Shown piece by piece: positions 1 to 64,000 of a stretch of 64,000 bases of DNA (position 1 is the first letter of the stretch; each line of letters begins with the position of its first letter). Source of the DNA: Ferribacterium limneticum (GTDB taxonomy: Bacteria > Pseudomonadota > Gammaproteobacteria > Burkholderiales > Rhodocyclaceae); the NCBI RefSeq assembly GCF_020510585.1, contig NZ_CP075190.1:3966001-4030000 (forward strand), given 5' to 3'. The notes below the pieces were generated by a model that made no database searches, was not told the DNA's origin, and saw nothing but the letters and a program-made list of their open reading frames with translations. A program made the translations under genes and the position numbers.

Positions 1-2
1 CG

Positions 3-455
3 GTTTTTGTCAGCGATTTCGACACGAAAAAATTCAGTCGAATGGTATTGGGGGCCTTGTCGCTCAGTCTGGAAGAGAAAACCCGGATTTTTGACTCCCT
101 CCCCACGCTGTCGCTTTTCCAATGCGATGAACTGGAAAAGGTCTTTACTGACGAAACCAGCTCATTCACCAATCTACCCGACGAGTTTCCAATCGTGCTG
201 CGCCTTTCTGCTGCCAGCGTCATCGGCGCCTATGCATTGGCGCTGCATCGTGGTGCCGGCACCGCCGATGTAGCCGAGGAAACCGCCATGATTCAAGCCA
301 TGGGGAGCGCAAAACGAAAGTCCAGCAAACGCCTGCAGGGATTTCTCAAAACCATGCCCAGACACCAACCCGTCGTGGATTACGTCTACGGCGAAACGCA
401 GCTCCGCCATTCCGGTGCACCGGAAATTCCCGAGTTTCTACGCCAAGGGATTTGA
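3..455 (+). CDS. C-terminal part of an unrecognised protein (5' end outside window)
   Basis: The reading frame is open from the first bases of the window to a TGA at 453-455, so the gene starts upstream and only about 150 C-terminal residues are visible. I recognise no domain. The visible part looks helical, with a basic stretch (AKRKSSKRLQGF) near its end. Its stop overlaps the region just before the next start (ATG 458), so it is probably cotranscribed with the SEDS-PBP gene. Confidence 0.6.
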   Translation, partial: VFVSDFDTKKFSRMVLGALSLSLEEKTRIFDSLPTLSLFQCDELEKVFTDETSSFTNLPDEFPIVLRLSAASVIGAYALALHRGAGTADVAEETAMIQAMGSAKRKSSKRLQGFLKTMPRHQPVVDYVYGETQLRHSGAPEIPEFLRQGI

Positions 456-457
456 CC

Positions 458-3082
458 ATGACTACCTCAACCTTCAAATGGATGGCATCCTTGGCTATCG
501 CCGCAGGCATCACCCTGACAAACCTGTGGATACTCAATCACTTGGTTGGTCACGGACGCCATGGCCTGTTGATCGCCCAAGCCTGGTCAGGCGTCGTAAT
601 TATTCTGGGACTCTGCTACGCAGCGGGACAGTTCCCGAAGCTGCAGGACAACCGCCAGACAACAGCAACCGACCGCCAAACCTGGCTTAAGGCCGCCATC
701 TGGACATTTGTCTGTTCCGGTTTTCCCTGGCTTACCCTCCCCGCCGGCGGTGCCCTCGGCCTTTTTGCGGCCGCCTGCTTTATTGTGCTGATCTGGCGCA
801 CACCCGATGGTGACTCGACCGATAGATTCTGGCGTAGCGCCCTACTTGCCGGACTACTGGGTTTTACTGCGCTGCTTGCCTCGCTTCTCCAAGGTAGCCC
901 GTATCGCCTGGCCCGCCTGATGGCTGATTTCAGCGGCCCACTCGACCTCCTGGGGCGTCATTACGACCATGGCTTGGTTTTGCGCACGTTGTTTGGCGTG
1001 CACCTGCTGGGCGAAGCCAGCAACACGCTACCGGAGCGGATCAATAACCTGATGCTGCTCCGTATTTCCCACTGGCAAGGCGCCCTACCCGCTGCACTGG
1101 TTGCCAGCGCCGTGCTCATGCTTTGGCAACAAATCCATGCCTGGCTAATACGCATCGCCCCTGGGATACATCTCTCGCCAGGTATGAAACGCTTGGGCCT
1201 GGCACTCGTTGCTCTCCACGGTATCTCAGCCCTAGGGAACGTACTCTGGAATTTTGGCCTGACGCGCCAATCCTTCGGGCTGGTGCTACCGCCCCTGACG
1301 ACAAATGCCGCCTGGTGGCTATTGTCGGCATGCCTGACCGGGATCATGTTCCTTGCCTACCGGCAAAACGCTCAGGCGCACGAAATGCAGCCGATCAGCA
1401 CCCATCGAGTCTGGCAAACGGCCGGCGCACTCACCGGTTTCGCTGCGCTTGTGAGCTTTGGTCTGCTGCTCGCCATCGATAGCGCCAAGGATGTTTACGC
1501 CGCCAACCGTGCGCCAGAGGCAAAGCAGATCGTTCGGCGCGGCATCACAGACCGCAACGGCACACCCATTGCCACCTCGACACCAGCGTTCGACCTGTGG
1601 CTCATCCCCAAACAATTCTGGGGAACCTCACCCGCCAACCCTGGGCCATCAACGGCGTCTGCGGAGCCCAACGATCAGCAACGACGTACCCAACTGCTCG
1701 GCGCAATGGCGGAGTGGCCACAGTTACGCACCATCGTTGAAGGCCGGATAAACGGCTATGGCAAATCTGACGAGCAGCAAAAAATCCTCGCCTGGGCCAT
1801 CAAGCCCGAGGTGGCAGAAAAAATTTCCGCTACCGGTTTAAGTGGTCTGAAACTGACCCAACGTCCAGCCAGACATTACCCGCAAGGCGGGCTTTTTGCC
1901 CATCCCTTGGGCTTTGTCTCACTCGCCGCCCCTACCCATGGGCAGGATGGGCTCGAGCTGGCAGAAAACCTGATGCTTCTTCATATGGTAACCAAAAGCG
2001 ATGCCGATGATCCGCCTCCGCTGCAAACCACGCTCGACCCCGAAATTCAGCATGCTGCAATCACCGCGCTCAACGAAGGCATTGCCAGCCATGGCGCTAA
2101 GGGTGGCGCTGCTGTCGTCATCGAGGCCAGCACTGGAAAAATCCGGGCCATGGTCAGTTCGCCCGGGTTCGATGCCAATTACGACAGCAGCTACCGCAAT
2201 CCGTACCAGCCTGAGCGCATCCTAAATCGGGCACGCGGCATTAATTTTCCGGTCGGCAGCCTGCTGACGCCTTTGCTGGCTGCACATATGATCGAAACCG
2301 GTCGAATGAAACCCGCCACGACGATTAGCATCGGCCACAAGCTGAACATTGGCAAAACCACCATCGTAGACGTCTCGCCGAACGATACCCTCACCCTGAC
2401 CGAGATCGTCACCAAGTCGTCCAACATCGGCCAAGCCAAATTGGCGCTCTCGCTGCCGCTGGCTGAATTACGCGATGTCACACGGCATCTGGGCATTGGC
2501 GAACCGCTACACATCCGCGGCCTCATCGGCAACATGGACTACGAATCGATCAAGTGGTCGAACTGGACGCCGCAGATGCATGCGCAACCGGGGCTGCACA
2601 TCACCACCAATCTGCTGCAAGCCATGCGCGCTTATCTGCCACTTGCCAACGGCGGCAAACTGGAACACCTCAGCTTGATCGAGTCGTCAACCCCAGGGCG
2701 AGGACATTCGACGCGAATACTGTCGGAAAGCACGGTCAAAACCATGCGCGACATTCTCAACTCCGCCGCTGGTCCAACGGGAACAGCGCCACTGGCGCAA
2801 GTGCCCGGCGTCATGGTTGCAGGCAAAACGGGCACCACCATCGCCAGCAACGGACACCCGGTCACTGCCTTCATCGGCATGGCCCCGGCTGAACAACCTC
2901 GCTACTTGATTGGGGTCCTGCTCGAATTCCCCGACAACCAAATCAAGCTGGCCGGCAACACGGCGGCACCGGTTTTTGCCAGATTGGTCGAGAAAATCAT
3001 CGAGTCCGAAAAAGCTCAGACGACACCCGAACCTGATCGCCAGTTCGCCCGCCTGGCGTCGACCGAACCCGCAAATACCTGA
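458..3082 (+). CDS. Polytopic SEDS-like / penicillin-binding protein fusion, transpeptidase motif degenerate
   Basis: 874 residues. The first ~340 residues hold many hydrophobic segments; the last of these (around GLVLPPLTTNAAWWLL) resembles the LP-rich C-terminal region of FtsW/RodA (SEDS) glycosyltransferases. A periplasmic class-B PBP-like half follows. Its transpeptidase motifs are S601-x-x-T604 (GSLLTP) where active enzymes have SxxK, then SSN at 654-656 and KTG at 790-792. The general-base lysine is therefore replaced by threonine, so transpeptidation may be lost. ATG 458 is preferred over an upstream TTG because AAGGGA lies 7-8 nt before it. In actinobacteria separate rodA and pbpA genes sit side by side next to kinase/phosphatase genes; here both functions appear in one chain. 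The PBP assignment is firm; the SEDS assignment is an inference from hydropathy and one motif. Confidence 0.75.
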   Translation: MTTSTFKWMASLAIAAGITLTNLWILNHLVGHGRHGLLIAQAWSGVVIILGLCYAAGQFPKLQDNRQTTATDRQTWLKAAIWTFVCSGFPWLTLPAGGALGLFAAACFIVLIWRTPDGDSTDRFWRSALLAGLLGFTALLASLLQGSPYRLARLMADFSGPLDLLGRHYDHGLVLRTLFGVHLLGEASNTLPERINNLMLLRISHWQGALPAALVASAVLMLWQQIHAWLIRIAPGIHLSPGMKRLGLALVALHGISALGNVLWNFGLTRQSFGLVLPPLTTNAAWWLLSACLTGIMFLAYRQNAQAHEMQPISTHRVWQTAGALTGFAALVSFGLLLAIDSAKDVYAANRAPEAKQIVRRGITDRNGTPIATSTPAFDLWLIPKQFWGTSPANPGPSTASAEPNDQQRRTQLLGAMAEWPQLRTIVEGRINGYGKSDEQQKILAWAIKPEVAEKISATGLSGLKLTQRPARHYPQGGLFAHPLGFVSLAAPTHGQDGLELAENLMLLHMVTKSDADDPPPLQTTLDPEIQHAAITALNEGIASHGAKGGAAVVIEASTGKIRAMVSSPGFDANYDSSYRNPYQPERILNRARGINFPVGSLLTPLLAAHMIETGRMKPATTISIGHKLNIGKTTIVDVSPNDTLTLTEIVTKSSNIGQAKLALSLPLAELRDVTRHLGIGEPLHIRGLIGNMDYESIKWSNWTPQMHAQPGLHITTNLLQAMRAYLPLANGGKLEHLSLIESSTPGRGHSTRILSESTVKTMRDILNSAAGPTGTAPLAQVPGVMVAGKTGTTIASNGHPVTAFIGMAPAEQPRYLIGVLLEFPDNQIKLAGNTAAPVFARLVEKIIESEKAQTTPEPDRQFARLASTEPANT

Positions 3083-3094
3083 CCGGAGAACAAA

Positions 3095-3481
3095 ATGGAT
3101 TCAATTCTGACCGACCAGATCGAATGGCTCATTTCCGGCAACATGGAAGGCCTCCGTTTCAAGCGCCAACTCCTGTTACTAACCGGTTGCCTTGCCGATG
3201 GCGCACCACCGGAGAATATCGGCGAGGAACTTTCGCGGCTGACCCAACGCATTGCCAGCGAAGAGGTGTTTCATGCGCTGCTCGATTCGCTGAATGCTTA
3301 CATCCGCAACAAGGATAAGGAGCAGACGAATCTCGACATGAGCGGACTGATCGCCCAGCTTGAAGCCTCTCGCGAGGAACTCAAGCAATGCCAACCCGCA
3401 AACACCACACTGATCCTTTGCTGGGTACTGGGTAAAGCCAAGGAACGGAGACTGCTGGGCAAGATTCGGGGGCAACGATGA
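3095..3481 (+). CDS. Small protein of unknown function
   Basis: 128 residues, mostly helical and charged, with no signal peptide or membrane segment apart from a weakly hydrophobic stretch (NTTLILCWVLG). I recognise no family. It starts 12 nt after the SEDS-PBP stop, with GGAG shortly before its ATG, and ends in an ATGA overlap with the next gene. This makes it a middle gene of the same operon. Confidence 0.6.
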   Translation: MDSILTDQIEWLISGNMEGLRFKRQLLLLTGCLADGAPPENIGEELSRLTQRIASEEVFHALLDSLNAYIRNKDKEQTNLDMSGLIAQLEASREELKQCQPANTTLILCWVLGKAKERRLLGKIRGQR

Positions 3482-4230
3482 GCGAACTGCAAATTGGCAC
3501 TCCCCAATCTTGGCGCCAGGGAGAGGTACTGCCCGGCGATGGCATCATTCCCACCCTTGTCGTGATACCGCCCGGAGAGTTCATCATGGGAGCCCCCGAA
3601 ACAGAAGCCGACTCAAATGACAGCGAGCGTCCTCAGCACCGGGTCAAGATCGACTACTGGCTGGCAGTGGGTCGTTATCCGGTAACACAGTATGAGTGGT
3701 TGGCGGTGATGGGGAGCAACCCCAGTAAACATCAACGTGGCCTTGACCACCCGGTCGACAATGTTTGCTGGAACGACGTTCAGACCTATCTCAATGCGCT
3801 GAATGAAAAAACAGGCCATCAGTACGGCTTTCGCATGCTCTCGGAATCGGAATGGGAATATGCCTGCAGGGGAGGAACTAGCACCCGCTTCAGTACAGGT
3901 GATGAAATCACGACAGATCAAGCTTGTTTTGATTTCAGCCATGGTCAAGGCACCTGCCCCGTTGGTTGTTTCTCACCCAATGCCTTTGGGTTACATGACA
4001 TGCACGGAAATGTCTTCGAGTGGGTGGAAGACCCATGGGCCAGAACACATAATGGAGCGCCGACCGATGGCAGTGCTCGCGGCCTGCCCAGTTATGAATG
4101 TGTGAGACAGCTCCGGGGTGGCGGTTGGGTCATTAGTTCGCGTGAGCTTCGGTCTGCCGCACGAAAGCAAAGCTGGCCGGATTTCAAAACCGGGTTTTAT
4201 GGTTTCCGGATTGCGCGAACGCTACCGTGA
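3478..4230 (+). CDS. SUMF1 / FGE-sulfatase-fold protein
   Basis: 250 residues spanning one formylglycine-generating-enzyme-like (SUMF1, C-lectin-type) domain. Family signatures visible in order are IPPGEFIMGAPETEAD, YPVTQYEWLAV, FRMLSESEWEYACRGG, FGLHDMHGNVFEWVED, LRGGGWV and GFRIAR at the C-terminus. The active-site cysteine pair of true FGE lies just after the RGGxW motif; no cysteines are present there, so sulfatase activation is unlikely. A ligand-binding or accessory role, as in many SUMF1-domain proteins, fits better. Its start overlaps the previous stop (ATGA). Confidence 0.85.
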   Translation: MSELQIGTPQSWRQGEVLPGDGIIPTLVVIPPGEFIMGAPETEADSNDSERPQHRVKIDYWLAVGRYPVTQYEWLAVMGSNPSKHQRGLDHPVDNVCWNDVQTYLNALNEKTGHQYGFRMLSESEWEYACRGGTSTRFSTGDEITTDQACFDFSHGQGTCPVGCFSPNAFGLHDMHGNVFEWVEDPWARTHNGAPTDGSARGLPSYECVRQLRGGGWVISSRELRSAARKQSWPDFKTGFYGFRIARTLP

Positions 4231-4287
4231 CACATCCAAGTCACACACAAAGTCGGACTCTGCATATAAACATGCATTAACCACCTT

Positions 4288-5255
4288 ATGACCATTTACC
4301 CTCAGTCTGAACCTGCAGCAAAGCCCAAACTGATCTTTTGCTTCGTTGTCAGCCCAAAGAGCTACAAGCCGCTGAAAAAAGCATTACTCGGGCGCGTCAA
4401 CAAGCTGATCACGCTCCTCTCCCCGGAGCCGGGGCAGCGTGCTGTCAGTCTTGGCCAAGTCATCTGGCGAGCCTTGCGCCCCGAATGGCGCCTCGCCCGC
4501 TACGCCCACCAATCGCTCATCATGGAAGTCACCCAAGGAAACGGGTTTTCGACCACAGAATGCGGTTTCTATGCCTACCTCGCCAACGAGCGTCTGATAG
4601 AACAAGGATTCCGCGACATGGCAGCCTCCGACGAGCGAATCATGTTTTGCATCGCGGCCCCGGATACGGAATGTCTGGAACAGGCCGTCAACCCCCATCT
4701 CGATGCGAATTCTGCGATGGTGGTGAATTTGGCTACCACGACATCCACATTCCCTGGGATGCCCTAGCGCTTGACCATCCCTCACCGAAATTCGGAGATG
4801 AAACTGAGCGGCGACAGGTTGAATTCCTCCAGAATCGCGAGCACCTAGATGCCATCAATCGCTTATTGGATGCACTATCCCCATGCATCGACCTCATCGA
4901 TAGCGAAGCAACCAGCACCTTCACCCCAGTGCTTGAGAGCGGTAGCAATCTCCACATGCTGCTCTCCCGCCTCGCTGAGATTGCGACATTGTATAAACCG
5001 CGTATCGACAGGGAATTTATTCTGGTTCGCCTACAACACGACCTGCCGATTATTGATTTTCCCAACTTGCTTGCAACCCGAGTCGAAGCTTCCGGGGACG
5101 ATAGACCTTCGTTCGTCATCGTGGAAAACAGCAGGGCTCAGCACCCGAAAGATCGGGCCGAGTGGTCGGAATCTGTTCATGCAGCTCATAGCCATGCGCT
5201 CGATAAGTATTTGGATTGGGAGGCCATTTTCCAGCGATACTTCGGGGCTAAATGA
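4288..5255 (+). pseudogene. Frameshifted relative of the next gene
   Basis: Two reading frames together make one protein. Frame one starts at ATG 4288 (MTIYPQSEP...) and runs sensibly to about 4725 (DANSAMVV). The continuation is in the frame one base back (EFGYHDIHIPWDALAL...) and runs to 5255 (RYFGAK). The second part matches the C-terminal half of the neighbouring 5369-6430 protein: both have an IPW motif, then a helical block around HLDAINRLLDAL / HIRALTHLIDSL, then a final LDKYLDWEAIF / LQKYDEWENIF block. A one-base deletion or a sequencing error near 4690-4725 explains the break. Function is unknown. Confidence 0.6.
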
Positions 5256-5292
5256 TGCGCGCCAACAAACTTAGCGGTTCAGCACGCAATCG

Positions 5293-5325
5293 AGCCATCC
5301 TAAACTGCCTCTCGCTGGGATGGCT
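5293..5325. terminator. Hairpin between two related genes
   Basis: Perfect 8-bp arms AGCCATCC (5293-5300) and GGATGGCT (5318-5325) flank a 17-nt loop. There is no clear T-run, so it is only a weak candidate terminator for the frameshifted gene upstream. Confidence 0.3.
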
Positions 5326-5368
5326 TCGCGCAATCCAGTTTTAACATTGCTTGCAGGAAAATTGACGA

Positions 5369-6430
5369 ATGGAAATTCGGAAAATTGAAGGAGGCTTAAT
5401 TGTCGCCACGTCGAATGAGGCACCAACGGAAGGTATTGTTAGGACTCCATCTACCCTGGTTGGGGTTCTTGGGCCTGACAACCAATGGGTGCTGATGCCG
5501 CAATGGCGCGATGTGCTGAGTGAGCATGCCGGATACTTTTTGGTTCAGGAGCAGAGTGGGCGCTGGGGTGTGGTTTCGCCTGACGGTGTCTCGCTAACCC
5601 CATTTACCTTCCGCCGCGACAAGCCCGCGGCTGATGAATCGATCAAGGCACAGCTATTTATACAGCATTTTTTGTGGTGGCAATATCGATCTATGCAGTG
5701 GTCTATCGAGGCCGCGCGTTCCGGCACCCTCGCTATTTTCGAAGGCAAAATAGCGAAGTCACATTCGGATCAGATGGTGTTCTGGCCATGGGGGATGAAC
5801 TTGGAAGAACAGATCGTAGTCACCGATCCCAGCGGGAAATATCGATTGGATGACGCAGCGAGCTACATTTGGGAATCCTCGACCAGCCCACGCCAATACG
5901 GCTTCTATACGCTGAAATTTTGCCCCATCAAGCGATCTGGAAGCATCTGTGAGGATGCCATTCCGATTCCCTGGGCTGCTGTCTCCTTAGTCTTAGCGGA
6001 TCCGCAAATTTTTGATGACCGCGGACTTTATGAGAGGCTGGTGGTTGATCAACATATCCGAGCACTCACGCACCTGATCGATAGTTTGGTGATGCTTTCA
6101 GATGGGCTACATGAATGTGCGATCGACAATTCAGGAACGCCAACTATCGCTGATAGTGCTCTGGACGCCCGGATTGTTTCGGAAACGATGCGGGGCATTG
6201 CCATGAACTTGGTTGTTCTGATCAAGATCCCCAGAGCCTCTGGCGACCTCAAGAACTTTACTGATCAGCTACCCGATGCACTCTCAAAGTGCGCGTTTCG
6301 GACTATCAAGGAACACTGGCCGAACGGGATCATTCCGGAGATGAGCTTGCGGAAGCCCCTTGACGATGCGCTTCAGAAATACGACGAATGGGAGAATATA
6401 TTTCTGGGCATGGTAATGACAGCCCGCTAA
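5369..6430 (+). CDS. Unknown protein, paralogue of the frameshifted gene
   Basis: 353 residues. The N-terminal part contains SGRWGVVSPDGVSL, which resembles a WG-type repeat. The C-terminal half shares with the preceding disrupted gene an IPW motif, a helical HxxAxxxLIDSL block and a terminal YDEWENIF motif. No signal peptide or membrane helix is visible, so it is probably cytosolic. Tandem diverged copies beside a SUMF1-domain gene could be effector-associated or immunity-like genes, but nothing here proves that. Confidence 0.6.
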   Translation: MEIRKIEGGLIVATSNEAPTEGIVRTPSTLVGVLGPDNQWVLMPQWRDVLSEHAGYFLVQEQSGRWGVVSPDGVSLTPFTFRRDKPAADESIKAQLFIQHFLWWQYRSMQWSIEAARSGTLAIFEGKIAKSHSDQMVFWPWGMNLEEQIVVTDPSGKYRLDDAASYIWESSTSPRQYGFYTLKFCPIKRSGSICEDAIPIPWAAVSLVLADPQIFDDRGLYERLVVDQHIRALTHLIDSLVMLSDGLHECAIDNSGTPTIADSALDARIVSETMRGIAMNLVVLIKIPRASGDLKNFTDQLPDALSKCAFRTIKEHWPNGIIPEMSLRKPLDDALQKYDEWENIFLGMVMTAR

Positions 6431-6457
6431 TAACGCTCAGCCCAGCATAGACAACTG

Positions 6458-7654
6458 CTAACCCAAGTTAGTGAAGGTACCTTCTCGCAAATCAATCTGC
6501 CTCCTAATTATCATAAACTGTCTTAGTATAAAATCTGGGATATTTTTTGCAGTGAATATTCCAGCACTCTCCCAAAAACGGATTCCACGCAAACGAGCGA
6601 TGAACTCATTATCATCACGGATGCCGACGAGATCGATATTATTGATTCTCAAAATCACTGTCGGAACACAGAAAAAATCTGCCCCAACTGAGACACCGGT
6701 AGCCATCTGCAAGTGAGCACGTTTATGAGTCTGCATACCGGAATTCATATTCTCAGACAGAGGCGGCTCACTAAGTAGGTAGTCACGAAAAATCGTAAGT
6801 TGGAATGCGCAAGTTACAGCGTTAAACGAATGGCAAATGATATTGTGCGATTTCTTGACCAAATACCCGAAATGAATGTCAGTAGCACTAGGAGCAGCGA
6901 GGAGGTTGTGCGATTGGTTCGACATGTCGACGTCGTCGTCGGGGGCAACACGATGCACTTCAACCGTGCGTAAAACGTCGAATCCAGCACAATTCCGGTT
7001 ATCAATTTCCGGCAATTCGTTGCATGGATAATCGGTAACCAAAGCCACACCAAAAATTCCAACAACATATCGCCCAGGATAAATGGCACTCGGTCTAAAG
7101 ATCTGGAAGACCCCAGGGGCGTGTAAACGTAGACTTCCCCGTGTGGTGGCCCCACTTCTCAACTGCTGCTCCAACTGGCGACCGTATTCGTGCACATACC
7201 TAAGGGCATGCGGTTGGCCGGAATTTGGACTCCAAAACTCTTGTTGTATGGACGCCCATGCTAATTTTTTAATCGTATCAGACGAGAAGGGACAGGGCGC
7301 TCCCGGCTCAGACAGCCATCGGGAAATGGCAGGATGCTGTTTTAACTCTGACTCCCCATCGGCCAGCACAGGTAGCCAGACACAATCGCTCCCCATCGGC
7401 CAGGCCACACTCCATGTCTTTATGGCAGATATAGTAGCCCGCTTATTAGAAGACTTTCTCAAACAGTGGCGTACTGCTTTGGCCAATTCGCGAAAGGAAC
7501 TCTGCACCATTCGGCCCTCAGCAATCCCTCCGATTTCCGCCATGAGTACACGGCACTCCGAATTTGTTTCGGCGTTGTGACGGGCCTGCGCCCAGATTTC
7601 GTTTGGATCACTCCCCATAATGAGGGGCATGGAATTTCTTGAGGATGGTCTCAT
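6458..7654 (-). CDS. Unrecognised 398-residue protein
   Basis: The start is placed at ATG 7654 because GGAG lies 6 nt before it; upstream in-frame starts lack a ribosome binding site. Composition is that of a folded soluble protein with no obvious domain, membrane helix or signal peptide. The middle contains an aromatic-rich stretch (RPSAIYPGRYVVGIFGVALV). It is the only gene on this strand between the plus-strand cluster and the 73-residue gene, and converges on the 5369-6430 gene with only 27 nt between the stops. Function unknown. Confidence 0.5.
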   Translation of the reverse strand: MRPSSRNSMPLIMGSDPNEIWAQARHNAETNSECRVLMAEIGGIAEGRMVQSSFRELAKAVRHCLRKSSNKRATISAIKTWSVAWPMGSDCVWLPVLADGESELKQHPAISRWLSEPGAPCPFSSDTIKKLAWASIQQEFWSPNSGQPHALRYVHEYGRQLEQQLRSGATTRGSLRLHAPGVFQIFRPSAIYPGRYVVGIFGVALVTDYPCNELPEIDNRNCAGFDVLRTVEVHRVAPDDDVDMSNQSHNLLAAPSATDIHFGYLVKKSHNIICHSFNAVTCAFQLTIFRDYLLSEPPLSENMNSGMQTHKRAHLQMATGVSVGADFFCVPTVILRINNIDLVGIRDDNEFIARLRGIRFWESAGIFTAKNIPDFILRQFMIIRRQIDLREGTFTNLG

Positions 7655-7753
7655 TGATATCTCCATCTGAGTAAGCACCAATATGCAAGCGCGCGAACTG
7701 CCATCGAATGACCAATTTTTAAATCGAGAACGGCGACAGATGCGCTCGTGGAA

Positions 7754-7975
7754 TTATTCCAGCACAAGTTCGCGCATCCCATTTCGCATAGAAATACCTA
7801 GCGCATACCCATCTTGATAACCGCAAACGTAGGAGTCCGTGTTCGTTCCGGGTAGCCACGTCAGCGGGCTGGTCAGCATACGCAGTTCCCAGTCAGCACG
7901 CCTGCGCTGACCAGCGAAGCCGTGCTGGATGCCCCGGTTGTGCCCCGAACGGTATATATCGAATATTTTCGCCAT
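7754..7975 (-). CDS. Small protein with GxxxG-rich ends
   Basis: 73 residues starting at ATG 7975, with GAGG about 8 nt upstream. Two spaced glycine/aromatic motifs, GHNRGIQHGFAGQRR near the N-terminus and CGYQDGYALGI near the C-terminus, suggest a repeated short helical element. No known family comes to mind. It lies downstream of the vWA operon on the same strand, separated from it by a 305-base gap. Confidence 0.45.
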   Translation of the reverse strand: MAKIFDIYRSGHNRGIQHGFAGQRRRADWELRMLTSPLTWLPGTNTDSYVCGYQDGYALGISMRNGMRELVLE

Positions 7976-8280
7976 TTCAATTACCTCAGCTATCTGCCTG
8001 AGTTTTGTTGCCGAAATAACCCAAGCTGCTCCATCACAATTCGGCTTTGATGCAGGGTGATTGCCTCAATCCTCTGAAAAACACATCACCAGTCCAACGG
8101 GGGAATATGAATTGCATCTCCGCCATTAGCCATAGACAAAATGCTTTCTTGATAAGACACGATCGATTCCTTTTTGGGATTACGACGTTATTTTGAGGAG
8201 CCGAAAAACCTATCAACTAGTATTCGGTGGGGCATGAACAGGCTTTTCGGCATCTCTCTACTTAATGTCAGCATCGAGAA
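7976..8280. other. 305-base intergenic stretch
   Basis: Between the vWA stop and the 73-residue gene I see no supported gene. Possible frames here lack a ribosome binding site and have biased composition. It probably contains the promoter or leader of the 73-residue gene. Confidence 0.4.
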
Positions 8281-9045
8281 TCAGAAGATGGGTACCGTGC
8301 GGCCGTAGTGAACCAACAGCCCACCCTGCCCCTCGATTACCCCCCGCCAGAACGACTCAAACATGGCGTATTTCCTGCTGTCCTCCCCCCCCGCACCGAC
8401 GATGATTACTTCCGTACTGTTCAAGTCGGGCAGGAGATTTTGCTGCTTGCGGCGGGCTACGATCGTTTTCGCTTGAGCGAGGCTAACCCGGGTGAGGTCA
8501 AATTCACGATTTTGCTCAATTCCATCAGTCATCATCATGATGCGCAGGCGCATGCCCGCCTTCCTGGCGCTATCGATGGTTGGTTTCAGAGCGCCGAGGG
8601 TATCGAGGATATAAGTGCCGTTACCGGGGCTGGTAGTACCGATCAGGCTAGAAGCGGTTTCCTGGAGGCGTGAGCGAGCAGCTGTGGTCGCCCGTTCATC
8701 GTCAAAACGCCGGCCGCTACGGGGCGGCAGGCTGATGTCGGCTGTTGTCCTAAACTGGCTGATGGGCAGCCCCGAAATATCCGCAACAACCGAGCGATCA
8801 CCGAAGGTCAGATCGGCAGCCGCCTTGTCGATCGCCTGTGTATACAACCGCTGATCGTCCTTTGTGATCGAGCCGGTCCGGTCGATCAGGAAGACGGTCA
8901 GGCGGGGAGGCGGAGGAGTGCGGCCCAATACTTTGTCTACCAGGTTGCCCAGGCCCGCCTGGGCCAGCATAGAGTGGGTAAGAAGAAGGGCGACAACCAG
9001 AGTCGTGGAAACCATCTGGAAGAGCTTCTGGAACATAGTTTTCAT
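8281..9045 (-). CDS. Secreted or membrane-anchored von Willebrand factor A protein
   Basis: 254 residues from ATG 9045, chosen because it gives a clean N-terminal signal segment (TTLVVALLLTHSMLAQA) with GGA upstream; longer forms would bury it. After a PPPP linker comes a vWA domain: FLIDRTGS carries MIDAS residues D55, T57 and S59, and MMTDGIE supplies the later MIDAS aspartate. Metal-dependent adhesion or assembly in the periplasm is the likely role. It lies 19 nt downstream of the membrane-protein gene 9065-10117, so the two products probably act together. Confidence 0.75.
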   Translation of the reverse strand: MKTMFQKLFQMVSTTLVVALLLTHSMLAQAGLGNLVDKVLGRTPPPPRLTVFLIDRTGSITKDDQRLYTQAIDKAAADLTFGDRSVVADISGLPISQFRTTADISLPPRSGRRFDDERATTAARSRLQETASSLIGTTSPGNGTYILDTLGALKPTIDSARKAGMRLRIMMMTDGIEQNREFDLTRVSLAQAKTIVARRKQQNLLPDLNSTEVIIVGAGGEDSRKYAMFESFWRGVIEGQGGLLVHYGRTVPIF

Positions 9046-9064
9046 GATGAATATTCCTTTAGTC

Positions 9065-10117
9065 TTACTTGGTTTGATGGAAGGAAGCGATTTTTGCCAA
9101 GGTGTCCTGTAGAAGCGGGGGGTGCTCTTCGAGAGGCGCACCGAGGGAAAGCGGAGGAAACCAGCCCTCCTGCCAGGGAGCGGCCTGGCCAAGATTGCCG
9201 CCTCCCCTCGTGTGCAGTTCCTCGAAATATTCCGAGGTCAACCTTCTGGCAAAGGCCTTGTGCTGCTCAACCTTGGCCGTACTGATCCGCTGAATCGCGT
9301 TGTACCGGGACGAGTATTTCTCCCGCTGCTCAGCCAGCTTCATGATCTTGGGGATCAAGCGGGTGGTGATGGAGCGGCTCTCCCCGGCTTGGCGATTTCG
9401 CGGAAGTGATATGTAAACCACAAATACAGAGATGGCAAAAAATGCCAATTGCAACAAAAGCAGGCCGGTTGCCGTGGCACCGCTCATCACGCTAGTCCCT
9501 GTCGTCGCAACTTGCTGTTCCCCAAAGCTCTGGCGAGCAATAGCCATTGCTATGAGAGCCAACATGGCTAATATGCCAGCGAAAATCAACATCGCCGCTT
9601 CCTTTCGGCGGTCACTGTCACTGGATTCCAAACGACGGATTCCGGTGGCCATAGCCTTCCCAGCAAGCAACCACAAAACGGCCATACCTAAGGCAACGAT
9701 GTAAATTTCTGTGTCATCCAGAATACGGAAACCGGCCAGAACGCTGGCCTGCAGTGGAATTTCTGCCAAAAAGATGAACCCCAGAAGGAAGTAAAGTAGC
9801 GTAGGAGTAATAAATGGCTTCACTTCCGGAAACCCAAGTTCGGCCAACACCCTAAAATGGTGATTGAACTCCATGAGCAGGTTCTGCAATTGAATATCGA
9901 TGACGCACACCTTCTCCCGCAGCCCCTTGGATTCCTTCTGGGCTTTTTCCTCCGTCGCGTGAATTTTCTCGGCTGTCTCACCGATAACATTGGCTTCGTA
10001 CGGGGTAACGTCAGTCGAGCCGTAGACGTGGAACAAGGGCTGCGCCGGCTCCCTGCTAATGGGCAGCGCGGAGCGCTGCGCCCTGGCGTCGTTAAAGTTC
10101 AAGACCTCTGCAGTCAT
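9065..10117 (-). CDS. Four-helix membrane protein with coiled-coil N-terminal region
   Basis: 350 residues. A charged helical region (about 45-95, EKIHATEEKAQKESKG) suggests a coiled coil. Four hydrophobic segments follow at roughly 107-130, 137-155, 172-190 and 212-238. A cytosolic basic, glutamine-rich tail (AEQREKYSSRYNAIQR) ends the protein. The start ATG 10117 has a strong GAGGAG upstream. No family recognised. The operon position suggests a membrane partner of the secreted vWA protein. Confidence 0.6.
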   Translation of the reverse strand: MTAEVLNFNDARAQRSALPISREPAQPLFHVYGSTDVTPYEANVIGETAEKIHATEEKAQKESKGLREKVCVIDIQLQNLLMEFNHHFRVLAELGFPEVKPFITPTLLYFLLGFIFLAEIPLQASVLAGFRILDDTEIYIVALGMAVLWLLAGKAMATGIRRLESSDSDRRKEAAMLIFAGILAMLALIAMAIARQSFGEQQVATTGTSVMSGATATGLLLLQLAFFAISVFVVYISLPRNRQAGESRSITTRLIPKIMKLAEQREKYSSRYNAIQRISTAKVEQHKAFARRLTSEYFEELHTRGGGNLGQAAPWQEGWFPPLSLGAPLEEHPPLLQDTLAKIASFHQTK

Positions 10118-10132
10118 GGTGCTTCTCCTCGA

Positions 10133-10339
10133 TTAGACTTGAGCAACTTGCGGAATTAAGGGAGTGCTGTCAGCGCCATGAGCCGGGACTTCTTGAACGG
10201 ACTGCGGCACTTTCGGGACTTGAGGCGTCTGCGGAGCAAGGCCAATGGCAAAGAGGGGAATCGTCATCTTGCCCAAGGGATTTCCAAGACGGGCGTGGCG
10301 ACGGGCAGTCCAGCTAGCGAATTTCCAGAAGGTCGACAT
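10133..10339 (-). CDS. Small proline-rich protein
   Basis: 68 residues with a basic, aromatic N-terminus (MSTFWKFASWTARRHARLG) and a Pro/Gln/Val-rich tail (PQTPQVPKVPQSVQEVP). AAGGAGCCGAT precedes the ATG, the same leader as the 54-residue gene upstream, whose N-terminus is also MST-tryptophan-rich. It sits 15 nt before the membrane-protein gene. Function unknown. Confidence 0.5.
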   Translation of the reverse strand: MSTFWKFASWTARRHARLGNPLGKMTIPLFAIGLAPQTPQVPKVPQSVQEVPAHGADSTPLIPQVAQV

Positions 10340-10363
10340 ATCGGCTCCTTGGTGGGTTTATGG

Positions 10364-10642
10364 TTAACTCTGGTGATAAGCGGTTAAGACAACGCCCGAT
10401 GGGCTTAAGATGAAAACAGTGTTGAAGGCGAACTGGCGACCGATGCCCGATTCCCACAGCTCTTCACGTTGCCGGCGAGTCAGATAACAGCGTTGGCAAC
10501 CGTCTCTTGTCCATTCCCGGCATCCTTTGGCCAAGGTAATTTCCTCAACAAACCCGGGGATTCCACGCTGCTGGCGACGAACAGTCGCGTGATGCGTTTC
10601 AACACAGCGGCCTTTGCGATGATTTTCTTTTTTAGATTGCAT
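10364..10642 (-). CDS. DUF4258-like small protein
   Basis: 92 residues. The pattern HATVRRQQRGIPGFVEEI, then FILSPSGVVLTAYHQ at the end, resembles the DUF4258 fold (His-Ala...Arg-x-x-x-Arg-Gly-Ile...val-val-Thr-x-Tyr), a family related to small RNase/RelE-like toxins. The ATG at 10642 has an ideal AGGAGG. I base the family call on the motif pattern only. No antitoxin-like partner is evident. Confidence 0.5.
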   Translation of the reverse strand: MQSKKENHRKGRCVETHHATVRRQQRGIPGFVEEITLAKGCREWTRDGCQRCYLTRRQREELWESGIGRQFAFNTVFILSPSGVVLTAYHQS

Positions 10643-10651
10643 TTGCCCCTC

Positions 10652-10816
10652 CTAAGCCGGTTCGGGGGAGAGCTTTTGTTTCACAGAAGACGAAGACAAC
10701 TTCCTGGATTCAATCCGCGCAAGCTTGGCTGCTGCATCACGTTGGGCAAGGCCACGGGGAGTCCGGGAGTACAGGCCGAACAACCGCAGCAACCAATCGG
10801 GGGTATTAGTGGACAT
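10652..10816 (-). CDS. 54-residue protein at head of the vWA operon
   Basis: Short frame from ATG 10816 to TAG 10652, preceded by AAGGAG with good spacing and followed 9 nt later by the DUF4258-like gene. The product begins MSTNTPDWLLRLFGLYSR and ends in a Lys/Ser/Pro-rich tail. It is similar in style to the 68-residue product two genes on, so the two may be short membrane-surface peptides. It appears to be the first gene of the operon. Confidence 0.5.
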   Translation of the reverse strand: MSTNTPDWLLRLFGLYSRTPRGLAQRDAAAKLARIESRKLSSSSVKQKLSPEPA

Positions 10817-10985
10817 ATCAGGCTCCTTGAGCGGTCGTGGTTGGTGTGAAACAACTATGCTTTGGAAGTAGTTTTCCGCATCCAGGCCTAGTCGTCACGC
10901 TGTTGCGCCAGGCCAACTTCGGCTAGTGCATGAGGAAATTCTAGAGATGAGGCCATCAGCGGTCGTGACGACGGGAGTGCGATTC

Positions 10986-11036
10986 TTGACAAAAATTGTC
11001 TGGTGATGTCATACATCATTGGCATGACAATTTGTC
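10986..11036 (+). promoter_or_regulatory. Promoter with two palindromic operators upstream of the ABC operon
   Basis: A consensus -35 box TTGACA at 10986-10991 overlaps the palindrome GACAAAAATTGTC (10988-11000). A second palindrome GACAATTTGTC lies at 11026-11036, with centres 37 bp apart. CATACA at 11010-11015 is a possible -10. Paired GACAA/TTGTC dyads over the -35 suggest a dimeric repressor that could loop or bind cooperatively. They might also affect the divergent gene starting at 10816. Confidence 0.5.
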
Positions 11037-11081
11037 TAGCCTTGTCAAGCAGCGTGAATACCCCTGCTGTATAAGGCAATT

Positions 11082-11837
11082 ATGCAAATCGATATCCATC
11101 AATTGCGCGTGAAACTGGGTGATCAGGCGGTCCTGCATGGCGTCGACCTCTTGATCCCGTCAGGTAGCGCCGTTGCACTGGTCGGGCAATCCGGTACCGG
11201 CAAGACCACCTTGCTGCGGACGATGGCCGGCTTGATCGAACCAGATGGTGGCCATGTCCTGATCGATTCCCGGCCGCCGGCTTTCCACTATGGCTCGACC
11301 CACTTGGCCTACCTGTTTCAAAAGGCCACGCTGTGGCAGCACCTATCGCTGCGCGCCAACCTGGAACTCGTCTATGAATTGCACGGCCGCGTGGTCGATC
11401 ACAACCATATCGATACCCAACTGGCGATGGTCGGCCTGGGCGATGCCGCCACCCTGTTTCCATACCAGTTGTCGGTGGGGATGGCGGCGCGCGCCGCCAT
11501 CGCACGAGCGCTGTGCCTGCCGCCGCACGTGCTGCTCATGGACGAGCCCTTCGCCGCGCTCGATCCGGTGCGGCGCGCCACGCTCAACACCACGATACGC
11601 GCGACCTGCCGGCGCTTGGGCGCAACCAGCGTGATGGTGACACACGACGTTGTCGAAGCCCTTCAATATGCCGACCTAGTGGTCGTGCTCGCGCCATCGC
11701 GCAACGTCGAGGTTTTCGACACGCGCGGCCTTCCCGCCATCGACGATGCAGGCAAGCTGCCAGACCCGGTACGCGCCTTGCGCGACCGCATCCTAGCCAA
11801 TGCCATGGCTGCGCCCACCGGACTGGCGCAGGTTTAG
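11082..11837 (+). CDS. ABC transporter ATP-binding protein (SsuB/TauB/ThiZ type)
   Basis: 251 residues. Walker A is GQSGTGKT (35-42), the signature is LSVGM where LSGGM/Q is usual, and Walker B is VLLMDEPFAALD, followed by the switch histidine in MVTHDV. It energises import with the permease and lipoprotein encoded next. AAGG lies 7 nt before the ATG. The family transports sulfonates, taurine, thiamine precursors or nitrate; the substrate here is not evident. Confidence 0.9.
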   Translation: MQIDIHQLRVKLGDQAVLHGVDLLIPSGSAVALVGQSGTGKTTLLRTMAGLIEPDGGHVLIDSRPPAFHYGSTHLAYLFQKATLWQHLSLRANLELVYELHGRVVDHNHIDTQLAMVGLGDAATLFPYQLSVGMAARAAIARALCLPPHVLLMDEPFAALDPVRRATLNTTIRATCRRLGATSVMVTHDVVEALQYADLVVVLAPSRNVEVFDTRGLPAIDDAGKLPDPVRALRDRILANAMAAPTGLAQV

Positions 11838-11838
11838 C

Positions 11839-12606
11839 ATGATGACGCCGTCCGCTCTCCTGCGTCGCGGCTGGCCTGCCATCCTGGCCGTGGCCTGCAT
11901 CCTGGCGCTATGGCAATTGGTCGGGGCCACCACCACCGGCAGCCTGCTCGTCTCCACGCCGTCCGCCATGCTGGCGTATGGGCTGGAGCACGCCGCCGAT
12001 ATCGTACGCTCGACCGCGTATACCGGGCTCGAAGCGAGCGTTGGCTTGCTGGCGGCCACGCTGTTTTCCCTGGGCTTTGGCCTGTGCGCCGCCCATTGGC
12101 CCCGCGTGGCCGGCGCTATCTACCCATGGTTACTGGGGTCGCAGGTAATCCCCTTCGTGTGCTTGGCGCCCATGGTTATCCTGATATTCGGCCCTGGCGT
12201 CTCGGGTAAGATCGTGCTTAGCGCGCTGATGGCCTTCTTTCCAATCGTCACCAGTATCCTGACCGGGATGCGCGAAGTACCGCGGCCCGCGCTGGAACTG
12301 ATGGCGATGTTCAAAGCGAACAAGCACATGGTTATCCGCCATGTCTTCCTGCCTTATGGCCTGCCCTATTTCTTCGCTGGCTTGCGCGTGGCGGCGCCGT
12401 TTTCCGTCATAGGTGCGATCGTGGCCGAATTCAACGGCGCCACCTGGGGCATCGGTAAAGACATATTCATCGCCGCCAAGCGGCTCGAACCTGAACTGAT
12501 GATGTTTGGGATTTTTTGTGGAGCAGGGCTGTCGGCCTTGCTGTATGGCATTGCGGTTGCTGCCGAGCGTAACCTCGGGCCGTGGTATCAAAGGAGAAAT
12601 CAATGA
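11839..12606 (+). CDS. ABC transporter permease (NMT1/SsuC-type)
   Basis: 255 residues with about six membrane segments and the cytoplasmic EAA-type loop (ELMAMFKANKHMVIRHVFLPYGLPYFFAGLR region) that contacts the ATPase. The start at ATG 11839 is one base after the ATPase stop. The 3' end overlaps the start of the lipoprotein gene by 4 nt. Confidence 0.9.
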   Translation: MMTPSALLRRGWPAILAVACILALWQLVGATTTGSLLVSTPSAMLAYGLEHAADIVRSTAYTGLEASVGLLAATLFSLGFGLCAAHWPRVAGAIYPWLLGSQVIPFVCLAPMVILIFGPGVSGKIVLSALMAFFPIVTSILTGMREVPRPALELMAMFKANKHMVIRHVFLPYGLPYFFAGLRVAAPFSVIGAIVAEFNGATWGIGKDIFIAAKRLEPELMMFGIFCGAGLSALLYGIAVAAERNLGPWYQRRNQ

Positions 12607-13610
12607 ACGTTTTACGCACCCTCACCATCGTCGCCCTTTGCGCCGGCTTACTCGCCGCCTGCTCGAAGTCCGTGCCGGACGCTCCAAGCGCCGTGCAAGC
12701 AGTCAGCCTTCAGCAGGAATGGATCCCATACTCTGGCTATGCTGGGGAAGTGGCCGCCAGCCGTCGATTCGCTGCCAAGAACGGCCTCCAACTGACGGTG
12801 GTGGCCGGCTCCGAACAAGTAGACCCCATCAAACTCGTACTGGCCGGAACAGCGAAGTTCGGCGTCGTGGGCGGTGACTTGCTGGTCGCCGCGATTGCCA
12901 AGGGCGCACCCTTGGTGGCCATTGGCGTGGTTAACGAGCAATCGCCCACCGTGTTTCTGGTGGACGCACAATCGCACATTCGCACGCCGCGCGACTTTGT
13001 TGGGCAGAAAGTCGGAATTCTGCCTGGCACCAATACCGAACGCATCTACCAGTTGATGATGCAGCGTGCCGGCATCGACCGCGCCACCGTGCAAGAAATC
13101 CCGGTGCCCTTCGACCTGCAAACGTTTCTGCTCAAGCAGTATGCCGTGCGGCCCGCATTTATCTTCGACGAGCCCGTCAGCCTCGAACAGAAAAAAGTGG
13201 CTTACCGCATTATCAAACCAGAGGGTGTGGCCTTCTTGGGGACCGTCTACTTCACTACGCGCGATACCCTGACGCGGGAGCGACCCACTGTCGTTCGCCT
13301 GTTGAAATCCTTGGTCCAGGGCTGGCAGTTCGCGTTACACGCGCCGAACGATGCGGTGGCCGACCTGGCCGCCAGCTTCCCGGAGATCGACCGCGCCCGC
13401 GAAAGCCGCGCGCTAGAATTGGGCCTGCCTTACTTCGCTGGAGCCGCTGGCAAACCCTTGCAGTGCAATGACGCCGCATGGAAAACCATGATCAGCGGGC
13501 TGGAAGAGCTCAAGGTCATCGCGCCCCAGTCAGTAACGCTGGATCAGGTCTGGGCACCTGCCGCACTGCAAGATGCGTACAACCAGCTTGCGCAGGAAAG
13601 CAAGCCATGA
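12603..13610 (+). CDS. NMT1/THI5-like substrate-binding lipoprotein
   Basis: 335 residues. A lipoprotein signal ends at the lipobox LAAC with Cys20, so the protein is expected to be membrane-anchored in the periplasm. The fold is that of NMT1/SsuA/ThiY solute-binding proteins: QQEWIPYSGYAGEV near the N-terminus, then GGDLLVAAIAKGAPLVAIGVV and GQKVGILPGTNTERIY. ATG 12603 is chosen because GGAG lies 7 nt before it. It is the specificity component of the transporter; pyrimidine/thiamine precursors or sulfonates are possible ligands. Confidence 0.88.
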   Translation: MNVLRTLTIVALCAGLLAACSKSVPDAPSAVQAVSLQQEWIPYSGYAGEVAASRRFAAKNGLQLTVVAGSEQVDPIKLVLAGTAKFGVVGGDLLVAAIAKGAPLVAIGVVNEQSPTVFLVDAQSHIRTPRDFVGQKVGILPGTNTERIYQLMMQRAGIDRATVQEIPVPFDLQTFLLKQYAVRPAFIFDEPVSLEQKKVAYRIIKPEGVAFLGTVYFTTRDTLTRERPTVVRLLKSLVQGWQFALHAPNDAVADLAASFPEIDRARESRALELGLPYFAGAAGKPLQCNDAAWKTMISGLEELKVIAPQSVTLDQVWAPAALQDAYNQLAQESKP

Positions 13611-14380
13611 AGATCACCCAGGGAATTCCAGAACACTTCAAGGAGACGCGCCTGGCGAGTTGGAATTCGCTGTCACGCTTCTGGCGTGATTACGCCCACG
13701 ACGATTCCTTCCACCTGCAGGTGCACGCTCGCGTCCAGGCTGGCGTGCTGCACCACACCAGCGATACCGGCGCGCACAGCGTCATCGACCTCGGTTGCGG
13801 TTCCGGCGAATTGCTAGTCAACCTGCGCAAAGCGCGCCGTTGGGCCAACATCGCGGGGGTCGACTTCTGCCCCACAATGATCGCGCGGGCCAAGCGCAGC
13901 GACTTCACCGGATGGCCAAAAATACGCTTCCACATCGCCGACATCGAAGACGATCTTGCCGCCCAGTTGCACGATGAAGACCACGTCTTCGATTGCGCCA
14001 CGTCTGTCTTCGTGGTTGATGAGGCCGGCCTCCCGGCGGCATTCTTTCGATCCGCCGCAGCCGTATTGCGCGAGGGTGCCATTTTCATTTGTGCGACGCT
14101 CGATTACCAGCGCGAAATGCTGCGTTACGGGGCCGATATCCGAGTCCAAGGCGTAGAGGGCGCGGAAATTGTCATCAGCAAGGGCTTGTTGATCAACGGC
14201 ACCCTGACCGAAGCAGAACTATTCCGTGTGCTGCGCCATCCGGACGTGCTCAAGGAAGCGGCCCGTGCGCAGGGCTTTCAACTGCTCGAAGAAACCGTTT
14301 TCGATCCTGTGTCGCTTGGTTCGCGCCAGGAAGGCCCTGGCCTGCATCTCCTGTGCTGGCAAAAGCGCAGCGAGAGTTGA
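13607..14380 (+). CDS. SAM-dependent methyltransferase
   Basis: 257 residues beginning in an ATGA overlap with the lipoprotein stop. Class I methyltransferase motif I is VIDLGCGSGELLVNL, followed by the acidic IAGVDFCP (motif II) and FHIADIEDD (motif III). The insertion in an ABC importer operon suggests it modifies the imported compound or a signal derived from it; the substrate is unknown. Confidence 0.85.
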   Translation: MKITQGIPEHFKETRLASWNSLSRFWRDYAHDDSFHLQVHARVQAGVLHHTSDTGAHSVIDLGCGSGELLVNLRKARRWANIAGVDFCPTMIARAKRSDFTGWPKIRFHIADIEDDLAAQLHDEDHVFDCATSVFVVDEAGLPAAFFRSAAAVLREGAIFICATLDYQREMLRYGADIRVQGVEGAEIVISKGLLINGTLTEAELFRVLRHPDVLKEAARAQGFQLLEETVFDPVSLGSRQEGPGLHLLCWQKRSES

Positions 14381-14384
14381 TACC

Positions 14385-15944
14385 ATGTTCAACGCCGGAT
14401 CTCCAAGCAGACTTGCCTATTTTTCCAGCTCGATCACCGAACTGCTGGCCACTAAACCGAGCAACGGTCACTACATCCTGGTGCAGGCGATAAATATTTT
14501 CGAGCGCAACGGTTGTGGTCCCGCCGTCAGTTTGAATCCAGAGCAACAAGTACGCCCCTTGAAAGTGTTCGCCTTTGACCTCGTCTGGCTGAGCCCCGGA
14601 CCAACCGGAACCTGGAGCCAGGACGGGAAACAGGTGTGCTATTGCGTAACCCATGGCACCGATAAAGACAACTGGTACCGTACGGCGCTGCAGCGTTTCT
14701 TTGCCAGCGGCGACCAGCGCAGCCTGCTCAGCTTCAAGGATATCTACAGTCGTCGTTTCTATATCGACATGTGCGCGCTTGACCACGAGTCTGCCGCGCC
14801 CATCCCCTCGTGCCCAGAGCACACGCCAGAGGTCGTCACTTGGGCGGACTCATTCCGGCCCGACCCATCGCTGGGGCAGACCGTTGAATCGGGCGAAGCA
14901 CGCTTTGCCACTTTTACGGCAGAAGTGACCGGCGCCATGGCCGCTGAATTCGGCCATGCTCCCGACGCCGATACCCGGCTCGTATGGATCTATTACAGCG
15001 GCGGCCCTGACAAAGAAAGCGAAACGCCGCCGCTATGGGCCGCGTCCATGTTCGTGGTGCTCAAGCTGGACCGTCAGCGCGACGACACGCCGGAAAGCTA
15101 CAAACGCGATTTCGACAGTGCGCTGTCCAATTTACTCGCTTGCCTTCAAGAGGCGACCCAAGCCACACTGCATCACGGGCAGGTCAAGAACCAGATCGCC
15201 CAGACCCTGACCCATGAATTCAAGAACACCATCCAAGCGATTTCAATTCTGTCCAACGACTTGCTGATCGACGCCAGAAACGCCCTGCCCAATGCAGAGG
15301 CGCTTGATCAGTTCAGCGACAAGCTGGAAACCTTGAATTGGGAGGTGGCCACCACCAGCGCCATGACCCAAGCGATGTACTGGCTGGCCGATCAAAACCC
15401 CAAGCGTATCCCTTTCACATCGGATCCTGACGCCACCACAACCCGCTACGCGCTGTATCTGGCCGTGCACATGGTGGCACGCACCAAAGCATACTGGACG
15501 CTGACCAACATGCCGTCACTGCGAGAGTGTGAAGATTATTTTCGTAGCTATTTCGCGATGAAGGGACGCAGGTCGCCCTATGCCTTGCTGGAAAATCTAC
15601 GCATGATCGTATTGCTGTTCTTCGTTTTGCCGCCAGTACGCAATATTCGTGCGCACAATAATGCCCCCGGCATGCCTGGTATTGAGATTTTTGTTAGTGG
15701 CCACGACAACGTATTGAACATTCACCAGATATCGATCGAGACGGCCGCCTGCAATGAAACCTTCTTCAGCAAATCCGTGGCGGCCATGATGCGTATGGTC
15801 AAGGAGAGTTTTCACGAGCAGGGCGGGCGGATCATCGATGTCGACCCACACGTGCAGTCGCAATCGCGTGCGCTGGCTGATGGTACTTTCCGCGTCGAAC
15901 GTATTACCACCCTCACGGCCTACACCATCCCAGCGCGATACTAG
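14385..15944 (+). CDS. Histidine-kinase-like protein with H-box, ATPase domain not recognisable
   Basis: 519 residues. The N-terminal ~250 residues are an unrecognised sensory-like region without membrane helices. An H-box-like motif THEFKNTIQAISIL places a candidate phosphoacceptor His277. The C-terminal third should contain the HATPase domain, but I cannot find clear N, G1 or G2 boxes; VRNIRAHNNAPG is the only N-box-like stretch. It is either a divergent cytosolic sensor kinase or a phosphotransfer/adaptor protein. It follows the methyltransferase by 4 nt and precedes a receiver-like gene, which supports a signalling pair. Confidence 0.6.
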   Translation: MFNAGSPSRLAYFSSSITELLATKPSNGHYILVQAINIFERNGCGPAVSLNPEQQVRPLKVFAFDLVWLSPGPTGTWSQDGKQVCYCVTHGTDKDNWYRTALQRFFASGDQRSLLSFKDIYSRRFYIDMCALDHESAAPIPSCPEHTPEVVTWADSFRPDPSLGQTVESGEARFATFTAEVTGAMAAEFGHAPDADTRLVWIYYSGGPDKESETPPLWAASMFVVLKLDRQRDDTPESYKRDFDSALSNLLACLQEATQATLHHGQVKNQIAQTLTHEFKNTIQAISILSNDLLIDARNALPNAEALDQFSDKLETLNWEVATTSAMTQAMYWLADQNPKRIPFTSDPDATTTRYALYLAVHMVARTKAYWTLTNMPSLRECEDYFRSYFAMKGRRSPYALLENLRMIVLLFFVLPPVRNIRAHNNAPGMPGIEIFVSGHDNVLNIHQISIETAACNETFFSKSVAAMMRMVKESFHEQGGRIIDVDPHVQSQSRALADGTFRVERITTLTAYTIPARY

Positions 15945-15970
15945 CGCACAGCACCCCACAGGAGAGCGTC

Positions 15971-17302
15971 ATGACAGCCCGCCCCTTGCATCCCAACGCT
16001 AGTTCCCGCGGCAACGCGTATCCCCGAAAGTTGGACGTACTGGTGGTCGACGACCAATTGCCCGACGAATACGAGCACTCTCCTAACCTGCGCGAATTTA
16101 TCAACATCCAGCCGATCCGCTCGTGGAACGATGTGCAGCATTGCCTCAGTATGGAGGGCGAACTGAACGGTGCGGATATCTTGCTGGTCGACGTCTCCTT
16201 CGACAAGGACGCCAATATCGCCGGCGCTAAGGCGACGAATTCGGATATTGTCCCGGTCGGCCCGCTGTTCGCCCTGCCCTTCGTGGGCAAGCGCACCATC
16301 ATTTCGTGCGTCGTCTATTCAGGCCACATGGCCAGCCTCGAACTACGATCCCATCCATTCTTCTTGCTGTCTATGGGCTTGATCTTATCGAGGATTAGCC
16401 CCCTTGCCGGCGGCAATACACGCCAATCCTCCTTCCTCAATCTTCGGCAAGGAACGCTACGCTACGACCAAGAACTTCTCAGGTTCAGCGAGTACCAACG
16501 GACCACCGTGCCGCGCGCGCTGGACACAGGCATTGAGGACTATCGCGAACGCCTCTGTGACGCCGTCCTGGCGCAGCAAATTGCCATCACCAATCGAGAA
16601 ACCCTGCTGGCTGCAATACGCGAAATCGCAAGTGCCTGCGGGCAGGTTGGCGATGCACTGGCGCTTGACATTGTCGGTGCCAATTGGCGGGATCGTATCA
16701 GTGTGCGTTCGCTGTTTGCTGACGCCTTCTTGCAACAAGGTCGACGGCGCCATTCGGAGGTGGCCGAACAAATTGCCGCTTGGCTCAACACACTGTGCTG
16801 CGAATCGACCTTCACGCGTGCTCTCAACGTCATCAAAGCGCAAGACGAGGAAGAGGATCGTCATGCTCACAGGCCAGCTGTCAGCGATGTGATCGAAGCC
16901 ATCTATCCGGATCTATCGGCATTGGAGAGTACAGAAGTCCTTAGGATGGTTGTCTTGTTTGCCAATATCTACGCTATCGAATCGGCCGGTCAGCATGGGC
17001 GAATCATGAAATCCGAAGTGCGTAGGAGGCTGGCCCACCAATTTGACGAAAACTCTTATCGTGACTTGTTCGGAGCACGATCACGGAACAGACGCGAGGG
17101 CCGCTTCAATACCCTGAGCCGCTTTGTCCCTGGCAGCGATTATCTGTATTTGTTTGAAGACTGCCGTACCAAGTCCGTCGCCGTGACCCAGTCGGACTAC
17201 GACGCCGTCTGCAAATACCGCAACTATGAAGAGTTCGACAGCGTCGGTGCCCCCACCTACCCCAGTTACTTGACCATCCAGCAGGTTTCCAGTCCGAAAT
17301 AG
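15971..17302 (+). CDS. Receiver-like signalling protein with unknown C-terminal region
   Basis: 443 residues. The N-terminal segment resembles a response-regulator receiver: VLVVDDQ gives acidic D27/D28 and ADILLVDVSFD gives candidate phosphoacceptor D74. Residues ~130-440 are helical and not recognised; I see no helix-turn-helix. It has the 26-nt spacing expected of the last gene of the transporter operon, and is probably the partner of the H-box protein. Confidence 0.6.
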   Translation: MTARPLHPNASSRGNAYPRKLDVLVVDDQLPDEYEHSPNLREFINIQPIRSWNDVQHCLSMEGELNGADILLVDVSFDKDANIAGAKATNSDIVPVGPLFALPFVGKRTIISCVVYSGHMASLELRSHPFFLLSMGLILSRISPLAGGNTRQSSFLNLRQGTLRYDQELLRFSEYQRTTVPRALDTGIEDYRERLCDAVLAQQIAITNRETLLAAIREIASACGQVGDALALDIVGANWRDRISVRSLFADAFLQQGRRRHSEVAEQIAAWLNTLCCESTFTRALNVIKAQDEEEDRHAHRPAVSDVIEAIYPDLSALESTEVLRMVVLFANIYAIESAGQHGRIMKSEVRRRLAHQFDENSYRDLFGARSRNRREGRFNTLSRFVPGSDYLYLFEDCRTKSVAVTQSDYDAVCKYRNYEEFDSVGAPTYPSYLTIQQVSSPK

Positions 17303-17346
17303 GCAGCCTAGCTCTTTCTTCTATAGCTCTCGTGAGTCGTGCCCCT

Positions 17347-17901
17347 ATGAAACTCCGATGGATATGCGTCTTTTGTGGCGCCCGCGCTGGCGTGTCGGAG
17401 CGATACACGGCTCACGTTAGGGAGTTCGCGCAAGCGATTGTCCATCAAGGAATTGGGCTCGTTTACGGTGGCGCTAGCGTTGGGCTGATGGGAACGCTCG
17501 CAGATGCAGTGCTGGCTGCAGGTGGTGAGTGCATTGGTGTTATCCCTCAGGGCTTGGTTGAACAGGAGATTGCAGACCCGGGGCTCACACGCCAGATCGT
17601 CACGACGTCCCTATCAGAGCGTAAGGCATGTATGACGGAGCTGTCAGATGCGTTTGTTACATTACCCGGCGGAGCGGGCACGCTGGACGAACTCTCTGAA
17701 TTCTGGACGACTGCGCAGCTTGGTTTGCATAGGAAACCGATCGGGATTCTGAATTCAGAGGGTTACTTTGATTTTTTGCTACGGTTTTTCGATCGCGCCA
17801 TCGCGGATGGATTCATAGACGCACGAGATCGAGAGTTGCTCTCGGTAGAACGTACTTCGCAAGCCTTGCTTGACGCGCTAGTGCGGCAAGCGTTGGACTA
17901 A
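17347..17901 (+). CDS. LOG-family (TIGR00730) nucleotide 5'-monophosphate phosphoribohydrolase
   Basis: 184 residues from ATG 17347 (a GTG five codons earlier is the alternative). Family motifs GLVYGGASVGLMG and LPGGAGTLDELSEFW (the PGGxGTxxE signature) are intact, with the conserved ERK of SERKACM between them. Members cleave N6-modified AMP (cytokinin ribotides) or other nucleoside monophosphates into base and ribose phosphate. It stands alone, 30 nt past the first start codon from the receiver gene. Confidence 0.88.
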   Translation: MKLRWICVFCGARAGVSERYTAHVREFAQAIVHQGIGLVYGGASVGLMGTLADAVLAAGGECIGVIPQGLVEQEIADPGLTRQIVTTSLSERKACMTELSDAFVTLPGGAGTLDELSEFWTTAQLGLHRKPIGILNSEGYFDFLLRFFDRAIADGFIDARDRELLSVERTSQALLDALVRQALD

Positions 17902-18329
17902 TGGGACGAACGATCGTTGATTGTGTCTGACAATGTCAAAGTGGTCTCAACGCGATGGCTTATAAAGCGAGCATGCGAATCGAAATCGAAAACCTTAGCG
18001 TTGGCGCCGGCTTGGTGGTGTCCGTATTTGTTTGAGTTATTGGCGGGTCAAGACGATCACCCATCAGATTGCCGGCGACGAGCAGGCCGCCCACGGTAAC
18101 GCATGGCCACCAGACCAGGCGCCAGTTGGCGCCTTTCCAGCAGATCGATCCGCGTCCCTGCTCAAGATCCATTTTCACCACAATTTTCATTGCCGTGCTC
18201 CAGAAGTTCATGGAGCGAAGCTCGCATCACGACCGCTGCAAAAAAAAGGGGTGAAGGTTGTAAGGGGGCTGCCTACAACCGAATGTTTTGCAGCGACAAT
18301 AGGGACCGATCCCTATCGACATCCCTGTG
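17902..18329. other. 428-base stretch without a supported gene
   Basis: A minus-strand frame near 17960-18211 contains a plausible hydrophobic segment (WWPCVTVGGLLVAGNLMG), but it lacks a convincing start signal. It may be a remnant. Nothing else is evident; the region links the LOG gene to two decayed genes. Confidence 0.3.
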
Positions 18330-18494
18330 ATGGCTGAGAACATCTATCAAATGTATGCGGCCAACGGCAACAAGGCCGGTTTTTGAGTTCAGCGCAATTC
18401 CTGGTCATGGCAAACCGCCTTAATAACTTCGATAGGCAGCCAAGCCGAGGGCAAGCTGGAAGGCCTACCGCCGTATTTCAAGAATCGCAATTAG
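18330..18494 (+). pseudogene. Small gene interrupted by an in-frame TGA
   Basis: The frame begins MAENIYQMYAANGNKAGF, meets TGA at 18384-18386, then continues coherently (VQRNSWSWQTALITSIG...) to TAG at 18492-18494. The expected residue at the stop is Trp, so TGG to TGA is the simplest change. The sequence reads like a ~54-residue conserved small proteobacterial protein, although I can name no family. Selenocysteine is unlikely: no SECIS-like structure is evident and the context calls for tryptophan. Confidence 0.5.
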
Positions 18495-19291
18495 GCATTT
18501 CGACAGACTTTCTGCTCGGCAACGAAATAAACCGTCTCGACGAAGTCTTGGCCAAGGGCGCCGGTCTGGTGTTTTTAGAGACACCGACCAATCCGAACCT
18601 AGAAATTTTCGACATTCAAGCCATCGCCAAGAAAGTACACGCACACGGCGCATTGCTCGCGGTCGACAATACTTTTGCGTCGCCCGTCAATCAGCAGCCA
18701 TTACCGCTTGGCGCGGACTTTGTCGTTCATTCCTACACCAAATATCTTGGCGGCCACAGCGATCTCACCGCTGGTTCCATTATGGGCAGCAAAGAATTGC
18801 TGATGCCGATCTGGACCTGGCGCAATAACCTGGGGTCTGCGATCTCACGGGAAACGGCCTCACTGCTAGCGCGTAGTTTGCGTACGCTGGTGGTCCGGGT
18901 ACACCAGCAGAACACCAATGCCTAGCTGATTGTCGAAGCACTGGTGGCGCATCCGAAAGTAGCGCGGGTTCTCTACCCAGGGCTTACCACTTTCCTTGGC
19001 CATGAGTTGGCGAAAAAACAAATGAGAGGCTTTGGCGGCATGTTAACCGGCGAAATTAAGGGCACGGGCGAAGATGCGACTCGCGTTGCTGATCGCCTAA
19101 AGCTATTTGCGCTGGCACCAAGCTTGGGTGGTGTCGAAAGCTTGGTGACACAGCCCTGCACTACTACTCATCACGGACAGACGCCTGACGAGCGCGCAAG
19201 GCGTAGTATTTCGGATGCAATGCTCCGGTTATCGATTGGCTTAGAAGATGGAGGAGATCTGATTGACGATTTAAGCCAAGCTTTGGCATAG
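18495..19291 (+). pseudogene. Cystathionine gamma-synthase/lyase family remnant
   Basis: The C-terminal two thirds of a Cys/Met-metabolism PLP enzyme are readable: LVFLETPTNPNLEIFDI, then LLAVDNTFASPVNQQPLPLGAD, then the PLP-lysine motif HSYTKYLGGHSD, and finally PSLGGVESLVTQPCTTTHH. The N-terminal third is missing. A TAG at 18923-18925 interrupts the frame, which then resumes without shift. The gene is therefore non-functional as a full-length enzyme. Confidence 0.85.
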
Positions 19292-19336
19292 TGCCGATTC
19301 GAATATTTAACCATTTTCTATGACAAGGAGTTTGGC

Positions 19337-19459
19337 ATGCTGAGATATAAGCCATATACAGGTAGAAAATTGGAGTGGAAGTGTAAGTGTGGCAACACGG
19401 TTCCGGATGACAGAAATTTCTGTGTTCAATGTGATCGCGAACGTCCAATCGGCGCTTAA
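19337..19459 (+). CDS. 40-residue zinc-ribbon protein
   Basis: ATG 19337 with AGGAG about 7 nt upstream, ending TAA 19457-19459. The product contains CKCG and CVQC, two cysteine pairs 15 residues apart, as in a rubredoxin-like or zinc-ribbon knuckle. No partner is obvious. It is the last plausible gene before the transposon region. Confidence 0.5.
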   Translation: MLRYKPYTGRKLEWKCKCGNTVPDDRNFCVQCDRERPIGA

Positions 19460-19856
19460 CGTGGCGGAGCGCGTTTAATATTACCAACTGGCCAAATTTA
19501 AACGCGCTCTAGCAGGGTATAAGTAATGATTTTAAACTTTAACTCCCTGCGGCATGTCGTTTTGTCATCAACGGCGTGGGTGAGTTTTTGACATTTTTAA
19601 TGATGTAGCCGACAAGATCGTCTGTCTTTAAATCCATTTCAATTCGCAAAGTAAGTTTTCAAAACTAGTTGGTTAACACAGGCTTTAAATCCGGGGAATA
19701 AAGTCTGTCGGGCTAGCCGAATAGATACTCAGATAGAACTCCGATTTTGCAATAGTCTGTCGGACGTGTACGCGCCACAATGCAAACTCAAGCACTGACA
19801 GGAAATCGGCCTTATGGAAAGCTTTGCATAAGGCCGAGAAGCTGGCATTTCCGGAA
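19460..19856. other. 397-base stretch likely holding the unresolved transposon end
   Basis: No gene is visible. AGTCTGTCGG occurs twice (19702-19711 and 19754-19763), the first inside AATAAAGTCTGTCGG, whose first ten bases equal the core of a Tn7 TnsB site as I remember it. TGT-starting stretches at 19555 and 19605 are candidate termini. A large palindrome closes the region at 19806-19837. Confidence 0.35.
19806..19837 (-). terminator. Near-perfect 32-bp palindrome 3' of tniQ1
   Basis: Arms of 11 bp (TCGGCCTTATG / CATAAGGCCGA) enclose GAAAGCTTTG, itself almost symmetric. Read on the minus strand it lies 19 nt after the tniQ1 stop, so it is probably that operon's terminator. The T-run is weak. 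A role as a transposon-end structure is an alternative. Confidence 0.45.
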
Positions 19857-20996
19857 TTAAATCAAGGTAAGCTGATCCATATCTGGCTCCGCCACCGGGA
19901 GGCAGTTATCAAGCCAACTTCGATCATTATGAAGCAACCAATGAAAACTTCGATAATTTTGCTTGGTAAAACCCAGACGTGAGTGAGCAGGGTTGCTTGT
20001 TATGTAAGCAAGACATTTTTCCCTATATCGCTCTTTCACATTCCTAGCATCCTGTTCCTGTCTGCGCGGATCATGGATGCGGTCCTGAACTGATCTCCCA
20101 AGAGCCTCAACCCATTTGCAACGCTCTGCCACAATGCGCCAATGGCCAAACAATGCGCATAGCAGTAGGGCCCGCCCAAATGCCATACCCTTCGTCGGCT
20201 CGCGAATACTATTTACGATCTGACGGATAATTCCCAAGCACTCTTTTGAAAGTTCGAGTCGAACGTCATGGAATATTCTTGGAATCAGGGACTCAAATAG
20301 TTCACTGGCTCGGAGCAAACCTTTGCTATTCAGAAATTTCCGCTCCCACAAGCCCTCCAGTAGAGCCTGCCCCACAAGGCCTTGGCGCGGTCGTGCTTGT
20401 ATCAACAGCGCGTCCGAAAACACCGCCAGTTCCATTTCAAAATGATCATTCCATACGACCGGCAACTCAACTGCGCGGTCATCTGGGAAGTCACCTGGCA
20501 GCGGAAATGATTGATGTAACGCCGCCCGTTTGACCACTGCTCTTTTCAGCCGGTCACCATGGATCACGCAACGATGAAGGATTGGCAGCTGATGCGTACG
20601 GTGCCAGTAAGCCACGCCACCGCATTCGATATCCGATTCACGGCATGACGGGCAAAAGCGTAACTCCACTACCCCAAAGAATGTTAGCTCCCCAAGGGAA
20701 ATACATTCCTCGCCAAGGACTAGCGACTTCCACGCCTGATCCTCAATCTCCCCCAAGCTTCGCCTAGCGCTAAATGCAGTCAATCGCTCCAACAGGTTTT
20801 CCGGATCGCCATAGGCATTGCCAAGACGAAGGCAGAAGTCGGGCAGGTTCAGCTTGGCATCAATAAATGATGGGCACCGCTTCAAACCCAAAAGGTGCTC
20901 AGCAACCTCCCGAAGATCATTCACTCCATTGAGTCGTCCCAGTCGAGCCAAGACACTGACGAACAACTCATCAGGCAAAGGAACGGGCAGCAGCAT
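19857..20996 (-). CDS. tniQ: TniQ/TnsD-family target-selection protein (first copy)
   Basis: 379 residues. The N-terminus (LPVPLPDELFVSVLARLGRLNG) is the usual TniQ opening. A zinc-binding segment follows: FCPSC, then the YWHRTHQLPILHRCVIHGDRL block with CxxH. Such proteins choose the target site and pass it to the TnsC ATPase. The gene lies 6 nt after the unknown gene 21003-22205, so the two form an operon. With two TniQ genes in one element, each may serve a different target pathway. Confidence 0.88.
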   Translation of the reverse strand: MLLPVPLPDELFVSVLARLGRLNGVNDLREVAEHLLGLKRCPSFIDAKLNLPDFCLRLGNAYGDPENLLERLTAFSARRSLGEIEDQAWKSLVLGEECISLGELTFFGVVELRFCPSCRESDIECGGVAYWHRTHQLPILHRCVIHGDRLKRAVVKRAALHQSFPLPGDFPDDRAVELPVVWNDHFEMELAVFSDALLIQARPRQGLVGQALLEGLWERKFLNSKGLLRASELFESLIPRIFHDVRLELSKECLGIIRQIVNSIREPTKGMAFGRALLLCALFGHWRIVAERCKWVEALGRSVQDRIHDPRRQEQDARNVKERYREKCLAYITSNPAHSRLGFTKQNYRSFHWLLHNDRSWLDNCLPVAEPDMDQLTLI

Positions 20997-21002
20997 AGAC
21001 GG

Positions 21003-22205
21003 TTAATTGAAAACCAATGGCCGTTCCTCCCGTGTATTGAGGAGGCCCGCACAGATATGGCGAGGTTCAAGGCCTAGATCGCCCAACAAATTAGCGTAGG
21101 TTTCGCTCGCCTTCGCGAGCACAGCCGTCGACCTTTCCGACCAATCCGCCGGCCAGTTCTCCATCACACTCGTAATAGACCAATGATCAACCTCCAGCGG
21201 ATCTGGACTGAACAAAATTTCATGGAAGGCCACCCAATATTGCAACTCCGGCGACATACCAAGTGACATGGTGTTATAGCGGTCAGTCCACGCTAATGCG
21301 TGCATGGCCAATGCCGATGTTGCCAAGTCCAGCGACCACGCACTTAATCGATCCTTGACGAGGAAATCTGGATCTGCAGCAAACGCGAACAACAGCTTAT
21401 AGACGTGTTCATGCGACACATCCGAACTCACCTCTAGCCGTCGCCAGTTCGGCGATGCCCCGCAAGCCATCAATCGCTCGAACGGATCCGGCCGCATCTT
21501 GGCAAGCGTACGCCTGATTTCACCACGCTGCTGTTCATCTGCCTCCGACCATTTAAGAGTCAAGTCCGAACAGAATCCTGAATAAACACTGCCCGAGCGC
21601 GGCGACCACCGATCGTCCAGCAATTGCAAAACACGATCAGCTGCAATGGCGGCCACCATTGACCATGGAACATCGCCGTAGTCTTGGTGCCATCCTGCTG
21701 CCTCCATCGCATCAAAATGCAAATGCAAGGGACTCGCCGGCTGATATTCCTGAGCTCGACGCATGAGCGTGTGAACCGGATTGGATGCTTCAGTGGTCAC
21801 CAACATCTGCGCCATCAAGCCCCCATGGACAAGTTCGCAGAAATACCCATGCCTAAAATCCGGAGATATGCCCTCAGCGCGCATTGCCTGACCACCCACC
21901 TTTATCTGGGCGATGTACTGATCAAGGCAACTGATCTTCGAGGGCTTGGGTATCGGTGGCCGAGATGAAAACCAGCTTTGCCACGTGCGATCTGCAATCA
22001 GACTGTCCATATCTGCCAGATCACCAAGAAGGGAGACTGTCTGCGGTTTGTTCGCAATGTGAAGGCCTCGCAAAATCATGTGTTTGAAGTGATTACGCGC
22101 AGCTATAAATCTGATTTTCTGACCTTCAAGCAGCGGACTAATTTTTTCTCTCATGATGACTTGCAATCGAAAAGTTGCATACGCAGAAGCAAGCGGACAA
22201 GCCAT
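21003..22205 (-). CDS. Unknown protein cotranscribed with tniQ1
   Basis: About 400 residues if started at ATG 22205 (GGTAGG upstream); ATG 22154 or a TTG at 22292 are alternatives. Mostly helical and soluble, with LHLHFDAMEAAGWHQDYGDVPWSMVAAIAADRVL in the middle. I recognise no domain. Its fixed position upstream of tniQ1 and divergent from the XRE regulator suggests a transposition accessory protein, analogous in position to tnsE, but without sequence support. Confidence 0.55.
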   Translation of the reverse strand: MACPLASAYATFRLQVIMREKISPLLEGQKIRFIAARNHFKHMILRGLHIANKPQTVSLLGDLADMDSLIADRTWQSWFSSRPPIPKPSKISCLDQYIAQIKVGGQAMRAEGISPDFRHGYFCELVHGGLMAQMLVTTEASNPVHTLMRRAQEYQPASPLHLHFDAMEAAGWHQDYGDVPWSMVAAIAADRVLQLLDDRWSPRSGSVYSGFCSDLTLKWSEADEQQRGEIRRTLAKMRPDPFERLMACGASPNWRRLEVSSDVSHEHVYKLLFAFAADPDFLVKDRLSAWSLDLATSALAMHALAWTDRYNTMSLGMSPELQYWVAFHEILFSPDPLEVDHWSITSVMENWPADWSERSTAVLAKASETYANLLGDLGLEPRHICAGLLNTREERPLVFN

Positions 22206-22274
22206 TGAGTTTCTACCTACCCAATCACCAAGGCAATCACTACGCTCATGCGAATTCCCTATCTGGAGATAGTC

Positions 22275-22649
22275 ATGCAACCTACCACTCAAAGTGCCTC
22301 ACACCTTGGCGAATTTCTGGCGAAACGCAGAGTGGAAATGGCCGCAAGGCGTAGCGAGATCGCGTCAGCTGCCGGCATCTCCGCAAACTACTATGGTGCC
22401 ATCGAGCGTGGCAGCACCACACCGCCGAATAGCACCCTGGCGAGAATCGTCAGCGCTCTTGGGCTAGGCGCCGATGAAATGAAGCAATTGCACGAACTTG
22501 CCGCCTTGAATAGGGGGCTACTCAAAGATGACGCAGGCCTTCCCGACGAAGTATCCGGCCTCATTGCCGATGTTCGGCGAGCCGCACTCGCCATGCCAAC
22601 TCGATTTGTGCGAGAGCTACGCACAAGAATCCGCGAAATCAGCAATTAA
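22275..22649 (+). CDS. XRE-family transcriptional regulator
   Basis: 124 residues. The helix-turn-helix lies around RRSEIASAAGISANYYGAIERGSTTPPNSTLARIVSALGL. ATG 22275 is chosen over ATG 22248 because GGAG sits 6 nt before it. It is divergent from the unknown gene/tniQ1 operon and sits just upstream of tnsABC, so it probably controls both sets of transposition genes. Confidence 0.8.
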   Translation: MQPTTQSASHLGEFLAKRRVEMAARRSEIASAAGISANYYGAIERGSTTPPNSTLARIVSALGLGADEMKQLHELAALNRGLLKDDAGLPDEVSGLIADVRRAALAMPTRFVRELRTRIREISN

Positions 22650-22741
22650 GCAGCGCCAGAGGCGCACACAACTGGCCTGATTCGCATCTGATCGACTGAC
22701 CTATCCAGGAGGACTCACAACCAGCACCTAACTGACCGACG

Positions 22742-22776
22742 AAAAAAAACGCGAGGGGCCTAAACCTCGCGTTTTT
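22742..22776. terminator. Bidirectional rho-independent terminator
   Basis: Nine-base-pair stem AACGCGAGG (22748-22756) / CCTCGCGTT (22765-22773) with an 8-nt loop, A-run before and T-run after. It ends the XRE gene transcript and insulates tnsABC. Confidence 0.85.
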
Positions 22777-22881
22777 ACCAACTAGCTGGGGGGAACCCAG
22801 ACCTAAGCTGATCCAAGCCAAAGTCTAAGGACGCATCCGCTGTCCGTCAATCCCCCATTTCGTTTTTTCGCAAGCAAGTCT

Positions 22882-22902
22882 GTGAGCGAGGGACTCGCTC
22901 AC
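22882..22902 (+). promoter_or_regulatory. Perfect hairpin in the tnsA leader
   Basis: GTGAGCGAG (22882-22890) and CTCGCTCAC (22894-22902) form a 9-bp stem with a 3-nt loop, 22 nt before the tnsA ATG. It could be an XRE operator or a translational control hairpin. The tnsA Shine-Dalgarno GGAG lies between it and the ATG. Confidence 0.45.
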
Positions 22903-22924
22903 CCGACGAGATGGAGATTTTCTT

Positions 22925-23821
22925 ATGAGAACCACCAAGCGGTTCACACCACAAGTCCTGCAACGATTTCACCGCCAGGGCCGCGGCCTTGGCACCTTCA
23001 CCGATTACATTGCCTGGCACTGTGTCAGCCGCGGCGACCCGTCTAGCCGCGGCCGCTCACATCTGCAAATGTGGCAAGACCGGCAACGCGACCTATTAAG
23101 CGACCATGAGTGGGTCATTTTGTTTTTCATACTGATGCTGCTCAACCTGATCGACGTACGCGAGCAGTTCCCACTCTCTCTCGAAGAAGCGGCGCACGAA
23201 ATGGGGGCCTACCTGGTAGACGCCGGCGATCAACGCTTTCCCGGCACACAGGCAATCGCTCGGAAATTGGGTATCCGACACCCCATCACCTCTGAAGGGA
23301 AGGAATCGGCAGACTGGGTGATGAGCACCGATTTTCTCCTCGCGCTACGAACCGAGGCCGGCGCCATCGAACTGTTGGCCATTGCCGTCAAAACTGAAGA
23401 GGAAGCCCGCCACAAGCGAAAAAGGCAACTACTGGCGATCGAGCGTGAATACTGGCTGACTCGTGGCGTCACCTGGTTGCTGATCACCCCGGCGCTCTAT
23501 GACGCGGACGTTGGCCTGAACCTGCGCATGCAAATGCCGTGGATGCAGGGCGATCCGGCACCAGAATCTGCCCAACAGATGGCCGCAGAATCTGTGCGAA
23601 ATTTCCCTGGCCGTTCACTGACTTACATCCTCAATCAGTTAACACTCAAGTTGGGTGAAATCGACCTGGCGCAACGTGCATTCTGGCAAGCCGTCCTTAC
23701 TGGAAAGATTCGCATGAAACTTCGGCGCGGTTGGCGACCACACCAGCCTGTCATTTTGCTGCCGGAAGCCGACTTTGTCGCACAAAACCCCATCGCATCG
23801 CGGAGGTCAGCATGGATCTGA
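22925..23821 (+). CDS. tnsA: TnsA endonuclease
   Basis: 298 residues. Restriction-endonuclease-like catalytic region: SDHEW gives candidate Glu62, ADWVMSTDFLL gives Asp136 and AIAVKTEEE gives Lys156. The DVREQFPL strand that TnsA proteins share lies between the first two. A C-terminal helical region (ALTGKIRMKLRRGW) should contact TnsC. TnsA cuts the 5' ends of the transposon so that it moves by cut-and-paste. It overlaps tnsB by 10 nt. Confidence 0.88.
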   Translation: MRTTKRFTPQVLQRFHRQGRGLGTFTDYIAWHCVSRGDPSSRGRSHLQMWQDRQRDLLSDHEWVILFFILMLLNLIDVREQFPLSLEEAAHEMGAYLVDAGDQRFPGTQAIARKLGIRHPITSEGKESADWVMSTDFLLALRTEAGAIELLAIAVKTEEEARHKRKRQLLAIEREYWLTRGVTWLLITPALYDADVGLNLRMQMPWMQGDPAPESAQQMAAESVRNFPGRSLTYILNQLTLKLGEIDLAQRAFWQAVLTGKIRMKLRRGWRPHQPVILLPEADFVAQNPIASRRSAWI

Positions 23822-26037
23822 TCCACAACGCCTCGTTCCGTATCCTGGATGGAAAAGATACTGGCATTTATCGGGTCGTACTTGACGAGATACAGATCGG
23901 GAAGACGGCCGTTGTTCGCCTCGACCCCCCTGAGGAATCGCGCAAAGCTAAAGGAGGTCGCAAGAAGCTTGCCCAGACCAAGAACAAGCGGAAAAAAGCC
24001 CCACCCCTCATGCTTGGGGAAACCCTATGGCTGGATCGCAATGAGTTGCAGGCACTTAAGGAGGGCGTAGAGATCACTTTGATCGACATCGAGCAGGAAA
24101 ACTACGCACTTTCTCCCGCAGACGAAGCAGTCTTTGAATACCGGAAATCACAGATGGCCCCTTTTCTGGATTTTGATCATTTCCGGGAAATGGTCCTGAT
24201 CCACAAAGGCATTGGCGGCTTGGTAAATGAGGTTGTAGCCAGCGGGTGCAGTGAAGCTTTTGTCCGAAAAAATTACTCGCTGCTCTGCCGGTATGGATTC
24301 ACGGAATCCAGCCTGCGCCCTAACCGTAGCAGCAAATGCGGCGCGCCCAACGTAGCCCGTCCTTGCGACCCCGGCGGCCGCAAAAAGGCTGGGGCGAAGA
24401 CCATCGAGGAAAAGGTTGCGCTCGCCTATGGACAGGTTGTTGCGCCGGAACAACCTGGCATGAGCAGCATGTGGACAACGGCCATTTTGGCTGCCGACAA
24501 ACGCATTCCCAGCCCAAAGCCGCCGATGCCCGAGCGCTGTAAGCAAATCGTCGAAAGCGCCTTTATCACCCGCTACCGACAGGTCGATGGCAAGCTCGAA
24601 CTGATTGAGCCCGCGTTAGGTGACTATCCCAATGCACGACAGATCAGACGGGTTCTCACGCGTGAAATTCCACGGCTTCAGCGTTTGCTGGAAAAAACAA
24701 CCAAGGGATATTTCGCCCGCAGTTTGCGCGGCCTGATTGGCCGCAACTGGAAAGGCGTTGTCGGCCCAGGACATACCTGGGCAATCGACTCCAGCATCGG
24801 CGACATCTACCTTCGATCAAGCGTAAATCGCGCGTGGATCATTGGCCGACCCATCGTCTACATCATTGTCGACATCTGGTCGACTGCCATCGTTGGCTTT
24901 TATGTCTGCCTGGATGGCCCTTCTTGGGCCATGGCGAAAGTTGCCCTGTTCTGCGCGACGGCTGCACCTGAACTGATTGGTGAACTCTGGGGCTACGAGG
25001 TGATGCCCTCCCTCTATCCGGCTCCCACCATGTGTGCGGCCCTGCTTTGCGACCGTGGGGAGTACCTCTCCAAGGCAGCCAAGATTACCGGGGCTAAACT
25101 GATTCCCTGCATGAGCTATGCACCGCCCTACCGCCCCGACCTGAAGGGTCTGGTCGAGGTCATCCACCGGATCGAAAAGGATCAGCAGTATTACTTCGTT
25201 CCCGGCGCCATCGATCAGCGCAGGGTTGAATTTGAGCTCAGGCAGTTTGATCCGACCAAGGCGGTACTGACCATCCCGGAATATGTCGCCTATCTCTATC
25301 AGATATTCACCACCTACAATCTGACAGCACCGCGCCAAGGCCGCCTGGATGCCCATATGGCTGCCGCAGGCGTTTTTCCCAGCCCGGCCGGACTGTGGCG
25401 CTATGGCCACGAAGTCGGTATCGGCGTCCGCCGGAATCTGTCGTTCTCGGAGTTGGTGACCAACTTGCTGCCCACCGAGCCGGCTCATGTCACCCGACGC
25501 GGCGTCATGCTGCTCGGTATGCAATACGAGTCACCGACGGTCGACGAGCAGCAGTGGACAGCGCTGGCCCGCAATTTTGGCGCTTGGGACATCCAGGCAA
25601 ATTACTTCCCCGGCTCAGTCTCACGCATCTGGACGCCGGCACCTGCCAGTACCGGTCTGCTTGATCTGCATCTGTCGGATAATTCGACCGCCTCCCCAGA
25701 ACTGACCTTCGACGAGGCGATCGATGCCTTCACGGTCGGCAAACTTGGAAACGCGCAAAACGAGCATATTCGCCTGATGATGGCTCTGGAATCACGGCAA
25801 AAGGCCATGGACATCATCGCTCGCGCCAAGGAACTCACAGCCGAGGCCATCCAGAAGCATAGTGGCACGATGCCGAGCATCACTGAGGCCCGCAGCCTCG
25901 AATCGGCCATTTTTATGACAACTCCCGACGCTGTTCCACCGCCTGACCAGAGTGATGATCCGGCACGCGCCGCCCACCAAAAAATGATGAGCGCCCTGTT
26001 CGCAGCGGCCAACGCCGAAGGAGCTACTCATGAATGA
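23812..26037 (+). CDS. tnsB: TnsB-type DDE transposase
   Basis: 741 residues from ATG 23812, which has GGAGG 6 nt upstream. RNase H-like integrase core: Asp326 in WAIDSS, Asp414 in LLCDRGEY and Glu449 in GLVEVIH, giving D-D(34)-E spacing. The N-terminal part carries the DNA-binding domains that recognise the end repeats; a long helical C-terminus ends in the region that binds TnsC. It cuts the 3' ends and joins them to the target. Overlaps tnsC by 8 nt. Confidence 0.92.
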   Translation: MDLIHNASFRILDGKDTGIYRVVLDEIQIGKTAVVRLDPPEESRKAKGGRKKLAQTKNKRKKAPPLMLGETLWLDRNELQALKEGVEITLIDIEQENYALSPADEAVFEYRKSQMAPFLDFDHFREMVLIHKGIGGLVNEVVASGCSEAFVRKNYSLLCRYGFTESSLRPNRSSKCGAPNVARPCDPGGRKKAGAKTIEEKVALAYGQVVAPEQPGMSSMWTTAILAADKRIPSPKPPMPERCKQIVESAFITRYRQVDGKLELIEPALGDYPNARQIRRVLTREIPRLQRLLEKTTKGYFARSLRGLIGRNWKGVVGPGHTWAIDSSIGDIYLRSSVNRAWIIGRPIVYIIVDIWSTAIVGFYVCLDGPSWAMAKVALFCATAAPELIGELWGYEVMPSLYPAPTMCAALLCDRGEYLSKAAKITGAKLIPCMSYAPPYRPDLKGLVEVIHRIEKDQQYYFVPGAIDQRRVEFELRQFDPTKAVLTIPEYVAYLYQIFTTYNLTAPRQGRLDAHMAAAGVFPSPAGLWRYGHEVGIGVRRNLSFSELVTNLLPTEPAHVTRRGVMLLGMQYESPTVDEQQWTALARNFGAWDIQANYFPGSVSRIWTPAPASTGLLDLHLSDNSTASPELTFDEAIDAFTVGKLGNAQNEHIRLMMALESRQKAMDIIARAKELTAEAIQKHSGTMPSITEARSLESAIFMTTPDAVPPPDQSDDPARAAHQKMMSALFAAANAEGATHE

Positions 26038-27325
26038 CCCGAAGCTTTTTGATCCTTATGCAGGAAATATTCTCGTCCAACCGCTCGGCCCCATACTGGA
26101 TCGCGCCCAAGCTACACAATGCCTCAGTTTTATGCCACCTCGCCCGCGCGATCCGGGCAAGGTGCCGAAGCACCTCAGGATGCATTACGTCATCCAGTTG
26201 CGCGACATTCATGTTGCCAGCCTGGATGGCTTGCGGGTTCAGGAAACAATCGATTTGATGCTCAGGGATGGTTATCGCTACAAGGATCCGTCTGCTACGC
26301 ATACTTGGAGCGTGATCGGCGGCGAGGCAATGTGCCACAAGACCCCAAGGGCGCCCGCCATGGCAGCTGTGATCGTCGGGCACTCGGGTACCGGGAAAAC
26401 CCAGGCAATTCTCCGGGCGCTCGATCTTGGCCCCAGCCAGGTGATCGAACACCCCTGCTTTCCCAAACTGGTTGGGAAGCACCAGCAATTGGTCTGGTTG
26501 TCAGTCGATGTCCCCTCCAGCGGGCGGGCCGACGATCTTGCCGCCAATTTGATGAGCAGCTTCGATGCCGCAATGGAAAAGCACGTCGCCGGCTGGCAAA
26601 ACCGTTTCACGGCAAGCCTGGCAAAGAACCGTCGCGATGGCCAGAAAATGCTCGACGAATGGCGGCAGGTGGCCTCGGCCCATTTCCTCGGGGCACTCCA
26701 CCTTGACGAAGTTCAGAACTTCTTCAAGTTGCCCACCTTGAAGAAGCGTCGCACCAAATCTCCCGATGCCGCCGAACTCCAGCTGAGCATCATCGAGGAT
26801 CAGTGTCTCAAATGGATCCTGACCCTGACCAACACGTGGCAGATTCCGATCATTTTGTCCGGCACACCCGATGGCGTTGGCGCTCTCATGAAGCGCTTTG
26901 CCAATACCCAGCGCTTTGTCGGCGGGGGTTACCACGTTATTCCGCCCTTCCAGTCAGCCGACGATCCGTTGTTTTTTGACAGTAAAAACCAGGGGGGCTT
27001 TCTTAATGCAATCGGCCTATACCAGTTTGTCGCCACGCCCGTGAAAATCGATCGGGAATTCGCTAGCCTAATCCTCGAACTGACGGGTGGCATTCCCCGT
27101 CTGATCATCGCATTCTGGGTCGCCGCCCATCGTGTTGCCTTCGAACGCGATGACGACAGTCTTCGTGCGGAGGATTTTAGGCGGGCCGGAGATACCTATC
27201 TGGCACCGGTCAAACCGGCTGTTGCCGCCCTGCGAAGCAAAGACCCAAAGCTGATTTCCCGCTATGAGGACCTGATGCAGCGCGACGACAATTTATGGGC
27301 GTCCTTCTGGGCAGCGATGCGCTAG
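26030..27325 (+). CDS. tnsC: TnsC-type AAA+ regulator
   Basis: 431 residues. Walker A is VGHSGTGKTQ (about 116-124) and Walker B is ALHLDEVQNF (about 222-231). A sensor motif follows in PIILSGTPDGV. TnsC forms ATP-dependent filaments on target DNA chosen by TniQ and activates TnsA/TnsB. Its 3' end overlaps the convergent tniQ2 by 4 bp. Confidence 0.92.
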   Translation: MNDPKLFDPYAGNILVQPLGPILDRAQATQCLSFMPPRPRDPGKVPKHLRMHYVIQLRDIHVASLDGLRVQETIDLMLRDGYRYKDPSATHTWSVIGGEAMCHKTPRAPAMAAVIVGHSGTGKTQAILRALDLGPSQVIEHPCFPKLVGKHQQLVWLSVDVPSSGRADDLAANLMSSFDAAMEKHVAGWQNRFTASLAKNRRDGQKMLDEWRQVASAHFLGALHLDEVQNFFKLPTLKKRRTKSPDAAELQLSIIEDQCLKWILTLTNTWQIPIILSGTPDGVGALMKRFANTQRFVGGGYHVIPPFQSADDPLFFDSKNQGGFLNAIGLYQFVATPVKIDREFASLILELTGGIPRLIIAFWVAAHRVAFERDDDSLRAEDFRRAGDTYLAPVKPAVAALRSKDPKLISRYEDLMQRDDNLWASFWAAMR

Positions 27326-28770
27326 CGCGGAAACGCTTGAGCAAGCTTGAAGGGATACTTCCCGGGGGGTGAAGCGCCCTCCGGGAGGCCTATCTGACTT
27401 AAATGACGCCTCACGCATTTCTTTTGTGGTGCGAATTTGAACTTGATTCCTGCCTCGGAGCCACTCAGCTCATGGGGATTCAAGGCTTTTGGACGCTGCC
27501 CGCGAGACCCTGGCCCTATCTCGGAAGGTACCATCACAATACGCTTCATCGCCCTAATGAAAGACACCCCAATCTGACGCAGGAGATCAAGCAGTTGTTC
27601 GACCGTCAGTCCGCCCGCTTTGGCGCTCTCGTCGATACTGTTTTGCTCAAAATAAAAAGCATGGAGCGATACCAGGGCACCTTTGCTGAGCGCCGGCAGA
27701 CCAAGCCCTTTGAGTCTGAGTGCAGCAGTGCGCTCTCCCAAACCAACGACCCGCGCACTTTTCGAATGGGATCCTCCGGCCATGACATAAGCCTCGATCA
27801 ACTCGCTATCAGTTACCTCTGTCACCTGGCATTGGTCAACGCTCCCCGTACGGCCGAAATCAGATGACTGCGCGGCCACCAAGGCCAACAAAGCCTCATC
27901 TGCCGTATCGAAAAGTTGTGCTGCAATCAGCGCATAATAATGCGCCAGCGATTTTCCATTCTTGGCCAGAATATGGCGATCGATGCTCGGAAATTCGGCC
28001 CCGGGAACTTTAGCGGCCAGAATAGGGCAAAGGGTAGCCAACCACTGGCTCCCAAATGATTCAACAATACGGTCGCTGAGCCAAGGCCTATCCGTTTGTC
28101 CCGGTCGCGTAGCAAATCCCAATGCCCGCGCCTTCTCCCGAAAGACCCGGGAAGCCACCCCGGAATAGATGGAAGGAGTCTGCTCGGCCAAGCCGGACCA
28201 AATCTCGAAGAAACGCTGCTGCAATGGGTTTTGCATGGCCAACCTGACCCATTCGTCACGCACCTCAAATGCTGTTTCGAGGAAAAACGAAGGTGGCTTT
28301 AGCCAGGCATTGTCCGAGTCGACATAGCCCAACCCGCAGTTATGTTTGACACACAGGAGTTGTCCCGGCAACTGGTGTTGACGACGCCAATAGCTTTGAC
28401 CATGGAAATCGATGTCCTCGCCCACACATTCCGGACAAAAATAGGCAGCGGTACGCAATGCCTTCATGCCTTGGGACCACAGCAGCGAGCGATGCGACCA
28501 GGATTGCGCATCCTGGTCACGGTGCAGCGAGACAATCTTCCGGTACGGCAATAACGTGTGGTGCCGAAGGAATGCCAACAAATCGATTTGCGCCGCCGAT
28601 GCCAATAACTCAAGCGCCGCATGCTCACGACGACTGACGGCTTCGCTGCCCACAAAACGCCGCAACATCATGCCAATTTGCACTTCATCGAGCAGGCCGT
28701 TGTACTGACCAATACGGCCAAGATAGCCACGTGCTATCTCATCCGGCAAGAGGGCAGGAACAACTAACAT
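27322..28770 (-). CDS. tniQ: TniQ/TnsD-family target-selection protein (second copy)
   Basis: 482 residues, longer than the first copy. The same opening (VPALLPDEIARGYLGRIGQYNG) and zinc-binding block are present: YFCPECVGEDIDFHGQSYW, then HQLPGQLLCVKHNCGL. The C-terminal 150 residues (two-helix repeats around VMAGGSHSKSARVVGLGERTAALRLKGLG) look like an HTH region that could read a specific attachment site, as TnsD does. It lies 2 nt after the 28773-29111 HTH gene. Confidence 0.9.
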   Translation of the reverse strand: MLVVPALLPDEIARGYLGRIGQYNGLLDEVQIGMMLRRFVGSEAVSRREHAALELLASAAQIDLLAFLRHHTLLPYRKIVSLHRDQDAQSWSHRSLLWSQGMKALRTAAYFCPECVGEDIDFHGQSYWRRQHQLPGQLLCVKHNCGLGYVDSDNAWLKPPSFFLETAFEVRDEWVRLAMQNPLQQRFFEIWSGLAEQTPSIYSGVASRVFREKARALGFATRPGQTDRPWLSDRIVESFGSQWLATLCPILAAKVPGAEFPSIDRHILAKNGKSLAHYYALIAAQLFDTADEALLALVAAQSSDFGRTGSVDQCQVTEVTDSELIEAYVMAGGSHSKSARVVGLGERTAALRLKGLGLPALSKGALVSLHAFYFEQNSIDESAKAGGLTVEQLLDLLRQIGVSFIRAMKRIVMVPSEIGPGSRGQRPKALNPHELSGSEAGIKFKFAPQKKCVRRHLSQIGLPEGASPPGKYPFKLAQAFPR

Positions 28771-28772
28771 AG

Positions 28773-29111
28773 TTACTTACCCTGCCGTGGCCGAAGGGCG
28801 CTCAGCGTACGGATCACAGCCGCCAGACCTTTGGCATGCTGTGCCGAACCATCCCAGGTGTCACGCACCGCCTCGATCAATTCATCGTTTGCCTTAACGG
28901 CATCTACCGTCACCCCGTGCTCGAAGCCTTCAACATATAGGCAAACTTCTTCGAACAAGCGTGAGGCACGGATGCCTTTGGCACCCAGAATCCGACTGAC
29001 CTGCCCTTGGCTGACACCCAAAGCGTCGGCAATCTGTTGCTGCGTAATGCCCAATCGCTTGCAACTTTCTGCCGCTCGAATGGCCCGTGCTTTTTGCGCT
29101 GATGAAATCAT
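28773..29111 (-). CDS. Helix-turn-helix protein upstream of tniQ2
   Basis: 112 residues. The N-terminal part holds an XRE-like HTH (LGITQQQIADALGVSQGQVSRILGAKG). The C-terminal ~60 residues are helical. Coupled to tniQ2 with a 2-nt gap, it may regulate that operon or be a DNA-binding partner of TniQ2. Confidence 0.7.
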   Translation of the reverse strand: MISSAQKARAIRAAESCKRLGITQQQIADALGVSQGQVSRILGAKGIRASRLFEEVCLYVEGFEHGVTVDAVKANDELIEAVRDTWDGSAQHAKGLAAVIRTLSALRPRQGK

Positions 29112-29425
29112 GCATTAAGTATTACACAATCGATATTTACATATCAATAATCTGATCATCGCCATTTCGTTTTACCGAGGAAATCAGCGGCAAATTTTGA
29201 ACTGGTGCTGATGGCTGCCTTGGACGATTTAAAGCACTCCCAAACCCACGCAATCTAAGGAGTTCATGCTGCTAATGCTTGGCTGGAACTCCTCCTTTCG
29301 GTCACTGCTGAAAATTTGCTAGCTACTGTGAGAATTCATAATTGAACTGCAAATCAACATTAAAATGCGGTACATTTACTGCATTTTTACATGATATATA
29401 CAGTATAAATACTGTACAATTTGGT
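29112..29425. other. 314-base intergenic stretch between HTH and RHH genes
   Basis: No gene seen. It holds a hairpin with 8-bp arms AGGAGTTC (29258-29265) and GAACTCCT (29286-29293), loop 20 nt, and the operator described next. It is AT-rich near the RHH gene, consistent with divergent promoters. Confidence 0.4.
29399..29416 (+). promoter_or_regulatory. Palindromic operator upstream of the RHH-NADAR pair
   Basis: TACAGTA (29399-29405) and TACTGTA (29410-29416) form a perfect dyad with a 4-bp centre, ending 9 nt before the RHH start codon. It resembles an autoregulatory antitoxin operator. It is not a LexA box, in which the half-sites are in the opposite order (CTGT-N8-ACAG). Confidence 0.6.
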
Positions 29426-29635
29426 ATGCCTAGAGGAAAGCCAAAACTTAAAACGGTATCGATGACGTTTCGAGTCGAACCACGCGTAAAGAAAGCCGCT
29501 GAGGTGGCCGCGAAGCGCGACCGAAGGAGTCTGACGAACTTTATTGAGGTTTTGGTTCTTGAACACTGTGAATCCGTCGGGATTGACCCCGATTTGCTTC
29601 ACTCAGAGGAGATTAAGAATGCCGAAGACGTCTAA
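29426..29635 (+). CDS. Ribbon-helix-helix-like small protein
   Basis: 69 residues. The N-terminal VSMTFRVEPRVKKAAEVAAKRDRRSLTNFIEVLVLEHC pattern is that of an Arc/CopG-type RHH: one beta strand, then two helices. ATG 29426 is preferred to an in-frame TTG at 29342 because the palindrome lies between them. It overlaps the NADAR gene by 17 nt. Probably an autorepressor and possibly an antitoxin. Confidence 0.7.
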   Translation: MPRGKPKLKTVSMTFRVEPRVKKAAEVAAKRDRRSLTNFIEVLVLEHCESVGIDPDLLHSEEIKNAEDV

Positions 29636-30188
29636 CTCGCGAAGTAAACCCCTTGAGCTCACGGTGAGAGTAACTGGCACGACAAATGACGAGATTCGGT
29701 TTTATCGGGCAAATGAAAAGCCCTATGGTGTGTTCAGTAACCTATTTAGGCGCGCCATCACATTTGAGGATGTGGAATACCCGACCGCAGAGCATGCATA
29801 TCAGGCAGGGAAAGCACGAAAGGAAGCGGTTCGAGATTGGATTTTGAGCGCTCCCAGCCCATCGCTTGTAGCCATGGCAGCTCACGGGCTTTATACGTGG
29901 GATATCGCGCCAAACTGGTCAAAGACAAAATTCGCCAGAATGAAGGGAGTATTGCTGGCAAAGTACACTCAGCATGACGACCTTAAGCAGCTACTGCTAA
30001 GTACAGGAGATGCTCGCTTGGTGGAGTCTGCGACCGTCGATAACGCGGTCAACCGTCTGTGGGGCGAGGTCAACGGCGTTGGGAAAAATATGCTTGGAAC
30101 GTTGCTAATGGAGGTTCGTGAGGAGATCAGGCAACTCGAACTCCAAGAGGAGGCATCTAATTCAGCTCGTGAGGGGCTTGCAGCATAG
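29619..30188 (+). CDS. NADAR (YbiA/DUF1768) family protein
   Basis: 189 residues from ATG 29619, with AGGAG upstream inside the RHH gene. Family motifs: FYRANEKPYGVFSNLF, then VEYPTAEHAYQAGKA, AMAAHG, and WSKTKFARMKGVLLAKYTQ. NADAR proteins are N-glycosidases of ADP-ribose-like or riboflavin-pathway nucleotides; some remove ADP-ribose from DNA as antitoxins to DarT. Here the partner is an RHH gene and no DarT is visible. It converges with and overlaps the PfkB gene by 27 bp. Confidence 0.85.
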   Translation: MPKTSNSRSKPLELTVRVTGTTNDEIRFYRANEKPYGVFSNLFRRAITFEDVEYPTAEHAYQAGKARKEAVRDWILSAPSPSLVAMAAHGLYTWDIAPNWSKTKFARMKGVLLAKYTQHDDLKQLLLSTGDARLVESATVDNAVNRLWGEVNGVGKNMLGTLLMEVREEIRQLELQEEASNSAREGLAA

Positions 30189-31271
30189 GTTTATCGCCCA
30201 TGCCCCCGCGGCGTCGCGGGGGGCTGGTAACGGGGAGCTAAAGCGAAGATAGGTTTGAAAGTCTTCGGAAACGGGAGGCCAAGCCGAATATAAGCTGCCG
30301 TTGAATAAATCAGCATCAAGCAATTGAGCCAATCTGGCTTTCACAAAATCTTCGTTCAATAGCCTAGCAAGCCCGCGAGCCCCCGATTGCATGCAGTTCA
30401 ACGCAGCCAACGCTTGGCCATAACGCAAAGCGCTAGTTAATTTTGGCGGTGACTTTTCCTTAACGCCGGCCTTCGCGCTCAGGTAATACAGAAAACCTGC
30501 GGTACACCAGTCACCAGCCCCTGCCGTATCTGCGACATTCGAGACTTTCAGAGCATCCAAGGAATACCAGGCTTGCTCGCCACAATTGGGAAGTCTGAAG
30601 CGCAAGCCTTCTGCTCCAGCTGTTTGTATTTCGACATCAACCATATGCCGATCAAAGGATTCCAATTGATCGATGCGGTCATCTGCATACTTCAACACGT
30701 TACAACAACGTATTGCTTGCTGGAACGCCGCGTAGTCGGTGCCAATGGTCGATGGTTCGAACATGACTAAGGCTCCCCGCTGACGATAGGCTTCAGCAAG
30801 AGTAAGCGCCCACGGTGTAACTCGATCAAAGTAGAACACATCTGTGGAGTTGATCTGCTCCAGGACATGCATACAGAATGTTGTATCGCTACCCGGCACA
30901 AAGTTGCGCTTGGAGCCACAGAAAGGGCATGAGAAGCTGAATTTGTGAGTTCTCTCTCCATCCCCTGGCCATTGATAGACAATCGGCGTGGCCGCTGAGT
31001 CCTCTTGGGCGATAAATCGAGTGTCAGCGTTGAGGGAAGCAAACTCTCCCTTGATGCGTTGGGCTGCAGAATCTTTGCCGAGCCTGGCTACCGGAACCGC
31101 AGACCATCCGAGAAACGCAAGAATAGCCAAAACATTGCCTGTAGAACCTCCAAGAGCGGTATCCGTAGGCTGGCTATGTTCGTGAATGAGGACGTCTAAG
31201 GCTACCAGGCCTGTCCCAACAACTCGGGGAGCCTTCTGCACAGCATCCGCGTTATAGTTGTGAGTTCTCAT
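30162..31271 (-). CDS. PfkB-family carbohydrate/nucleoside kinase
   Basis: 369 residues. ATG 31271 is chosen because GGAG lies 6 nt upstream. The substrate-binding LGGSTGNVLAILAFLGW and the C-terminal signature DTAGAGDWCTAGFLYYL, with its catalytic Asp in GAGD, are intact. An unusual insert carries a CPFCG cysteine pair, perhaps a metal or redox site. Members phosphorylate sugars or nucleosides with ATP. It is the last gene of the five-gene operon and overlaps its upstream neighbour by 20 nt. Confidence 0.85.
   Translation of the reverse strand: MRTHNYNADAVQKAPRVVGTGLVALDVLIHEHSQPTDTALGGSTGNVLAILAFLGWSAVPVARLGKDSAAQRIKGEFASLNADTRFIAQEDSAATPIVYQWPGDGERTHKFSFSCPFCGSKRNFVPGSDTTFCMHVLEQINSTDVFYFDRVTPWALTLAEAYRQRGALVMFEPSTIGTDYAAFQQAIRCCNVLKYADDRIDQLESFDRHMVDVEIQTAGAEGLRFRLPNCGEQAWYSLDALKVSNVADTAGAGDWCTAGFLYYLSAKAGVKEKSPPKLTSALRYGQALAALNCMQSGARGLARLLNEDFVKARLAQLLDADLFNGSLYSAWPPVSEDFQTYLRFSSPLPAPRDAAGAWAINLCCKPLTS
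30202..30224 (-). terminator. GC-rich hairpin in the convergent gene ends
   Basis: CCCCCGCG (30203-30210) and CGCGGGGG (30215-30222) form a perfect 8-bp stem with GCGT loop. It lies within the 3' end of the PfkB gene and just after the NADAR stop. Without a T-run it is a weak terminator candidate for the NADAR transcript. Confidence 0.35.
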
Positions 31272-32349
31272 AAGGCGCTCCGGCAAGCAGGATGTGCCAC
31301 AAGTGGTCAGGTTCCTGTACTTCGACCTTCGATGGGACGGTGGACGAAACATTATAGCTTATCGTTTCCACGTAAAGCATTGGCAGTTCAAGATCGATTG
31401 CGGCCAAGAGCATCCCCAAGCTCCCGATCCTCCACCCGCAAGGTGAGAGCACGGTTATGGCTTTTTGTTCCGTCGCGGTAAACACTTCCTCTCTCGCTGC
31501 CACCATTTTACAAATCGAATTGAAAACATCCATGGGATTCGACTCGTGTGCGTAGATCACGTTCAGATGGCTGCAGTCCCAATCTCCGTGGAAGTCTCTC
31601 TCGAATTCGAACAAGAGTGTGTCACCGCGTCTTGCATTTCTGGATGGGAACGGGACAATCGGACAGACCTCCGCAACGCTGGATGACGATGAGAGCGCTC
31701 GGTACATAAGTTCCATTTGGCTGGATGCACCTTCCGAGAGTTGAGGAACCCATAATTTCAAATTGTCTGCAGTGCTATCCAAGCCCATCGATCGTTGAAA
31801 TCCATGCATCCACTCGGCTCGGTCACTGGATTCCGAAGTTAGCTCTATGCGACGTGCGTCAGAGGAGGCGACCAGCAGGTGGACATTTGCTCTCCTATTG
31901 AGGCCGATCTCGATCGCCTGCTTGACCAGTGGAAAGCACACTCCCCGGGACATCCCCGTAGCATCAATCACGATGTCCGTATAGCCCTGCTTATACCATT
32001 CTGCGGCTCTGATGACAGCATTCCGGCCACCAATTGTTGCGCCATCATCGGCAACAATGTCGACTTCGACGAACTGCACATCTTTGCCAACCGCCTCTTG
32101 CACGTAGGCCTTATGTAATCGACCGATTTCCGACAGCGAGGCTGTTTCCCTACGTTTTTCGACTATTACTCGAATATCAACATTGGAAAACCGCGAAAAA
32201 ATTTCCGCAGGGAAATAAAGGCTTTGAGACTGAATCCCGAGAGTTGAAATGAGTAGCGTTTTCTGAGTGCGAGGAAAGTAGTCCCGAGCAAACTCAAGGA
32301 CATCTTTGCCACTTTGGGCAAAACAACGGTCGGAGGTAAAACGAGTCAT
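31252..32349 (-). CDS. Unknown Rossmann-like protein with a CARF-reminiscent motif
   Basis: 365 residues. The N-terminal half alternates strands and helices (TLLISTLGIQSQSLYF, DIRVIVEKR, VQFVEVDI). DIVIDATGMSRGVCFPLV resembles the D-x-TGG-x-x-x-M loop of CARF-type nucleotide sensors, and the C-terminal half ends with a strand LPMLYVET. The resemblance is in pattern only. The C-terminal half (ITVLSPCGWRIGSLGMLLAAI) looks like a second such domain. The start is an ATGA overlap with the AAA+ gene. Role: perhaps a nucleotide-ligand sensor for the operon. Confidence 0.6.
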   Translation of the reverse strand: MTRFTSDRCFAQSGKDVLEFARDYFPRTQKTLLISTLGIQSQSLYFPAEIFSRFSNVDIRVIVEKRRETASLSEIGRLHKAYVQEAVGKDVQFVEVDIVADDGATIGGRNAVIRAAEWYKQGYTDIVIDATGMSRGVCFPLVKQAIEIGLNRRANVHLLVASSDARRIELTSESSDRAEWMHGFQRSMGLDSTADNLKLWVPQLSEGASSQMELMYRALSSSSSVAEVCPIVPFPSRNARRGDTLLFEFERDFHGDWDCSHLNVIYAHESNPMDVFNSICKMVAAREEVFTATEQKAITVLSPCGWRIGSLGMLLAAIDLELPMLYVETISYNVSSTVPSKVEVQEPDHLWHILLAGAPYENSQL

Positions 32350-34238
32350 TTTGCAACGCTCTCGATCAATTCCGAAAGTGATCCTTCACAAAATCCGCCT
32401 TTACTGAATGTAAGCCCGTTAGCGAGGATGGGAAGCCCCCCAAGCTGGAACAAGCACCAAGTCTTCCGTTTGCACTCGTAGCTCTCGTGTAGCGTGATTG
32501 CGTTATAGGCCAGTGCGTAATGCAGAACGGGAACCAGTTTCCCGCCATCCCTTTGGAAGCGCTCCATATCGGTCTGCGGGATTCCGAAGGCATTTGCCCC
32601 ATCATCCAGCGGCGCGTTTGGTGCGAGAGTCCGTTGCTTGCAACGCTCTACAATGAACTCGATAAGACGTCTCACTTCAGAACTGTGAGGGAAATTCCAA
32701 CTCCGGATTGCTCCTTTGGCTGCTTCAATCAGAATTGAGTTTTGTGCCTTGGCATCTAGATTGGGATCGCGTCCTCTAACAACCCGTGTTTCGATTTGAT
32801 CGACCAAGACACCGGCGAGATGAATGAACTGTTCAATATTCTCTCCACTAGCATCGGCCAAGCACTCGAACGAGTAATAGAAAGGCTTTCCAAACTCATG
32901 GAATAGTTGAAGGGCCGCGCCGTTGATGAGTTGTGAGCCGACATTGCGCGGTTCTGGCAGGGTTTCAGGTGCCGGAGTCTCCGCGGCGAACAGTTCCGCT
33001 TGGGGAGTTCGGCGCATCTCCCGATGTATCAGAATTCGAGTGAGAGCTAGCTTTTCGTCTGCTCCTAAATTTGACGGGATCCACGACCTGATTTGATCCA
33101 ATCGCTCATGAGAAAAGCCTGAGGCCTTTGCTGCCGTCAAAACGCTTTTTTCCAGGTCTTTAAATTGGCCTGCGGTGAGTTCCGGTGATGCGGCAGCAAG
33201 GCAATTGTCCAATTGAACTCCTCGCCGACGTAAGACAGGCATCTGGTCGATATAGCGTCGAGCAATATCTTTGACTGTCGCCCGATATGCCCTTTTCTCT
33301 GTCGCCGCCGTGCCGCGTTGCATTAGCTGAAGAATCCAGTCTCGATCCTTTGTACTTCCAAATTGACCGGATTCCGGCACCTGCAACGCTTTCCGAAGAG
33401 CTTCTGGGCTAACAGCATCTACCCGGGTCATCAACCAACGCGCAACCTTGATCTCACGGTTCTTGAGCCATAAGTCGACTTCGCTATATTGGTCTGGATG
33501 CAATTCATGCGCGTCGTCGACAATGCATAGCGGTCGGAGCGTTAATTCCCCGCCTTGGATTCCAGAAATTTCTGGGACCAAGAAGGATTCAATGATTTGA
33601 AACGCCTCATAGGTAGTTTCTGGACCTGAAGTAGCTAGTTCTCTTTCACTGGGCGGAACTAGGGCGGTAATAATCTTGAAGACCTTTTCCTCGACGGCGC
33701 GTGCATGGGCTCTGAAAGCAAGTGGGTCTGCTGTGCGAATCAAACCGGCCTGAACTTCAGATTGCTCGCGAGCGATGATTCTGATCCGTGCAAGGTCGAC
33801 GCCAACCCCTTCAAGTTTGCGTAGCCAACCAAGAACTGCTCGGGCTTGAATCAAGGAACGCAATAGTCCGTGCCGAATCTTTACCGAATAGGGGAGTTCC
33901 CAGATATTTCTGACGTCCGAAGTTGTCGGCAGGCGGCAGGCAAGAATCTTGGGGCGAGAGTCGGCGAGCATCTCGCATTCGCCCAGTGTCTGAGCCAAGT
34001 CTTTGTGGTCTTTGCTGTGTAAAGACCGGAGAAGAGCAATAACAGTGTCGAATTCAACCAGGCGTGCAATTGACGTTTTGCCACTCCCGGGTGTGCCGAC
34101 GACAGTCACCAGGCGGTCGAAATATGCACTTACGTTGCCCTCAAAGAACCGCCGAAGGGGTTCCGGGCTTAGAACTAATATTAGGCTGGCGGGATCTTCA
34201 AAGTATTCCGTTGCCCGCTTTTTGAAAGGGTTATCCAT
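32346..34238 (-). CDS. ORC/CDC6-like AAA+ ATPase
   Basis: 630 residues. Walker A is TVVGTPGSGKTSIA (about 45-58); Walker B is LCIVDDAHEL (about 238-247). A likely sensor/arginine segment follows (KVARWLMTRVDAV). The long C-terminal helical region is unrecognised. The general form resembles ORC-CDC6-like ATPases that I recall being reported beside phosphoribosyltransferase-like genes in proposed conflict systems. It overlaps the PRTase gene by 8 nt and the next gene by 4 nt, so partners should be made together. Confidence 0.75.
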   Translation of the reverse strand: MDNPFKKRATEYFEDPASLILVLSPEPLRRFFEGNVSAYFDRLVTVVGTPGSGKTSIARLVEFDTVIALLRSLHSKDHKDLAQTLGECEMLADSRPKILACRLPTTSDVRNIWELPYSVKIRHGLLRSLIQARAVLGWLRKLEGVGVDLARIRIIAREQSEVQAGLIRTADPLAFRAHARAVEEKVFKIITALVPPSERELATSGPETTYEAFQIIESFLVPEISGIQGGELTLRPLCIVDDAHELHPDQYSEVDLWLKNREIKVARWLMTRVDAVSPEALRKALQVPESGQFGSTKDRDWILQLMQRGTAATEKRAYRATVKDIARRYIDQMPVLRRRGVQLDNCLAAASPELTAGQFKDLEKSVLTAAKASGFSHERLDQIRSWIPSNLGADEKLALTRILIHREMRRTPQAELFAAETPAPETLPEPRNVGSQLINGAALQLFHEFGKPFYYSFECLADASGENIEQFIHLAGVLVDQIETRVVRGRDPNLDAKAQNSILIEAAKGAIRSWNFPHSSEVRRLIEFIVERCKQRTLAPNAPLDDGANAFGIPQTDMERFQRDGGKLVPVLHYALAYNAITLHESYECKRKTWCLFQLGGLPILANGLTFSKGGFCEGSLSELIESVAK

Positions 34239-35349
34239 GACCGATGTGGCGTTTCTTGCGTGAGAACAGCGGTTTCATTTTGGGGGCTGGCGCTGCCCAT
34301 CTGCTTGTCGACGATGCCCAGAGCAGGGCAACGGAGTTATTGGGTGTGTTGTGGTAGAGGACTAGAGGGAGTCCACCTTGTTTGTAACCGAACCAGATGT
34401 TCTTCCCAACGATGTTGTCCTCGATAGAAGGATCATAGTGATCGGCGAAGAGCTTTACCAATTCAGGTAGGCTGGCGTCATCGATAACAATATCGCTACC
34501 AAGAACATATGAAAACGTAAGTACGAGCTTAAATTTTGGATTTTCGCGTTGATATTGATCTGCGTTGTTAACGGTGATCGAAGACGCCTTATCCGATGAG
34601 AGATAGTGATGAGCGTGAATCCAGCAGCCTTCGGCAATTGCCTTATCTTGACCAGTTCCAACACGGTCCTTATTTTGCCGGCAGAAAGTAGGAATTTTGC
34701 CGCTCCACTCGTTTTCCTCATGTCGAATTAATGTGGTTCCGGAGGCTGTGAAATCATCGAGCAGGCATATTCGTTCAAATAATGCTTCTTCCGCGTTGAA
34801 ACCATTCAAGTCAAGACGCTTCCGAAGCTCTTTGGTGAGTTTCTTCCACTTCTCATCCGATATCTCGCTAGCGGCAACTACCTGCTCATTTGAGACGTGG
34901 CCTTCATTTTCTCGACGGAAGACGTCCGTTTTTGCGCCATCGCTTAGTCCGACGTAAAGCGTTCGTATGCCCATGAGCTTGAGACGTGTTTCTGCTTGAA
35001 CATTTCCCCATGTTTTGTAGTAAGGGAGGCTGAGTTCGGCCGCAACTTGTCGCCGCATTTCCTCCTGAATGGACGGCATAGTTAGGTTTACCAAATGGTG
35101 CATTTCCCTTTGGCAAACATAGATCAGGCGGTTTCGCAGAAAGTTGTATGCCGTTTTCCTGTCTTCTTGTTTGAACTGCCCAATCCAAGCCAGCAGATTT
35201 GCGAAGAAGTGGGCGCCGGGGCTGTAGCCTTGGTAGTGGTCATATTTGGCTTCAACTAAAAGGGCAAGCCAGGAGAACTCCGCTGTTGCTTGGATCTCAT
35301 CCCAGTCCATAAGGTCTGCTAAAAGGCGCATTGCGAGTTTTGCTTTCAC
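34231..35349 (-). CDS. Phosphoribosyltransferase-like protein
   Basis: 372 residues with a GTG start overlapping the SIS-HAD stop (GTGA). The core motif FERICLLDDFTASGTTLIRHE is a PRPP-binding loop (hydrophobic strand, DD, then TxSGTT) as in type I phosphoribosyltransferases. The N-terminal ~150 residues are helical; the later FKLVLTFSYVLGSDIVI strand may complete the fold. It would transfer phosphoribose to or from a base-like acceptor, or sense PRPP. Its fixed AAA+ partner argues for regulation by ATP hydrolysis. Confidence 0.75.
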   Translation of the reverse strand: MKAKLAMRLLADLMDWDEIQATAEFSWLALLVEAKYDHYQGYSPGAHFFANLLAWIGQFKQEDRKTAYNFLRNRLIYVCQREMHHLVNLTMPSIQEEMRRQVAAELSLPYYKTWGNVQAETRLKLMGIRTLYVGLSDGAKTDVFRRENEGHVSNEQVVAASEISDEKWKKLTKELRKRLDLNGFNAEEALFERICLLDDFTASGTTLIRHEENEWSGKIPTFCRQNKDRVGTGQDKAIAEGCWIHAHHYLSSDKASSITVNNADQYQRENPKFKLVLTFSYVLGSDIVIDDASLPELVKLFADHYDPSIEDNIVGKNIWFGYKQGGLPLVLYHNTPNNSVALLWASSTSRWAAPAPKMKPLFSRKKRHIGHG

Positions 35350-37289
35350 AATTGCTTGCCCCCTTTACGCAACGTTTCGCTCAGGCCGTCCATAAGGGTT
35401 GATGAGAGGCACCGTCCTTGATCGGTTCTTTGCAAGGAATTCATATAGAGAAGCGTTCCAGTGACACCTTTGTAGCCGCGTGGCAGTAGATTCCAGCAAG
35501 TGCCTGGAAATGGCGATACGCTATCAACACTCAAACCTAAACCACTGTCCAGAAGTTCAAAGTCGTTACCGTCCAAGTCTCCTGAGTCACCGATTCTGAG
35601 TGTCTCGGTCATCGGATCGGCATTGGCATAGTGTGCGATCGCTCGTACCACGTTTTCTTTACCAACGTTTTCAGTGATCACATCGATTGAATGTCCAGAG
35701 CAGAATACACGCCATCCGTTATGGTTTCCTCGTTGTATCCAATGCCTGATTCCGGCAACGGCACGATGCTTTGCACCAAAGTTTTGCATTCGAAGGCTCA
35801 TCTGGCCCCCGCGATTTTTAGGAGTCGTTTCAAGATTCGCCACAATCCCTACATCCTTGAGCCATTGCTCTAGGTCATCAAAGCGCGGGTCACCCGCAGG
35901 TTCCTCGAACTTCTCGCTATCAAGTGAGGCAATAACGGAACCGCTGTAGTAGCCGATGATGATCTTTGACCACGTGTCCGAACTTAGCTTTTTCCGAAGG
36001 TCGTCATAAAGCGAATCACCTCGCCCGGATGCGAATCCAATGATGGTGCCATTCCGAGCCAAGTCTTCAATTGAGGAAATTAACCGTTCGTCGAGTCCTT
36101 CGTATCGGAGATCGGTATCGCAGAACGTCCCATCAAAATCACAGGCCAGTGCCTTGATGTTGGCATTCCTCAGTCGCTCACAAAACTCGATGGCAGCGGT
36201 TGTCCAAGCGGCCGTCCGATAGACCTGATCAACGTTGCAACGAAGCTTGCGCCGCAACGATATTTGTTCCGAATCTGCCAAAGGGAGCAATTTCTTGACG
36301 TCCAGGGCGTGAATGTTGCGTCCGAAACTGGACACTACAGGTTGCCCAGGATCTCTTTGCTGATGCTGGCCCAGAATGTCAGTTATCAAGATTGCGTCAA
36401 TGACGCTGACCAAGCTTGCCAATATGGGGTCGTTTGGAAGCTCGACTTTGATTATTGGAACCTCCCGGGGAAACAATTCGAGAGTCGAGTCGCATAGCGC
36501 TTTGTCATTGGCAGAATGGAATGCAAGAAAGCAGGGAGCGCTTCGGACCTCGGCGAGTTGGAGGTGGCGTCCATGAGCGAATTGCCTGTAGTCGGTTAAT
36601 TCGCATCCTCCCAGCGCCGACTCGGCAAGTTTGGATTCAATGTCGATAGCGCCAATGCGCCCTACAGTCCCGTAGAGAACTGCAAGCGATTTTCGAGACG
36701 CCATGTGTTCCGACAGACCCTGATCGACTAGATTGGCACGCCGCTCCATCAGCCAATTCCGGTCGACCTCACGTATTTTCTCGATTCCTTTTATCCCATA
36801 AGCTCTGGTGACGAGGATCATTGTTGCAATGAGAGAGTTAGTCGCTAGGTAGCCGTCTTTCCCCCAAGGCATTTGGAAAGATGCAACAGTTGCGGCTCCT
36901 GTTTCTCGGCATTTCGTAGCCAACGGGGTGTTGGGGCGGAGAACGATTGCCAGGCCGGGCAGCTCAAATGATGCGATCCGATCAGCTGCCGCCAAGATGT
37001 CCAGATTCTTTCCTTCGGCGGATATCAGTAGTCCGCTGGCGTTCTCCATCGGACGCTGATGGGCGAGAAACTCTCCTGGCGTGGTACTTCTGGAGAGCAA
37101 GCCAAAACAGGATTCATGCAGCGTTGCAATGAATGCAGCGGCCGTTGAAGAGCCCCCGGAGCCAATTCCAATCAGATTTCTCCCTGACAGGGCAGCGAGC
37201 GAGCGGGTAAGGAACCTGACGTCCTCATCTAGCGCCCACGCTATTGCGTCCGGGATGTAATCAATTTCATCTGAAAATTTCTTGCCCAT
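35346..37289 (-). CDS. SIS-domain / HAD-phosphatase fusion
   Basis: 647 residues. Residues ~35-320 form a sugar-isomerase (SIS) region: GIGSGGSSTAAAF is the phosphosugar-binding loop and a later half (LGGCELTDYRQFAHGRHL) resembles the second SIS repeat of GlmS/AgaS proteins. Residues ~380-620 are a Cof-type HAD: motif I ACDFDGTFCDTD, motif II GFASGRGDS and motif IV RIGDSGDLDGNDFELL. It should isomerise or deaminate a sugar phosphate and dephosphorylate a related product. First gene of the operon. Confidence 0.88.
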   Translation of the reverse strand: MGKKFSDEIDYIPDAIAWALDEDVRFLTRSLAALSGRNLIGIGSGGSSTAAAFIATLHESCFGLLSRSTTPGEFLAHQRPMENASGLLISAEGKNLDILAAADRIASFELPGLAIVLRPNTPLATKCRETGAATVASFQMPWGKDGYLATNSLIATMILVTRAYGIKGIEKIREVDRNWLMERRANLVDQGLSEHMASRKSLAVLYGTVGRIGAIDIESKLAESALGGCELTDYRQFAHGRHLQLAEVRSAPCFLAFHSANDKALCDSTLELFPREVPIIKVELPNDPILASLVSVIDAILITDILGQHQQRDPGQPVVSSFGRNIHALDVKKLLPLADSEQISLRRKLRCNVDQVYRTAAWTTAAIEFCERLRNANIKALACDFDGTFCDTDLRYEGLDERLISSIEDLARNGTIIGFASGRGDSLYDDLRKKLSSDTWSKIIIGYYSGSVIASLDSEKFEEPAGDPRFDDLEQWLKDVGIVANLETTPKNRGGQMSLRMQNFGAKHRAVAGIRHWIQRGNHNGWRVFCSGHSIDVITENVGKENVVRAIAHYANADPMTETLRIGDSGDLDGNDFELLDSGLGLSVDSVSPFPGTCWNLLPRGYKGVTGTLLYMNSLQRTDQGRCLSSTLMDGLSETLRKGGKQL

Positions 37290-37504
37290 CTGCTTTCTTG
37301 GAGGAGGGTATGCTGCCGTATTGTAACTTCCCTGTCGGCCAAGAATGCCAAATGAAAGTAGCTATTGTCGTCTGCCTCTGGTCTGCACGATTCGACGTAA
37401 AAGTCCTGAGCTTGCATGACCGAGTTCTTGATCCCGCAGACGCTGCTTTAACCAAACTGCTACTGGACATAACGGCGACGTCCTTAATCTAAGGACCTGC
37501 TAGG

Positions 37505-37561
37505 GAGTTTTCGACTTTATAAGAGAGTTTGCGACTTTAATGATCAGTTTTCGACATTAAT
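37505..37561. repeat. Three TnsB-like binding repeats at the transposon end
   Basis: Three copies at 20-bp period: GAGTTTTCGACTTTAT (37505-37520), GAGTTTGCGACTTTAAT (37525-37541) and CAGTTTTCGACATTAAT (37545-37561). Read outward, the two inner copies show ATAAAGTC/TTAAAGTC followed by GxAAACT, close to the Tn7 TnsB site core (ATAAAGTCTTAAACT, from memory). The outermost reads TGTCGAAAACTG outward, so TGT with terminus near 37555 is a candidate end. Confidence 0.7.
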
Positions 37562-37601
37562 TGCTTGGAACAGCCGCGCATCCGGAAACTTTTTCCACCA
37601 C

Positions 37602-37628
37602 TTAGCACTCTTAGGCAGCGAGTGCTAA
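37602..37628. promoter_or_regulatory. CIRCE operator (HrcA binding site) of rpoH
   Basis: TTAGCACTC (37602-37610), a 9-bp spacer, and GAGTGCTAA (37620-37628) match the CIRCE consensus exactly. HrcA bound here represses at normal temperature and releases on heat shock. Confidence 0.92.
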
Positions 37629-37631
37629 TAT
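37602..37631 (+). promoter_or_regulatory. rpoH promoter overlapping CIRCE
   Basis: TTAGCA (37602-37607) and TAATAT (37626-37631) are candidate -35 and -10 boxes, 18 bp apart, lying within the CIRCE. GAAGGAGG lies before the ATG at 37663. The promoter lies wholly on the host side of the transposon end. Confidence 0.55.
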
Positions 37632-37662
37632 ATGGATGTAACTTGAAGGAGGACATTACGCT

Positions 37663-38523
37663 ATGACCCATGCCCTGACACTTCCCATCCCGTCTGCCAT
37701 TGGTAACATCGACGCCTATATCCAGGTGGCGAACCGTTATCCGATGCTGGCCGAGGCCGAGGAAATCCGGCTGGCCGAGCGTTTCCACAACGAAGGCGAT
37801 GTGGAAGCGGCGCGTCAGCTCGTGCTTTCGCACCTTCGCCTCGTCATCTCCATTGCCCGCGGCTATCTCGGCTACGGCCTGCCGCATGCCGACCTGATCC
37901 AGGAAGGCAATATCGGCCTCATGAAAGCCGTCAAGCGCTTCGACCCGACGCGCGGCGTCCGTCTGGTGTCGTTTGCCATGCACTGGATCAAGGCCGAGAT
38001 TCACGAGTACATCCTGAAAAACTGGCGTCTGGTCAAGGTGGCCACCACCAAGGCCCAGCGCAAGCTGTTCTTCAACCTGCGCAGCCTGAAGAGCGATTAC
38101 GAAGGCGTCGATACACTGAACGGCACGCAAGCAGCAGAAGTCGCAGCGCGTCTGGGCGTCAAGCAGGACGAAGTCGTCGAGATGGAAACCCGCCTCTCGG
38201 GCCGCGACATCGCTCTCGAAGGCAATCCTGACGACGGCGACGAGGCCTTTGCGCCGATCGATTACCTGGCCGACTCGCGCTACGAGCCGACCCGCGTTCT
38301 CGAAAACAAGGCCGTCGCCCGCCTGCACGACGAAGGTCTGCACGAAGCGCTGGCCGCGCTCGACCCGCGCAGTCGCCGCATCGTCGAAGCCCGCTGGTTG
38401 CCGGAAGGCGAAGCCGCGACGCTGCACGATCTGGCCGCCGAGTTCGATGTTTCGGCCGAGCGGATTCGCCAGATCGAGGTCAAGGCCCTGCAGAAAATGC
38501 GCGGCGTGCTGGCCGAGGCCTGA
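37663..38523 (+). CDS. rpoH: RNA polymerase sigma-32 factor
   Basis: 286 residues. Region 2 is present (LVLSHLRLVISIARGYLGYGLPHADLIQEGNIGLMKAVKRFDP, then VRLVSFAMHWIKAEI). The QRKLFFNLRS RpoH box distinguishes it from other sigma factors. Region 4 ends with an HTH (DLAAEFDVSAERIRQIEVKALQKMR). It directs heat-shock transcription. The control by CIRCE/HrcA adds a second heat-shock regulator to its own regulon. Confidence 0.96.
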   Translation: MTHALTLPIPSAIGNIDAYIQVANRYPMLAEAEEIRLAERFHNEGDVEAARQLVLSHLRLVISIARGYLGYGLPHADLIQEGNIGLMKAVKRFDPTRGVRLVSFAMHWIKAEIHEYILKNWRLVKVATTKAQRKLFFNLRSLKSDYEGVDTLNGTQAAEVAARLGVKQDEVVEMETRLSGRDIALEGNPDDGDEAFAPIDYLADSRYEPTRVLENKAVARLHDEGLHEALAALDPRSRRIVEARWLPEGEAATLHDLAAEFDVSAERIRQIEVKALQKMRGVLAEA

Positions 38524-38542
38524 AAGACGGCATAGCACATTT

Positions 38543-38575
38543 CATTTTTCGCCGTTTTTTCGGGTTGACCGCAGC
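38543..38575 (+). repeat. 33-bp dispersed repeat, copy 1
   Basis: Starts CATTTTTCGCC and ends GGGTTGACCGCAGC. Lies between the rpoH stop and the terminator. Same length and layout as the other five copies. Confidence 0.8.
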
Positions 38576-38611
38576 AATCAGCGACGAAACTGAAAAGACC
38601 GGCCAGACAGC

Positions 38612-38638
38612 AAAAAAGGGAGCCTCGGCTCCCTTTTT
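38612..38638. terminator. Rho-independent terminator between rpoH and napB
   Basis: GGGAGC/GCTCCC stem (38618-38623 / 38628-38633) with CTCG loop, A-run before and T-run after. It serves both convergent transcripts. Confidence 0.88.
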
Positions 38639-38655
38639 CGTTATTGATTGCTGCT

Positions 38656-39150
38656 TCAGTTCTTTTTCTTGCCCTTGGCGGTTTTCCCTTCAGCCAGATC
38701 ACCCTTGAATTCGTTTTCGACGAGCGGCGGCGCATCGACTTGCGGGACGTGGCATTGGGTGCAGTTGTGGCGCAGCGACGAGGTGGTCGGCAGGACCTTG
38801 CCTTCACGGTCGCGGAAGTGGCTGTCACCGATCTTCGGCGCCTTTTTCTTCTTGTAGGTATCGGCGCTGTGACAGCTCAGGCACTGGTTTTCTTCGAGGG
38901 TAATTTCATCGAAGTTCTCGACCGCGTGCGGAATGACCGGCGGCTGGTCGCGGTAGGTACGCGCCACTTTCTCCTGGCCGCCCGGTTTGCCACCCAGGTA
39001 TTTCTTGGCTTCCGGCGCCTGATCGGTCGCGCTCACGTCCGCCCCCCGCATCGGCCTGGGTGATTCCTGGGCCTGCGCGAGCGGACCGGAAAGCGCCCAG
39101 CAAGCAGCGGCTGCCAGAATGGCAAATCTCGTCTTCAGCGTTGATTTCAT
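38656..39150 (-). CDS. napB: Diheme cytochrome c subunit of periplasmic nitrate reductase
   Basis: 164 residues with a signal peptide (ILAAAACWALSGPLAQA) and two CxxCH sites (CLSCH, CTQCH). NapB passes electrons to NapA in the periplasm. The C-terminus is a Lys-rich tail (AKGKKKN). It is last in the nap operon; AGGAGG precedes the ATG. Confidence 0.93.
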   Translation of the reverse strand: MKSTLKTRFAILAAAACWALSGPLAQAQESPRPMRGADVSATDQAPEAKKYLGGKPGGQEKVARTYRDQPPVIPHAVENFDEITLEENQCLSCHSADTYKKKKAPKIGDSHFRDREGKVLPTTSSLRHNCTQCHVPQVDAPPLVENEFKGDLAEGKTAKGKKKN

Positions 39151-39180
39151 GATGGGCGCTCCTCCTCTTGAACTCGATAA

Positions 39181-40086
39181 TCAGCGGGCTTCCGACTGCG
39201 TCACCGCAGGCTGGGCAGTGGAAACCGGGTTATTGAACCGCAACCCGAAGGTAAAGACCTCCTTCGAGCAGACATCAATGCAACGACCGCAATTGGTACA
39301 GTTCGGACTCAGAATGACCGGGCCGACACCCTTGCCTTCCCCCTTGAGCGCCGGCCTGATGACCTGCGGTTCGGGGCAGACTTCGAAGCAGTCCATGCAG
39401 TCGTTGCAGGCGGCACGCGCCGGTGCCGAGATCCGGACCGGGCTCCAGCGACCGAGCAGGCTGTAGAAAGCGCCAACCGGGCAGAGCCGGCCACACCAGC
39501 CGCGACTCGTCACGAACAGGTCGAACAGGAAAACAACCAGCACCACGGTCCACGCCATTCCCATGCCAAAAATCAGGCCGCGATGCAGCATGGAAACCGG
39601 ATTGATCAGCTCCCAGAGCACGACGCCAGTTAGCGCCGAGCCGACGAAGGTCATGCCGAGTATCCAGTAACGCGTATTGCGGCCAAGCTGCGAACTGCCC
39701 TTGATGCCGAGACGGTTGCGCAGCCAGCCGGCGGCGTCGGTGACGATATTGACCGGGCAGACCCAGCTGCAATAAACCCGCCCGCCAACCAACAGGTAAA
39801 AAACTAGCACGATGGCCATGCCGACCAGACCCAGGGTTTCCGGCAAATGCCCGGTCACCATCGATTGCAGGGCAACGTAGGGATCGGTCAGCGGCAACAC
39901 GCCGAGGGTGTAGCTGTAGGCCAGATTACCCTTGACGATCCACTGGCCAAACCACGGCCCGGCGAGGAACAGGACAAGAATGGAAAACTGCGAGATGCGG
40001 CGCAGGATCAGCCATTTGTGGGCCCGCAGCCAGCCTTTTTCGGCCACCGCTTCGGCCCCGATACGCTTGTTCTGGACGGCGCTCAT
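39181..40086 (-). CDS. napH: Quinol dehydrogenase membrane component NapH
   Basis: 301 residues. Four to five membrane helices, with CSWVCPVN and CGRLCPVGAF cysteine-proline motifs between them, and two C-terminal [4Fe-4S] sites (CNDCMDCFEVCP and CTNCGRCIDVC). NapH with NapG takes electrons from quinol toward NapB. Start overlaps the napG stop by 4 nt. Confidence 0.94.
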   Translation of the reverse strand: MSAVQNKRIGAEAVAEKGWLRAHKWLILRRISQFSILVLFLAGPWFGQWIVKGNLAYSYTLGVLPLTDPYVALQSMVTGHLPETLGLVGMAIVLVFYLLVGGRVYCSWVCPVNIVTDAAGWLRNRLGIKGSSQLGRNTRYWILGMTFVGSALTGVVLWELINPVSMLHRGLIFGMGMAWTVVLVVFLFDLFVTSRGWCGRLCPVGAFYSLLGRWSPVRISAPARAACNDCMDCFEVCPEPQVIRPALKGEGKGVGPVILSPNCTNCGRCIDVCSKEVFTFGLRFNNPVSTAQPAVTQSEAR

Positions 40087-40958
40087 GGCTTGCCCCCCAG
40101 TCCGGGCGGCAGACTCGGAATGGCGCCGGCTTCACTACCCGGCATGCCGCGCATGGACTCGGTGTGGCCGCTGGCCGGATCGTAGTGACCAGGCAGGACG
40201 GCGCCATCCGGCAAGCGGTCGGGCAGGTCCACCATTTTCGATTCGTCGATCAGCGAATGGCCGGCCTTGGATTTTTCGTCCCAGCCGATACGGTAGTGCT
40301 TGCCGAGCTCGCCCTTGGCCAGCTTGGGCGGCAGGATGCGAATGGCCGCCTCTTCGAGGACACAGGATTTCTCGCACTTGCCGCAGCCGGTGCAGTGCTC
40401 GGAATGGACGGTCGGCAGGAACATGGCATGGCGACCGGTGCGAGTGTTGGGCACCATGTCGAGCGTGATCGCCTTGTCGATGACCGGGCAAACGCGATAG
40501 CAAACGTCGCAGCGCAAGCCGAGAAAATTGAGGCAGGTTTCGTGGTCGATAAGCACGGCGACGCCCATCTTCGCCTTGTTGATGTCGGTCAGGCTGTGAT
40601 CCAGCGCGCCGGTCGGGCAGGCCTTGATGCAGGGAATGTCATCGCACATCTCGCACGGGATGTTGCGCGCATTGAAAAACGGCGTGCCGGTCGCCACCGG
40701 CGTTTCCGGCTTGGCCAGTTCGAGCGTGTTGTAGGGGCAGTCGCGCACGCACATGCCACAGCGAATGCAGGCGCCGAGGAAATCATCTTCCGGCAGCGCG
40801 CCGGGCGGACGCAGGGCAAGCGCCGGCAGGGCCTTCGCTTGCTTGGCGTACAAACCAAGCCCGAGACCAAGCATACCCACGCCACAAACCATCTTGGCCG
40901 AGTCGAATATGAACTGGCGGCGCGCCGCACCGCTTTTTGGGGTTTTTGCTGTCATCAC
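40083..40958 (-). CDS. napG: Ferredoxin-type protein NapG
   Basis: 291 residues with a twin-arginine N-terminus (ARRQFIFDSAK) and four [4Fe-4S] motifs (CIRCGMCVRDCP; CEMCDDIPCIKACP; CDVCYRVCP; CTGCGKCEKSC). Periplasmic partner of NapH in the NapGH quinol dehydrogenase. Confidence 0.94.
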   Translation of the reverse strand: MMTAKTPKSGAARRQFIFDSAKMVCGVGMLGLGLGLYAKQAKALPALALRPPGALPEDDFLGACIRCGMCVRDCPYNTLELAKPETPVATGTPFFNARNIPCEMCDDIPCIKACPTGALDHSLTDINKAKMGVAVLIDHETCLNFLGLRCDVCYRVCPVIDKAITLDMVPNTRTGRHAMFLPTVHSEHCTGCGKCEKSCVLEEAAIRILPPKLAKGELGKHYRIGWDEKSKAGHSLIDESKMVDLPDRLPDGAVLPGHYDPASGHTESMRGMPGSEAGAIPSLPPGLGGKP

Positions 40959-41043
40959 TCTTTCACTTGTCCAGTTCAGCCGTCACGGGTGGGCCCCGCT
41001 CCCACCCGTTCGGCACTCCCTGATTGTTCTTCCGGTCAGTCCC

Positions 41044-43596
41044 TCAAGCCTTGACCACCTTGCACGCACACTTCTTGTAATCGGTCTCTTTCGAGATCGG
41101 GCAAGTCGCATCCAGGGTCAGCTTGTTGACCAGACGATGTTCGTCGAAGAAAGGCACGAAGACCAGTCCAAGCGGCGGTTTGTTGCGCCCCTTGGTTTCG
41201 ACCCGCAACTGGATTTCGCCCCGCCGGGTCGCTACCTTGACCACATCGTTGCGGGCCAGACTGCGCTTCTTGGCATCTTCCGGGTGCATGTAGATCACGG
41301 CATCCGGCATCGCCTTGTAGAGTTCCGGGACGCGCCGCGTCATTGAGCCGGTGTGCCAGTGTTCGAGCACGCGGCCGGTACACAGCCACAGGTCGTATTC
41401 GGCATCCGGCATTTCGGCGGAGGGCTGGTAAGGCAGCGCGAAAGCGATGGCCTTGCCGTCCGGATAGCCGTAGAAACGTACGCCCTCGCCCTTCGGCACA
41501 TAAGTGTCGTAACCCTCGCGGAAGCGCCACAGCGTTTCCTTGCCATCGACCACCGGCCAGCGCAGGCCGCGCGCCTTGTGATAAACGTCGAAGTTGGCCA
41601 GATCGTGCGCCTTGCCACGACCAAAGCTGGCGTATTCCTCGAACAGGCCTTTCTGCACATAGAAGCCGAAGGCCTTGGACTCGTCGTTCATGTAGTCCTT
41701 GATGCCGTGGGCGTTAACCTTGGCGACCTCGTCCAGCCCGAACTTGTTGACCTGGCCGTTGGCGAACAGCACGTCGTACATGGTCTTGCCCTTGTACTCC
41801 GGGTTCTTGTCGAGCAACTCGGCCGGCCAGACTTCTTCGATCTTGAAGCGCTTGGAGAATTCGAGGTATTGCCAGAGGTCGGACCTGCCTTCGCCCGGCG
41901 CCTTGACCTGCTGGCGCCACATCTGGCCGCGCCTTTCGGCGTTGCCATACATGCCCTCCTTCTCCATCCACATGGCGCAAGGCAGGATGAGGTCGGAGGC
42001 CATGGCCGACACGGTCGGGTAAACATCGGATACGACGACAAAGGCCTTCGGATTCCGCCAGCCCGGATAAATCTCTTCATTGACGTTCGGCCCGGCCTGC
42101 ATGTTGTTGGTCGTCGACGTCCAGTAGAAGCCAAGCTTGCCGTCCTTCAGCGCGCGGCTCTGGGCCACGGCGTGCAGGCCGATCCAGTCGGGAATGGTGC
42201 CGGCCGGCAGCTTCCAGAGCTTTTCCGACAGTTCGCGGTGCTTGGGATTCATCACCACCATGTCGGCCGGCAGGCGATGGGCAAAGGTGCCGACTTCGCG
42301 CGCCGTGCCGCAGGCCGAGGGCTGACCGGTCAGCGAGAACGGCCCGTTGCCCGGCTCGGAAATCTTGCCGACCAGCAGGTGCACGTTGTAGATCATGTTG
42401 TTCACCCAGGTGCCGCGGGTGTGCTGGTTGAAGCCCATGGTCCAGTAGGAAACGACCTTGGTTTTCGGGTCGGCGTAGGCCTTGGCCAGCGCTTCGAGAT
42501 TTTCCTTGGGCACGCCGGAAATCTCGTGCGCCTTGTCCAGCGTGTATTCGGAGACGAAGGCAGCGAACTCGTCGAAAGTCATCGGCGTCGAGTTGTTCGG
42601 GTTGCCCTTCGGCTTGCCTTCTTCGCCCGGGTAGCCGTTGTTCATGGCCACCTTTTCGAGCGGGTGATTCGGCCGCAGGCCGTAGCCGATATCCGTCACG
42701 CCCTTGGCGAACTTGACGTGTTTGGCGACGAAATCCTTGTTGACCGCACCGGTCTGGATGATGTGGTTGCAGATGTAGTTGAGGATGGCCAGATCGGACT
42801 GTGGCTTGAAGATCAGCGTGTTGTCGGCCAGTTCGCAGGAGCGATGACTGAAAGTGGATAGGACATGCACCTTGACGTTCTTGGCACTGAGCCGGCGGTC
42901 GGTGATGCGCGACCAGAGGATCGGGTGCATCTCGGCCATGTTCGAGCCCCACAGCGCGAAAACGTCGGCGTGTTCGGCGTCGTCATAGCAGCCCATCGGC
43001 TCGTCGATGCCGAAGGTGCGCATGAAACCGGCAACGGCCGAGGCCATGCAGTGGCGGGCGTTGGGGTCGAGGTTGTTGGTCCGGAAGCCGGCCTTCATGA
43101 GCTTGGCGGCGGCATAGCCTTCCCACACCGTCCACTGGCCGGAACCGAACATGGCGATATTGCGCGGCCCGCCTTCCTTGAGCGCGCCCTTGCACTTTTC
43201 TTCCATGATGTCGAAGGCCTGGGTCCAGGTGATCGGCTTGAAGTCACCATTCTTGTCGTACTTGCCGTCCTTCATGCGCAACATCGGCGACATCAGGCGG
43301 TCCTTGCCGTACATGATCTTCGAGAGGAAATAGCCCTTGATGCAGTTGAGGCCGCGATTGACCGGCGCATCCGGGTCGCCCTGGGTGGCCACGACGCGGC
43401 CTTCCTTGACGCCAACCAGCACACCGCAACCGGTACCGCAGTAACGGCAGACGCCCTTGTCCCAGCGCACGCCATCGTCCCTGCCCTTTTGCTGCGCCAT
43501 GACGGCGTTCGGCACGCTGATGCCGGCGACGGTAGCGGCCGCCGCGACTGCGTTGCTCTTGATGAAATCACGCCGGGTAAGTTTCACTTCGATCAT
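41044..43596 (-). CDS. napA: Periplasmic nitrate reductase catalytic subunit
   Basis: 850 residues from ATG 43596 with AGGAGG before it (longer upstream reading frames are ignored). Tat signal TRRDFIKSN. The [4Fe-4S] ligands are Cys50, Cys53, Cys57 and Cys85. The molybdopterin region includes [12 protein letters not shown], with the likely Mo-ligand Cys. It reduces nitrate to nitrite in the periplasm. The napD stop lies 1 nt before its start. Confidence 0.96.
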
Positions 43597-43597
43597 C

Positions 43598-43870
43598 TCA
43601 GGCCTCCTCATCTGGATCGGATTCGTACTGGTGATAAACCAGCGAGGCCGAGATAACCCCCGGCGTCTGGCGTATCGCCTCAAAGATATTGCTGGTGTTG
43701 TCCTGATCGCCGGATTCGATCGTCACGATCATCCGGCCATCTTCGCCAACCGCATGGACCTCGACCCCCTCGAGTTCGCGCAGGCTCTTGCTGACCACCG
43801 CCGCGTCGGCGGGCAAAACGCCAAGGATGACGCTGGAAATATTGATGCCGGAGGAAACTTTCATGTCCAT
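43598..43870 (-). CDS. napD: NapD chaperone
   Basis: 90 residues, ferredoxin-like fold pattern ([36 protein letters not shown]). NapD binds the NapA signal peptide and guards its maturation before Tat export. First gene of the napDAGHB operon. Confidence 0.92.
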
Positions 43871-44144
43871 ACCACGCCCAGTCGATTAGATGTCAGCGAG
43901 GGCAATCTACGCCCATAAGGCGAGGCTTCTTTAGCGCAGATCAAAACGGGGAAATACCCCTAGGACTTTTGCTGGAATGTTGACGGCGATCAAATGCCGG
44001 GCAGGATGCGTCAGTCACTGGCCACCGTTGCAGCCGTGTACGGCAGGCAAGCTGGGCCGCGTGGCTGCCCCGAAGCCCGCTTCAGTAATATGCAGTGAGA
44101 ATGCTAGGATTGGGCTCCCCACCGCTGCCTTGAGGAGACAACAC

Positions 44145-44699
44145 TTGAAACGCTTCATGATGCTCTGCCTTGCCGCGCTTGCGTCAACGGGCGCCACCGC
44201 CCAAACCGCCGGTTTCCTGTGCTGCAACATGCGCACCGATGGTGCCTGGATCAGCGATATCAACTACCTCGACGCAGGCAAGACGATGATTCCCGCCGGC
44301 ACACCCTTGACCATGAACGGCTACGGCAAGAACCGCGTCCATGTCGTGATCAACGGGCGCAAGCAGGACATCGGCAACGACTACAGCCGCAGTACGCCGC
44401 TCGACGCCTTTGCCAAGCGTTACATCGTCGACCAGGATCCGCTCGAGAAACTGCGGACCTATCCGAAAAAGATCCAGGACGCCATCGGCACGGCCCGCCT
44501 GACCAAGGGCATGACCCGCGAGCAGGTGATCATGGCAGTCGGTTATCCGGTCAGCGACGAGAATCCGAACCTGGAGAGCAAGACCTGGCGCTACTGGCTG
44601 AACAGCTGGGGTGAATTCGATGCGATTTTCGATGACAGCGGCCGGCTCATCAAGATCGAGGCCGAAGCAGATATCCGCCCCCTGGTCGTCGTCGAGTAA
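44145..44699 (+). CDS. Secreted SmpA/BamE-like protein
   Basis: 184 residues. TTG 44145 is preferred because GAGGAG lies 7 nt before it; ATG 44157 is the alternative. A signal peptide (LCLAALASTGATAQ) starts the protein. The C-terminal motif LTKGMTREQVIMAVGYPVSDENPNLESKTWRYW is the SmpA/OmlA (BamE-fold) pattern: LxxGMxxxQVxxxxGxP, then W-Y. A periplasmic or outer-membrane location is expected. Function unknown. Confidence 0.7.
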   Translation: MKRFMMLCLAALASTGATAQTAGFLCCNMRTDGAWISDINYLDAGKTMIPAGTPLTMNGYGKNRVHVVINGRKQDIGNDYSRSTPLDAFAKRYIVDQDPLEKLRTYPKKIQDAIGTARLTKGMTREQVIMAVGYPVSDENPNLESKTWRYWLNSWGEFDAIFDDSGRLIKIEAEADIRPLVVVE

Positions 44700-44714
44700 T
44701 CCGCGCCAGCCTGC

Positions 44715-45488
44715 TTAGATATCGGCGTGCAGGGCCGGCAGCACGGCCCGTGCATTGGCGGTCGTCTGCGCCGCCAGGCTGGCCGGTGAGATATTGCGCA
44801 ACTCGGCCAGTACCGCGGCGATGCGCGGCAATTGGTCTGGCGCATTGCGACCACCGTTGAGCCAGGCCGGCGGAATGTCCGGCGCGTCGGTTTCCAGAAC
44901 GATGGATTCGAGGGGGAGCGTGCGCGCCAGTTCGCGGATGCGCGTCGAACCATCAAAAGTCATCGCCCCGCCAAAGCCGAGGACGAAGCCGAGTTTGATG
45001 AACTCATCGGCCTGCTGCCGACTGCCGTTGAAGGCGTGGGCGATGCCGCCGCGCACGCCGATCCGGCGCAATTGCTTGAGCACCGGATCGATCGCCCGGC
45101 GGACGTGGAGCAGTACCGGCAGATCGAATTCGCGGGCCAGCTTCAGTTGTTCGACGAAAAAGTGGGTCTGACGCTCGGCGTCGAGGCCGTTTACGTAGAA
45201 ATCAAGCCCGATCTCGCCGACGGCAACCGGCGGCGCCTGCTCTAGCCAGCCGCGTAGCCGGGACAGGTCTTCCGGGCTGGACTGGTCGACGTAGAGCGGG
45301 TGGATTCCGTAGGCCTCAAGGCAGGCCGGATAGTCGGCAATTTTCGATTTTGGCTGAAAATTCCGGTTGACCGTAACCCCCGGCACAACGATCCGCCCCA
45401 CCCCCGCCGCCGTTGCCGCGGCATATACCGCGTCGCGATCGGCATCGAATTCGGCCGCATCGAGATGGCAGTGGGTGTCGATCAGCAT
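44715..45488 (-). CDS. tatD: TatD-family metal-dependent hydrolase
   Basis: 257 residues from ATG 45488. DTHCHLDAAEFD at the N-terminus, GEIGLDFYV in the middle, LPVLLHVRRA and VLETDAPDIPP: the metal-binding HxH, Glu, His and Asp of TatD DNases. The N-terminal region contains 33-bp repeat copy 2 in the antisense direction, encoding VTVNRNFQPKSK. Overlaps dadA by 7 nt. Confidence 0.9.
   Translation of the reverse strand: MLIDTHCHLDAAEFDADRDAVYAAATAAGVGRIVVPGVTVNRNFQPKSKIADYPACLEAYGIHPLYVDQSSPEDLSRLRGWLEQAPPVAVGEIGLDFYVNGLDAERQTHFFVEQLKLAREFDLPVLLHVRRAIDPVLKQLRRIGVRGGIAHAFNGSRQQADEFIKLGFVLGFGGAMTFDGSTRIRELARTLPLESIVLETDAPDIPPAWLNGGRNAPDQLPRIAAVLAELRNISPASLAAQTTANARAVLPALHADI
45345..45377 (+). 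repeat. 33-bp dispersed repeat, copy 2 (inside tatD)
   Basis: Starts CGATTTTGGCT and ends CGGTTGACCGTAAC. It lies on the strand opposite to tatD coding and keeps the tatD frame open. Confidence 0.75.
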
Positions 45489-46735
45489 TTGACGAAGGGG
45501 AAATCCGGTTCGGGCTGGGCGCCGCTCATCAGGTCGGCCAGGGCGGCCGCCGAGCCGCAGGCCATCGTCCAGCCCAGCGTACCGTGGCCGGTGTTGAGCC
45601 ACAGGTTGCCGTAGCGCGTCCGGCCGATGATCGGCACGTTCGACGGCGTGGCCGGGCGCAGGCCGCACCAGAACTCCGGTTCGCCGAGCGTTTTGAGTTC
45701 GGGAAAAAGCTGGCGGGTGCGCGTGATCAACGCCTGGCAACGCACCGGATTGAGATCGAGATTGAAGCCGGTGAACTCGGCCGTACCGGCGATGCGCAGG
45801 CGGTTGCCGAGACGGGAAAAGACCAGCTTGCACTCGTCGTCCGTGACGCTGACCATCGGCGCCACGCTATCTTCAGCCAGCGTCAGCGTCGCCGAATAGC
45901 CCTTGGCCGGATAGACCGGCAGGCGGATGCCCAGCGGCTTGAGCAACTGCGGCGAATAGCTGCTCAGCGCGACCACATAGGCGTCAGCTGTCAGCAACTC
46001 AGCCCCGTTCCGGCCCTGGGCGACGACGCCGGCGATCTGGCTACCGCCGGCAGCAATGCGCTCGATGGCCGTGCCGAAGCGAAAATCGACGCCGAGGTCC
46101 GTTGCCCGCTCGGCCAGGGCACAGGTAAATTTCTTGGCGTCGCCGGTTTCGTCGGAACGCGTGTAGTCACCGCCGACCAGCAGCGCCTTGGCGCCGGCCA
46201 GCGCCGGTTCTATTTTCAGGCATTTTTCGGTGTCGACCGTGAGACGATCCAGCCCGAACTGACGCATCAGCTGCGCCGCCTCGACCGCCGCCGAAAACTC
46301 TTTGCGATCGGTGTAAATGTGCAGGATGCCGCGCTCGAGGTGATCGTATTCCAGCGCCAATTCCTGACGCAGCGCCTGCAAGCGGCTGCGGCTGTACAGC
46401 GCCATCGCGACAATCGCCGCAATGTTGCGCCGGGTCCGGCCAGGCAGGCATTCGCCAAGAAAGCGCAGGCCCCATTCCAGTTGCGCCGGATCGGCTCGCC
46501 AGCGCCAGAGCAAGGGTGCATCTTCGCGCCCCAGCCATTTCACAAGGTGGCTCAGAACCTGCGGATTGGCCCACGGCTCGGCGTGAGAAACGGAAATCTG
46601 CCCGCCGTTGGCAAAGCTAGTTTCATCAGCGACCGCCGGCTGGCGGTCAATGACCGTCACCTGATGGCCGGCACGAGCGAGATACCACGCGCTCGTTGTA
46701 CCGACAACGCCGGCCCCCAGCACCAGCACTCTCAA
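45482..46735 (-). CDS. dadA: D-amino acid dehydrogenase small subunit
   Basis: 417 residues. FAD-binding Rossmann motif VLVLGAGVVGTTSAWYLARAG, then the family-typical ETSFANGGQISVSHAEPWANP. The C-terminal region has GHGTLGWTMACGSAAALADL. It oxidises D-amino acids to oxo acids, feeding the electron transport chain. Overlaps spoT by 4 nt. Confidence 0.92.
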   Translation of the reverse strand: MRVLVLGAGVVGTTSAWYLARAGHQVTVIDRQPAVADETSFANGGQISVSHAEPWANPQVLSHLVKWLGREDAPLLWRWRADPAQLEWGLRFLGECLPGRTRRNIAAIVAMALYSRSRLQALRQELALEYDHLERGILHIYTDRKEFSAAVEAAQLMRQFGLDRLTVDTEKCLKIEPALAGAKALLVGGDYTRSDETGDAKKFTCALAERATDLGVDFRFGTAIERIAAGGSQIAGVVAQGRNGAELLTADAYVVALSSYSPQLLKPLGIRLPVYPAKGYSATLTLAEDSVAPMVSVTDDECKLVFSRLGNRLRIAGTAEFTGFNLDLNPVRCQALITRTRQLFPELKTLGEPEFWCGLRPATPSNVPIIGRTRYGNLWLNTGHGTLGWTMACGSAAALADLMSGAQPEPDFPFVKC

Positions 46736-48885
46736 GTGTCGCCTCCCCTTTCACGGGTAATGCGGGTGACTTCCGGGATGTGGCGCATGCCGCGCATGAC
46801 CGCCGCCAGATGGTTGCGATGGGCGACCTGGATGGTGAAGCGCAGCGAGGTAAACAGGCGTTCCGGGTCGGCGTCCATAGAAACATGCTCGATGTTCGAA
46901 CCGGCTTCGGCAATGGCTGACGCAACCTGGGCCAGCACGCCGCGTGCATTCTTGACCTCGACGTTGATGCGGATATCGAACAGCTTGCCTTCTTCCGGCT
47001 CCCATTCGACATCAATCCACTTCTGTGGCTCGGAAGAACGCGACTTGCGGATCGTCGCGCAGTCGTGCGTGTGAATGATCAGGCCACTGCCCTTGCGGAT
47101 CGAGCCGATGATCGGATCGCCAGGAATCGGCTGGCAGCAGCGCGCCAGCTGGATGGCCATGCCTTCGGTGCCATGGATGGCCAGCGCCATGCCGTTCGGG
47201 ACATCGTGCGCCATGTCTTCGCGGGCCAGCAGACGACGGGCGACGACCGAAGGCAGACGCTTGCCGAGACCGATTTCGGTATAGACCTCTTCGATATTCT
47301 TCTGCCCCCCCGACTTGACCATCTGCTCCCAGGCCGCCGTCGGGATCGAAATCGGCACGACGCCGAGCGACAGCAATTCCTGGCGCAGCAGGCGCTCGCC
47401 GAGGCGTGCCGACTCCTCGTTCTGCATGGTGCGCAGGAAATGGCGAATCTTGCTCCGGGCCCGACCGGTCTTGACGTAGGTCAGCCACACCGGGTTTGGG
47501 CTAGCCTGCGGCGAGGTGATGATCTCGACCAGGTCGCCGTTGCGCAGATCGGTGCGCAGCGGTGCCAGCTCGTGATTGACCCGAGCCGCCGAGCAGTGGT
47601 GGCCGACGTCAGTGTGCACCGCGTAGGCGAAGTCGACCACTGTCGCGCCGCGCGGCATGGCCATGATCTTGCCCTTCGGCGTGAAGACGTACACCTCGTC
47701 CGGGAAGAGGTCGATCTTGACGTTTTCGAAGAACTCGGCCGAGTCGCTGGTCTGCATTTCAAGCAGCGATTGCAGCCACTTGTGCGTCTTGATCTGCAGA
47801 TCGGCGCTGGACTCGTCCATGTCCTTGTACAGCCAGTGAGCGGCGACACCTTCCTGGGCGACATTGTGCATTTCGCGCGTGCGGATCTGCACTTCGACCG
47901 GCGTGCCATAGGGGCCGATCAGCGTCGTGTGCAACGACTGATAGCCGTTGGCCTTGGGAATCGCGATGTAGTCCTTGAACTTGCCGGGTACCGGCTTGAA
48001 CAGGCTGTGCAGGGCACCGAGCGCCAGATAGCAGGTCGGCACATTGTCGACGACGACGCGGAAACCGTAGATGTCGAGCACCTGCGAAAACGACAGGTGC
48101 TTGTCCTTCATCTTGCGGAAGATCGAGTACAGGCTCTTCTCGCGACCGAACACCTCGGCCTTCAGGCCGGCATGCGCCAGCTTGTCGTTGATGCCGTCGA
48201 GAATCCGGGTGAGCAGTTCCTTACGGTTGCCGTGCGCGGTGGTCAGCGCCTTGGTCAGCACCTCGGCGCGATGCGGGTGAATCAGCCGGAACGAGGTATC
48301 CTGCAACTCGCGGTAGAGCTTGTTGAGACCCAGCCGCAAGGCTATGGGCGCATAGATCTCAAGCGTTTCACGAGCGATCCGGGCGCGTTTGTCGGCGCGC
48401 ATGGCCGACATCGTCGCCAGATTGTGCTGGCGGTCAGCGAGCTTGATGAGCACGACGCGCAAATCGCGCGCCATGGCCATCAGCATCTTGCGGAAATTCT
48501 CGGCTTGCGCCTCCTGGTAGGAGGCGAATTCCATCTTGTCGAGCTTGGACAGGCCATCGACCAGCTCGGCGACTTCCTTGCCGAATTTCTCGGCCAGCTC
48601 GTGCTTGGTCGTCCCGGTATCTTCGAGCACATCGTGAAGCAGCGCCGCGGCAATCGCGTCGACATCCATCCGCCACTCGACGACAGCGCCGGCCACGGCC
48701 AGCGGATGCGTGATGTAGGCCTCGCCCGACATGCGCCGCTGACTGGCGTGCGCCTTGGCTGCGTAGGCATACGCAGCCTTGATTTTCTCTAGTTCAGCCG
48801 GGGAAAGGTAATCGAGACTATCGAGGAAAACCCGGTAGGCGGGTTCCTCTTCAACAGGCGGCAGAGGCGACGGCACGGAATCCAT
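46732..48885 (-). CDS. spoT: Bifunctional (p)ppGpp synthetase/hydrolase
   Basis: 717 residues. Intact hydrolase HD motif ALLHDVLEDT (His84-Asp85, Glu88-Asp89), then the synthetase region (GREKSLYSIFRKM, DIYGFRVVV), then the TGS region (VYVFTPKGKIMAMPRGATVVDFAYAVHT) and a C-terminal ACT domain. The intact HD residues mark it as SpoT rather than a synthetase-only RelA. It adjusts alarmone levels under starvation. The next gene upstream in the operon is rpoZ, 21 nt away. Confidence 0.95.
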   Translation of the reverse strand: MDSVPSPLPPVEEEPAYRVFLDSLDYLSPAELEKIKAAYAYAAKAHASQRRMSGEAYITHPLAVAGAVVEWRMDVDAIAAALLHDVLEDTGTTKHELAEKFGKEVAELVDGLSKLDKMEFASYQEAQAENFRKMLMAMARDLRVVLIKLADRQHNLATMSAMRADKRARIARETLEIYAPIALRLGLNKLYRELQDTSFRLIHPHRAEVLTKALTTAHGNRKELLTRILDGINDKLAHAGLKAEVFGREKSLYSIFRKMKDKHLSFSQVLDIYGFRVVVDNVPTCYLALGALHSLFKPVPGKFKDYIAIPKANGYQSLHTTLIGPYGTPVEVQIRTREMHNVAQEGVAAHWLYKDMDESSADLQIKTHKWLQSLLEMQTSDSAEFFENVKIDLFPDEVYVFTPKGKIMAMPRGATVVDFAYAVHTDVGHHCSAARVNHELAPLRTDLRNGDLVEIITSPQASPNPVWLTYVKTGRARSKIRHFLRTMQNEESARLGERLLRQELLSLGVVPISIPTAAWEQMVKSGGQKNIEEVYTEIGLGKRLPSVVARRLLAREDMAHDVPNGMALAIHGTEGMAIQLARCCQPIPGDPIIGSIRKGSGLIIHTHDCATIRKSRSSEPQKWIDVEWEPEEGKLFDIRINVEVKNARGVLAQVASAIAEAGSNIEHVSMDADPERLFTSLRFTIQVAHRNHLAAVMRGMRHIPEVTRITRERGGDT

Positions 48886-48906
48886 CAGTCTTCACCGCCC
48901 CTGCTT

Positions 48907-49113
48907 TCAGGACTGGCCGCGGTTAAGCACTTCCAGACCGATCTTGCCAGCGCCCATTTCCTTGAGCGCAACAACGGTCGGCTTGTGTTTTTCACCGTCG
49001 ACCAGCGGTGTCGCACCATTGGCCAGCTGACGGGCGCGGTGGGCGGCAGCCAGAGTCATCATGAAGCGATTGGGAATTCTTTTCAGACAGTCATCAACGG
49101 TAACGCGAGCCAT
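48907..49113 (-). CDS. rpoZ: RNA polymerase omega subunit
   Basis: 68 residues; [29 protein letters not shown] is the conserved omega motif. It aids RNA polymerase assembly and ppGpp response. Lies between gmk and spoT, the usual order. Confidence 0.96.
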
Positions 49114-49127
49114 GGGAACCTCAAAAA

Positions 49128-49736
49128 TCAGATCATTCTTTGAAACAGGGCGGCGTGCCGGGCACGCTGGGCCCCAAAGCTCAGACGGGAGGCGCGTACA
49201 ACAGCACGCAAATCATCCAGAGCCTGAGCCAACTGGTCGTTAATAATAACATAGTCGAATTCCCCGACATGGCGCATTTCGGCCTGCGCAGCGGCAAGAC
49301 GGCGGGAAATGACGTCGGCACTGTCGGTGCCGCGACCGGTCAGACGGCGGGTCAGTTCTTCCATCGACGGCGGCAGAATGAAGACGCCAATCGCCTGCGG
49401 AAACAAGGCCCGCACCTGCTGGGCGCCCTGCCAGTCGATCTCGAGCAGGACATCGCGATCCACCGCCAGCTGGTCGGCGATCCATTTCTTCGAGGTGCCA
49501 TAGAAATTGCCGTGTACTTCGGCCCATTCGAGAAACTCCTGGCGGGCGATCATGGCCTGGAATTCGGTGGCATCGACGAAGTGATATTCGCGCCCGTTTT
49601 CCTCACCGGGGCGCGGCGCCCGCGTGGTGTAGGAGATGGAAAGCTGGACTGTTTTTTCCTGCTCAAGGAGCAGTCGAACCAGCGTCGTCTTGCCGGCACC
49701 GGACGGTGCGGCCACCACATAAAGATTTCCGGCCAT
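49128..49736 (-). CDS. gmk: Guanylate kinase
   Basis: 202 residues. P-loop [11 protein letters not shown], then [18 protein letters not shown] and [13 protein letters not shown] for GMP binding. Phosphorylates GMP to GDP. Confidence 0.96.
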
Positions 49737-49748
49737 GGGATACCTCAG

Positions 49749-49769
49749 AAAAACGCCCGCCGCGGCGGG
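49749..49769 (-). terminator. Terminator after yicC
   Basis: CCCGCC/GGCGGG stem (49756-49769) followed on the minus strand by a T-run (AAAAA at 49749-49753 on the plus strand). It separates the yicC and gmk transcripts. Confidence 0.75.
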
Positions 49770-49780
49770 ATTACCTATTT

Positions 49781-49813
49781 GCTACGGTCAACCGGGAAAA
49801 ACGGCCAAAATTG
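49781..49813 (-). repeat. 33-bp dispersed repeat, copy 3
   Basis: On the minus strand it starts CAATTTTGGCC and ends CGGTTGACCGTAGC. It lies between gmk and yicC, just after the terminator region. Confidence 0.8.
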
Positions 49814-49856
49814 AAATTGGTCTGCTCAGTCCGCAGACCAACGCGCCACTCCCGAT

Positions 49857-50723
49857 TTACTCCAGGTTCTGGATCTGCTCGCGCATTTGCTCGATGAGCA
49901 GTTTGAGCTCCATCGAGGCCTGCGACACCTCGGTGATCGCCGATTTCGAGCCGAGCGTATTGGCTTCGCGATTGAGTTCCTGCATCAGGAAATCGAGGCG
50001 CTTGCCACAGGCGCCGCCCTGCTTGAGCACGCGCTCGACTTCATCGAGGTGGGTGGTCAGGCGGGCCAGCTCTTCGGCGACATCGATGCGCGTTGCGAAG
50101 ACGGCGACTTCCTGCAGCACGCGATCGTCGCTGGCACCACCCAGAGCTTCGGTCAGGCGTTGGCGCAGCTTTTCGGTGTAGATGGCCTGCGCCTCGGGAA
50201 TACGCGGCGCGACGCGGCGGACGATGTCACGCATGGCGTTGACGCGGTCGATGATGGTTTCAGCCAGCTTGTCACCTTCGCGGCCGCGGGTTGCCGTGAA
50301 ATCGACCAGCGCGTCGCGCGCCAGGGCCATGACTTCGGGGCTCAGGGCAGCGAAGTCGACGTTCTGTTCACCGAACATGCCTGGCCAGCGCAGGGTTTCG
50401 TTGACCGACAACGACATCGCCTCGGGCATCTCGCCGCGCACGCGCTCGTTCAGCGACTTGAGCGTGGCTAGCAGTTCGCCATTGATTTTGAGCTGGTCGG
50501 CCCGGGCAGCCGCCGCGTTGAAGGAGAGACGGCACTCGACCTTGCCGCGATTGATGCGGGCGGCGAGCACTTCGCGCAGCGGAATTTCCAGCGCGCGGAG
50601 ATCTTCGGCAACGCGAAAATGAAAATCAAGATAGCGTGAATTAACGCTTTTTAGCTCGAGTTGCAGCGTTCCGTGCTCTAAATCACGTGTTTTAACGGCA
50701 TAACCGGTCATACTACAAATCAT
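49857..50723 (-). CDS. yicC: YicC-family RNase-related protein
   Basis: 288 residues beginning MICSMTGYA, the family's normal opening, with RYLDFHFRVAEDLRALE and the C-terminal KRLDFLMQELNREANTLGSKS. E. coli YicC is a small-RNA-directed endoribonuclease/adaptor. Its usual neighbour gmk follows. Confidence 0.93.
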   Translation of the reverse strand: MICSMTGYAVKTRDLEHGTLQLELKSVNSRYLDFHFRVAEDLRALEIPLREVLAARINRGKVECRLSFNAAAARADQLKINGELLATLKSLNERVRGEMPEAMSLSVNETLRWPGMFGEQNVDFAALSPEVMALARDALVDFTATRGREGDKLAETIIDRVNAMRDIVRRVAPRIPEAQAIYTEKLRQRLTEALGGASDDRVLQEVAVFATRIDVAEELARLTTHLDEVERVLKQGGACGKRLDFLMQELNREANTLGSKSAITEVSQASMELKLLIEQMREQIQNLE

Positions 50724-50799
50724 TATCGGGAATCCCTTGCTTTACAGTCCGGACAACACGCCCGAAAATGCCTGAAATTGCATCATAACCGCGAGCTCC

Positions 50800-51747
50800 A
50801 TGGCGCAACAAGCCAATCAGCCGTTACCCAACGGCCACCTGCTAGAAGAGTACACAATAGACCGCCAGCTTTCGCTCGGCGGCTTTTCTATTGTCTATCT
50901 GGCGACCGACACGGCCGGCCGGCAGGTGGCCATCAAGGAATACCTGCCCAACAGCCTGGCCCTGCGCACCCGCGGGGATATCAATCCGGTCATCACGGCC
51001 GAACATCTGGGCGCCTTCCGCTATGGCATGAAGTGTTTTTTCGAGGAAGGCCGCGCCCTGGCCCGCCTGTCGCACCCCAACGTGATCCGCGTTTTGAACT
51101 TTTTTCGCGCCAACGACACGGTGTATATGGTCATGGAGTACGAACACGGCCGGACGCTGCAGGAGTTCATCCAGAAGCATCAGGGGCACATATCCGAGCG
51201 CTTCATGCGCGGCGTGTTCACCCGCATGCTCAACGGCCTGCGCGAGGTACATTCGAACAAGCTGCTGCATCTCGATCTCAAGCCCTCGAACATTTATTTG
51301 CGCGGCGACAACACGCCGGTTCTCATCGACTTCGGCGCCGCCCGCCAGACGCTGATCACCGACCAGCCTATCCTCAAGCCGATGTACACCCCCGGCTTCG
51401 CCTCGCCCGAGCATTACGGCTCGCGCAAGGATCTCGGGCCGTGGAGCGACATTTACAGCGTTGGCGCCTCGATGTATGCCTGCCTGGCCGGCAGCGCGCC
51501 GCAAGCCGCCGATGCGCGCATGAAGAAGGACACCCTGGCGCCGGCCATGATGCGCTGGGACGGCCAGTTTTCCGACCGGCTGCTTGAGATCATCGACTGG
51601 TGCCTCAACCTCAACCATCTTTACCGTCCGCAAAGCGTTTTTGCCTTGCAAAAAGCGCTCGTCGAGACCGTCACCCCTCCCCGCCCGAAACCGTCGCCGA
51701 GCTGGATTAACCGTTTCGTCGATATTCTCAGGAAGCCGATGCAATGA
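50800..51747 (+). CDS. Ser/Thr protein kinase
   Basis: 315 residues. ATP-binding Lys in QVAIKEYLP, catalytic loop HLDLKPSN (HRD changed to HLD), DFG in LIDFGAARQ, and an activation/APE-like segment TPGFASPEHYG. No transmembrane helix, so cytosolic. Paired with the PP2C phosphatase by a 4-nt ATGA overlap. Confidence 0.9.
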   Translation: MAQQANQPLPNGHLLEEYTIDRQLSLGGFSIVYLATDTAGRQVAIKEYLPNSLALRTRGDINPVITAEHLGAFRYGMKCFFEEGRALARLSHPNVIRVLNFFRANDTVYMVMEYEHGRTLQEFIQKHQGHISERFMRGVFTRMLNGLREVHSNKLLHLDLKPSNIYLRGDNTPVLIDFGAARQTLITDQPILKPMYTPGFASPEHYGSRKDLGPWSDIYSVGASMYACLAGSAPQAADARMKKDTLAPAMMRWDGQFSDRLLEIIDWCLNLNHLYRPQSVFALQKALVETVTPPRPKPSPSWINRFVDILRKPMQ

Positions 51748-52661
51748 GATTCACCATTTATCAGGAAAGCCGTCAGGGCGGCCGCGCCAACAATGAGGAC
51801 CGGACGACCTATTGCTACTCGCGCGACGCCCTGTTGATGGTCGTTGCCGACGGCATGGGCGGCCATCACTACGGCGAAATCGCCGCCCAGATCGCTGTTC
51901 AGACGCTGGCCGATGCTTTCCAGCGCGAGGCGCGTCCGGTGCTCGGCGACCCCTTCCGCTTTCTGCAAAAGGGCATGACCAACGCCCACCATGCCATTCT
52001 CGACTACACCGCCCGCCATCGCCTGAAAGATACGCCGCGCACCACCTGCGTCGCCTGTATCGTCCAGGACAACGTCGCCTACTGGGCGCACGCCGGCGAT
52101 TCGCGGCTCTATCTGATCCGCGACGGCAAGGTCATCACCCAGACCAAGGATCATTCGCGCATCCGCCTGCTCGTCGAAGAAGGCATGATCACCGAGGCGC
52201 AAGCCGTGTTTCATCCGGACCGCAACAAGATTTACAGTTGCCTGGGCAGCCCGCATCCGCCGGAAATCGAGTTTTCGCGCAAGACGCCGCTCGACCACGG
52301 CGACGTCATCCTGCTCAGCACCGACGGCCTGTGGGGTGAAATGCCCGGCGAGATGATGGCCGCCGCCCTGAAGGGCTCCAATCTGCTGCAAACCGTGCCG
52401 ATGCTGCTCAACCAGGCCGAACTGAAGGGCGGCGCCCACGGCGACAACCTGTCCGTCGTCGCCGTGCGCTGGGAGGACGCCTACGTCGAGACGGCGAGCA
52501 GCGCCATTTCGACCCAGACGATGACCCAGGACGAAGTCACCACGCGCCTCGACGAATTCGGCCGCAACCCGACCTACAAGAGCGACCTCAGCGACGACGA
52601 AATCGAGCTGGCGATCGAGGAAATCCGCTCCGCCATCGACAAATACAACCCGAAAAAATAA
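51744..52661 (+). CDS. PP2C-family protein phosphatase
   Basis: 305 residues. Family motifs RANNEDRT, then [17 protein letters not shown] with metal-binding Asp, then [16 protein letters not shown] and [10 protein letters not shown]. Opposes the adjacent kinase. C-terminal ~60 residues are acidic and extended. Confidence 0.92.
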
Positions 52662-52669
52662 GGAAAACC

Positions 52670-53386
52670 ATGCGCCCCAGCCAACGCCAGCCGGACCAGC
52701 TCCGCACCGTCAAGATCACCCGCAATTTCACGCGCCACGCCGAAGGCTCGGTGCTCATCGAGATGGGCGACACCCGCGTGCTGTGCACGGCCAGCGTCGA
52801 GGAAAGCTTGCCGCCCTTCCTGCGCGGCAAGGGCCAGGGCTGGGTGACGGCCGAGTACGGCATGCTGCCGCGCGCCACGCACACCCGCTCGTCACGTGAA
52901 GCGGCCAAGGGCAAGCAGACCGGTCGGACACAGGAAATCCAGCGCCTGATCGGCCGCAGCCTGCGCGCCATAACCGACCTCAAGGCGCTGGGCGAACGCC
53001 AGATCACGCTCGACTGCGACGTCCTGCAGGCCGACGGCGGAACCCGCTGCGCCTCGATCACCGGCGCCTGGGTCGCCCTCTACGAAGCCTGCGAAGGGCT
53101 GGTCAAGGCCGGCAAGCTGCCGGCCAACCCGGTGCGCGACCACGTTGCCGCCATTTCGGTCGGCATCTACAAGGGTGCCCCGGTCCTCGACCTCGACTAC
53201 CCGGAAGACTCCGACTGCGATACCGACATGAACGTTGTGATGACCGGCAACGGCGGCATTGTCGAAATCCAGGGCACGGCCGAAGGCGAACCGTTCAGCC
53301 GTGAGCAGATGAGCGTGCTCGTCGACCTCGCGACGATGGGCATTCGCCAGCTTACCGCCGCCCAGCAAAGCGCCCTCGCTGCGTGA
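52670..53386 (+). CDS. rph: RNase PH
   Basis: 238 residues. [29 protein letters not shown], then [17 protein letters not shown]. It is a 3'-5' phosphorolytic exonuclease for tRNA maturation. The stop overlaps the possible GTG start of rdgB. Confidence 0.96.
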
Positions 53387-53394
53387 GCGCCGCC

Positions 53395-53982
53395 ATGAAA
53401 AAGCTCGTCCTGGCCTCGAACAACGCCAAGAAAATGAAGGAGCTCAACGCGCTGCTGGCGCCGCTTGGCTTCGAAGTCATTCCGCAAGGCCAGCTGGGCA
53501 TTCCGGAAGCCGAAGAGCCGCATTGCACCTTCGTTGAAAACGCGCTGGCCAAGGCTCGGCACGCCGCGGAAGCCTCCGGCCTGCCAGCGCTGGCTGACGA
53601 TTCGGGCCTGTGCGTTGCCGCGCTCGGCGGCGCCCCCGGCGTCTATTCCGCCCGCTATGCCGGCGAACCGAAATCGGATGCCCGCAACAACGAAAAACTG
53701 CTCGCCGACCTCGCCAGCCAGAGCGACCGGCGCGCCCATTTCGCCTGCGTGCTGGTCCTCGTCCGTTCGGCCGACGATCCGCAGCCGATCATCGCCGAAG
53801 GCGAGTGGCACGGCACCATCCTCGACGCCCAGCGCGGCGCCGACGGTTTCGGCTACGATCCGCTGTTCTACATCCCGACGCATTGCCAGACCGCAGCCGA
53901 ACTCGATGGCGCGATCAAGAACCAGTTATCGCATCGCGGCCAGGCCATGCAAAAACTGATCTCGCGCCTGCCGACGCTGTAA
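53395..53982 (+). CDS. rdgB: XTP/dITP diphosphatase
   Basis: 195 residues from ATG 53395; GTG 53383 (4-nt overlap with rph) is the alternative. KLVLASNNAKKMKEL, then LADDSGLCVAALGGAPGVYSARYAG and GFGYDPLF. Removes noncanonical purine triphosphates. Confidence 0.95.
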   Translation: MKKLVLASNNAKKMKELNALLAPLGFEVIPQGQLGIPEAEEPHCTFVENALAKARHAAEASGLPALADDSGLCVAALGGAPGVYSARYAGEPKSDARNNEKLLADLASQSDRRAHFACVLVLVRSADDPQPIIAEGEWHGTILDAQRGADGFGYDPLFYIPTHCQTAAELDGAIKNQLSHRGQAMQKLISRLPTL

Positions 53983-53986
53983 TTCC

Positions 53987-55183
53987 GTGGCACGCACGAT
54001 TCCCATTTTTAGCCAAAATTCCCGGTCGACCGTAACAAACCTGGAATTCCGCGTTTCCCCGCCGCTGGCGCTTTACGTCCATGTGCCATGGTGCGTCCAG
54101 AAGTGCCCGTACTGCGATTTCAACTCGCACGAGGCGAACGGCACGATTCCCGAACGTGAGTACGTCGATGCATTGATCGCCGATCTGCAATCCGCCCTGC
54201 CGCTGATCTGGGGCCGGCCGGTAGTCAGCGTCTTCTTCGGCGGCGGCACGCCCAGCCTGTTGTCGCCGGCAGCCATCGACGAACTGATCGCCGCCTTCCG
54301 GGCGCTCGCCATGCTGGCGCCGGATGCCGAGATCACGCTTGAAGCCAACCCAGGCACGGTCGAGGCGGAGAAGTTCGCCGGCTTCCGTTCGGCCGGTGTC
54401 AACCGGTTATCGCTCGGCATTCAGAGCTTCAACGACGAGCATCTGAAGGCCCTCGGCCGCATCCACGGCGCCGCCGAAGCCAGACGCGCGGCGCAACTGG
54501 CCGGCGAGCATTTCGACTCTTTCAATCTCGACCTGATGTACGGTCTGCCGGGCCAGACGCATGAGCAAGCGCTCGCTGATGTCGAAACCGCGCTATCGTT
54601 CTCACCTTCGCATCTCTCCTGCTACCAGCTGACGCTGGAGCCGAACACCCGCTTCGCCGCCTTTCCACCGGAACTGCCCGAAAGCGACATCTGCGCCGAC
54701 ATGCAGGAGAGCATCGAGGCCCGTCTGGCCACCGCCGGTTTCAGCAATTACGAAACCTCGGCCTTTGCCCGGCAAGGCAAGCAGTGCAAGCACAACCTCA
54801 ATTACTGGTATTTCGGCGACTATCTCGGCATCGGAGCCGGCGCCCACTCCAAGCTGACCCTGCACGACCGCGTGCTGCGCCAGATGCGCTGGAAACACCC
54901 GAAGGCTTACCTCGACAATATCCGTAGCGGCAACGCCATTCAGGACGAAACGCAGGTCGAGGCCAAGAGCCTGCCCTTCGAGTTCATGATGAACGCGCTA
55001 CGCCTGGCTGACGGCTTTCACCCCTCGTTGTTCGAGGCGCGCACGGCCCAGCCATTGATCGGCATCCAGTCGGAACTGAAGGCGGCCGAGGCCGATGGCC
55101 TGCTCGTCGTCGGCCCGGAAAAAATTGCGCCGACCGCGAAGGGCCGGCGTTTTCTCAACGTTCTGCTCGAACGCTTTTTGTAA
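53987..55183 (+). CDS. hemW: Radical SAM heme chaperone HemW
   Basis: 398 residues with a GTG start. The radical-SAM cluster is CVQKCPYC and FFGGGTPSLL follows; a HemW C-terminal domain ends the protein. The first ~24 residues (PIFSQNSRSTVTN) are encoded by 33-bp repeat copy 4 and lie outside the usual domain, which normally starts near LALYVHVPWC. This suggests an extension added by the repeat. HemW moves heme to respiratory proteins. Confidence 0.92.
   Translation: MARTIPIFSQNSRSTVTNLEFRVSPPLALYVHVPWCVQKCPYCDFNSHEANGTIPEREYVDALIADLQSALPLIWGRPVVSVFFGGGTPSLLSPAAIDELIAAFRALAMLAPDAEITLEANPGTVEAEKFAGFRSAGVNRLSLGIQSFNDEHLKALGRIHGAAEARRAAQLAGEHFDSFNLDLMYGLPGQTHEQALADVETALSFSPSHLSCYQLTLEPNTRFAAFPPELPESDICADMQESIEARLATAGFSNYETSAFARQGKQCKHNLNYWYFGDYLGIGAGAHSKLTLHDRVLRQMRWKHPKAYLDNIRSGNAIQDETQVEAKSLPFEFMMNALRLADGFHPSLFEARTAQPLIGIQSELKAAEADGLLVVGPEKIAPTAKGRRFLNVLLERFL
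54004..54036 (+). repeat. 33-bp dispersed repeat, copy 4 (hemW N-terminal codons)
   Basis: Starts CATTTTTAGCC and ends CGGTCGACCGTAAC. It is read in frame as part of the hemW N-terminus. Confidence 0.75.
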
Positions 55184-55196
55184 GCAGCGGGCGGCT

Positions 55197-56876
55197 CTAG
55201 GCAGCCAGCTTCTTCTGCGCCGCTGACGCCTCTTCGCGTACCCGCTTGGCTTCGTCGAGCAGGTAGCGCTGGTAGTCTTCGAGATCGCCGTCGAACGGCG
55301 CGACGCCGCCCTTGGAAACCAGCCAGAACTCGTCGCAGACCGAGCGCAACAGAGCACGGTCGTGGCTGACCAGCATGACGGTGCCTTCGAACTCGTTGAG
55401 GGCGACAGCCAGTGCTTCGCGGGTGCTGAGGTCGAGGTGGTTGGTCGGCTCGTCGAGGAGCAGCAGGTTGGGGCGTTGCCAGACGATCATGCACAGCACC
55501 AGCCGGGCCTTTTCACCCCCGCTCATGGTGCCGACGGCCTGCTTGACCATCTCGCCACCGAAATTGAAGGTACCGAGGAAATTGCGCAGTTCCTGCTCGC
55601 GTCCTGGTACGTTGCTGCGGCCGTTGGCAATCGCTTCCTTGGCCAGCCGCACCATGTGTTCGAGCGGCGTGTCCTGCGGGCGCAGCACGTCGAGTTCCTG
55701 CTGGGCGAAGTAGCCGATGTTGAGGCCCTTGCCTTCGGTCAGGTCGCCGCTGATCGCCGCCAGCTCGCAGGCGATGGTCTTGACCAGCGTGGATTTGCCC
55801 TGGCCATTGGCGCCAAGGATGCCGATGCGCTGGCCGGCCATCACCGAGCGGTTGATGCCGCGCACGATGACGGTTGGCGGCGTACCGGCCGGCGCATCTT
55901 CGGCCGGTGGGTAGCCGATGGTGACATCCATCATCGACAGCATCGGGTTGGGCAGGTTCTGCGGCTCCTGGAATTCGAAGGTGAATTCGGCATCGGCCAG
56001 CACCGGCGCGATCTTTTCCATGCGATCGAGCGCCTTGACCCGGCTCTGCGCCTGCTTGGCCTTGCTGGCCTTGGCCTTGAAGCGGTTGATGAAGGATTGC
56101 AGATGGGCGATCTTCTCGGCCTGCTTGGCCATCGTCGCTTGTTGCAGCAGCATCTGCTCGGCACGCATGTCTTCGAACTTGCTGTAGTTGCCACCGTAGC
56201 GGACCAGCTTGGCGTTGTCGATGTGCAGTGTGACACTGGTGATGGCGTCGAGGAATTCGCGGTCGTGGCTGATCATGACCAGCGTGCCCTGATAGCGCTT
56301 GAGCCAGGCCTCGAGCCAGACCAGGGCATCCAGGTCCAAGTGGTTGGTCGGTTCGTCGAGGAGCAGGATATCGGATGGACACATCAGCGCGCGCGCCAGT
56401 TGCAGACGCATGCGCCAGCCGCCAGAGAAGCTGTTGACCGGGTTGTGCAGCTCGGAAACCTTGAAGCCTAGACCGAGGATCAGCGACTGGGCACGGGCTT
56501 CGGCGTCGTGTTCGCCGGCGTCGTTAAGCGCCATGTAGGCTTCGGCCATGCGCATGCCGTCGTCGCTGGCTTCGGCATCGTGCACCTCGTTGCGGGCGGC
56601 GAGCAGCTTGGTGTCGCCGTCGATGACGAAATCGGTGGCCGACTGCTCGGTTTCCGGCATGTCCTGCGCCACCTGCCCCATCTGCCATTGTTTGGGGATC
56701 GAATAATCGCCGCCATCCTCATGCAGCGTGCCGTTGAGCAGCGCGAACAGCGTCGATTTGCCGGCGCCGTTGCGACCGACCAGACCGACCTTCTCACCGG
56801 GATTGATGGTGACCGAGGTCTTGTCGAGCAGCACTTTCGAGCTGCGGCGCAGGGTGACGTTCTTGAGGATGATCAT
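55197..56876 (-). CDS. yheS: ABC-F ATPase, YheS type
   Basis: 559 residues from ATG 56876. Two ABC domains: Walker A GLVGRNGAGKSTL and GILGANGQGKSTL, signatures FSGGWRMRL and MSGGEKARLVL, and LLLDEPTNHLDLD/S in both. The interdomain linker is AKASKAKQAQSRVKALDRME. Very like E. coli YheS as I recall it. ABC-F proteins act on ribosomes at the E-site. Confidence 0.9.
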   Translation of the reverse strand: MIILKNVTLRRSSKVLLDKTSVTINPGEKVGLVGRNGAGKSTLFALLNGTLHEDGGDYSIPKQWQMGQVAQDMPETEQSATDFVIDGDTKLLAARNEVHDAEASDDGMRMAEAYMALNDAGEHDAEARAQSLILGLGFKVSELHNPVNSFSGGWRMRLQLARALMCPSDILLLDEPTNHLDLDALVWLEAWLKRYQGTLVMISHDREFLDAITSVTLHIDNAKLVRYGGNYSKFEDMRAEQMLLQQATMAKQAEKIAHLQSFINRFKAKASKAKQAQSRVKALDRMEKIAPVLADAEFTFEFQEPQNLPNPMLSMMDVTIGYPPAEDAPAGTPPTVIVRGINRSVMAGQRIGILGANGQGKSTLVKTIACELAAISGDLTEGKGLNIGYFAQQELDVLRPQDTPLEHMVRLAKEAIANGRSNVPGREQELRNFLGTFNFGGEMVKQAVGTMSGGEKARLVLCMIVWQRPNLLLLDEPTNHLDLSTREALAVALNEFEGTVMLVSHDRALLRSVCDEFWLVSKGGVAPFDGDLEDYQRYLLDEAKRVREEASAAQKKLAA

Positions 56877-56917
56877 GGGGTATTCGTTTTCTTCAGAGGG
56901 TGGGCGCGGGCGCCCGG

Positions 56918-57322
56918 TCAAGCGGTGATGGTGCCTGGATCGATATCGCCGTCGACATAGAACCAGCGGCCGTCTTCACGGATGAAGCGGCTGATTTCAT
57001 GCAGTCGGTGGCCGCGCCCGGCGATGCGGTAGCGAGCGACGAATTCGACGGTGGCGTGATTTTCATCCTGCTGCTCGCAGCGTTTGATCTCCAGCCCGAG
57101 CCATTTGGTGCCATCGTCTTCGGCCAGGTCCATGCTGGCCGGCCGGGTCGATGGGTGCCAACTGGCCAGCAGGTAATCGGCCAGCTTGAGCACGTAGGCG
57201 CTGTAGCGCGAACGCATCAGCGCCTCGGGCGTCATTTCATTTTTGGCCGAAAAATGCAGTTGACCGCAGCATTCGGCATAACGCCTGCCGCTGCCACAGG
57301 GGCAGGCGTCAATGTCTTTCAT
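56918..57322 (-). CDS. ychJ: YchJ-family SEC-C motif protein
   Basis: 134 residues. The N-terminal CPCGSGRRYAECCG metal-binding SEC-C-like motif and the NTF2-like body (MRSRYSAYVLKLADYLLASWHPSTRP) match YchJ/UPF0225. It overlaps the rdgC stop (4 nt). Repeat copy 5 lies in codons around HFSAKNE. Confidence 0.88.
   Translation of the reverse strand: MKDIDACPCGSGRRYAECCGQLHFSAKNEMTPEALMRSRYSAYVLKLADYLLASWHPSTRPASMDLAEDDGTKWLGLEIKRCEQQDENHATVEFVARYRIAGRGHRLHEISRFIREDGRWFYVDGDIDPGTITA
57238..57270 (+). repeat. 33-bp dispersed repeat, copy 5 (inside ychJ)
   Basis: Starts CATTTTTGGCC and ends GCAGTTGACCGCAGC, antisense to ychJ. One mismatch (A for G) in the GGTTGACC core. Confidence 0.75.
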
Positions 57323-58236
57323 TTTTCTTCAACGACCTCGCCGCCCAGCGCATCAAGCAACTGGGGCAGGAAACGCGACAGTTCGCCGGTCATCAACGCA
57401 AAATCGGCATCGAATTGCTCATCGGCGTGTTCTGCCGATTTCTCGGCCTCTTCCTTGAGCAGGTCGAGGAAGGCAAGGCGCTTGATTTCCATCTTTTCGC
57501 CGAGCACGAAGGAGATGCGGTCGTCCCAGGTCAGGGCCAGCTTGGTCGGCATCTTGCCAGCTGCCAGGTGGGCCTTGATTTCGACGCTGATCTCGTCGCC
57601 ATCGAGCGGATGGCGAACGTAGCGAACGGCCGCCTTTTCCTCGCCAGCCGCCTTCAGTTCGCAATCGCGGTCGATGGTGAATCCAGCCGGGGCATCGCCG
57701 CCAGCCAGCCAGGCGGCCATTGCCGCTTGCGGCGAAACCTGGGTGTGCAGCATGGTCAGCGGGAAGTCGTCGAGGCAATGACGCAGATGCTCGATGACCT
57801 CTTCGGCCTTGGCCGGGCTGCCGGCATCGACGCAGAACCAGCCATTTTGCGGGTCGAGCCAGACGTAGGTCGTGCGGCGGCGGGTGAAGGCGCGCGGCAT
57901 GAGTTCCTCGGTAACGCGTTCGCGCAATTCCTTCAACTGTTTGCGGCCCGGCGCGTAGCCCTGCTGGGCTTCGACCAGCTCGGCGCGTTCCTTGACTTCG
58001 TCATTGACCACCGACGACGGCAGCAGACGCTGCTCGACGCTCAGGGCAATCATCCACTGCTGGCCGAGCGAATAGACCAGCGCGCCATCGCGGCGCGGCG
58101 ACACCCAGCCCCGGCTCATCGGCTGGTTGCTCGGGCACTTCACGAACGGGCCGCGGGCCAGTTGTTCATCAAATTTGGCGAGGTCGATATTCCACGGCGT
58201 CGGCAGGCGGTAAAGCTGGAGATTACGGAACCACAT
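57319..58236 (-). CDS. rdgC: Recombination-associated protein RdgC
   Basis: 305 residues beginning MWFRNLQLYRLPTPW, with LPSSVVNDEVKERAELVEAQQGYAPGRKQLKELRE. RdgC forms DNA-encircling dimers and modulates RecA. Confidence 0.95.
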   Translation of the reverse strand: MWFRNLQLYRLPTPWNIDLAKFDEQLARGPFVKCPSNQPMSRGWVSPRRDGALVYSLGQQWMIALSVEQRLLPSSVVNDEVKERAELVEAQQGYAPGRKQLKELRERVTEELMPRAFTRRRTTYVWLDPQNGWFCVDAGSPAKAEEVIEHLRHCLDDFPLTMLHTQVSPQAAMAAWLAGGDAPAGFTIDRDCELKAAGEEKAAVRYVRHPLDGDEISVEIKAHLAAGKMPTKLALTWDDRISFVLGEKMEIKRLAFLDLLKEEAEKSAEHADEQFDADFALMTGELSRFLPQLLDALGGEVVEEK

Positions 58237-58376
58237 GAATCATTCCCGGTTTGCTGTCATTGAGGCGCGAGAGTTTAACAGCCCGCCAACGTTGGCGCAT
58301 GACGAGCCGACGACTACCATCCAGAGACGCATCGTCAAATGCCTGAACAGGCGGCCGTCTTGCCCCGGCAAAAATA

Positions 58377-58408
58377 AAAATGCCGACATCGATTGATGCC
58401 GGCATTTT
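58377..58408 (-). terminator. Terminator after the cytochrome c gene
   Basis: Nine-bp arms AAAATGCCG (58377-58385) / CGGCATTTT (58400-58408). Minus-strand transcript from the cytochrome gene would end in the U-rich tail. Confidence 0.75.
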
Positions 58409-58442
58409 GCCGATCAAGCGGCCCGCAGACCGCCGAGGTTTA

Positions 58443-59063
58443 TTACTTGCTGGCGGCAGCGCCGCCCGTCTTGCTGACCATGAACTCGACGGCAGCCTTC
58501 ATTTCGGCATCGCTCAGATTGGCCAGACCACCACGGGCCGGCATCGAGTTGTGGCCGCTGATGGCAGACTTGATTAGAGGATCAACACCCTTTTGCAGAC
58601 GCGGTTTCCAGTCGTTCATGTCACCCAGTTTCGGCGCGCCCTGTTTGCCACTGGCGTGGCATTCCTGGCAGCGCTCCTGAACCACCTGCTCGCCAGTGCG
58701 CGATTTCGCGGGTTTCATGGGCTTTTTCGCATCGGCTGCCTTGCCGCCACTGACCATGTAACCGACGCCACGGGTCATCTCGAGATCGCTCAAGGCGGCC
58801 TGGCCGCCATGGGCCAGCATGTTACGGACGCCGGTGATGGCATTCTGCGTCAACTTGTCCAGGCCCTTGGCGGCGCGCTCTGCCCAGGCTGCCTGATCGC
58901 CGATCTTGGGCGCACCGTCCTTGCCCGTGGTGTGACAGCCGGCGCAGACCGTTTCGACGACTTCCTTGCCAGAACGATCAGCGGCAAATGCCGGTGCAGC
59001 AGACAGCGCAATTACCAGGAAGGGAAGCAACAAACCACCGGAAGCAATTTTCGTTGTTTTCAT
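58443..59063 (-). CDS. Diheme c-type cytochrome
   Basis: 206 residues. Signal peptide (LLLPFLVIALSAAPAFA), then two similar cytochrome c5-like domains with CAGCH and CQECH heme sites, each followed by GAPKIGD/GAPKLGD. A periplasmic electron carrier; partner unknown. Confidence 0.9.
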   Translation of the reverse strand: MKTTKIASGGLLLPFLVIALSAAPAFAADRSGKEVVETVCAGCHTTGKDGAPKIGDQAAWAERAAKGLDKLTQNAITGVRNMLAHGGQAALSDLEMTRGVGYMVSGGKAADAKKPMKPAKSRTGEQVVQERCQECHASGKQGAPKLGDMNDWKPRLQKGVDPLIKSAISGHNSMPARGGLANLSDAEMKAAVEFMVSKTGGAAASK

Positions 59064-59127
59064 GATTTCCTCATTTTTTCTGACAAATCCCGATTCTCAT
59101 TCTACTCAGGCGCCATTAATCTGCCAG

Positions 59128-59859
59128 CTATTTTTTTCGGAAAATAACGTCCCAAACGCCATGGCCCAAGCGTATCCCGCGGTTCTCGAATTTGGTCAGC
59201 GGGCGGTATTCGGGGCGCGGTGCAAAGCCGTCGGCACTGTTAACCAAAGTCGGTTCAGCCGAGAGCACTTCGAGCATCTGATGGGCGTACTCTTCCCAAT
59301 CGGTGGCGCAGTGAAAATAGCCGCCCGGCTTGAGGCGGGAGGCGAGCAGCGCGACGAAGGGCGACTGGATCAGCCGGCGCTTGTTGTGCCGCGCCTTGTG
59401 CCAAGGGTCGGGGAAAAAGACATGGACGCCATCGAGCGAAGCTTCCGGCAGCATGTCGCGAACGACTTCGACGGCGTCGTGCTGGCAGATGCGCAGGTTG
59501 CTCAGATCGCGCTCGGCGATCTGCTTGCATAAGGCGCCAACGCCCGGCACGTGCACTTCAACGCCGAGATAGTCGTTGTCGCGGTTGGCATCGGCGATCT
59601 TGGCCGTGGTTTCACCCATGCCGGTGCCGATTTCGAGGATTTTCGGGGCATTGCGGCCGTAGACCGCAGCCAGGTCAATCGGCTGCGGGGCGTAGACGAC
59701 GCCGATCTTGGGCATCATCTCGGCGTAGTAGTTTTCCTGCGCCGACGACATGCGGCCGGCGCGGCGGACGTAGCTCTTGATGTGGCCGTAACCTTCGCGG
59801 CCTTCTTCGTAGACGCCTTCGCCGACAGCGGCCGGTTGAATCAGGGGGGTATCGCTCAT
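59128..59859 (-). CDS. trmB: tRNA (guanine-N7)-methyltransferase
   Basis: 243 residues. SAM-binding [15 protein letters not shown], then the family [18 protein letters not shown] motif. Makes m7G46 in tRNA. Overlaps thiG by 4 nt. Confidence 0.95.
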
Positions 59860-60638
59860 GAGCCGATCAATCCGGAAGTCGGCGACGACGGGTCGGCCGA
59901 GTAGAGTTTGCGCGGCATGCGGCCGGCCAGAAAAGCCTCGCGGCCCGCTTCAACACCCTTCTGCATGGCGCTGGCCATGAGAACGGGATTCTTGGCATGG
60001 GCGATGGCGGTGTTCATCAGCACGCCGTCGCAGCCCAGCTCCATCGCCACCGTCGCATCGGAGGCCGTGCCGACGCCGGCATCGACGATGACCGGCACCT
60101 TGGCGTTGTCAATGATCAGGCGCAGGTTCCACGGATTGAGGATGCCCATGCCGGAGCCGATCAGTGAAGCGAGCGGCATGACCGCGACACAGCCGATTTC
60201 TTCGAGCATCCGGGCCTGAATGGGGTCATCCGAGCAGTAGACCATGACGTGAAAGCCATCCTTGACCAGGGTTTCGGCCGCTTTCAGGGTTTCCGGCATG
60301 TTCGGGAAGAGGCTGGTCGGATCGCCGAGCACTTCGAGCTTGCACAGCGGATGGCCGTCGAGCAGTTCGCGGGCCAGACGCAGGGTGCGCACGGCATCGT
60401 CGGCGGTGTAGCAGCCGGCGGTGTTGGGCAGGATGGTGAATTGCGAGGGAGGCAGGGCGTCGAGCAGATTGGGCTGGCTCGGGTCCTGGCCGATATTCAT
60501 GCGCCGGATGGCCACGGTGACGATTTCGGCACCGGAAGCATCGATGGCGGCACGGGTTTCGGCGAAATCCTTGTACTTGCCGGTGCCGACCAGCAAACGG
60601 GAACGGTACGCCTTGCCGGCGATAGTCAGTTGATGCAT
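59856..60638 (-). CDS. thiG: Thiazole synthase
   Basis: 260 residues. [15 protein letters not shown], the Schiff-base lysine in LCKLEVLGD, and [14 protein letters not shown]. Builds the thiazole of thiamine using sulfur from ThiS, encoded just upstream. Confidence 0.96.
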
Positions 60639-60648
60639 GAGCTACTCC

Positions 60649-60852
60649 TTAGCCGCCGCCGACGGCGACGACAATTTCAAGTTGGTCGCCCGAAACCAGC
60701 GCCGTCGTGGCGTGCTGGCTCTTGGGGACGATTTCGCCGTTGCGTTCGACGGCGATGCGCTTGCCGGTAAAGCCGAGTTGCTCAATCAGTCCGGTCACGG
60801 TCAGCGCCGTGGAAAACTGGCGGGCTTCACCATTGATCTTGAGTTCTAGCAT
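60649..60852 (-). CDS. thiS: Sulfur-carrier protein ThiS
   Basis: 67 residues, ubiquitin-like fold, ending in VAVGGG; the C-terminal glycines are adenylated then thiocarboxylated. In operon with thiG (10-nt gap). Confidence 0.93.
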   Translation of the reverse strand: MLELKINGEARQFSTALTVTGLIEQLGFTGKRIAVERNGEIVPKSQHATTALVSGDQLEIVVAVGGG

Positions 60853-60856
60853 CGGG

Positions 60857-61639
60857 CTATTTTAACAAGCCGCGCGGCTTGCGCGGGGCGCTTGTGAACA
60901 GGCGGTCGTATAGCCAGTTGGGCAGAGCGCGCAGGACTTTGGCGACGATGCCCATAGGCCAGGGAATGACGGCGTAGCTGGTGCCCCGCGCGATCACGGC
61001 CGCGAAACGGGATGCGGCCTGATTGACCGGCAGCAAGAACGGCATTTTGTAGGGATTGATCTCGGTCATCGGCGTCTCGATATAACCTGGCGCAATGGTG
61101 ACGACCCTGATGCCGTAAGGACGCATTTCGAGACGCAGGCTTTCCAGATAGGCAATCGCCGCCGCCTTCGAGGCCGAATAAGCCTCGGCGCCCGGCAGGC
61201 CACGGATGCCGGCAACCGAAGCGATGCCGACCAGGCGCTGCATTTTGCGGCCATCGCCAGCCACTGCCTTCATCGCCGGAATGAATGGCGCGAAGGTCGC
61301 CGCCATGCCGAAAACGTTGGTATCCATGACCCGGCGAAAGACCTCGAGGTCTTCTTCGAATTCGGTCAGCGTACCGGCCGAAACGCCGGCATTGGCGATG
61401 ATGATGTCCGGGGCGCCGAAGCGGGTAATGAAATCGGTGGCAGCGGCATGCAGGGCCGGGGCATCGCTGACATCGAGCGCGTAACAGGCATGCTGGCCGC
61501 CCAGACGCTGGTTCAGCGCCTCGAGAAACTCGCTTCGGCGCGCTGCCAGGCCCAGGGTGGCGCCCTGTGCGGCGTAGTAAACGGCAAGCGCCTCGCCGAT
61601 TCCCGACGAGGCGCCCGTGATGAAGACCTTGAGGGTCAA
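60857..61639 (-). CDS. Short-chain dehydrogenase/reductase
   Basis: 260 residues. NAD(P)-binding FITGASSGIGEALA, NAGVS, and catalytic AEAYSASKAA (Tyr-x-x-x-Lys). A hydrophobic, basic C-terminus suggests a membrane-associated substrate. Substrate unknown. Confidence 0.88.
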   Translation of the reverse strand: MTLKVFITGASSGIGEALAVYYAAQGATLGLAARRSEFLEALNQRLGGQHACYALDVSDAPALHAAATDFITRFGAPDIIIANAGVSAGTLTEFEEDLEVFRRVMDTNVFGMAATFAPFIPAMKAVAGDGRKMQRLVGIASVAGIRGLPGAEAYSASKAAAIAYLESLRLEMRPYGIRVVTIAPGYIETPMTEINPYKMPFLLPVNQAASRFAAVIARGTSYAVIPWPMGIVAKVLRALPNWLYDRLFTSAPRKPRGLLK

Positions 61640-62290
61640 TTATTTCTTGCCGGCGCCCTTGCCAGCTTTCTCGCTGCGCGCCTGGGCGATCAGCTTGTCG
61701 GCAACGGCCAGCTTCTCGTTGAAGCCCATGTCGCCGATCAGGAATTTACCTTCGACGGCCAGAGCCGGCACGCCGGTGATCTTGTAGGCCTGCGCCATCT
61801 GGTCGGCACGCTTGACCTTGCTCATGACACCGAAGGAATTGAAGGTTTCGCCGAATTTCTTCGCATCGACACCCTTTTTGACGACCCATTCGGTCAGCGT
61901 TTTTTCGTCGAACAGATTGACGCGCTCGCCATGAATCGCCCGGAAGACGTCAGCCTCGAGACGATGCAGGTCGCCAGTGATTTCCAGCGCGTAATAGAGC
62001 TTGGCGATATTGGCCCAGGCAGCGCGCCCGAAGGTGATCGGCACTTTCTTGACGACCACGTCGGCCGGCAACTTGGCGGCCCAGGCGGTCAGTAGCGGAT
62101 TGAAATCGGCGCAGTGCGGGCAGCCGTAGCTGAAAAACTCGAGAACCTCGATTTTTGCAGCATCCTCAGTCGGCTGTGCCGGGCTGATCGGAGTGTAAGC
62201 GGCGCCCTGAGCAAAAGACGGCATTGCTGCGGTCAACCCGAAAAAAAGGGCAAAAATGGAACCGACGAAACTGCGACGTGCATCCTTCAT
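61640..62290 (-). CDS. dsbA: Thiol:disulfide interchange protein DsbA
   Basis: 216 residues. Thioredoxin fold with active site FFSYGCPHCADF and cis-Pro in TGVPALAVEG. The signal peptide core (SIFALFFGLTAAMP) is encoded by 33-bp repeat copy 6. Introduces disulfides in periplasmic proteins. Confidence 0.94.
   Translation of the reverse strand: MKDARRSFVGSIFALFFGLTAAMPSFAQGAAYTPISPAQPTEDAAKIEVLEFFSYGCPHCADFNPLLTAWAAKLPADVVVKKVPITFGRAAWANIAKLYYALEITGDLHRLEADVFRAIHGERVNLFDEKTLTEWVVKKGVDAKKFGETFNSFGVMSKVKRADQMAQAYKITGVPALAVEGKFLIGDMGFNEKLAVADKLIAQARSEKAGKGAGKK
62226..62258 (-). repeat. 33-bp dispersed repeat, copy 6 (dsbA signal peptide)
   Basis: On the minus strand it starts CATTTTTGCCC and ends GGGTTGACCGCAGC. 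It encodes the hydrophobic core of the DsbA signal peptide, in frame. Confidence 0.8.
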
Positions 62291-62299
62291 TCGTTACTC

Positions 62300-62914
62300 C
62301 TATTTGGCTAGTTGGGCTTCAACGCCTGATTTGGCAAGCTCGGCGCGTACTTTGTTCAATTCATCGATCTTCGTGTAGGGACCAACACGGACCCGATAGA
62401 AGGTCTTGTCCTGAATCATCACCTGCTGGACAACGGCCTCTATACCCATAAACGCCAGCTTGGCCTTTTGGTTGTCAGCATCCTGCGCCGTGCTGAACGA
62501 ACCGGCCTGCAGGAAGAGCGGGGTCTTCGACTCTTTGGACTCTTCCTTCTTCGCTTCCTCTTTCTTCGGCTCTTCCTTCCTGGCGTCCGGTTTGGGCGCC
62601 TTGTCGGGCACGGCGTCGGCCTTGCCGGGCAGGATGTCGTAGAACTGGAAGCGTTTTTCCGGAATCGGATCGCCTGGCTTGCCGGGCAGCGCCAGCGGCT
62701 GGCTCGGCTGACCGTTCTTGCCATTGGCTCCGTCCGCCCGAGCCGGCGGCTGCGCCCGCTCGACAAAAGGCAACGGCGACTTGTTGAGGTACCAGACGAC
62801 ACCCGCCGCCATGCCAATGCCAATGACCAGGCCAATGAACATGCCGACCAGCGTACCGCCAGCCGCCTTCTTTTTCGCCGGCTGGCTCTTGCGGGGCTTC
62901 ATATCGCGACTCAT
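62300..62914 (-). CDS. SPOR-domain membrane protein (FtsN-like)
   Basis: 204 residues. Basic cytosolic N-terminus, one helix (TLVGMFIGLVIGIGMAAGVVWYL), a Lys/Glu-rich linker, and a C-terminal SPOR domain (LFLQAGSFSTAQDADNQKAKL, FYRVRVGPYTK) that binds denuded glycan strands at the septum. Lies 9 nt after argS. Confidence 0.9.
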   Translation of the reverse strand: MSRDMKPRKSQPAKKKAAGGTLVGMFIGLVIGIGMAAGVVWYLNKSPLPFVERAQPPARADGANGKNGQPSQPLALPGKPGDPIPEKRFQFYDILPGKADAVPDKAPKPDARKEEPKKEEAKKEESKESKTPLFLQAGSFSTAQDADNQKAKLAFMGIEAVVQQVMIQDKTFYRVRVGPYTKIDELNKVRAELAKSGVEAQLAK

Positions 62915-62923
62915 GGCAATTCC

Positions 62924-64000
62924 TTACATGGATTCCGGACAGCTGACACCCAGAATGGTCAGGCCGTTGCGTATCGTCTGACGCACGGCGATGGCCAGCG
63001 CGACGCGGGCATCGCGTAGCGCCGCATCGTCGACCAGCATGCGCTCGGCGTTGTACCAGCCATGGAATTCACCAGCCAGATCCTTGAGGTAGAAGGCGAT
63101 CAGGTGAGGCGCCAGTTCGCGGGCGGCGTTGTCGATCAGGTCGCGGAACTCGGTCAGCTTGCTGGCAATGGCCAGTTCGCGCGGATTGCTGAGCAGCGAC
63201 AGATCGGCATCGGCCAGCGCAGCCTGATCACCGGCCCACTGATTGACCACCGAACAGATGCGGGCGTGAGCGTACTGGATGTAATAGACCGGGTTTTCGT
63301 TGGTCTGGCTCTTGGCCAGATCGAGGTCGAAATCGAGGTGCTGGTCGGACTTGCGCAGGGCATAGAAGAAACGGCAGGCATCGTTGCCAACCTCGCCGCG
63401 CAGCTCGCGCAGGGTGACGAATTCGCCCGAGCGCGTCGACATCGACGCCTTCTGGCCATTGCGGTAGAGCACGGCAAACTGGACGAGCGCCACCTGCAAC
63501 TTGCTGGCGTCCAGCCCGAGAGCCGTGATCGCCCCGTTAACGCGGGAAATGTAGCCGTGGTGGTCGGCGCCCCAGATGTTGATGACCTTGTCGAACCCGC
63601 GCTCGAACTTGTTCAGGTGGTAGGCGATGTCGGAAGCGAAATAGGTATAGAGGCCGTTCTCGCGCTGGACGACACGGTCCTTCTCGTCGCCGAACGTGGT
63701 CGACTTGAACCAGCGGGCACCATTCTGCACGTACAGATGGCCATTTTTTTCGAGCAGATCGACGCAACGGGCGACCAGGCCGGTATCGAACAGCGCCTGC
63801 TCGGAGAACCAGACGTCGAAATGAACGCCGAATTGCTCGAGATCGTCACGACAGTCGGCCAACTGCTCGGACAAGGCATGTTGATGGACGTAGGTCCAGT
63901 CAGCACCGAGCAAGGTCTTGGCGTTGGCGATCAGGGCATCGAGATGCTGGTCGCGTTGGCGCTTGGCCTCGTCGTCGGCCCGCTCGGCATCCGGCAAACC
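62924..64000 (-). CDS. argS: Arginyl-tRNA synthetase, C-terminal part (5' end outside window)
   Basis: About 358 codons visible; the start is beyond the window. Features: WGADHHGYISRVNGAI, a KMSKS-like KASMSTRSGEFVTLREL, and the anticodon-binding C-terminal domain ending NGLTILGVSCPESM. Charges tRNA-Arg. Confidence 0.96.
   Translation of the reverse strand, partial: GLPDAERADDEAKRQRDQHLDALIANAKTLLGADWTYVHQHALSEQLADCRDDLEQFGVHFDVWFSEQALFDTGLVARCVDLLEKNGHLYVQNGARWFKSTTFGDEKDRVVQRENGLYTYFASDIAYHLNKFERGFDKVINIWGADHHGYISRVNGAITALGLDASKLQVALVQFAVLYRNGQKASMSTRSGEFVTLRELRGEVGNDACRFFYALRKSDQHLDFDLDLAKSQTNENPVYYIQYAHARICSVVNQWAGDQAALADADLSLLSNPRELAIASKLTEFRDLIDNAARELAPHLIAFYLKDLAGEFHGWYNAERMLVDDAALRDARVALAIAVRQTIRNGLTILGVSCPESM

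Follow-up and report, generated by a model that had tools for sequence, protein, structure and literature searches.

Introduction

Phosphoribosyltransferases (PRTases) act as effectors in retrons, form part of a protective pair with DprA, and are named anti-phage in the unit DS-32. A retron of type III-A comprises a PRTase and a winged HTH protein with a reverse transcriptase (RT) and an ncRNA; retron effectors are called toxic, the III-A PRTases being effectors of this kind (PMC12548924, in the text available). The pair of DprA and PRTase confers protection against T7 and lambda, and the mode of action of retron PRTases was stated as unknown in 2022 (PMC9122126, in the accessible portion). 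DS-32 consists of neighbouring PRTase-CE and NADAR genes (NF053875 and NF053876); its name suggests that it stems from the DefensePredictor paper, and the number was not found in the part of its main text that was available. The NADARs hydrolyse guanine-ADP-ribose bonds in DNA and RNA and serve as antitoxins, being paired with a ribosyl-transferring enzyme in DarTG1 (DarT1-NADAR) and YarT-YbiA, and the physiological target of YbiA may be a small molecule (PMC11125620 and PMC11543638, both available in part).

Here we describe a locus with six genes, for which the best reading is a variant of the known PRTase defence-like systems with AAA+, CARF, SIS-HAD and PfkB added. The set is not described in the literature found, much of it accessible in part; existing surveys of CARF classes may already cover the neighbours of CARF6.

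Organization of the locus

Within the window (the whole stretch of 64,000 nucleotides analysed here), the ORF listing confirmed the five overlapping minus-strand genes that a sequence-only reading had placed at 30162-37289 (Table 1). The SIS-HAD and PRTase genes overlap by 4 nt (GTGA), PRTase and AAA+ by 8 nt (ATGGATAA), AAA+ and CARF by 4 nt (ATGA), and CARF and PfkB by 20 nt if PfkB starts from the ATG at 31271, or by 101 nt with the longest PfkB ORF; the start at 31271 is plausible because the region common to the homologues begins downstream of it. The five genes are thus real, but the set was one gene short, since a convergent NADAR gene (PF08719) on the plus strand had been missed, which meets the operon tail to tail with a 27-nt overlap of the NADAR and PfkB 3' ends; the description of the locus, correct for the operon, had also missed the TnsA-, TniB- and TniQ-like genes beside it. 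NADAR likely starts from the ATG at 29619. The small ribbon-helix-helix-like ORF ahead of it gave no match in Pfam, has a relative in one (L002) of 46 fetched loci searched, and is probably not part of the module core. Rfam gave no match within the window.

Table 1. Positions of the six-gene set and of the associated mobile-element features in the window.
Feature	Position	Strand	Size	Basis or remark
Gene 1, SIS phosphosugar-isomerase-like (~1-370) fused to HAD-IIB phosphatase (~378-600)	35346..37289	-	647 aa	PF08282 and profiles
Gene 2, PRTase-CE, predicted phosphoribosyltransferase effector	34231..35349	-	372 aa	PRTase-CE domain, PRPP loop, PRTase fold; GTG start
Gene 3, ORC/CDC6-like AAA+ ATPase	32346..34238	-	630 aa	PF24389, PGxGK[ST], D[DE]
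Gene 4, CARF6-type CARF protein	31252..32349	-	365 aa	CARF fold model and profile match
Gene 5, PfkB-family sugar/nucleoside kinase	30162..31271	-	396 aa (ORF 30162-31352)	ORF open to 31352; ATG 31271 preferred
Gene 6, NADAR N-glycosidase	29619..30188	+		PF08719; ORF 29544-30188, open from TTG 29544
Ribbon-helix-helix-like small ORF	29342..29635	+		Type judged from its sequence; precedes NADAR
TnsA-like gene	22925-23821	+		Tn7-like machinery (22925..28770)
ORF in TnsB position	23731-26037	+		No Pfam match
TniB/TnsC-like gene	26030-27325	+		PF05621 TniB slightly below cut-off
TniQ gene	27322-28770	-		Tn7-like machinery
Second TniQ/TnsD-like gene	19857..20996	-		PF06527 E 1.3e-12, PF15978 E 3.7e-6
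Three direct repeats	37502..37560	+		20-nt spacing; probable right-end transposase sites

Assignment of the gene products

Profile, model and PRPP loop together uphold the assignment of gene 2, previously noted as a PRPP-loop protein, to the PRTases. Of 42 copies of the loop, 41 read DDFx[GA][ST]G and one has EDF, the type I PRTase motif [DE]DF.[GA][ST]G thereby being present in all 42 (41 DD, one ED); the modelled fold is that of a type I PRTase, and the model resembles free-base PRTases. For gene 3, read beforehand as an ORC-like ATPase, PF24389 was matched at E<=0.1 by 26/26 members of the family (best 1.7e-29), the window copy by itself scoring 14.9 bits, below the 27-bit cut-off. By eye, PGxGK[ST] and D[DE] stand in 44/44 aligned rows; a suspected loss of Walker A in ten distant copies was dismissed, since the alignment shows PGxGK[ST] in all of them. 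The nucleotide-sensor-like protein of gene 4 proved to be a CARF protein of the CARF6 type by both profile and fold model, and its single chain is taken to comprise two CARF units. The top Foldseek hits for this model (KCC/NKCC1, KaiC and universal stress proteins) gave rmsd 17-24, and the VIA ranking was preferred.

The proposed fusion of a sugar isomerase with a HAD phosphatase holds for both parts of gene 1: the HAD part matches PF08282 (E 9.1e-8), and the family profile finds the phosphosugar isomerase 3fj1 (6.2e-8) and the HAD protein 3niw (1.2e-5) in the PDB, while Pfam gave no SIS match. Throughout 27 rows GSGGS (43-47), E218, E223 and H239 are invariant in SIS, as are D384, D386, D568 and D576 in HAD. 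The sugar/nucleoside kinase, too, was correctly recognized in gene 5 (PF00294, E 1.6e-14); G[AS]GD is present in all 43 fetched copies, CxxC in 36 and a C-terminal CC in 26. The NADAR of gene 6 matches PF08719 with E 2.8e-27, and its family profile has YbiA (2b3w, E 6.1e-30) as best PDB match. E82 and K89 are conserved in 26/26 and E174 in 25/26 sequences (numbering of the ORF from 29547), these E/K residues being matched by position only to the residues mutated in other NADARs.

Conservation of the gene set

Recurrence of the genes elsewhere was the test on which the five-gene proposal had been made to depend. Counting the window, 39 loci are not interrupted by a contig end; all of them have PRTase, ORC/CDC6-like AAA+, CARF and SIS-HAD, 37 have PfkB and 30 have NADAR, indicating that the set is not due to chance. 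PRTase, AAA+ and CARF are adjacent in the same order in all 38 fetched loci and the window, and SIS-HAD, PfkB and NADAR vary in position around them. NADAR lies on the opposite strand, outside the operon, in 26 of the 30 loci that carry it. It is absent from the fetched DNA, which alone was searched (just 1.5 kb on one side in L050), in the other nine, where the PRPP loops are intact; this argues that NADAR is no obligatory local antidote. Mutual exclusion of NADAR and PfkB was rejected, as nine loci lack the former, two the latter and none both, against a chance expectation of 0.46 (hand arithmetic).

The loci were all picked via the CARF protein, and some are near-identical (L015/L016). Left out of the count were the contig-cut or incomplete loci L002, L008, L012, L024, L035 and L049, the decayed L057, L033 as a duplicate of L019, L112-L114, L093-L110, and L052, in whose upstream part (L111) genes for NADAR, a HAD hydrolase and PfkB are annotated; L007 was counted among the NADAR loci although its NADAR is cut at the contig end. 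An independent search for plasmid PRTases yielded 18 records, 17 of them those of the CARF search; these 17 plasmid records, like the Tn7-like genes of the window, speak for a mobile setting.

Comparison with known PRTase and NADAR systems

The window PRTase belongs to the PRTase_III-A / PF24390 family, its match to the PADLOC model PRTase_III-A (PDLC02935) being distant (E 7.9e-14). Reading this name as type III-A CRISPR was discarded because the neighbours show that it means retron III-A: an RT (RVT_1) lies next to a PRTase of the same family in five genomes, with PADLOC RT_III-A in the three of these that were scanned. The six-gene set differs from this retron type in having the AAA+/CARF pair in place of RT-msDNA, and RVT_1 was matched by none of the 27 window proteins scanned.

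With DS-32 the set shares the PRTase-CE and NADAR Pfam families. The L093 pair and the six proteins of L104, L105 and L106 score above the DS-32 cut-offs of NCBIfam (250 bits for NF053875, passed by the PRTases of all four loci), and NADAR directly follows the PRTase in 3/3 plasmid records retrieved with that of L093. The window PRTase gave no match to NF053875 at E<=0.1, and its NADAR scored 61.2 bits against NF053876, below the 240-bit cut-off. The DS-32 units found here are two co-directional genes, to which the six-gene set adds AAA+, CARF, SIS-HAD and PfkB.

The same PRTase family is also found in triads with the ORC/CDC6-like and CARF6 proteins, in L095 and L108 with the same families and order as in the window, and in L109 and L110 as assigned from a CARF match and the gene layout; the plasmid PRTase L107 stands alone. 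A PfkB gene lies further off in L108. DarTG1 and YarT-YbiA resemble the set in pairing NADAR with a ribosyl-transferring enzyme, but the partner here is a PRTase, not an ADP-ribosyltransferase, and the ART family (DarT1-type included) was matched by none of the 27 window proteins. The Ter-linked pathways, in which PRTase genes likewise have HAD genes as neighbours (PMC7824862, in the part available), had been offered as the frame for this locus; this found no support, as Pfam detected no TerB, TerC, TerD or TelA among the same 27 proteins and the nearest characterised relatives found are the retron III-A and DS-32 PRTases.

Proposed mode of action

We favor, with moderate confidence, a PRTase effector controlled by CARF and AAA+, with NADAR as antidote and a sugar-phosphate side branch, in a mobile and probably anti-invader module; a role in defence is what we infer from the family context only. 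The family assignments, the conservation of the catalytic motifs and that of the gene set are observed; together with the retron and DS-32 relatives and the mobile setting they speak for this reading, whereas the roles that follow are proposals. The ORC/CDC6-like AAA+ and CARF would form a sensing and gating unit that holds or releases the PRTase, which, using PRPP or another activated ribose of this kind, would add phosphoribosyl to an acceptor resembling a base, whether a free molecule or part of a nucleic acid, giving a product that may poison the infected cell or signal in it. NADAR, in most loci on its own convergent transcript, would hydrolyse the N-glycosidic bond made by the PRTase and so serve as antidote or off-switch, and SIS-HAD and PfkB may handle a sugar phosphate, either preparing a non-standard sugar donor or clearing a by-product. 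Against the antidote and the sugar branch count the nine loci lacking NADAR and the L095 triad, which shows no SIS-HAD, PfkB or NADAR match in 16.5 kb and hence indicates that some cores do without the sugar step. Further points against this reading are the strand of NADAR, opposite to the operon in 26 of 30 loci, the absence of a NADAR match near six retron-like PRTases and the L095 triad (4-17 kb fetched), the solitary PRTase of L107, the window PRTase and NADAR falling short of the DS-32 models, and Csm1-type Cas10 being above cut-off in none of eight genomes. The repeated pairing of PRTase with NADAR points to the chemistry, the bond cut by NADAR being a candidate for the PRTase product, and the earlier hypothesis that a ribose-linked nucleotide is made or edited becomes more specific with NADAR. 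The six-gene set makes it possible to test how PRTase effectors act; it also offers a possible case of CARF signalling outside type III CRISPR, with a ligand that may be new.

The ligands of CARF domains are nucleotide second messengers, and in gene 4 no effector domain, nuclease included, was seen, a difference from the CARF receptors of type III CRISPR (Csm6, Can2, Card1) and from CARF ring nucleases. Both points agree with a rather unlikely alternative, in which PRTase, SIS-HAD and PfkB build a nucleotide-like messenger, CARF is its receptor, the AAA+ protein acts as invader sensor or effector, and NADAR destroys the messenger. The presence of SIS-HAD in 39/39 loci also speaks for it, as does the search for Csm1-type Cas10 (TIGR02578), which was above cut-off in none of eight system-bearing genomes (two gave weak partial matches, the window's genome none). 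The Cas10 palm model PF22335 matched in six of the eight, three above cut-off, and in the window's genome with 26.1 bits (cut-off 27), and was set aside as unspecific since E. coli also matches. Synthesis of such a messenger is hard to reconcile with L095, with L109 and L110, for which annotation suggests the same absence of sugar enzymes (SIS-HAD and NADAR are not annotated beside L108-L110, the plasmid gene tables being incomplete), and with the retron-type PRTases, near which the fetched DNA holds no CARF match.

Given its ORC/CDC6-like family, the AAA+ protein might, if it binds DNA, bring the PRTase to invader DNA or RNA for phosphoribosyl marking of bases, a mark that NADAR would erase in the host, as in DarT1-NADAR. 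No PRTase acting on a polymer is known to us, and the likeness of the PRTase model to free-base enzymes also makes this improbable. That NADARs are known to take ADP-ribose off guanine, in DNA as well as RNA, agrees with marking, whereas the best PDB match of this NADAR family is YbiA, whose target, in the sources available in part, may be a small molecule.

Very doubtful, too, is a write-and-repair cycle used as weapon, in which amines, of bases or of other parts of the cell, receive phosphoribosyl from the PRTase, NADAR removes the N-glycoside while it is fresh, and the AAA+/CARF pair gates the two by deciding when writing outruns repair. Amadori (keto) adducts would resist an N-glycosidase and might be disposed of when PfkB phosphorylates and SIS deglycates them, HAD then taking off the phosphate. 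The FrlD/FrlB fructosamine pathway, phosphorylation then deglycation, is the model for this PfkB/SIS step; the SIS family profile matches the deglycase 3eua (E 5.5e-5), other SIS enzymes scoring better.

Probable mobile element and genomic neighbourhood

Equally little weight is given to accessory metabolism, in which the cluster would ride on plasmids to degrade or build an unusual sugar compound and play no part in conflict: SIS-HAD and PfkB do belong to the enzymes of sugar phosphates, and one Agrobacterium copy adjoins a nucleoside 2-deoxyribosyltransferase, a MATE transporter and a decarboxylase, but the conserved gene set holds no transporter, PADLOC has both CARF6 and PRTase_III-A among its defence models, presence is sporadic (6/398 and 1/369 genomes, own genome in both, and 3/337), and the flanking proteins include some with matches to models of Hachiman, Gabija and R-M (130 proteins, 23 loci, no control set). 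This flanking scan, listing 25 of 298 families without locus of origin, is descriptive.

Carriage of the module by a Tn7-like element is the best reading of the neighbourhood. The single repeat-like site at 19582 does not establish the left end of the element, since it shares its strand with the right-end repeats. None of 100 shuffles reached the three matches of the repeat motif, the pattern being derived from the repeats themselves, and the motif also occurs three times in L021.

Gene layout and family assignment

All five minus-strand genes that the sequence-only reading had grouped as an operon are present in the window, with junction overlaps of 4 (GTGA), 8, 4 (ATGA) and 20 nt, the last presupposing that the PfkB start is ATG 31271. 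The grouping itself stood, but a sixth gene, NADAR, had been missed: it runs in the opposite direction and shares 27 nt with the end of PfkB. By Pfam, NCBIfam, PADLOC and PDB profile searches, the products were assigned to SIS plus HAD-IIB, PRTase-CE, ORC/CDC6-like AAA+, CARF6, PfkB and NADAR. The PDB profile searches gave nothing useful for CARF, AAA+ or PRTase; SIS, without a Pfam match, was assigned from PDB profile matches and motifs, and the window AAA+, taken singly below the PF24389 cut-off, is called ORC/CDC6-like because its family carries this assignment. Among 46 loci searched, the small ORF next to NADAR (see table) has a relative only in one fetched locus, L002.

Coordinates of features in the window and in loci from other genomes or plasmids
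Locus	Position	Strand	Feature
Window	30162-37289	minus	SIS-HAD, PRTase, AAA+, CARF and PfkB genes
Window	37502-37560		three direct repeats
Window	29342-29635		small ribbon-helix-helix-like ORF; 3' end overlaps likely NADAR start
Window	17332-17901		LOG/SLOG-type phosphoribohydrolase-like gene (PF03641, E 6e-38), outside TnsA-TniQ block
Window	11082-14380		ABC transporter, NMT1/THI5 protein and methyltransferase, in the vicinity of the LOG/SLOG-type gene
L093	3671-15499		PRTase-CE and NADAR flanked by HmaA-like helicase and HmaB/HmaC-like genes
L108 (Moraxella plasmid)	11495-12906		PfkB kinase gene overlapping 7-cyano-7-deazaguanine synthase (QueC) gene
L058 (Agrobacterium plasmid)	11346-18959		nucleoside 2-deoxyribosyltransferase, creatininase-like, decarboxylase and MATE transporter genes adjoining the module
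L041 (Rhizobium CB3060)	3005-3604 and 15031-16485		GTP cyclohydrolase II and caspase family gene flanking the module

Recurrence and mobile setting

The six-gene module is conserved, real and mobile. With the CARF alignment as query, 25 genome loci were obtained, and matches were sporadic in sampled genomes (6/398 and 1/369, both counting the window's own genome, and 3/337); a search with the CARF protein retrieved 17 plasmid records out of 72,556 and nothing from 50,697 phage records. Four or five of the six genes are present on each of three predicted viral contigs. The six family profiles were run on 46 loci, and in 38 of these plus the window the five-gene grouping was borne out, PRT, AAA, CARF and SIS-HAD being present in 39/39 and PfkB in 37/39, together with NADAR in 30/39. 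Nine arrangements (presence, order and strand) were found among the 38 fetched loci, of which 20 share exactly that of the window. Of the 30 loci bearing NADAR, window included, 26 have it on the opposite strand, and in four (L013, L017, L036 and L056) it stands first in the operon. Hosts include Betaproteobacteria, Pseudomonas, Rhizobiales, Sphingomonas and Sulfitobacter, with a distant copy in Paenarthrobacter.

The window set is bounded by TniQ/TniB/TnsA-type (Tn7-like) genes and the direct repeats, the left end of the element not being found; in a Simplicispira locus (L021), where the cargo is oriented the other way round, this repeat motif recurs together with homologous TniB, TniQ and HTH genes. 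Eight of the 17 CARF-bearing plasmids were typed conjugative. Among 130 flanking proteins, some match Hachiman, Gabija, TRIP13 and R-M models in a scan run without a control set. The company of the families, this mobile setting and the defence-model matches in the flanks make the predicted defence role likely.

PRTase relatives and a proposed effector core

PF24390 was above cut-off in 13 of 299 sampled genomes, four of which carry the six-gene system (G000, the window's own genome, G190, G026 and G187). An RVT_1 reverse transcriptase adjoins the PRTase in five (L096, L097, L098, L100 and L101), PADLOC RT_III-A being matched in all three scanned (L096, L098 and L101), and L099 was judged a sixth retron-like PRTase from its similar layout. 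One more, L095, is a PRTase triad with ORC/CDC6 and CARF6. In the remaining two NADAR adjoins the PRTase amid Hma genes, with an HmaA-like helicase on one side and HmaB/HmaC-like genes on the other, as scanned for L093 and judged for L094 from layout and a NADAR match; both look as if DS-32 had been inserted into an Hma system. The L093 PRTase retrieved three plasmid records (Methylobacterium, Klebsiella and Vibrio), all with PRTase-CE followed directly by NADAR; the six plasmid-encoded proteins scored above the cut-offs of the NCBIfam anti-phage models DS32_1 and DS32_2, as did the pair in L093. The DefensePredictor paper describes 42 validated systems, of which we infer DS-32, from its name alone, to be one, its number being absent from the main text. 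By the tests run, the six-gene module is a member neither of DS-32 nor of the retrons; it belongs to the PRTase-effector kind, as a variant new to it.

The order PRT-AAA-CARF is unchanged throughout the loci and recurs in L095 and L108 with SIS-HAD not beside the triad, which suggests that these three genes form a gated effector core. PRTase and NADAR occur together in two-gene units, Hma loci and the six-gene set, and their chemistry is therefore probably linked: a PRTase could make a ribosyl N-glycosidic bond, and NADAR could cut the same kind of bond. Against this link count the nine of 39 six-gene-set loci lacking NADAR, as well as the L095 triad and the six retron-like PRTases, none of which has a NADAR nearby. 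NADAR, the gene missed at first, offers the best clue to the chemistry of the module, for which we infer a ribose-bearing molecule, a CARF ligand and roles of SIS-HAD and PfkB.

Individual copies and their neighbours

PRT-AAA-CARF is doubled in plasmids of Sinorhizobium meliloti (L053), where the second PRT is broken over two ORFs, and Rhizobium tumorigenes (L052/L111); in each, two triads share one set of SIS-HAD, PfkB and NADAR, and the P-loops of the paired AAA copies differ (GSPGTGKT or GAPGSGKT versus SAPGGGKT). The copy of Rhizobium CC-CFT758 (L057) is decayed, with PRT, CARF and SIS-HAD each fragmented into several ORFs. The PfkB/QueC pair of L108 lies near its PRT-AAA-CARF triad and an N-6 methylase. 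The genes adjoining the L058 module look like a small-molecule pathway. GTP cyclohydrolase II, encoded beside the L041 copy, leads to those riboflavin intermediates that relatives of NADAR can cleave.
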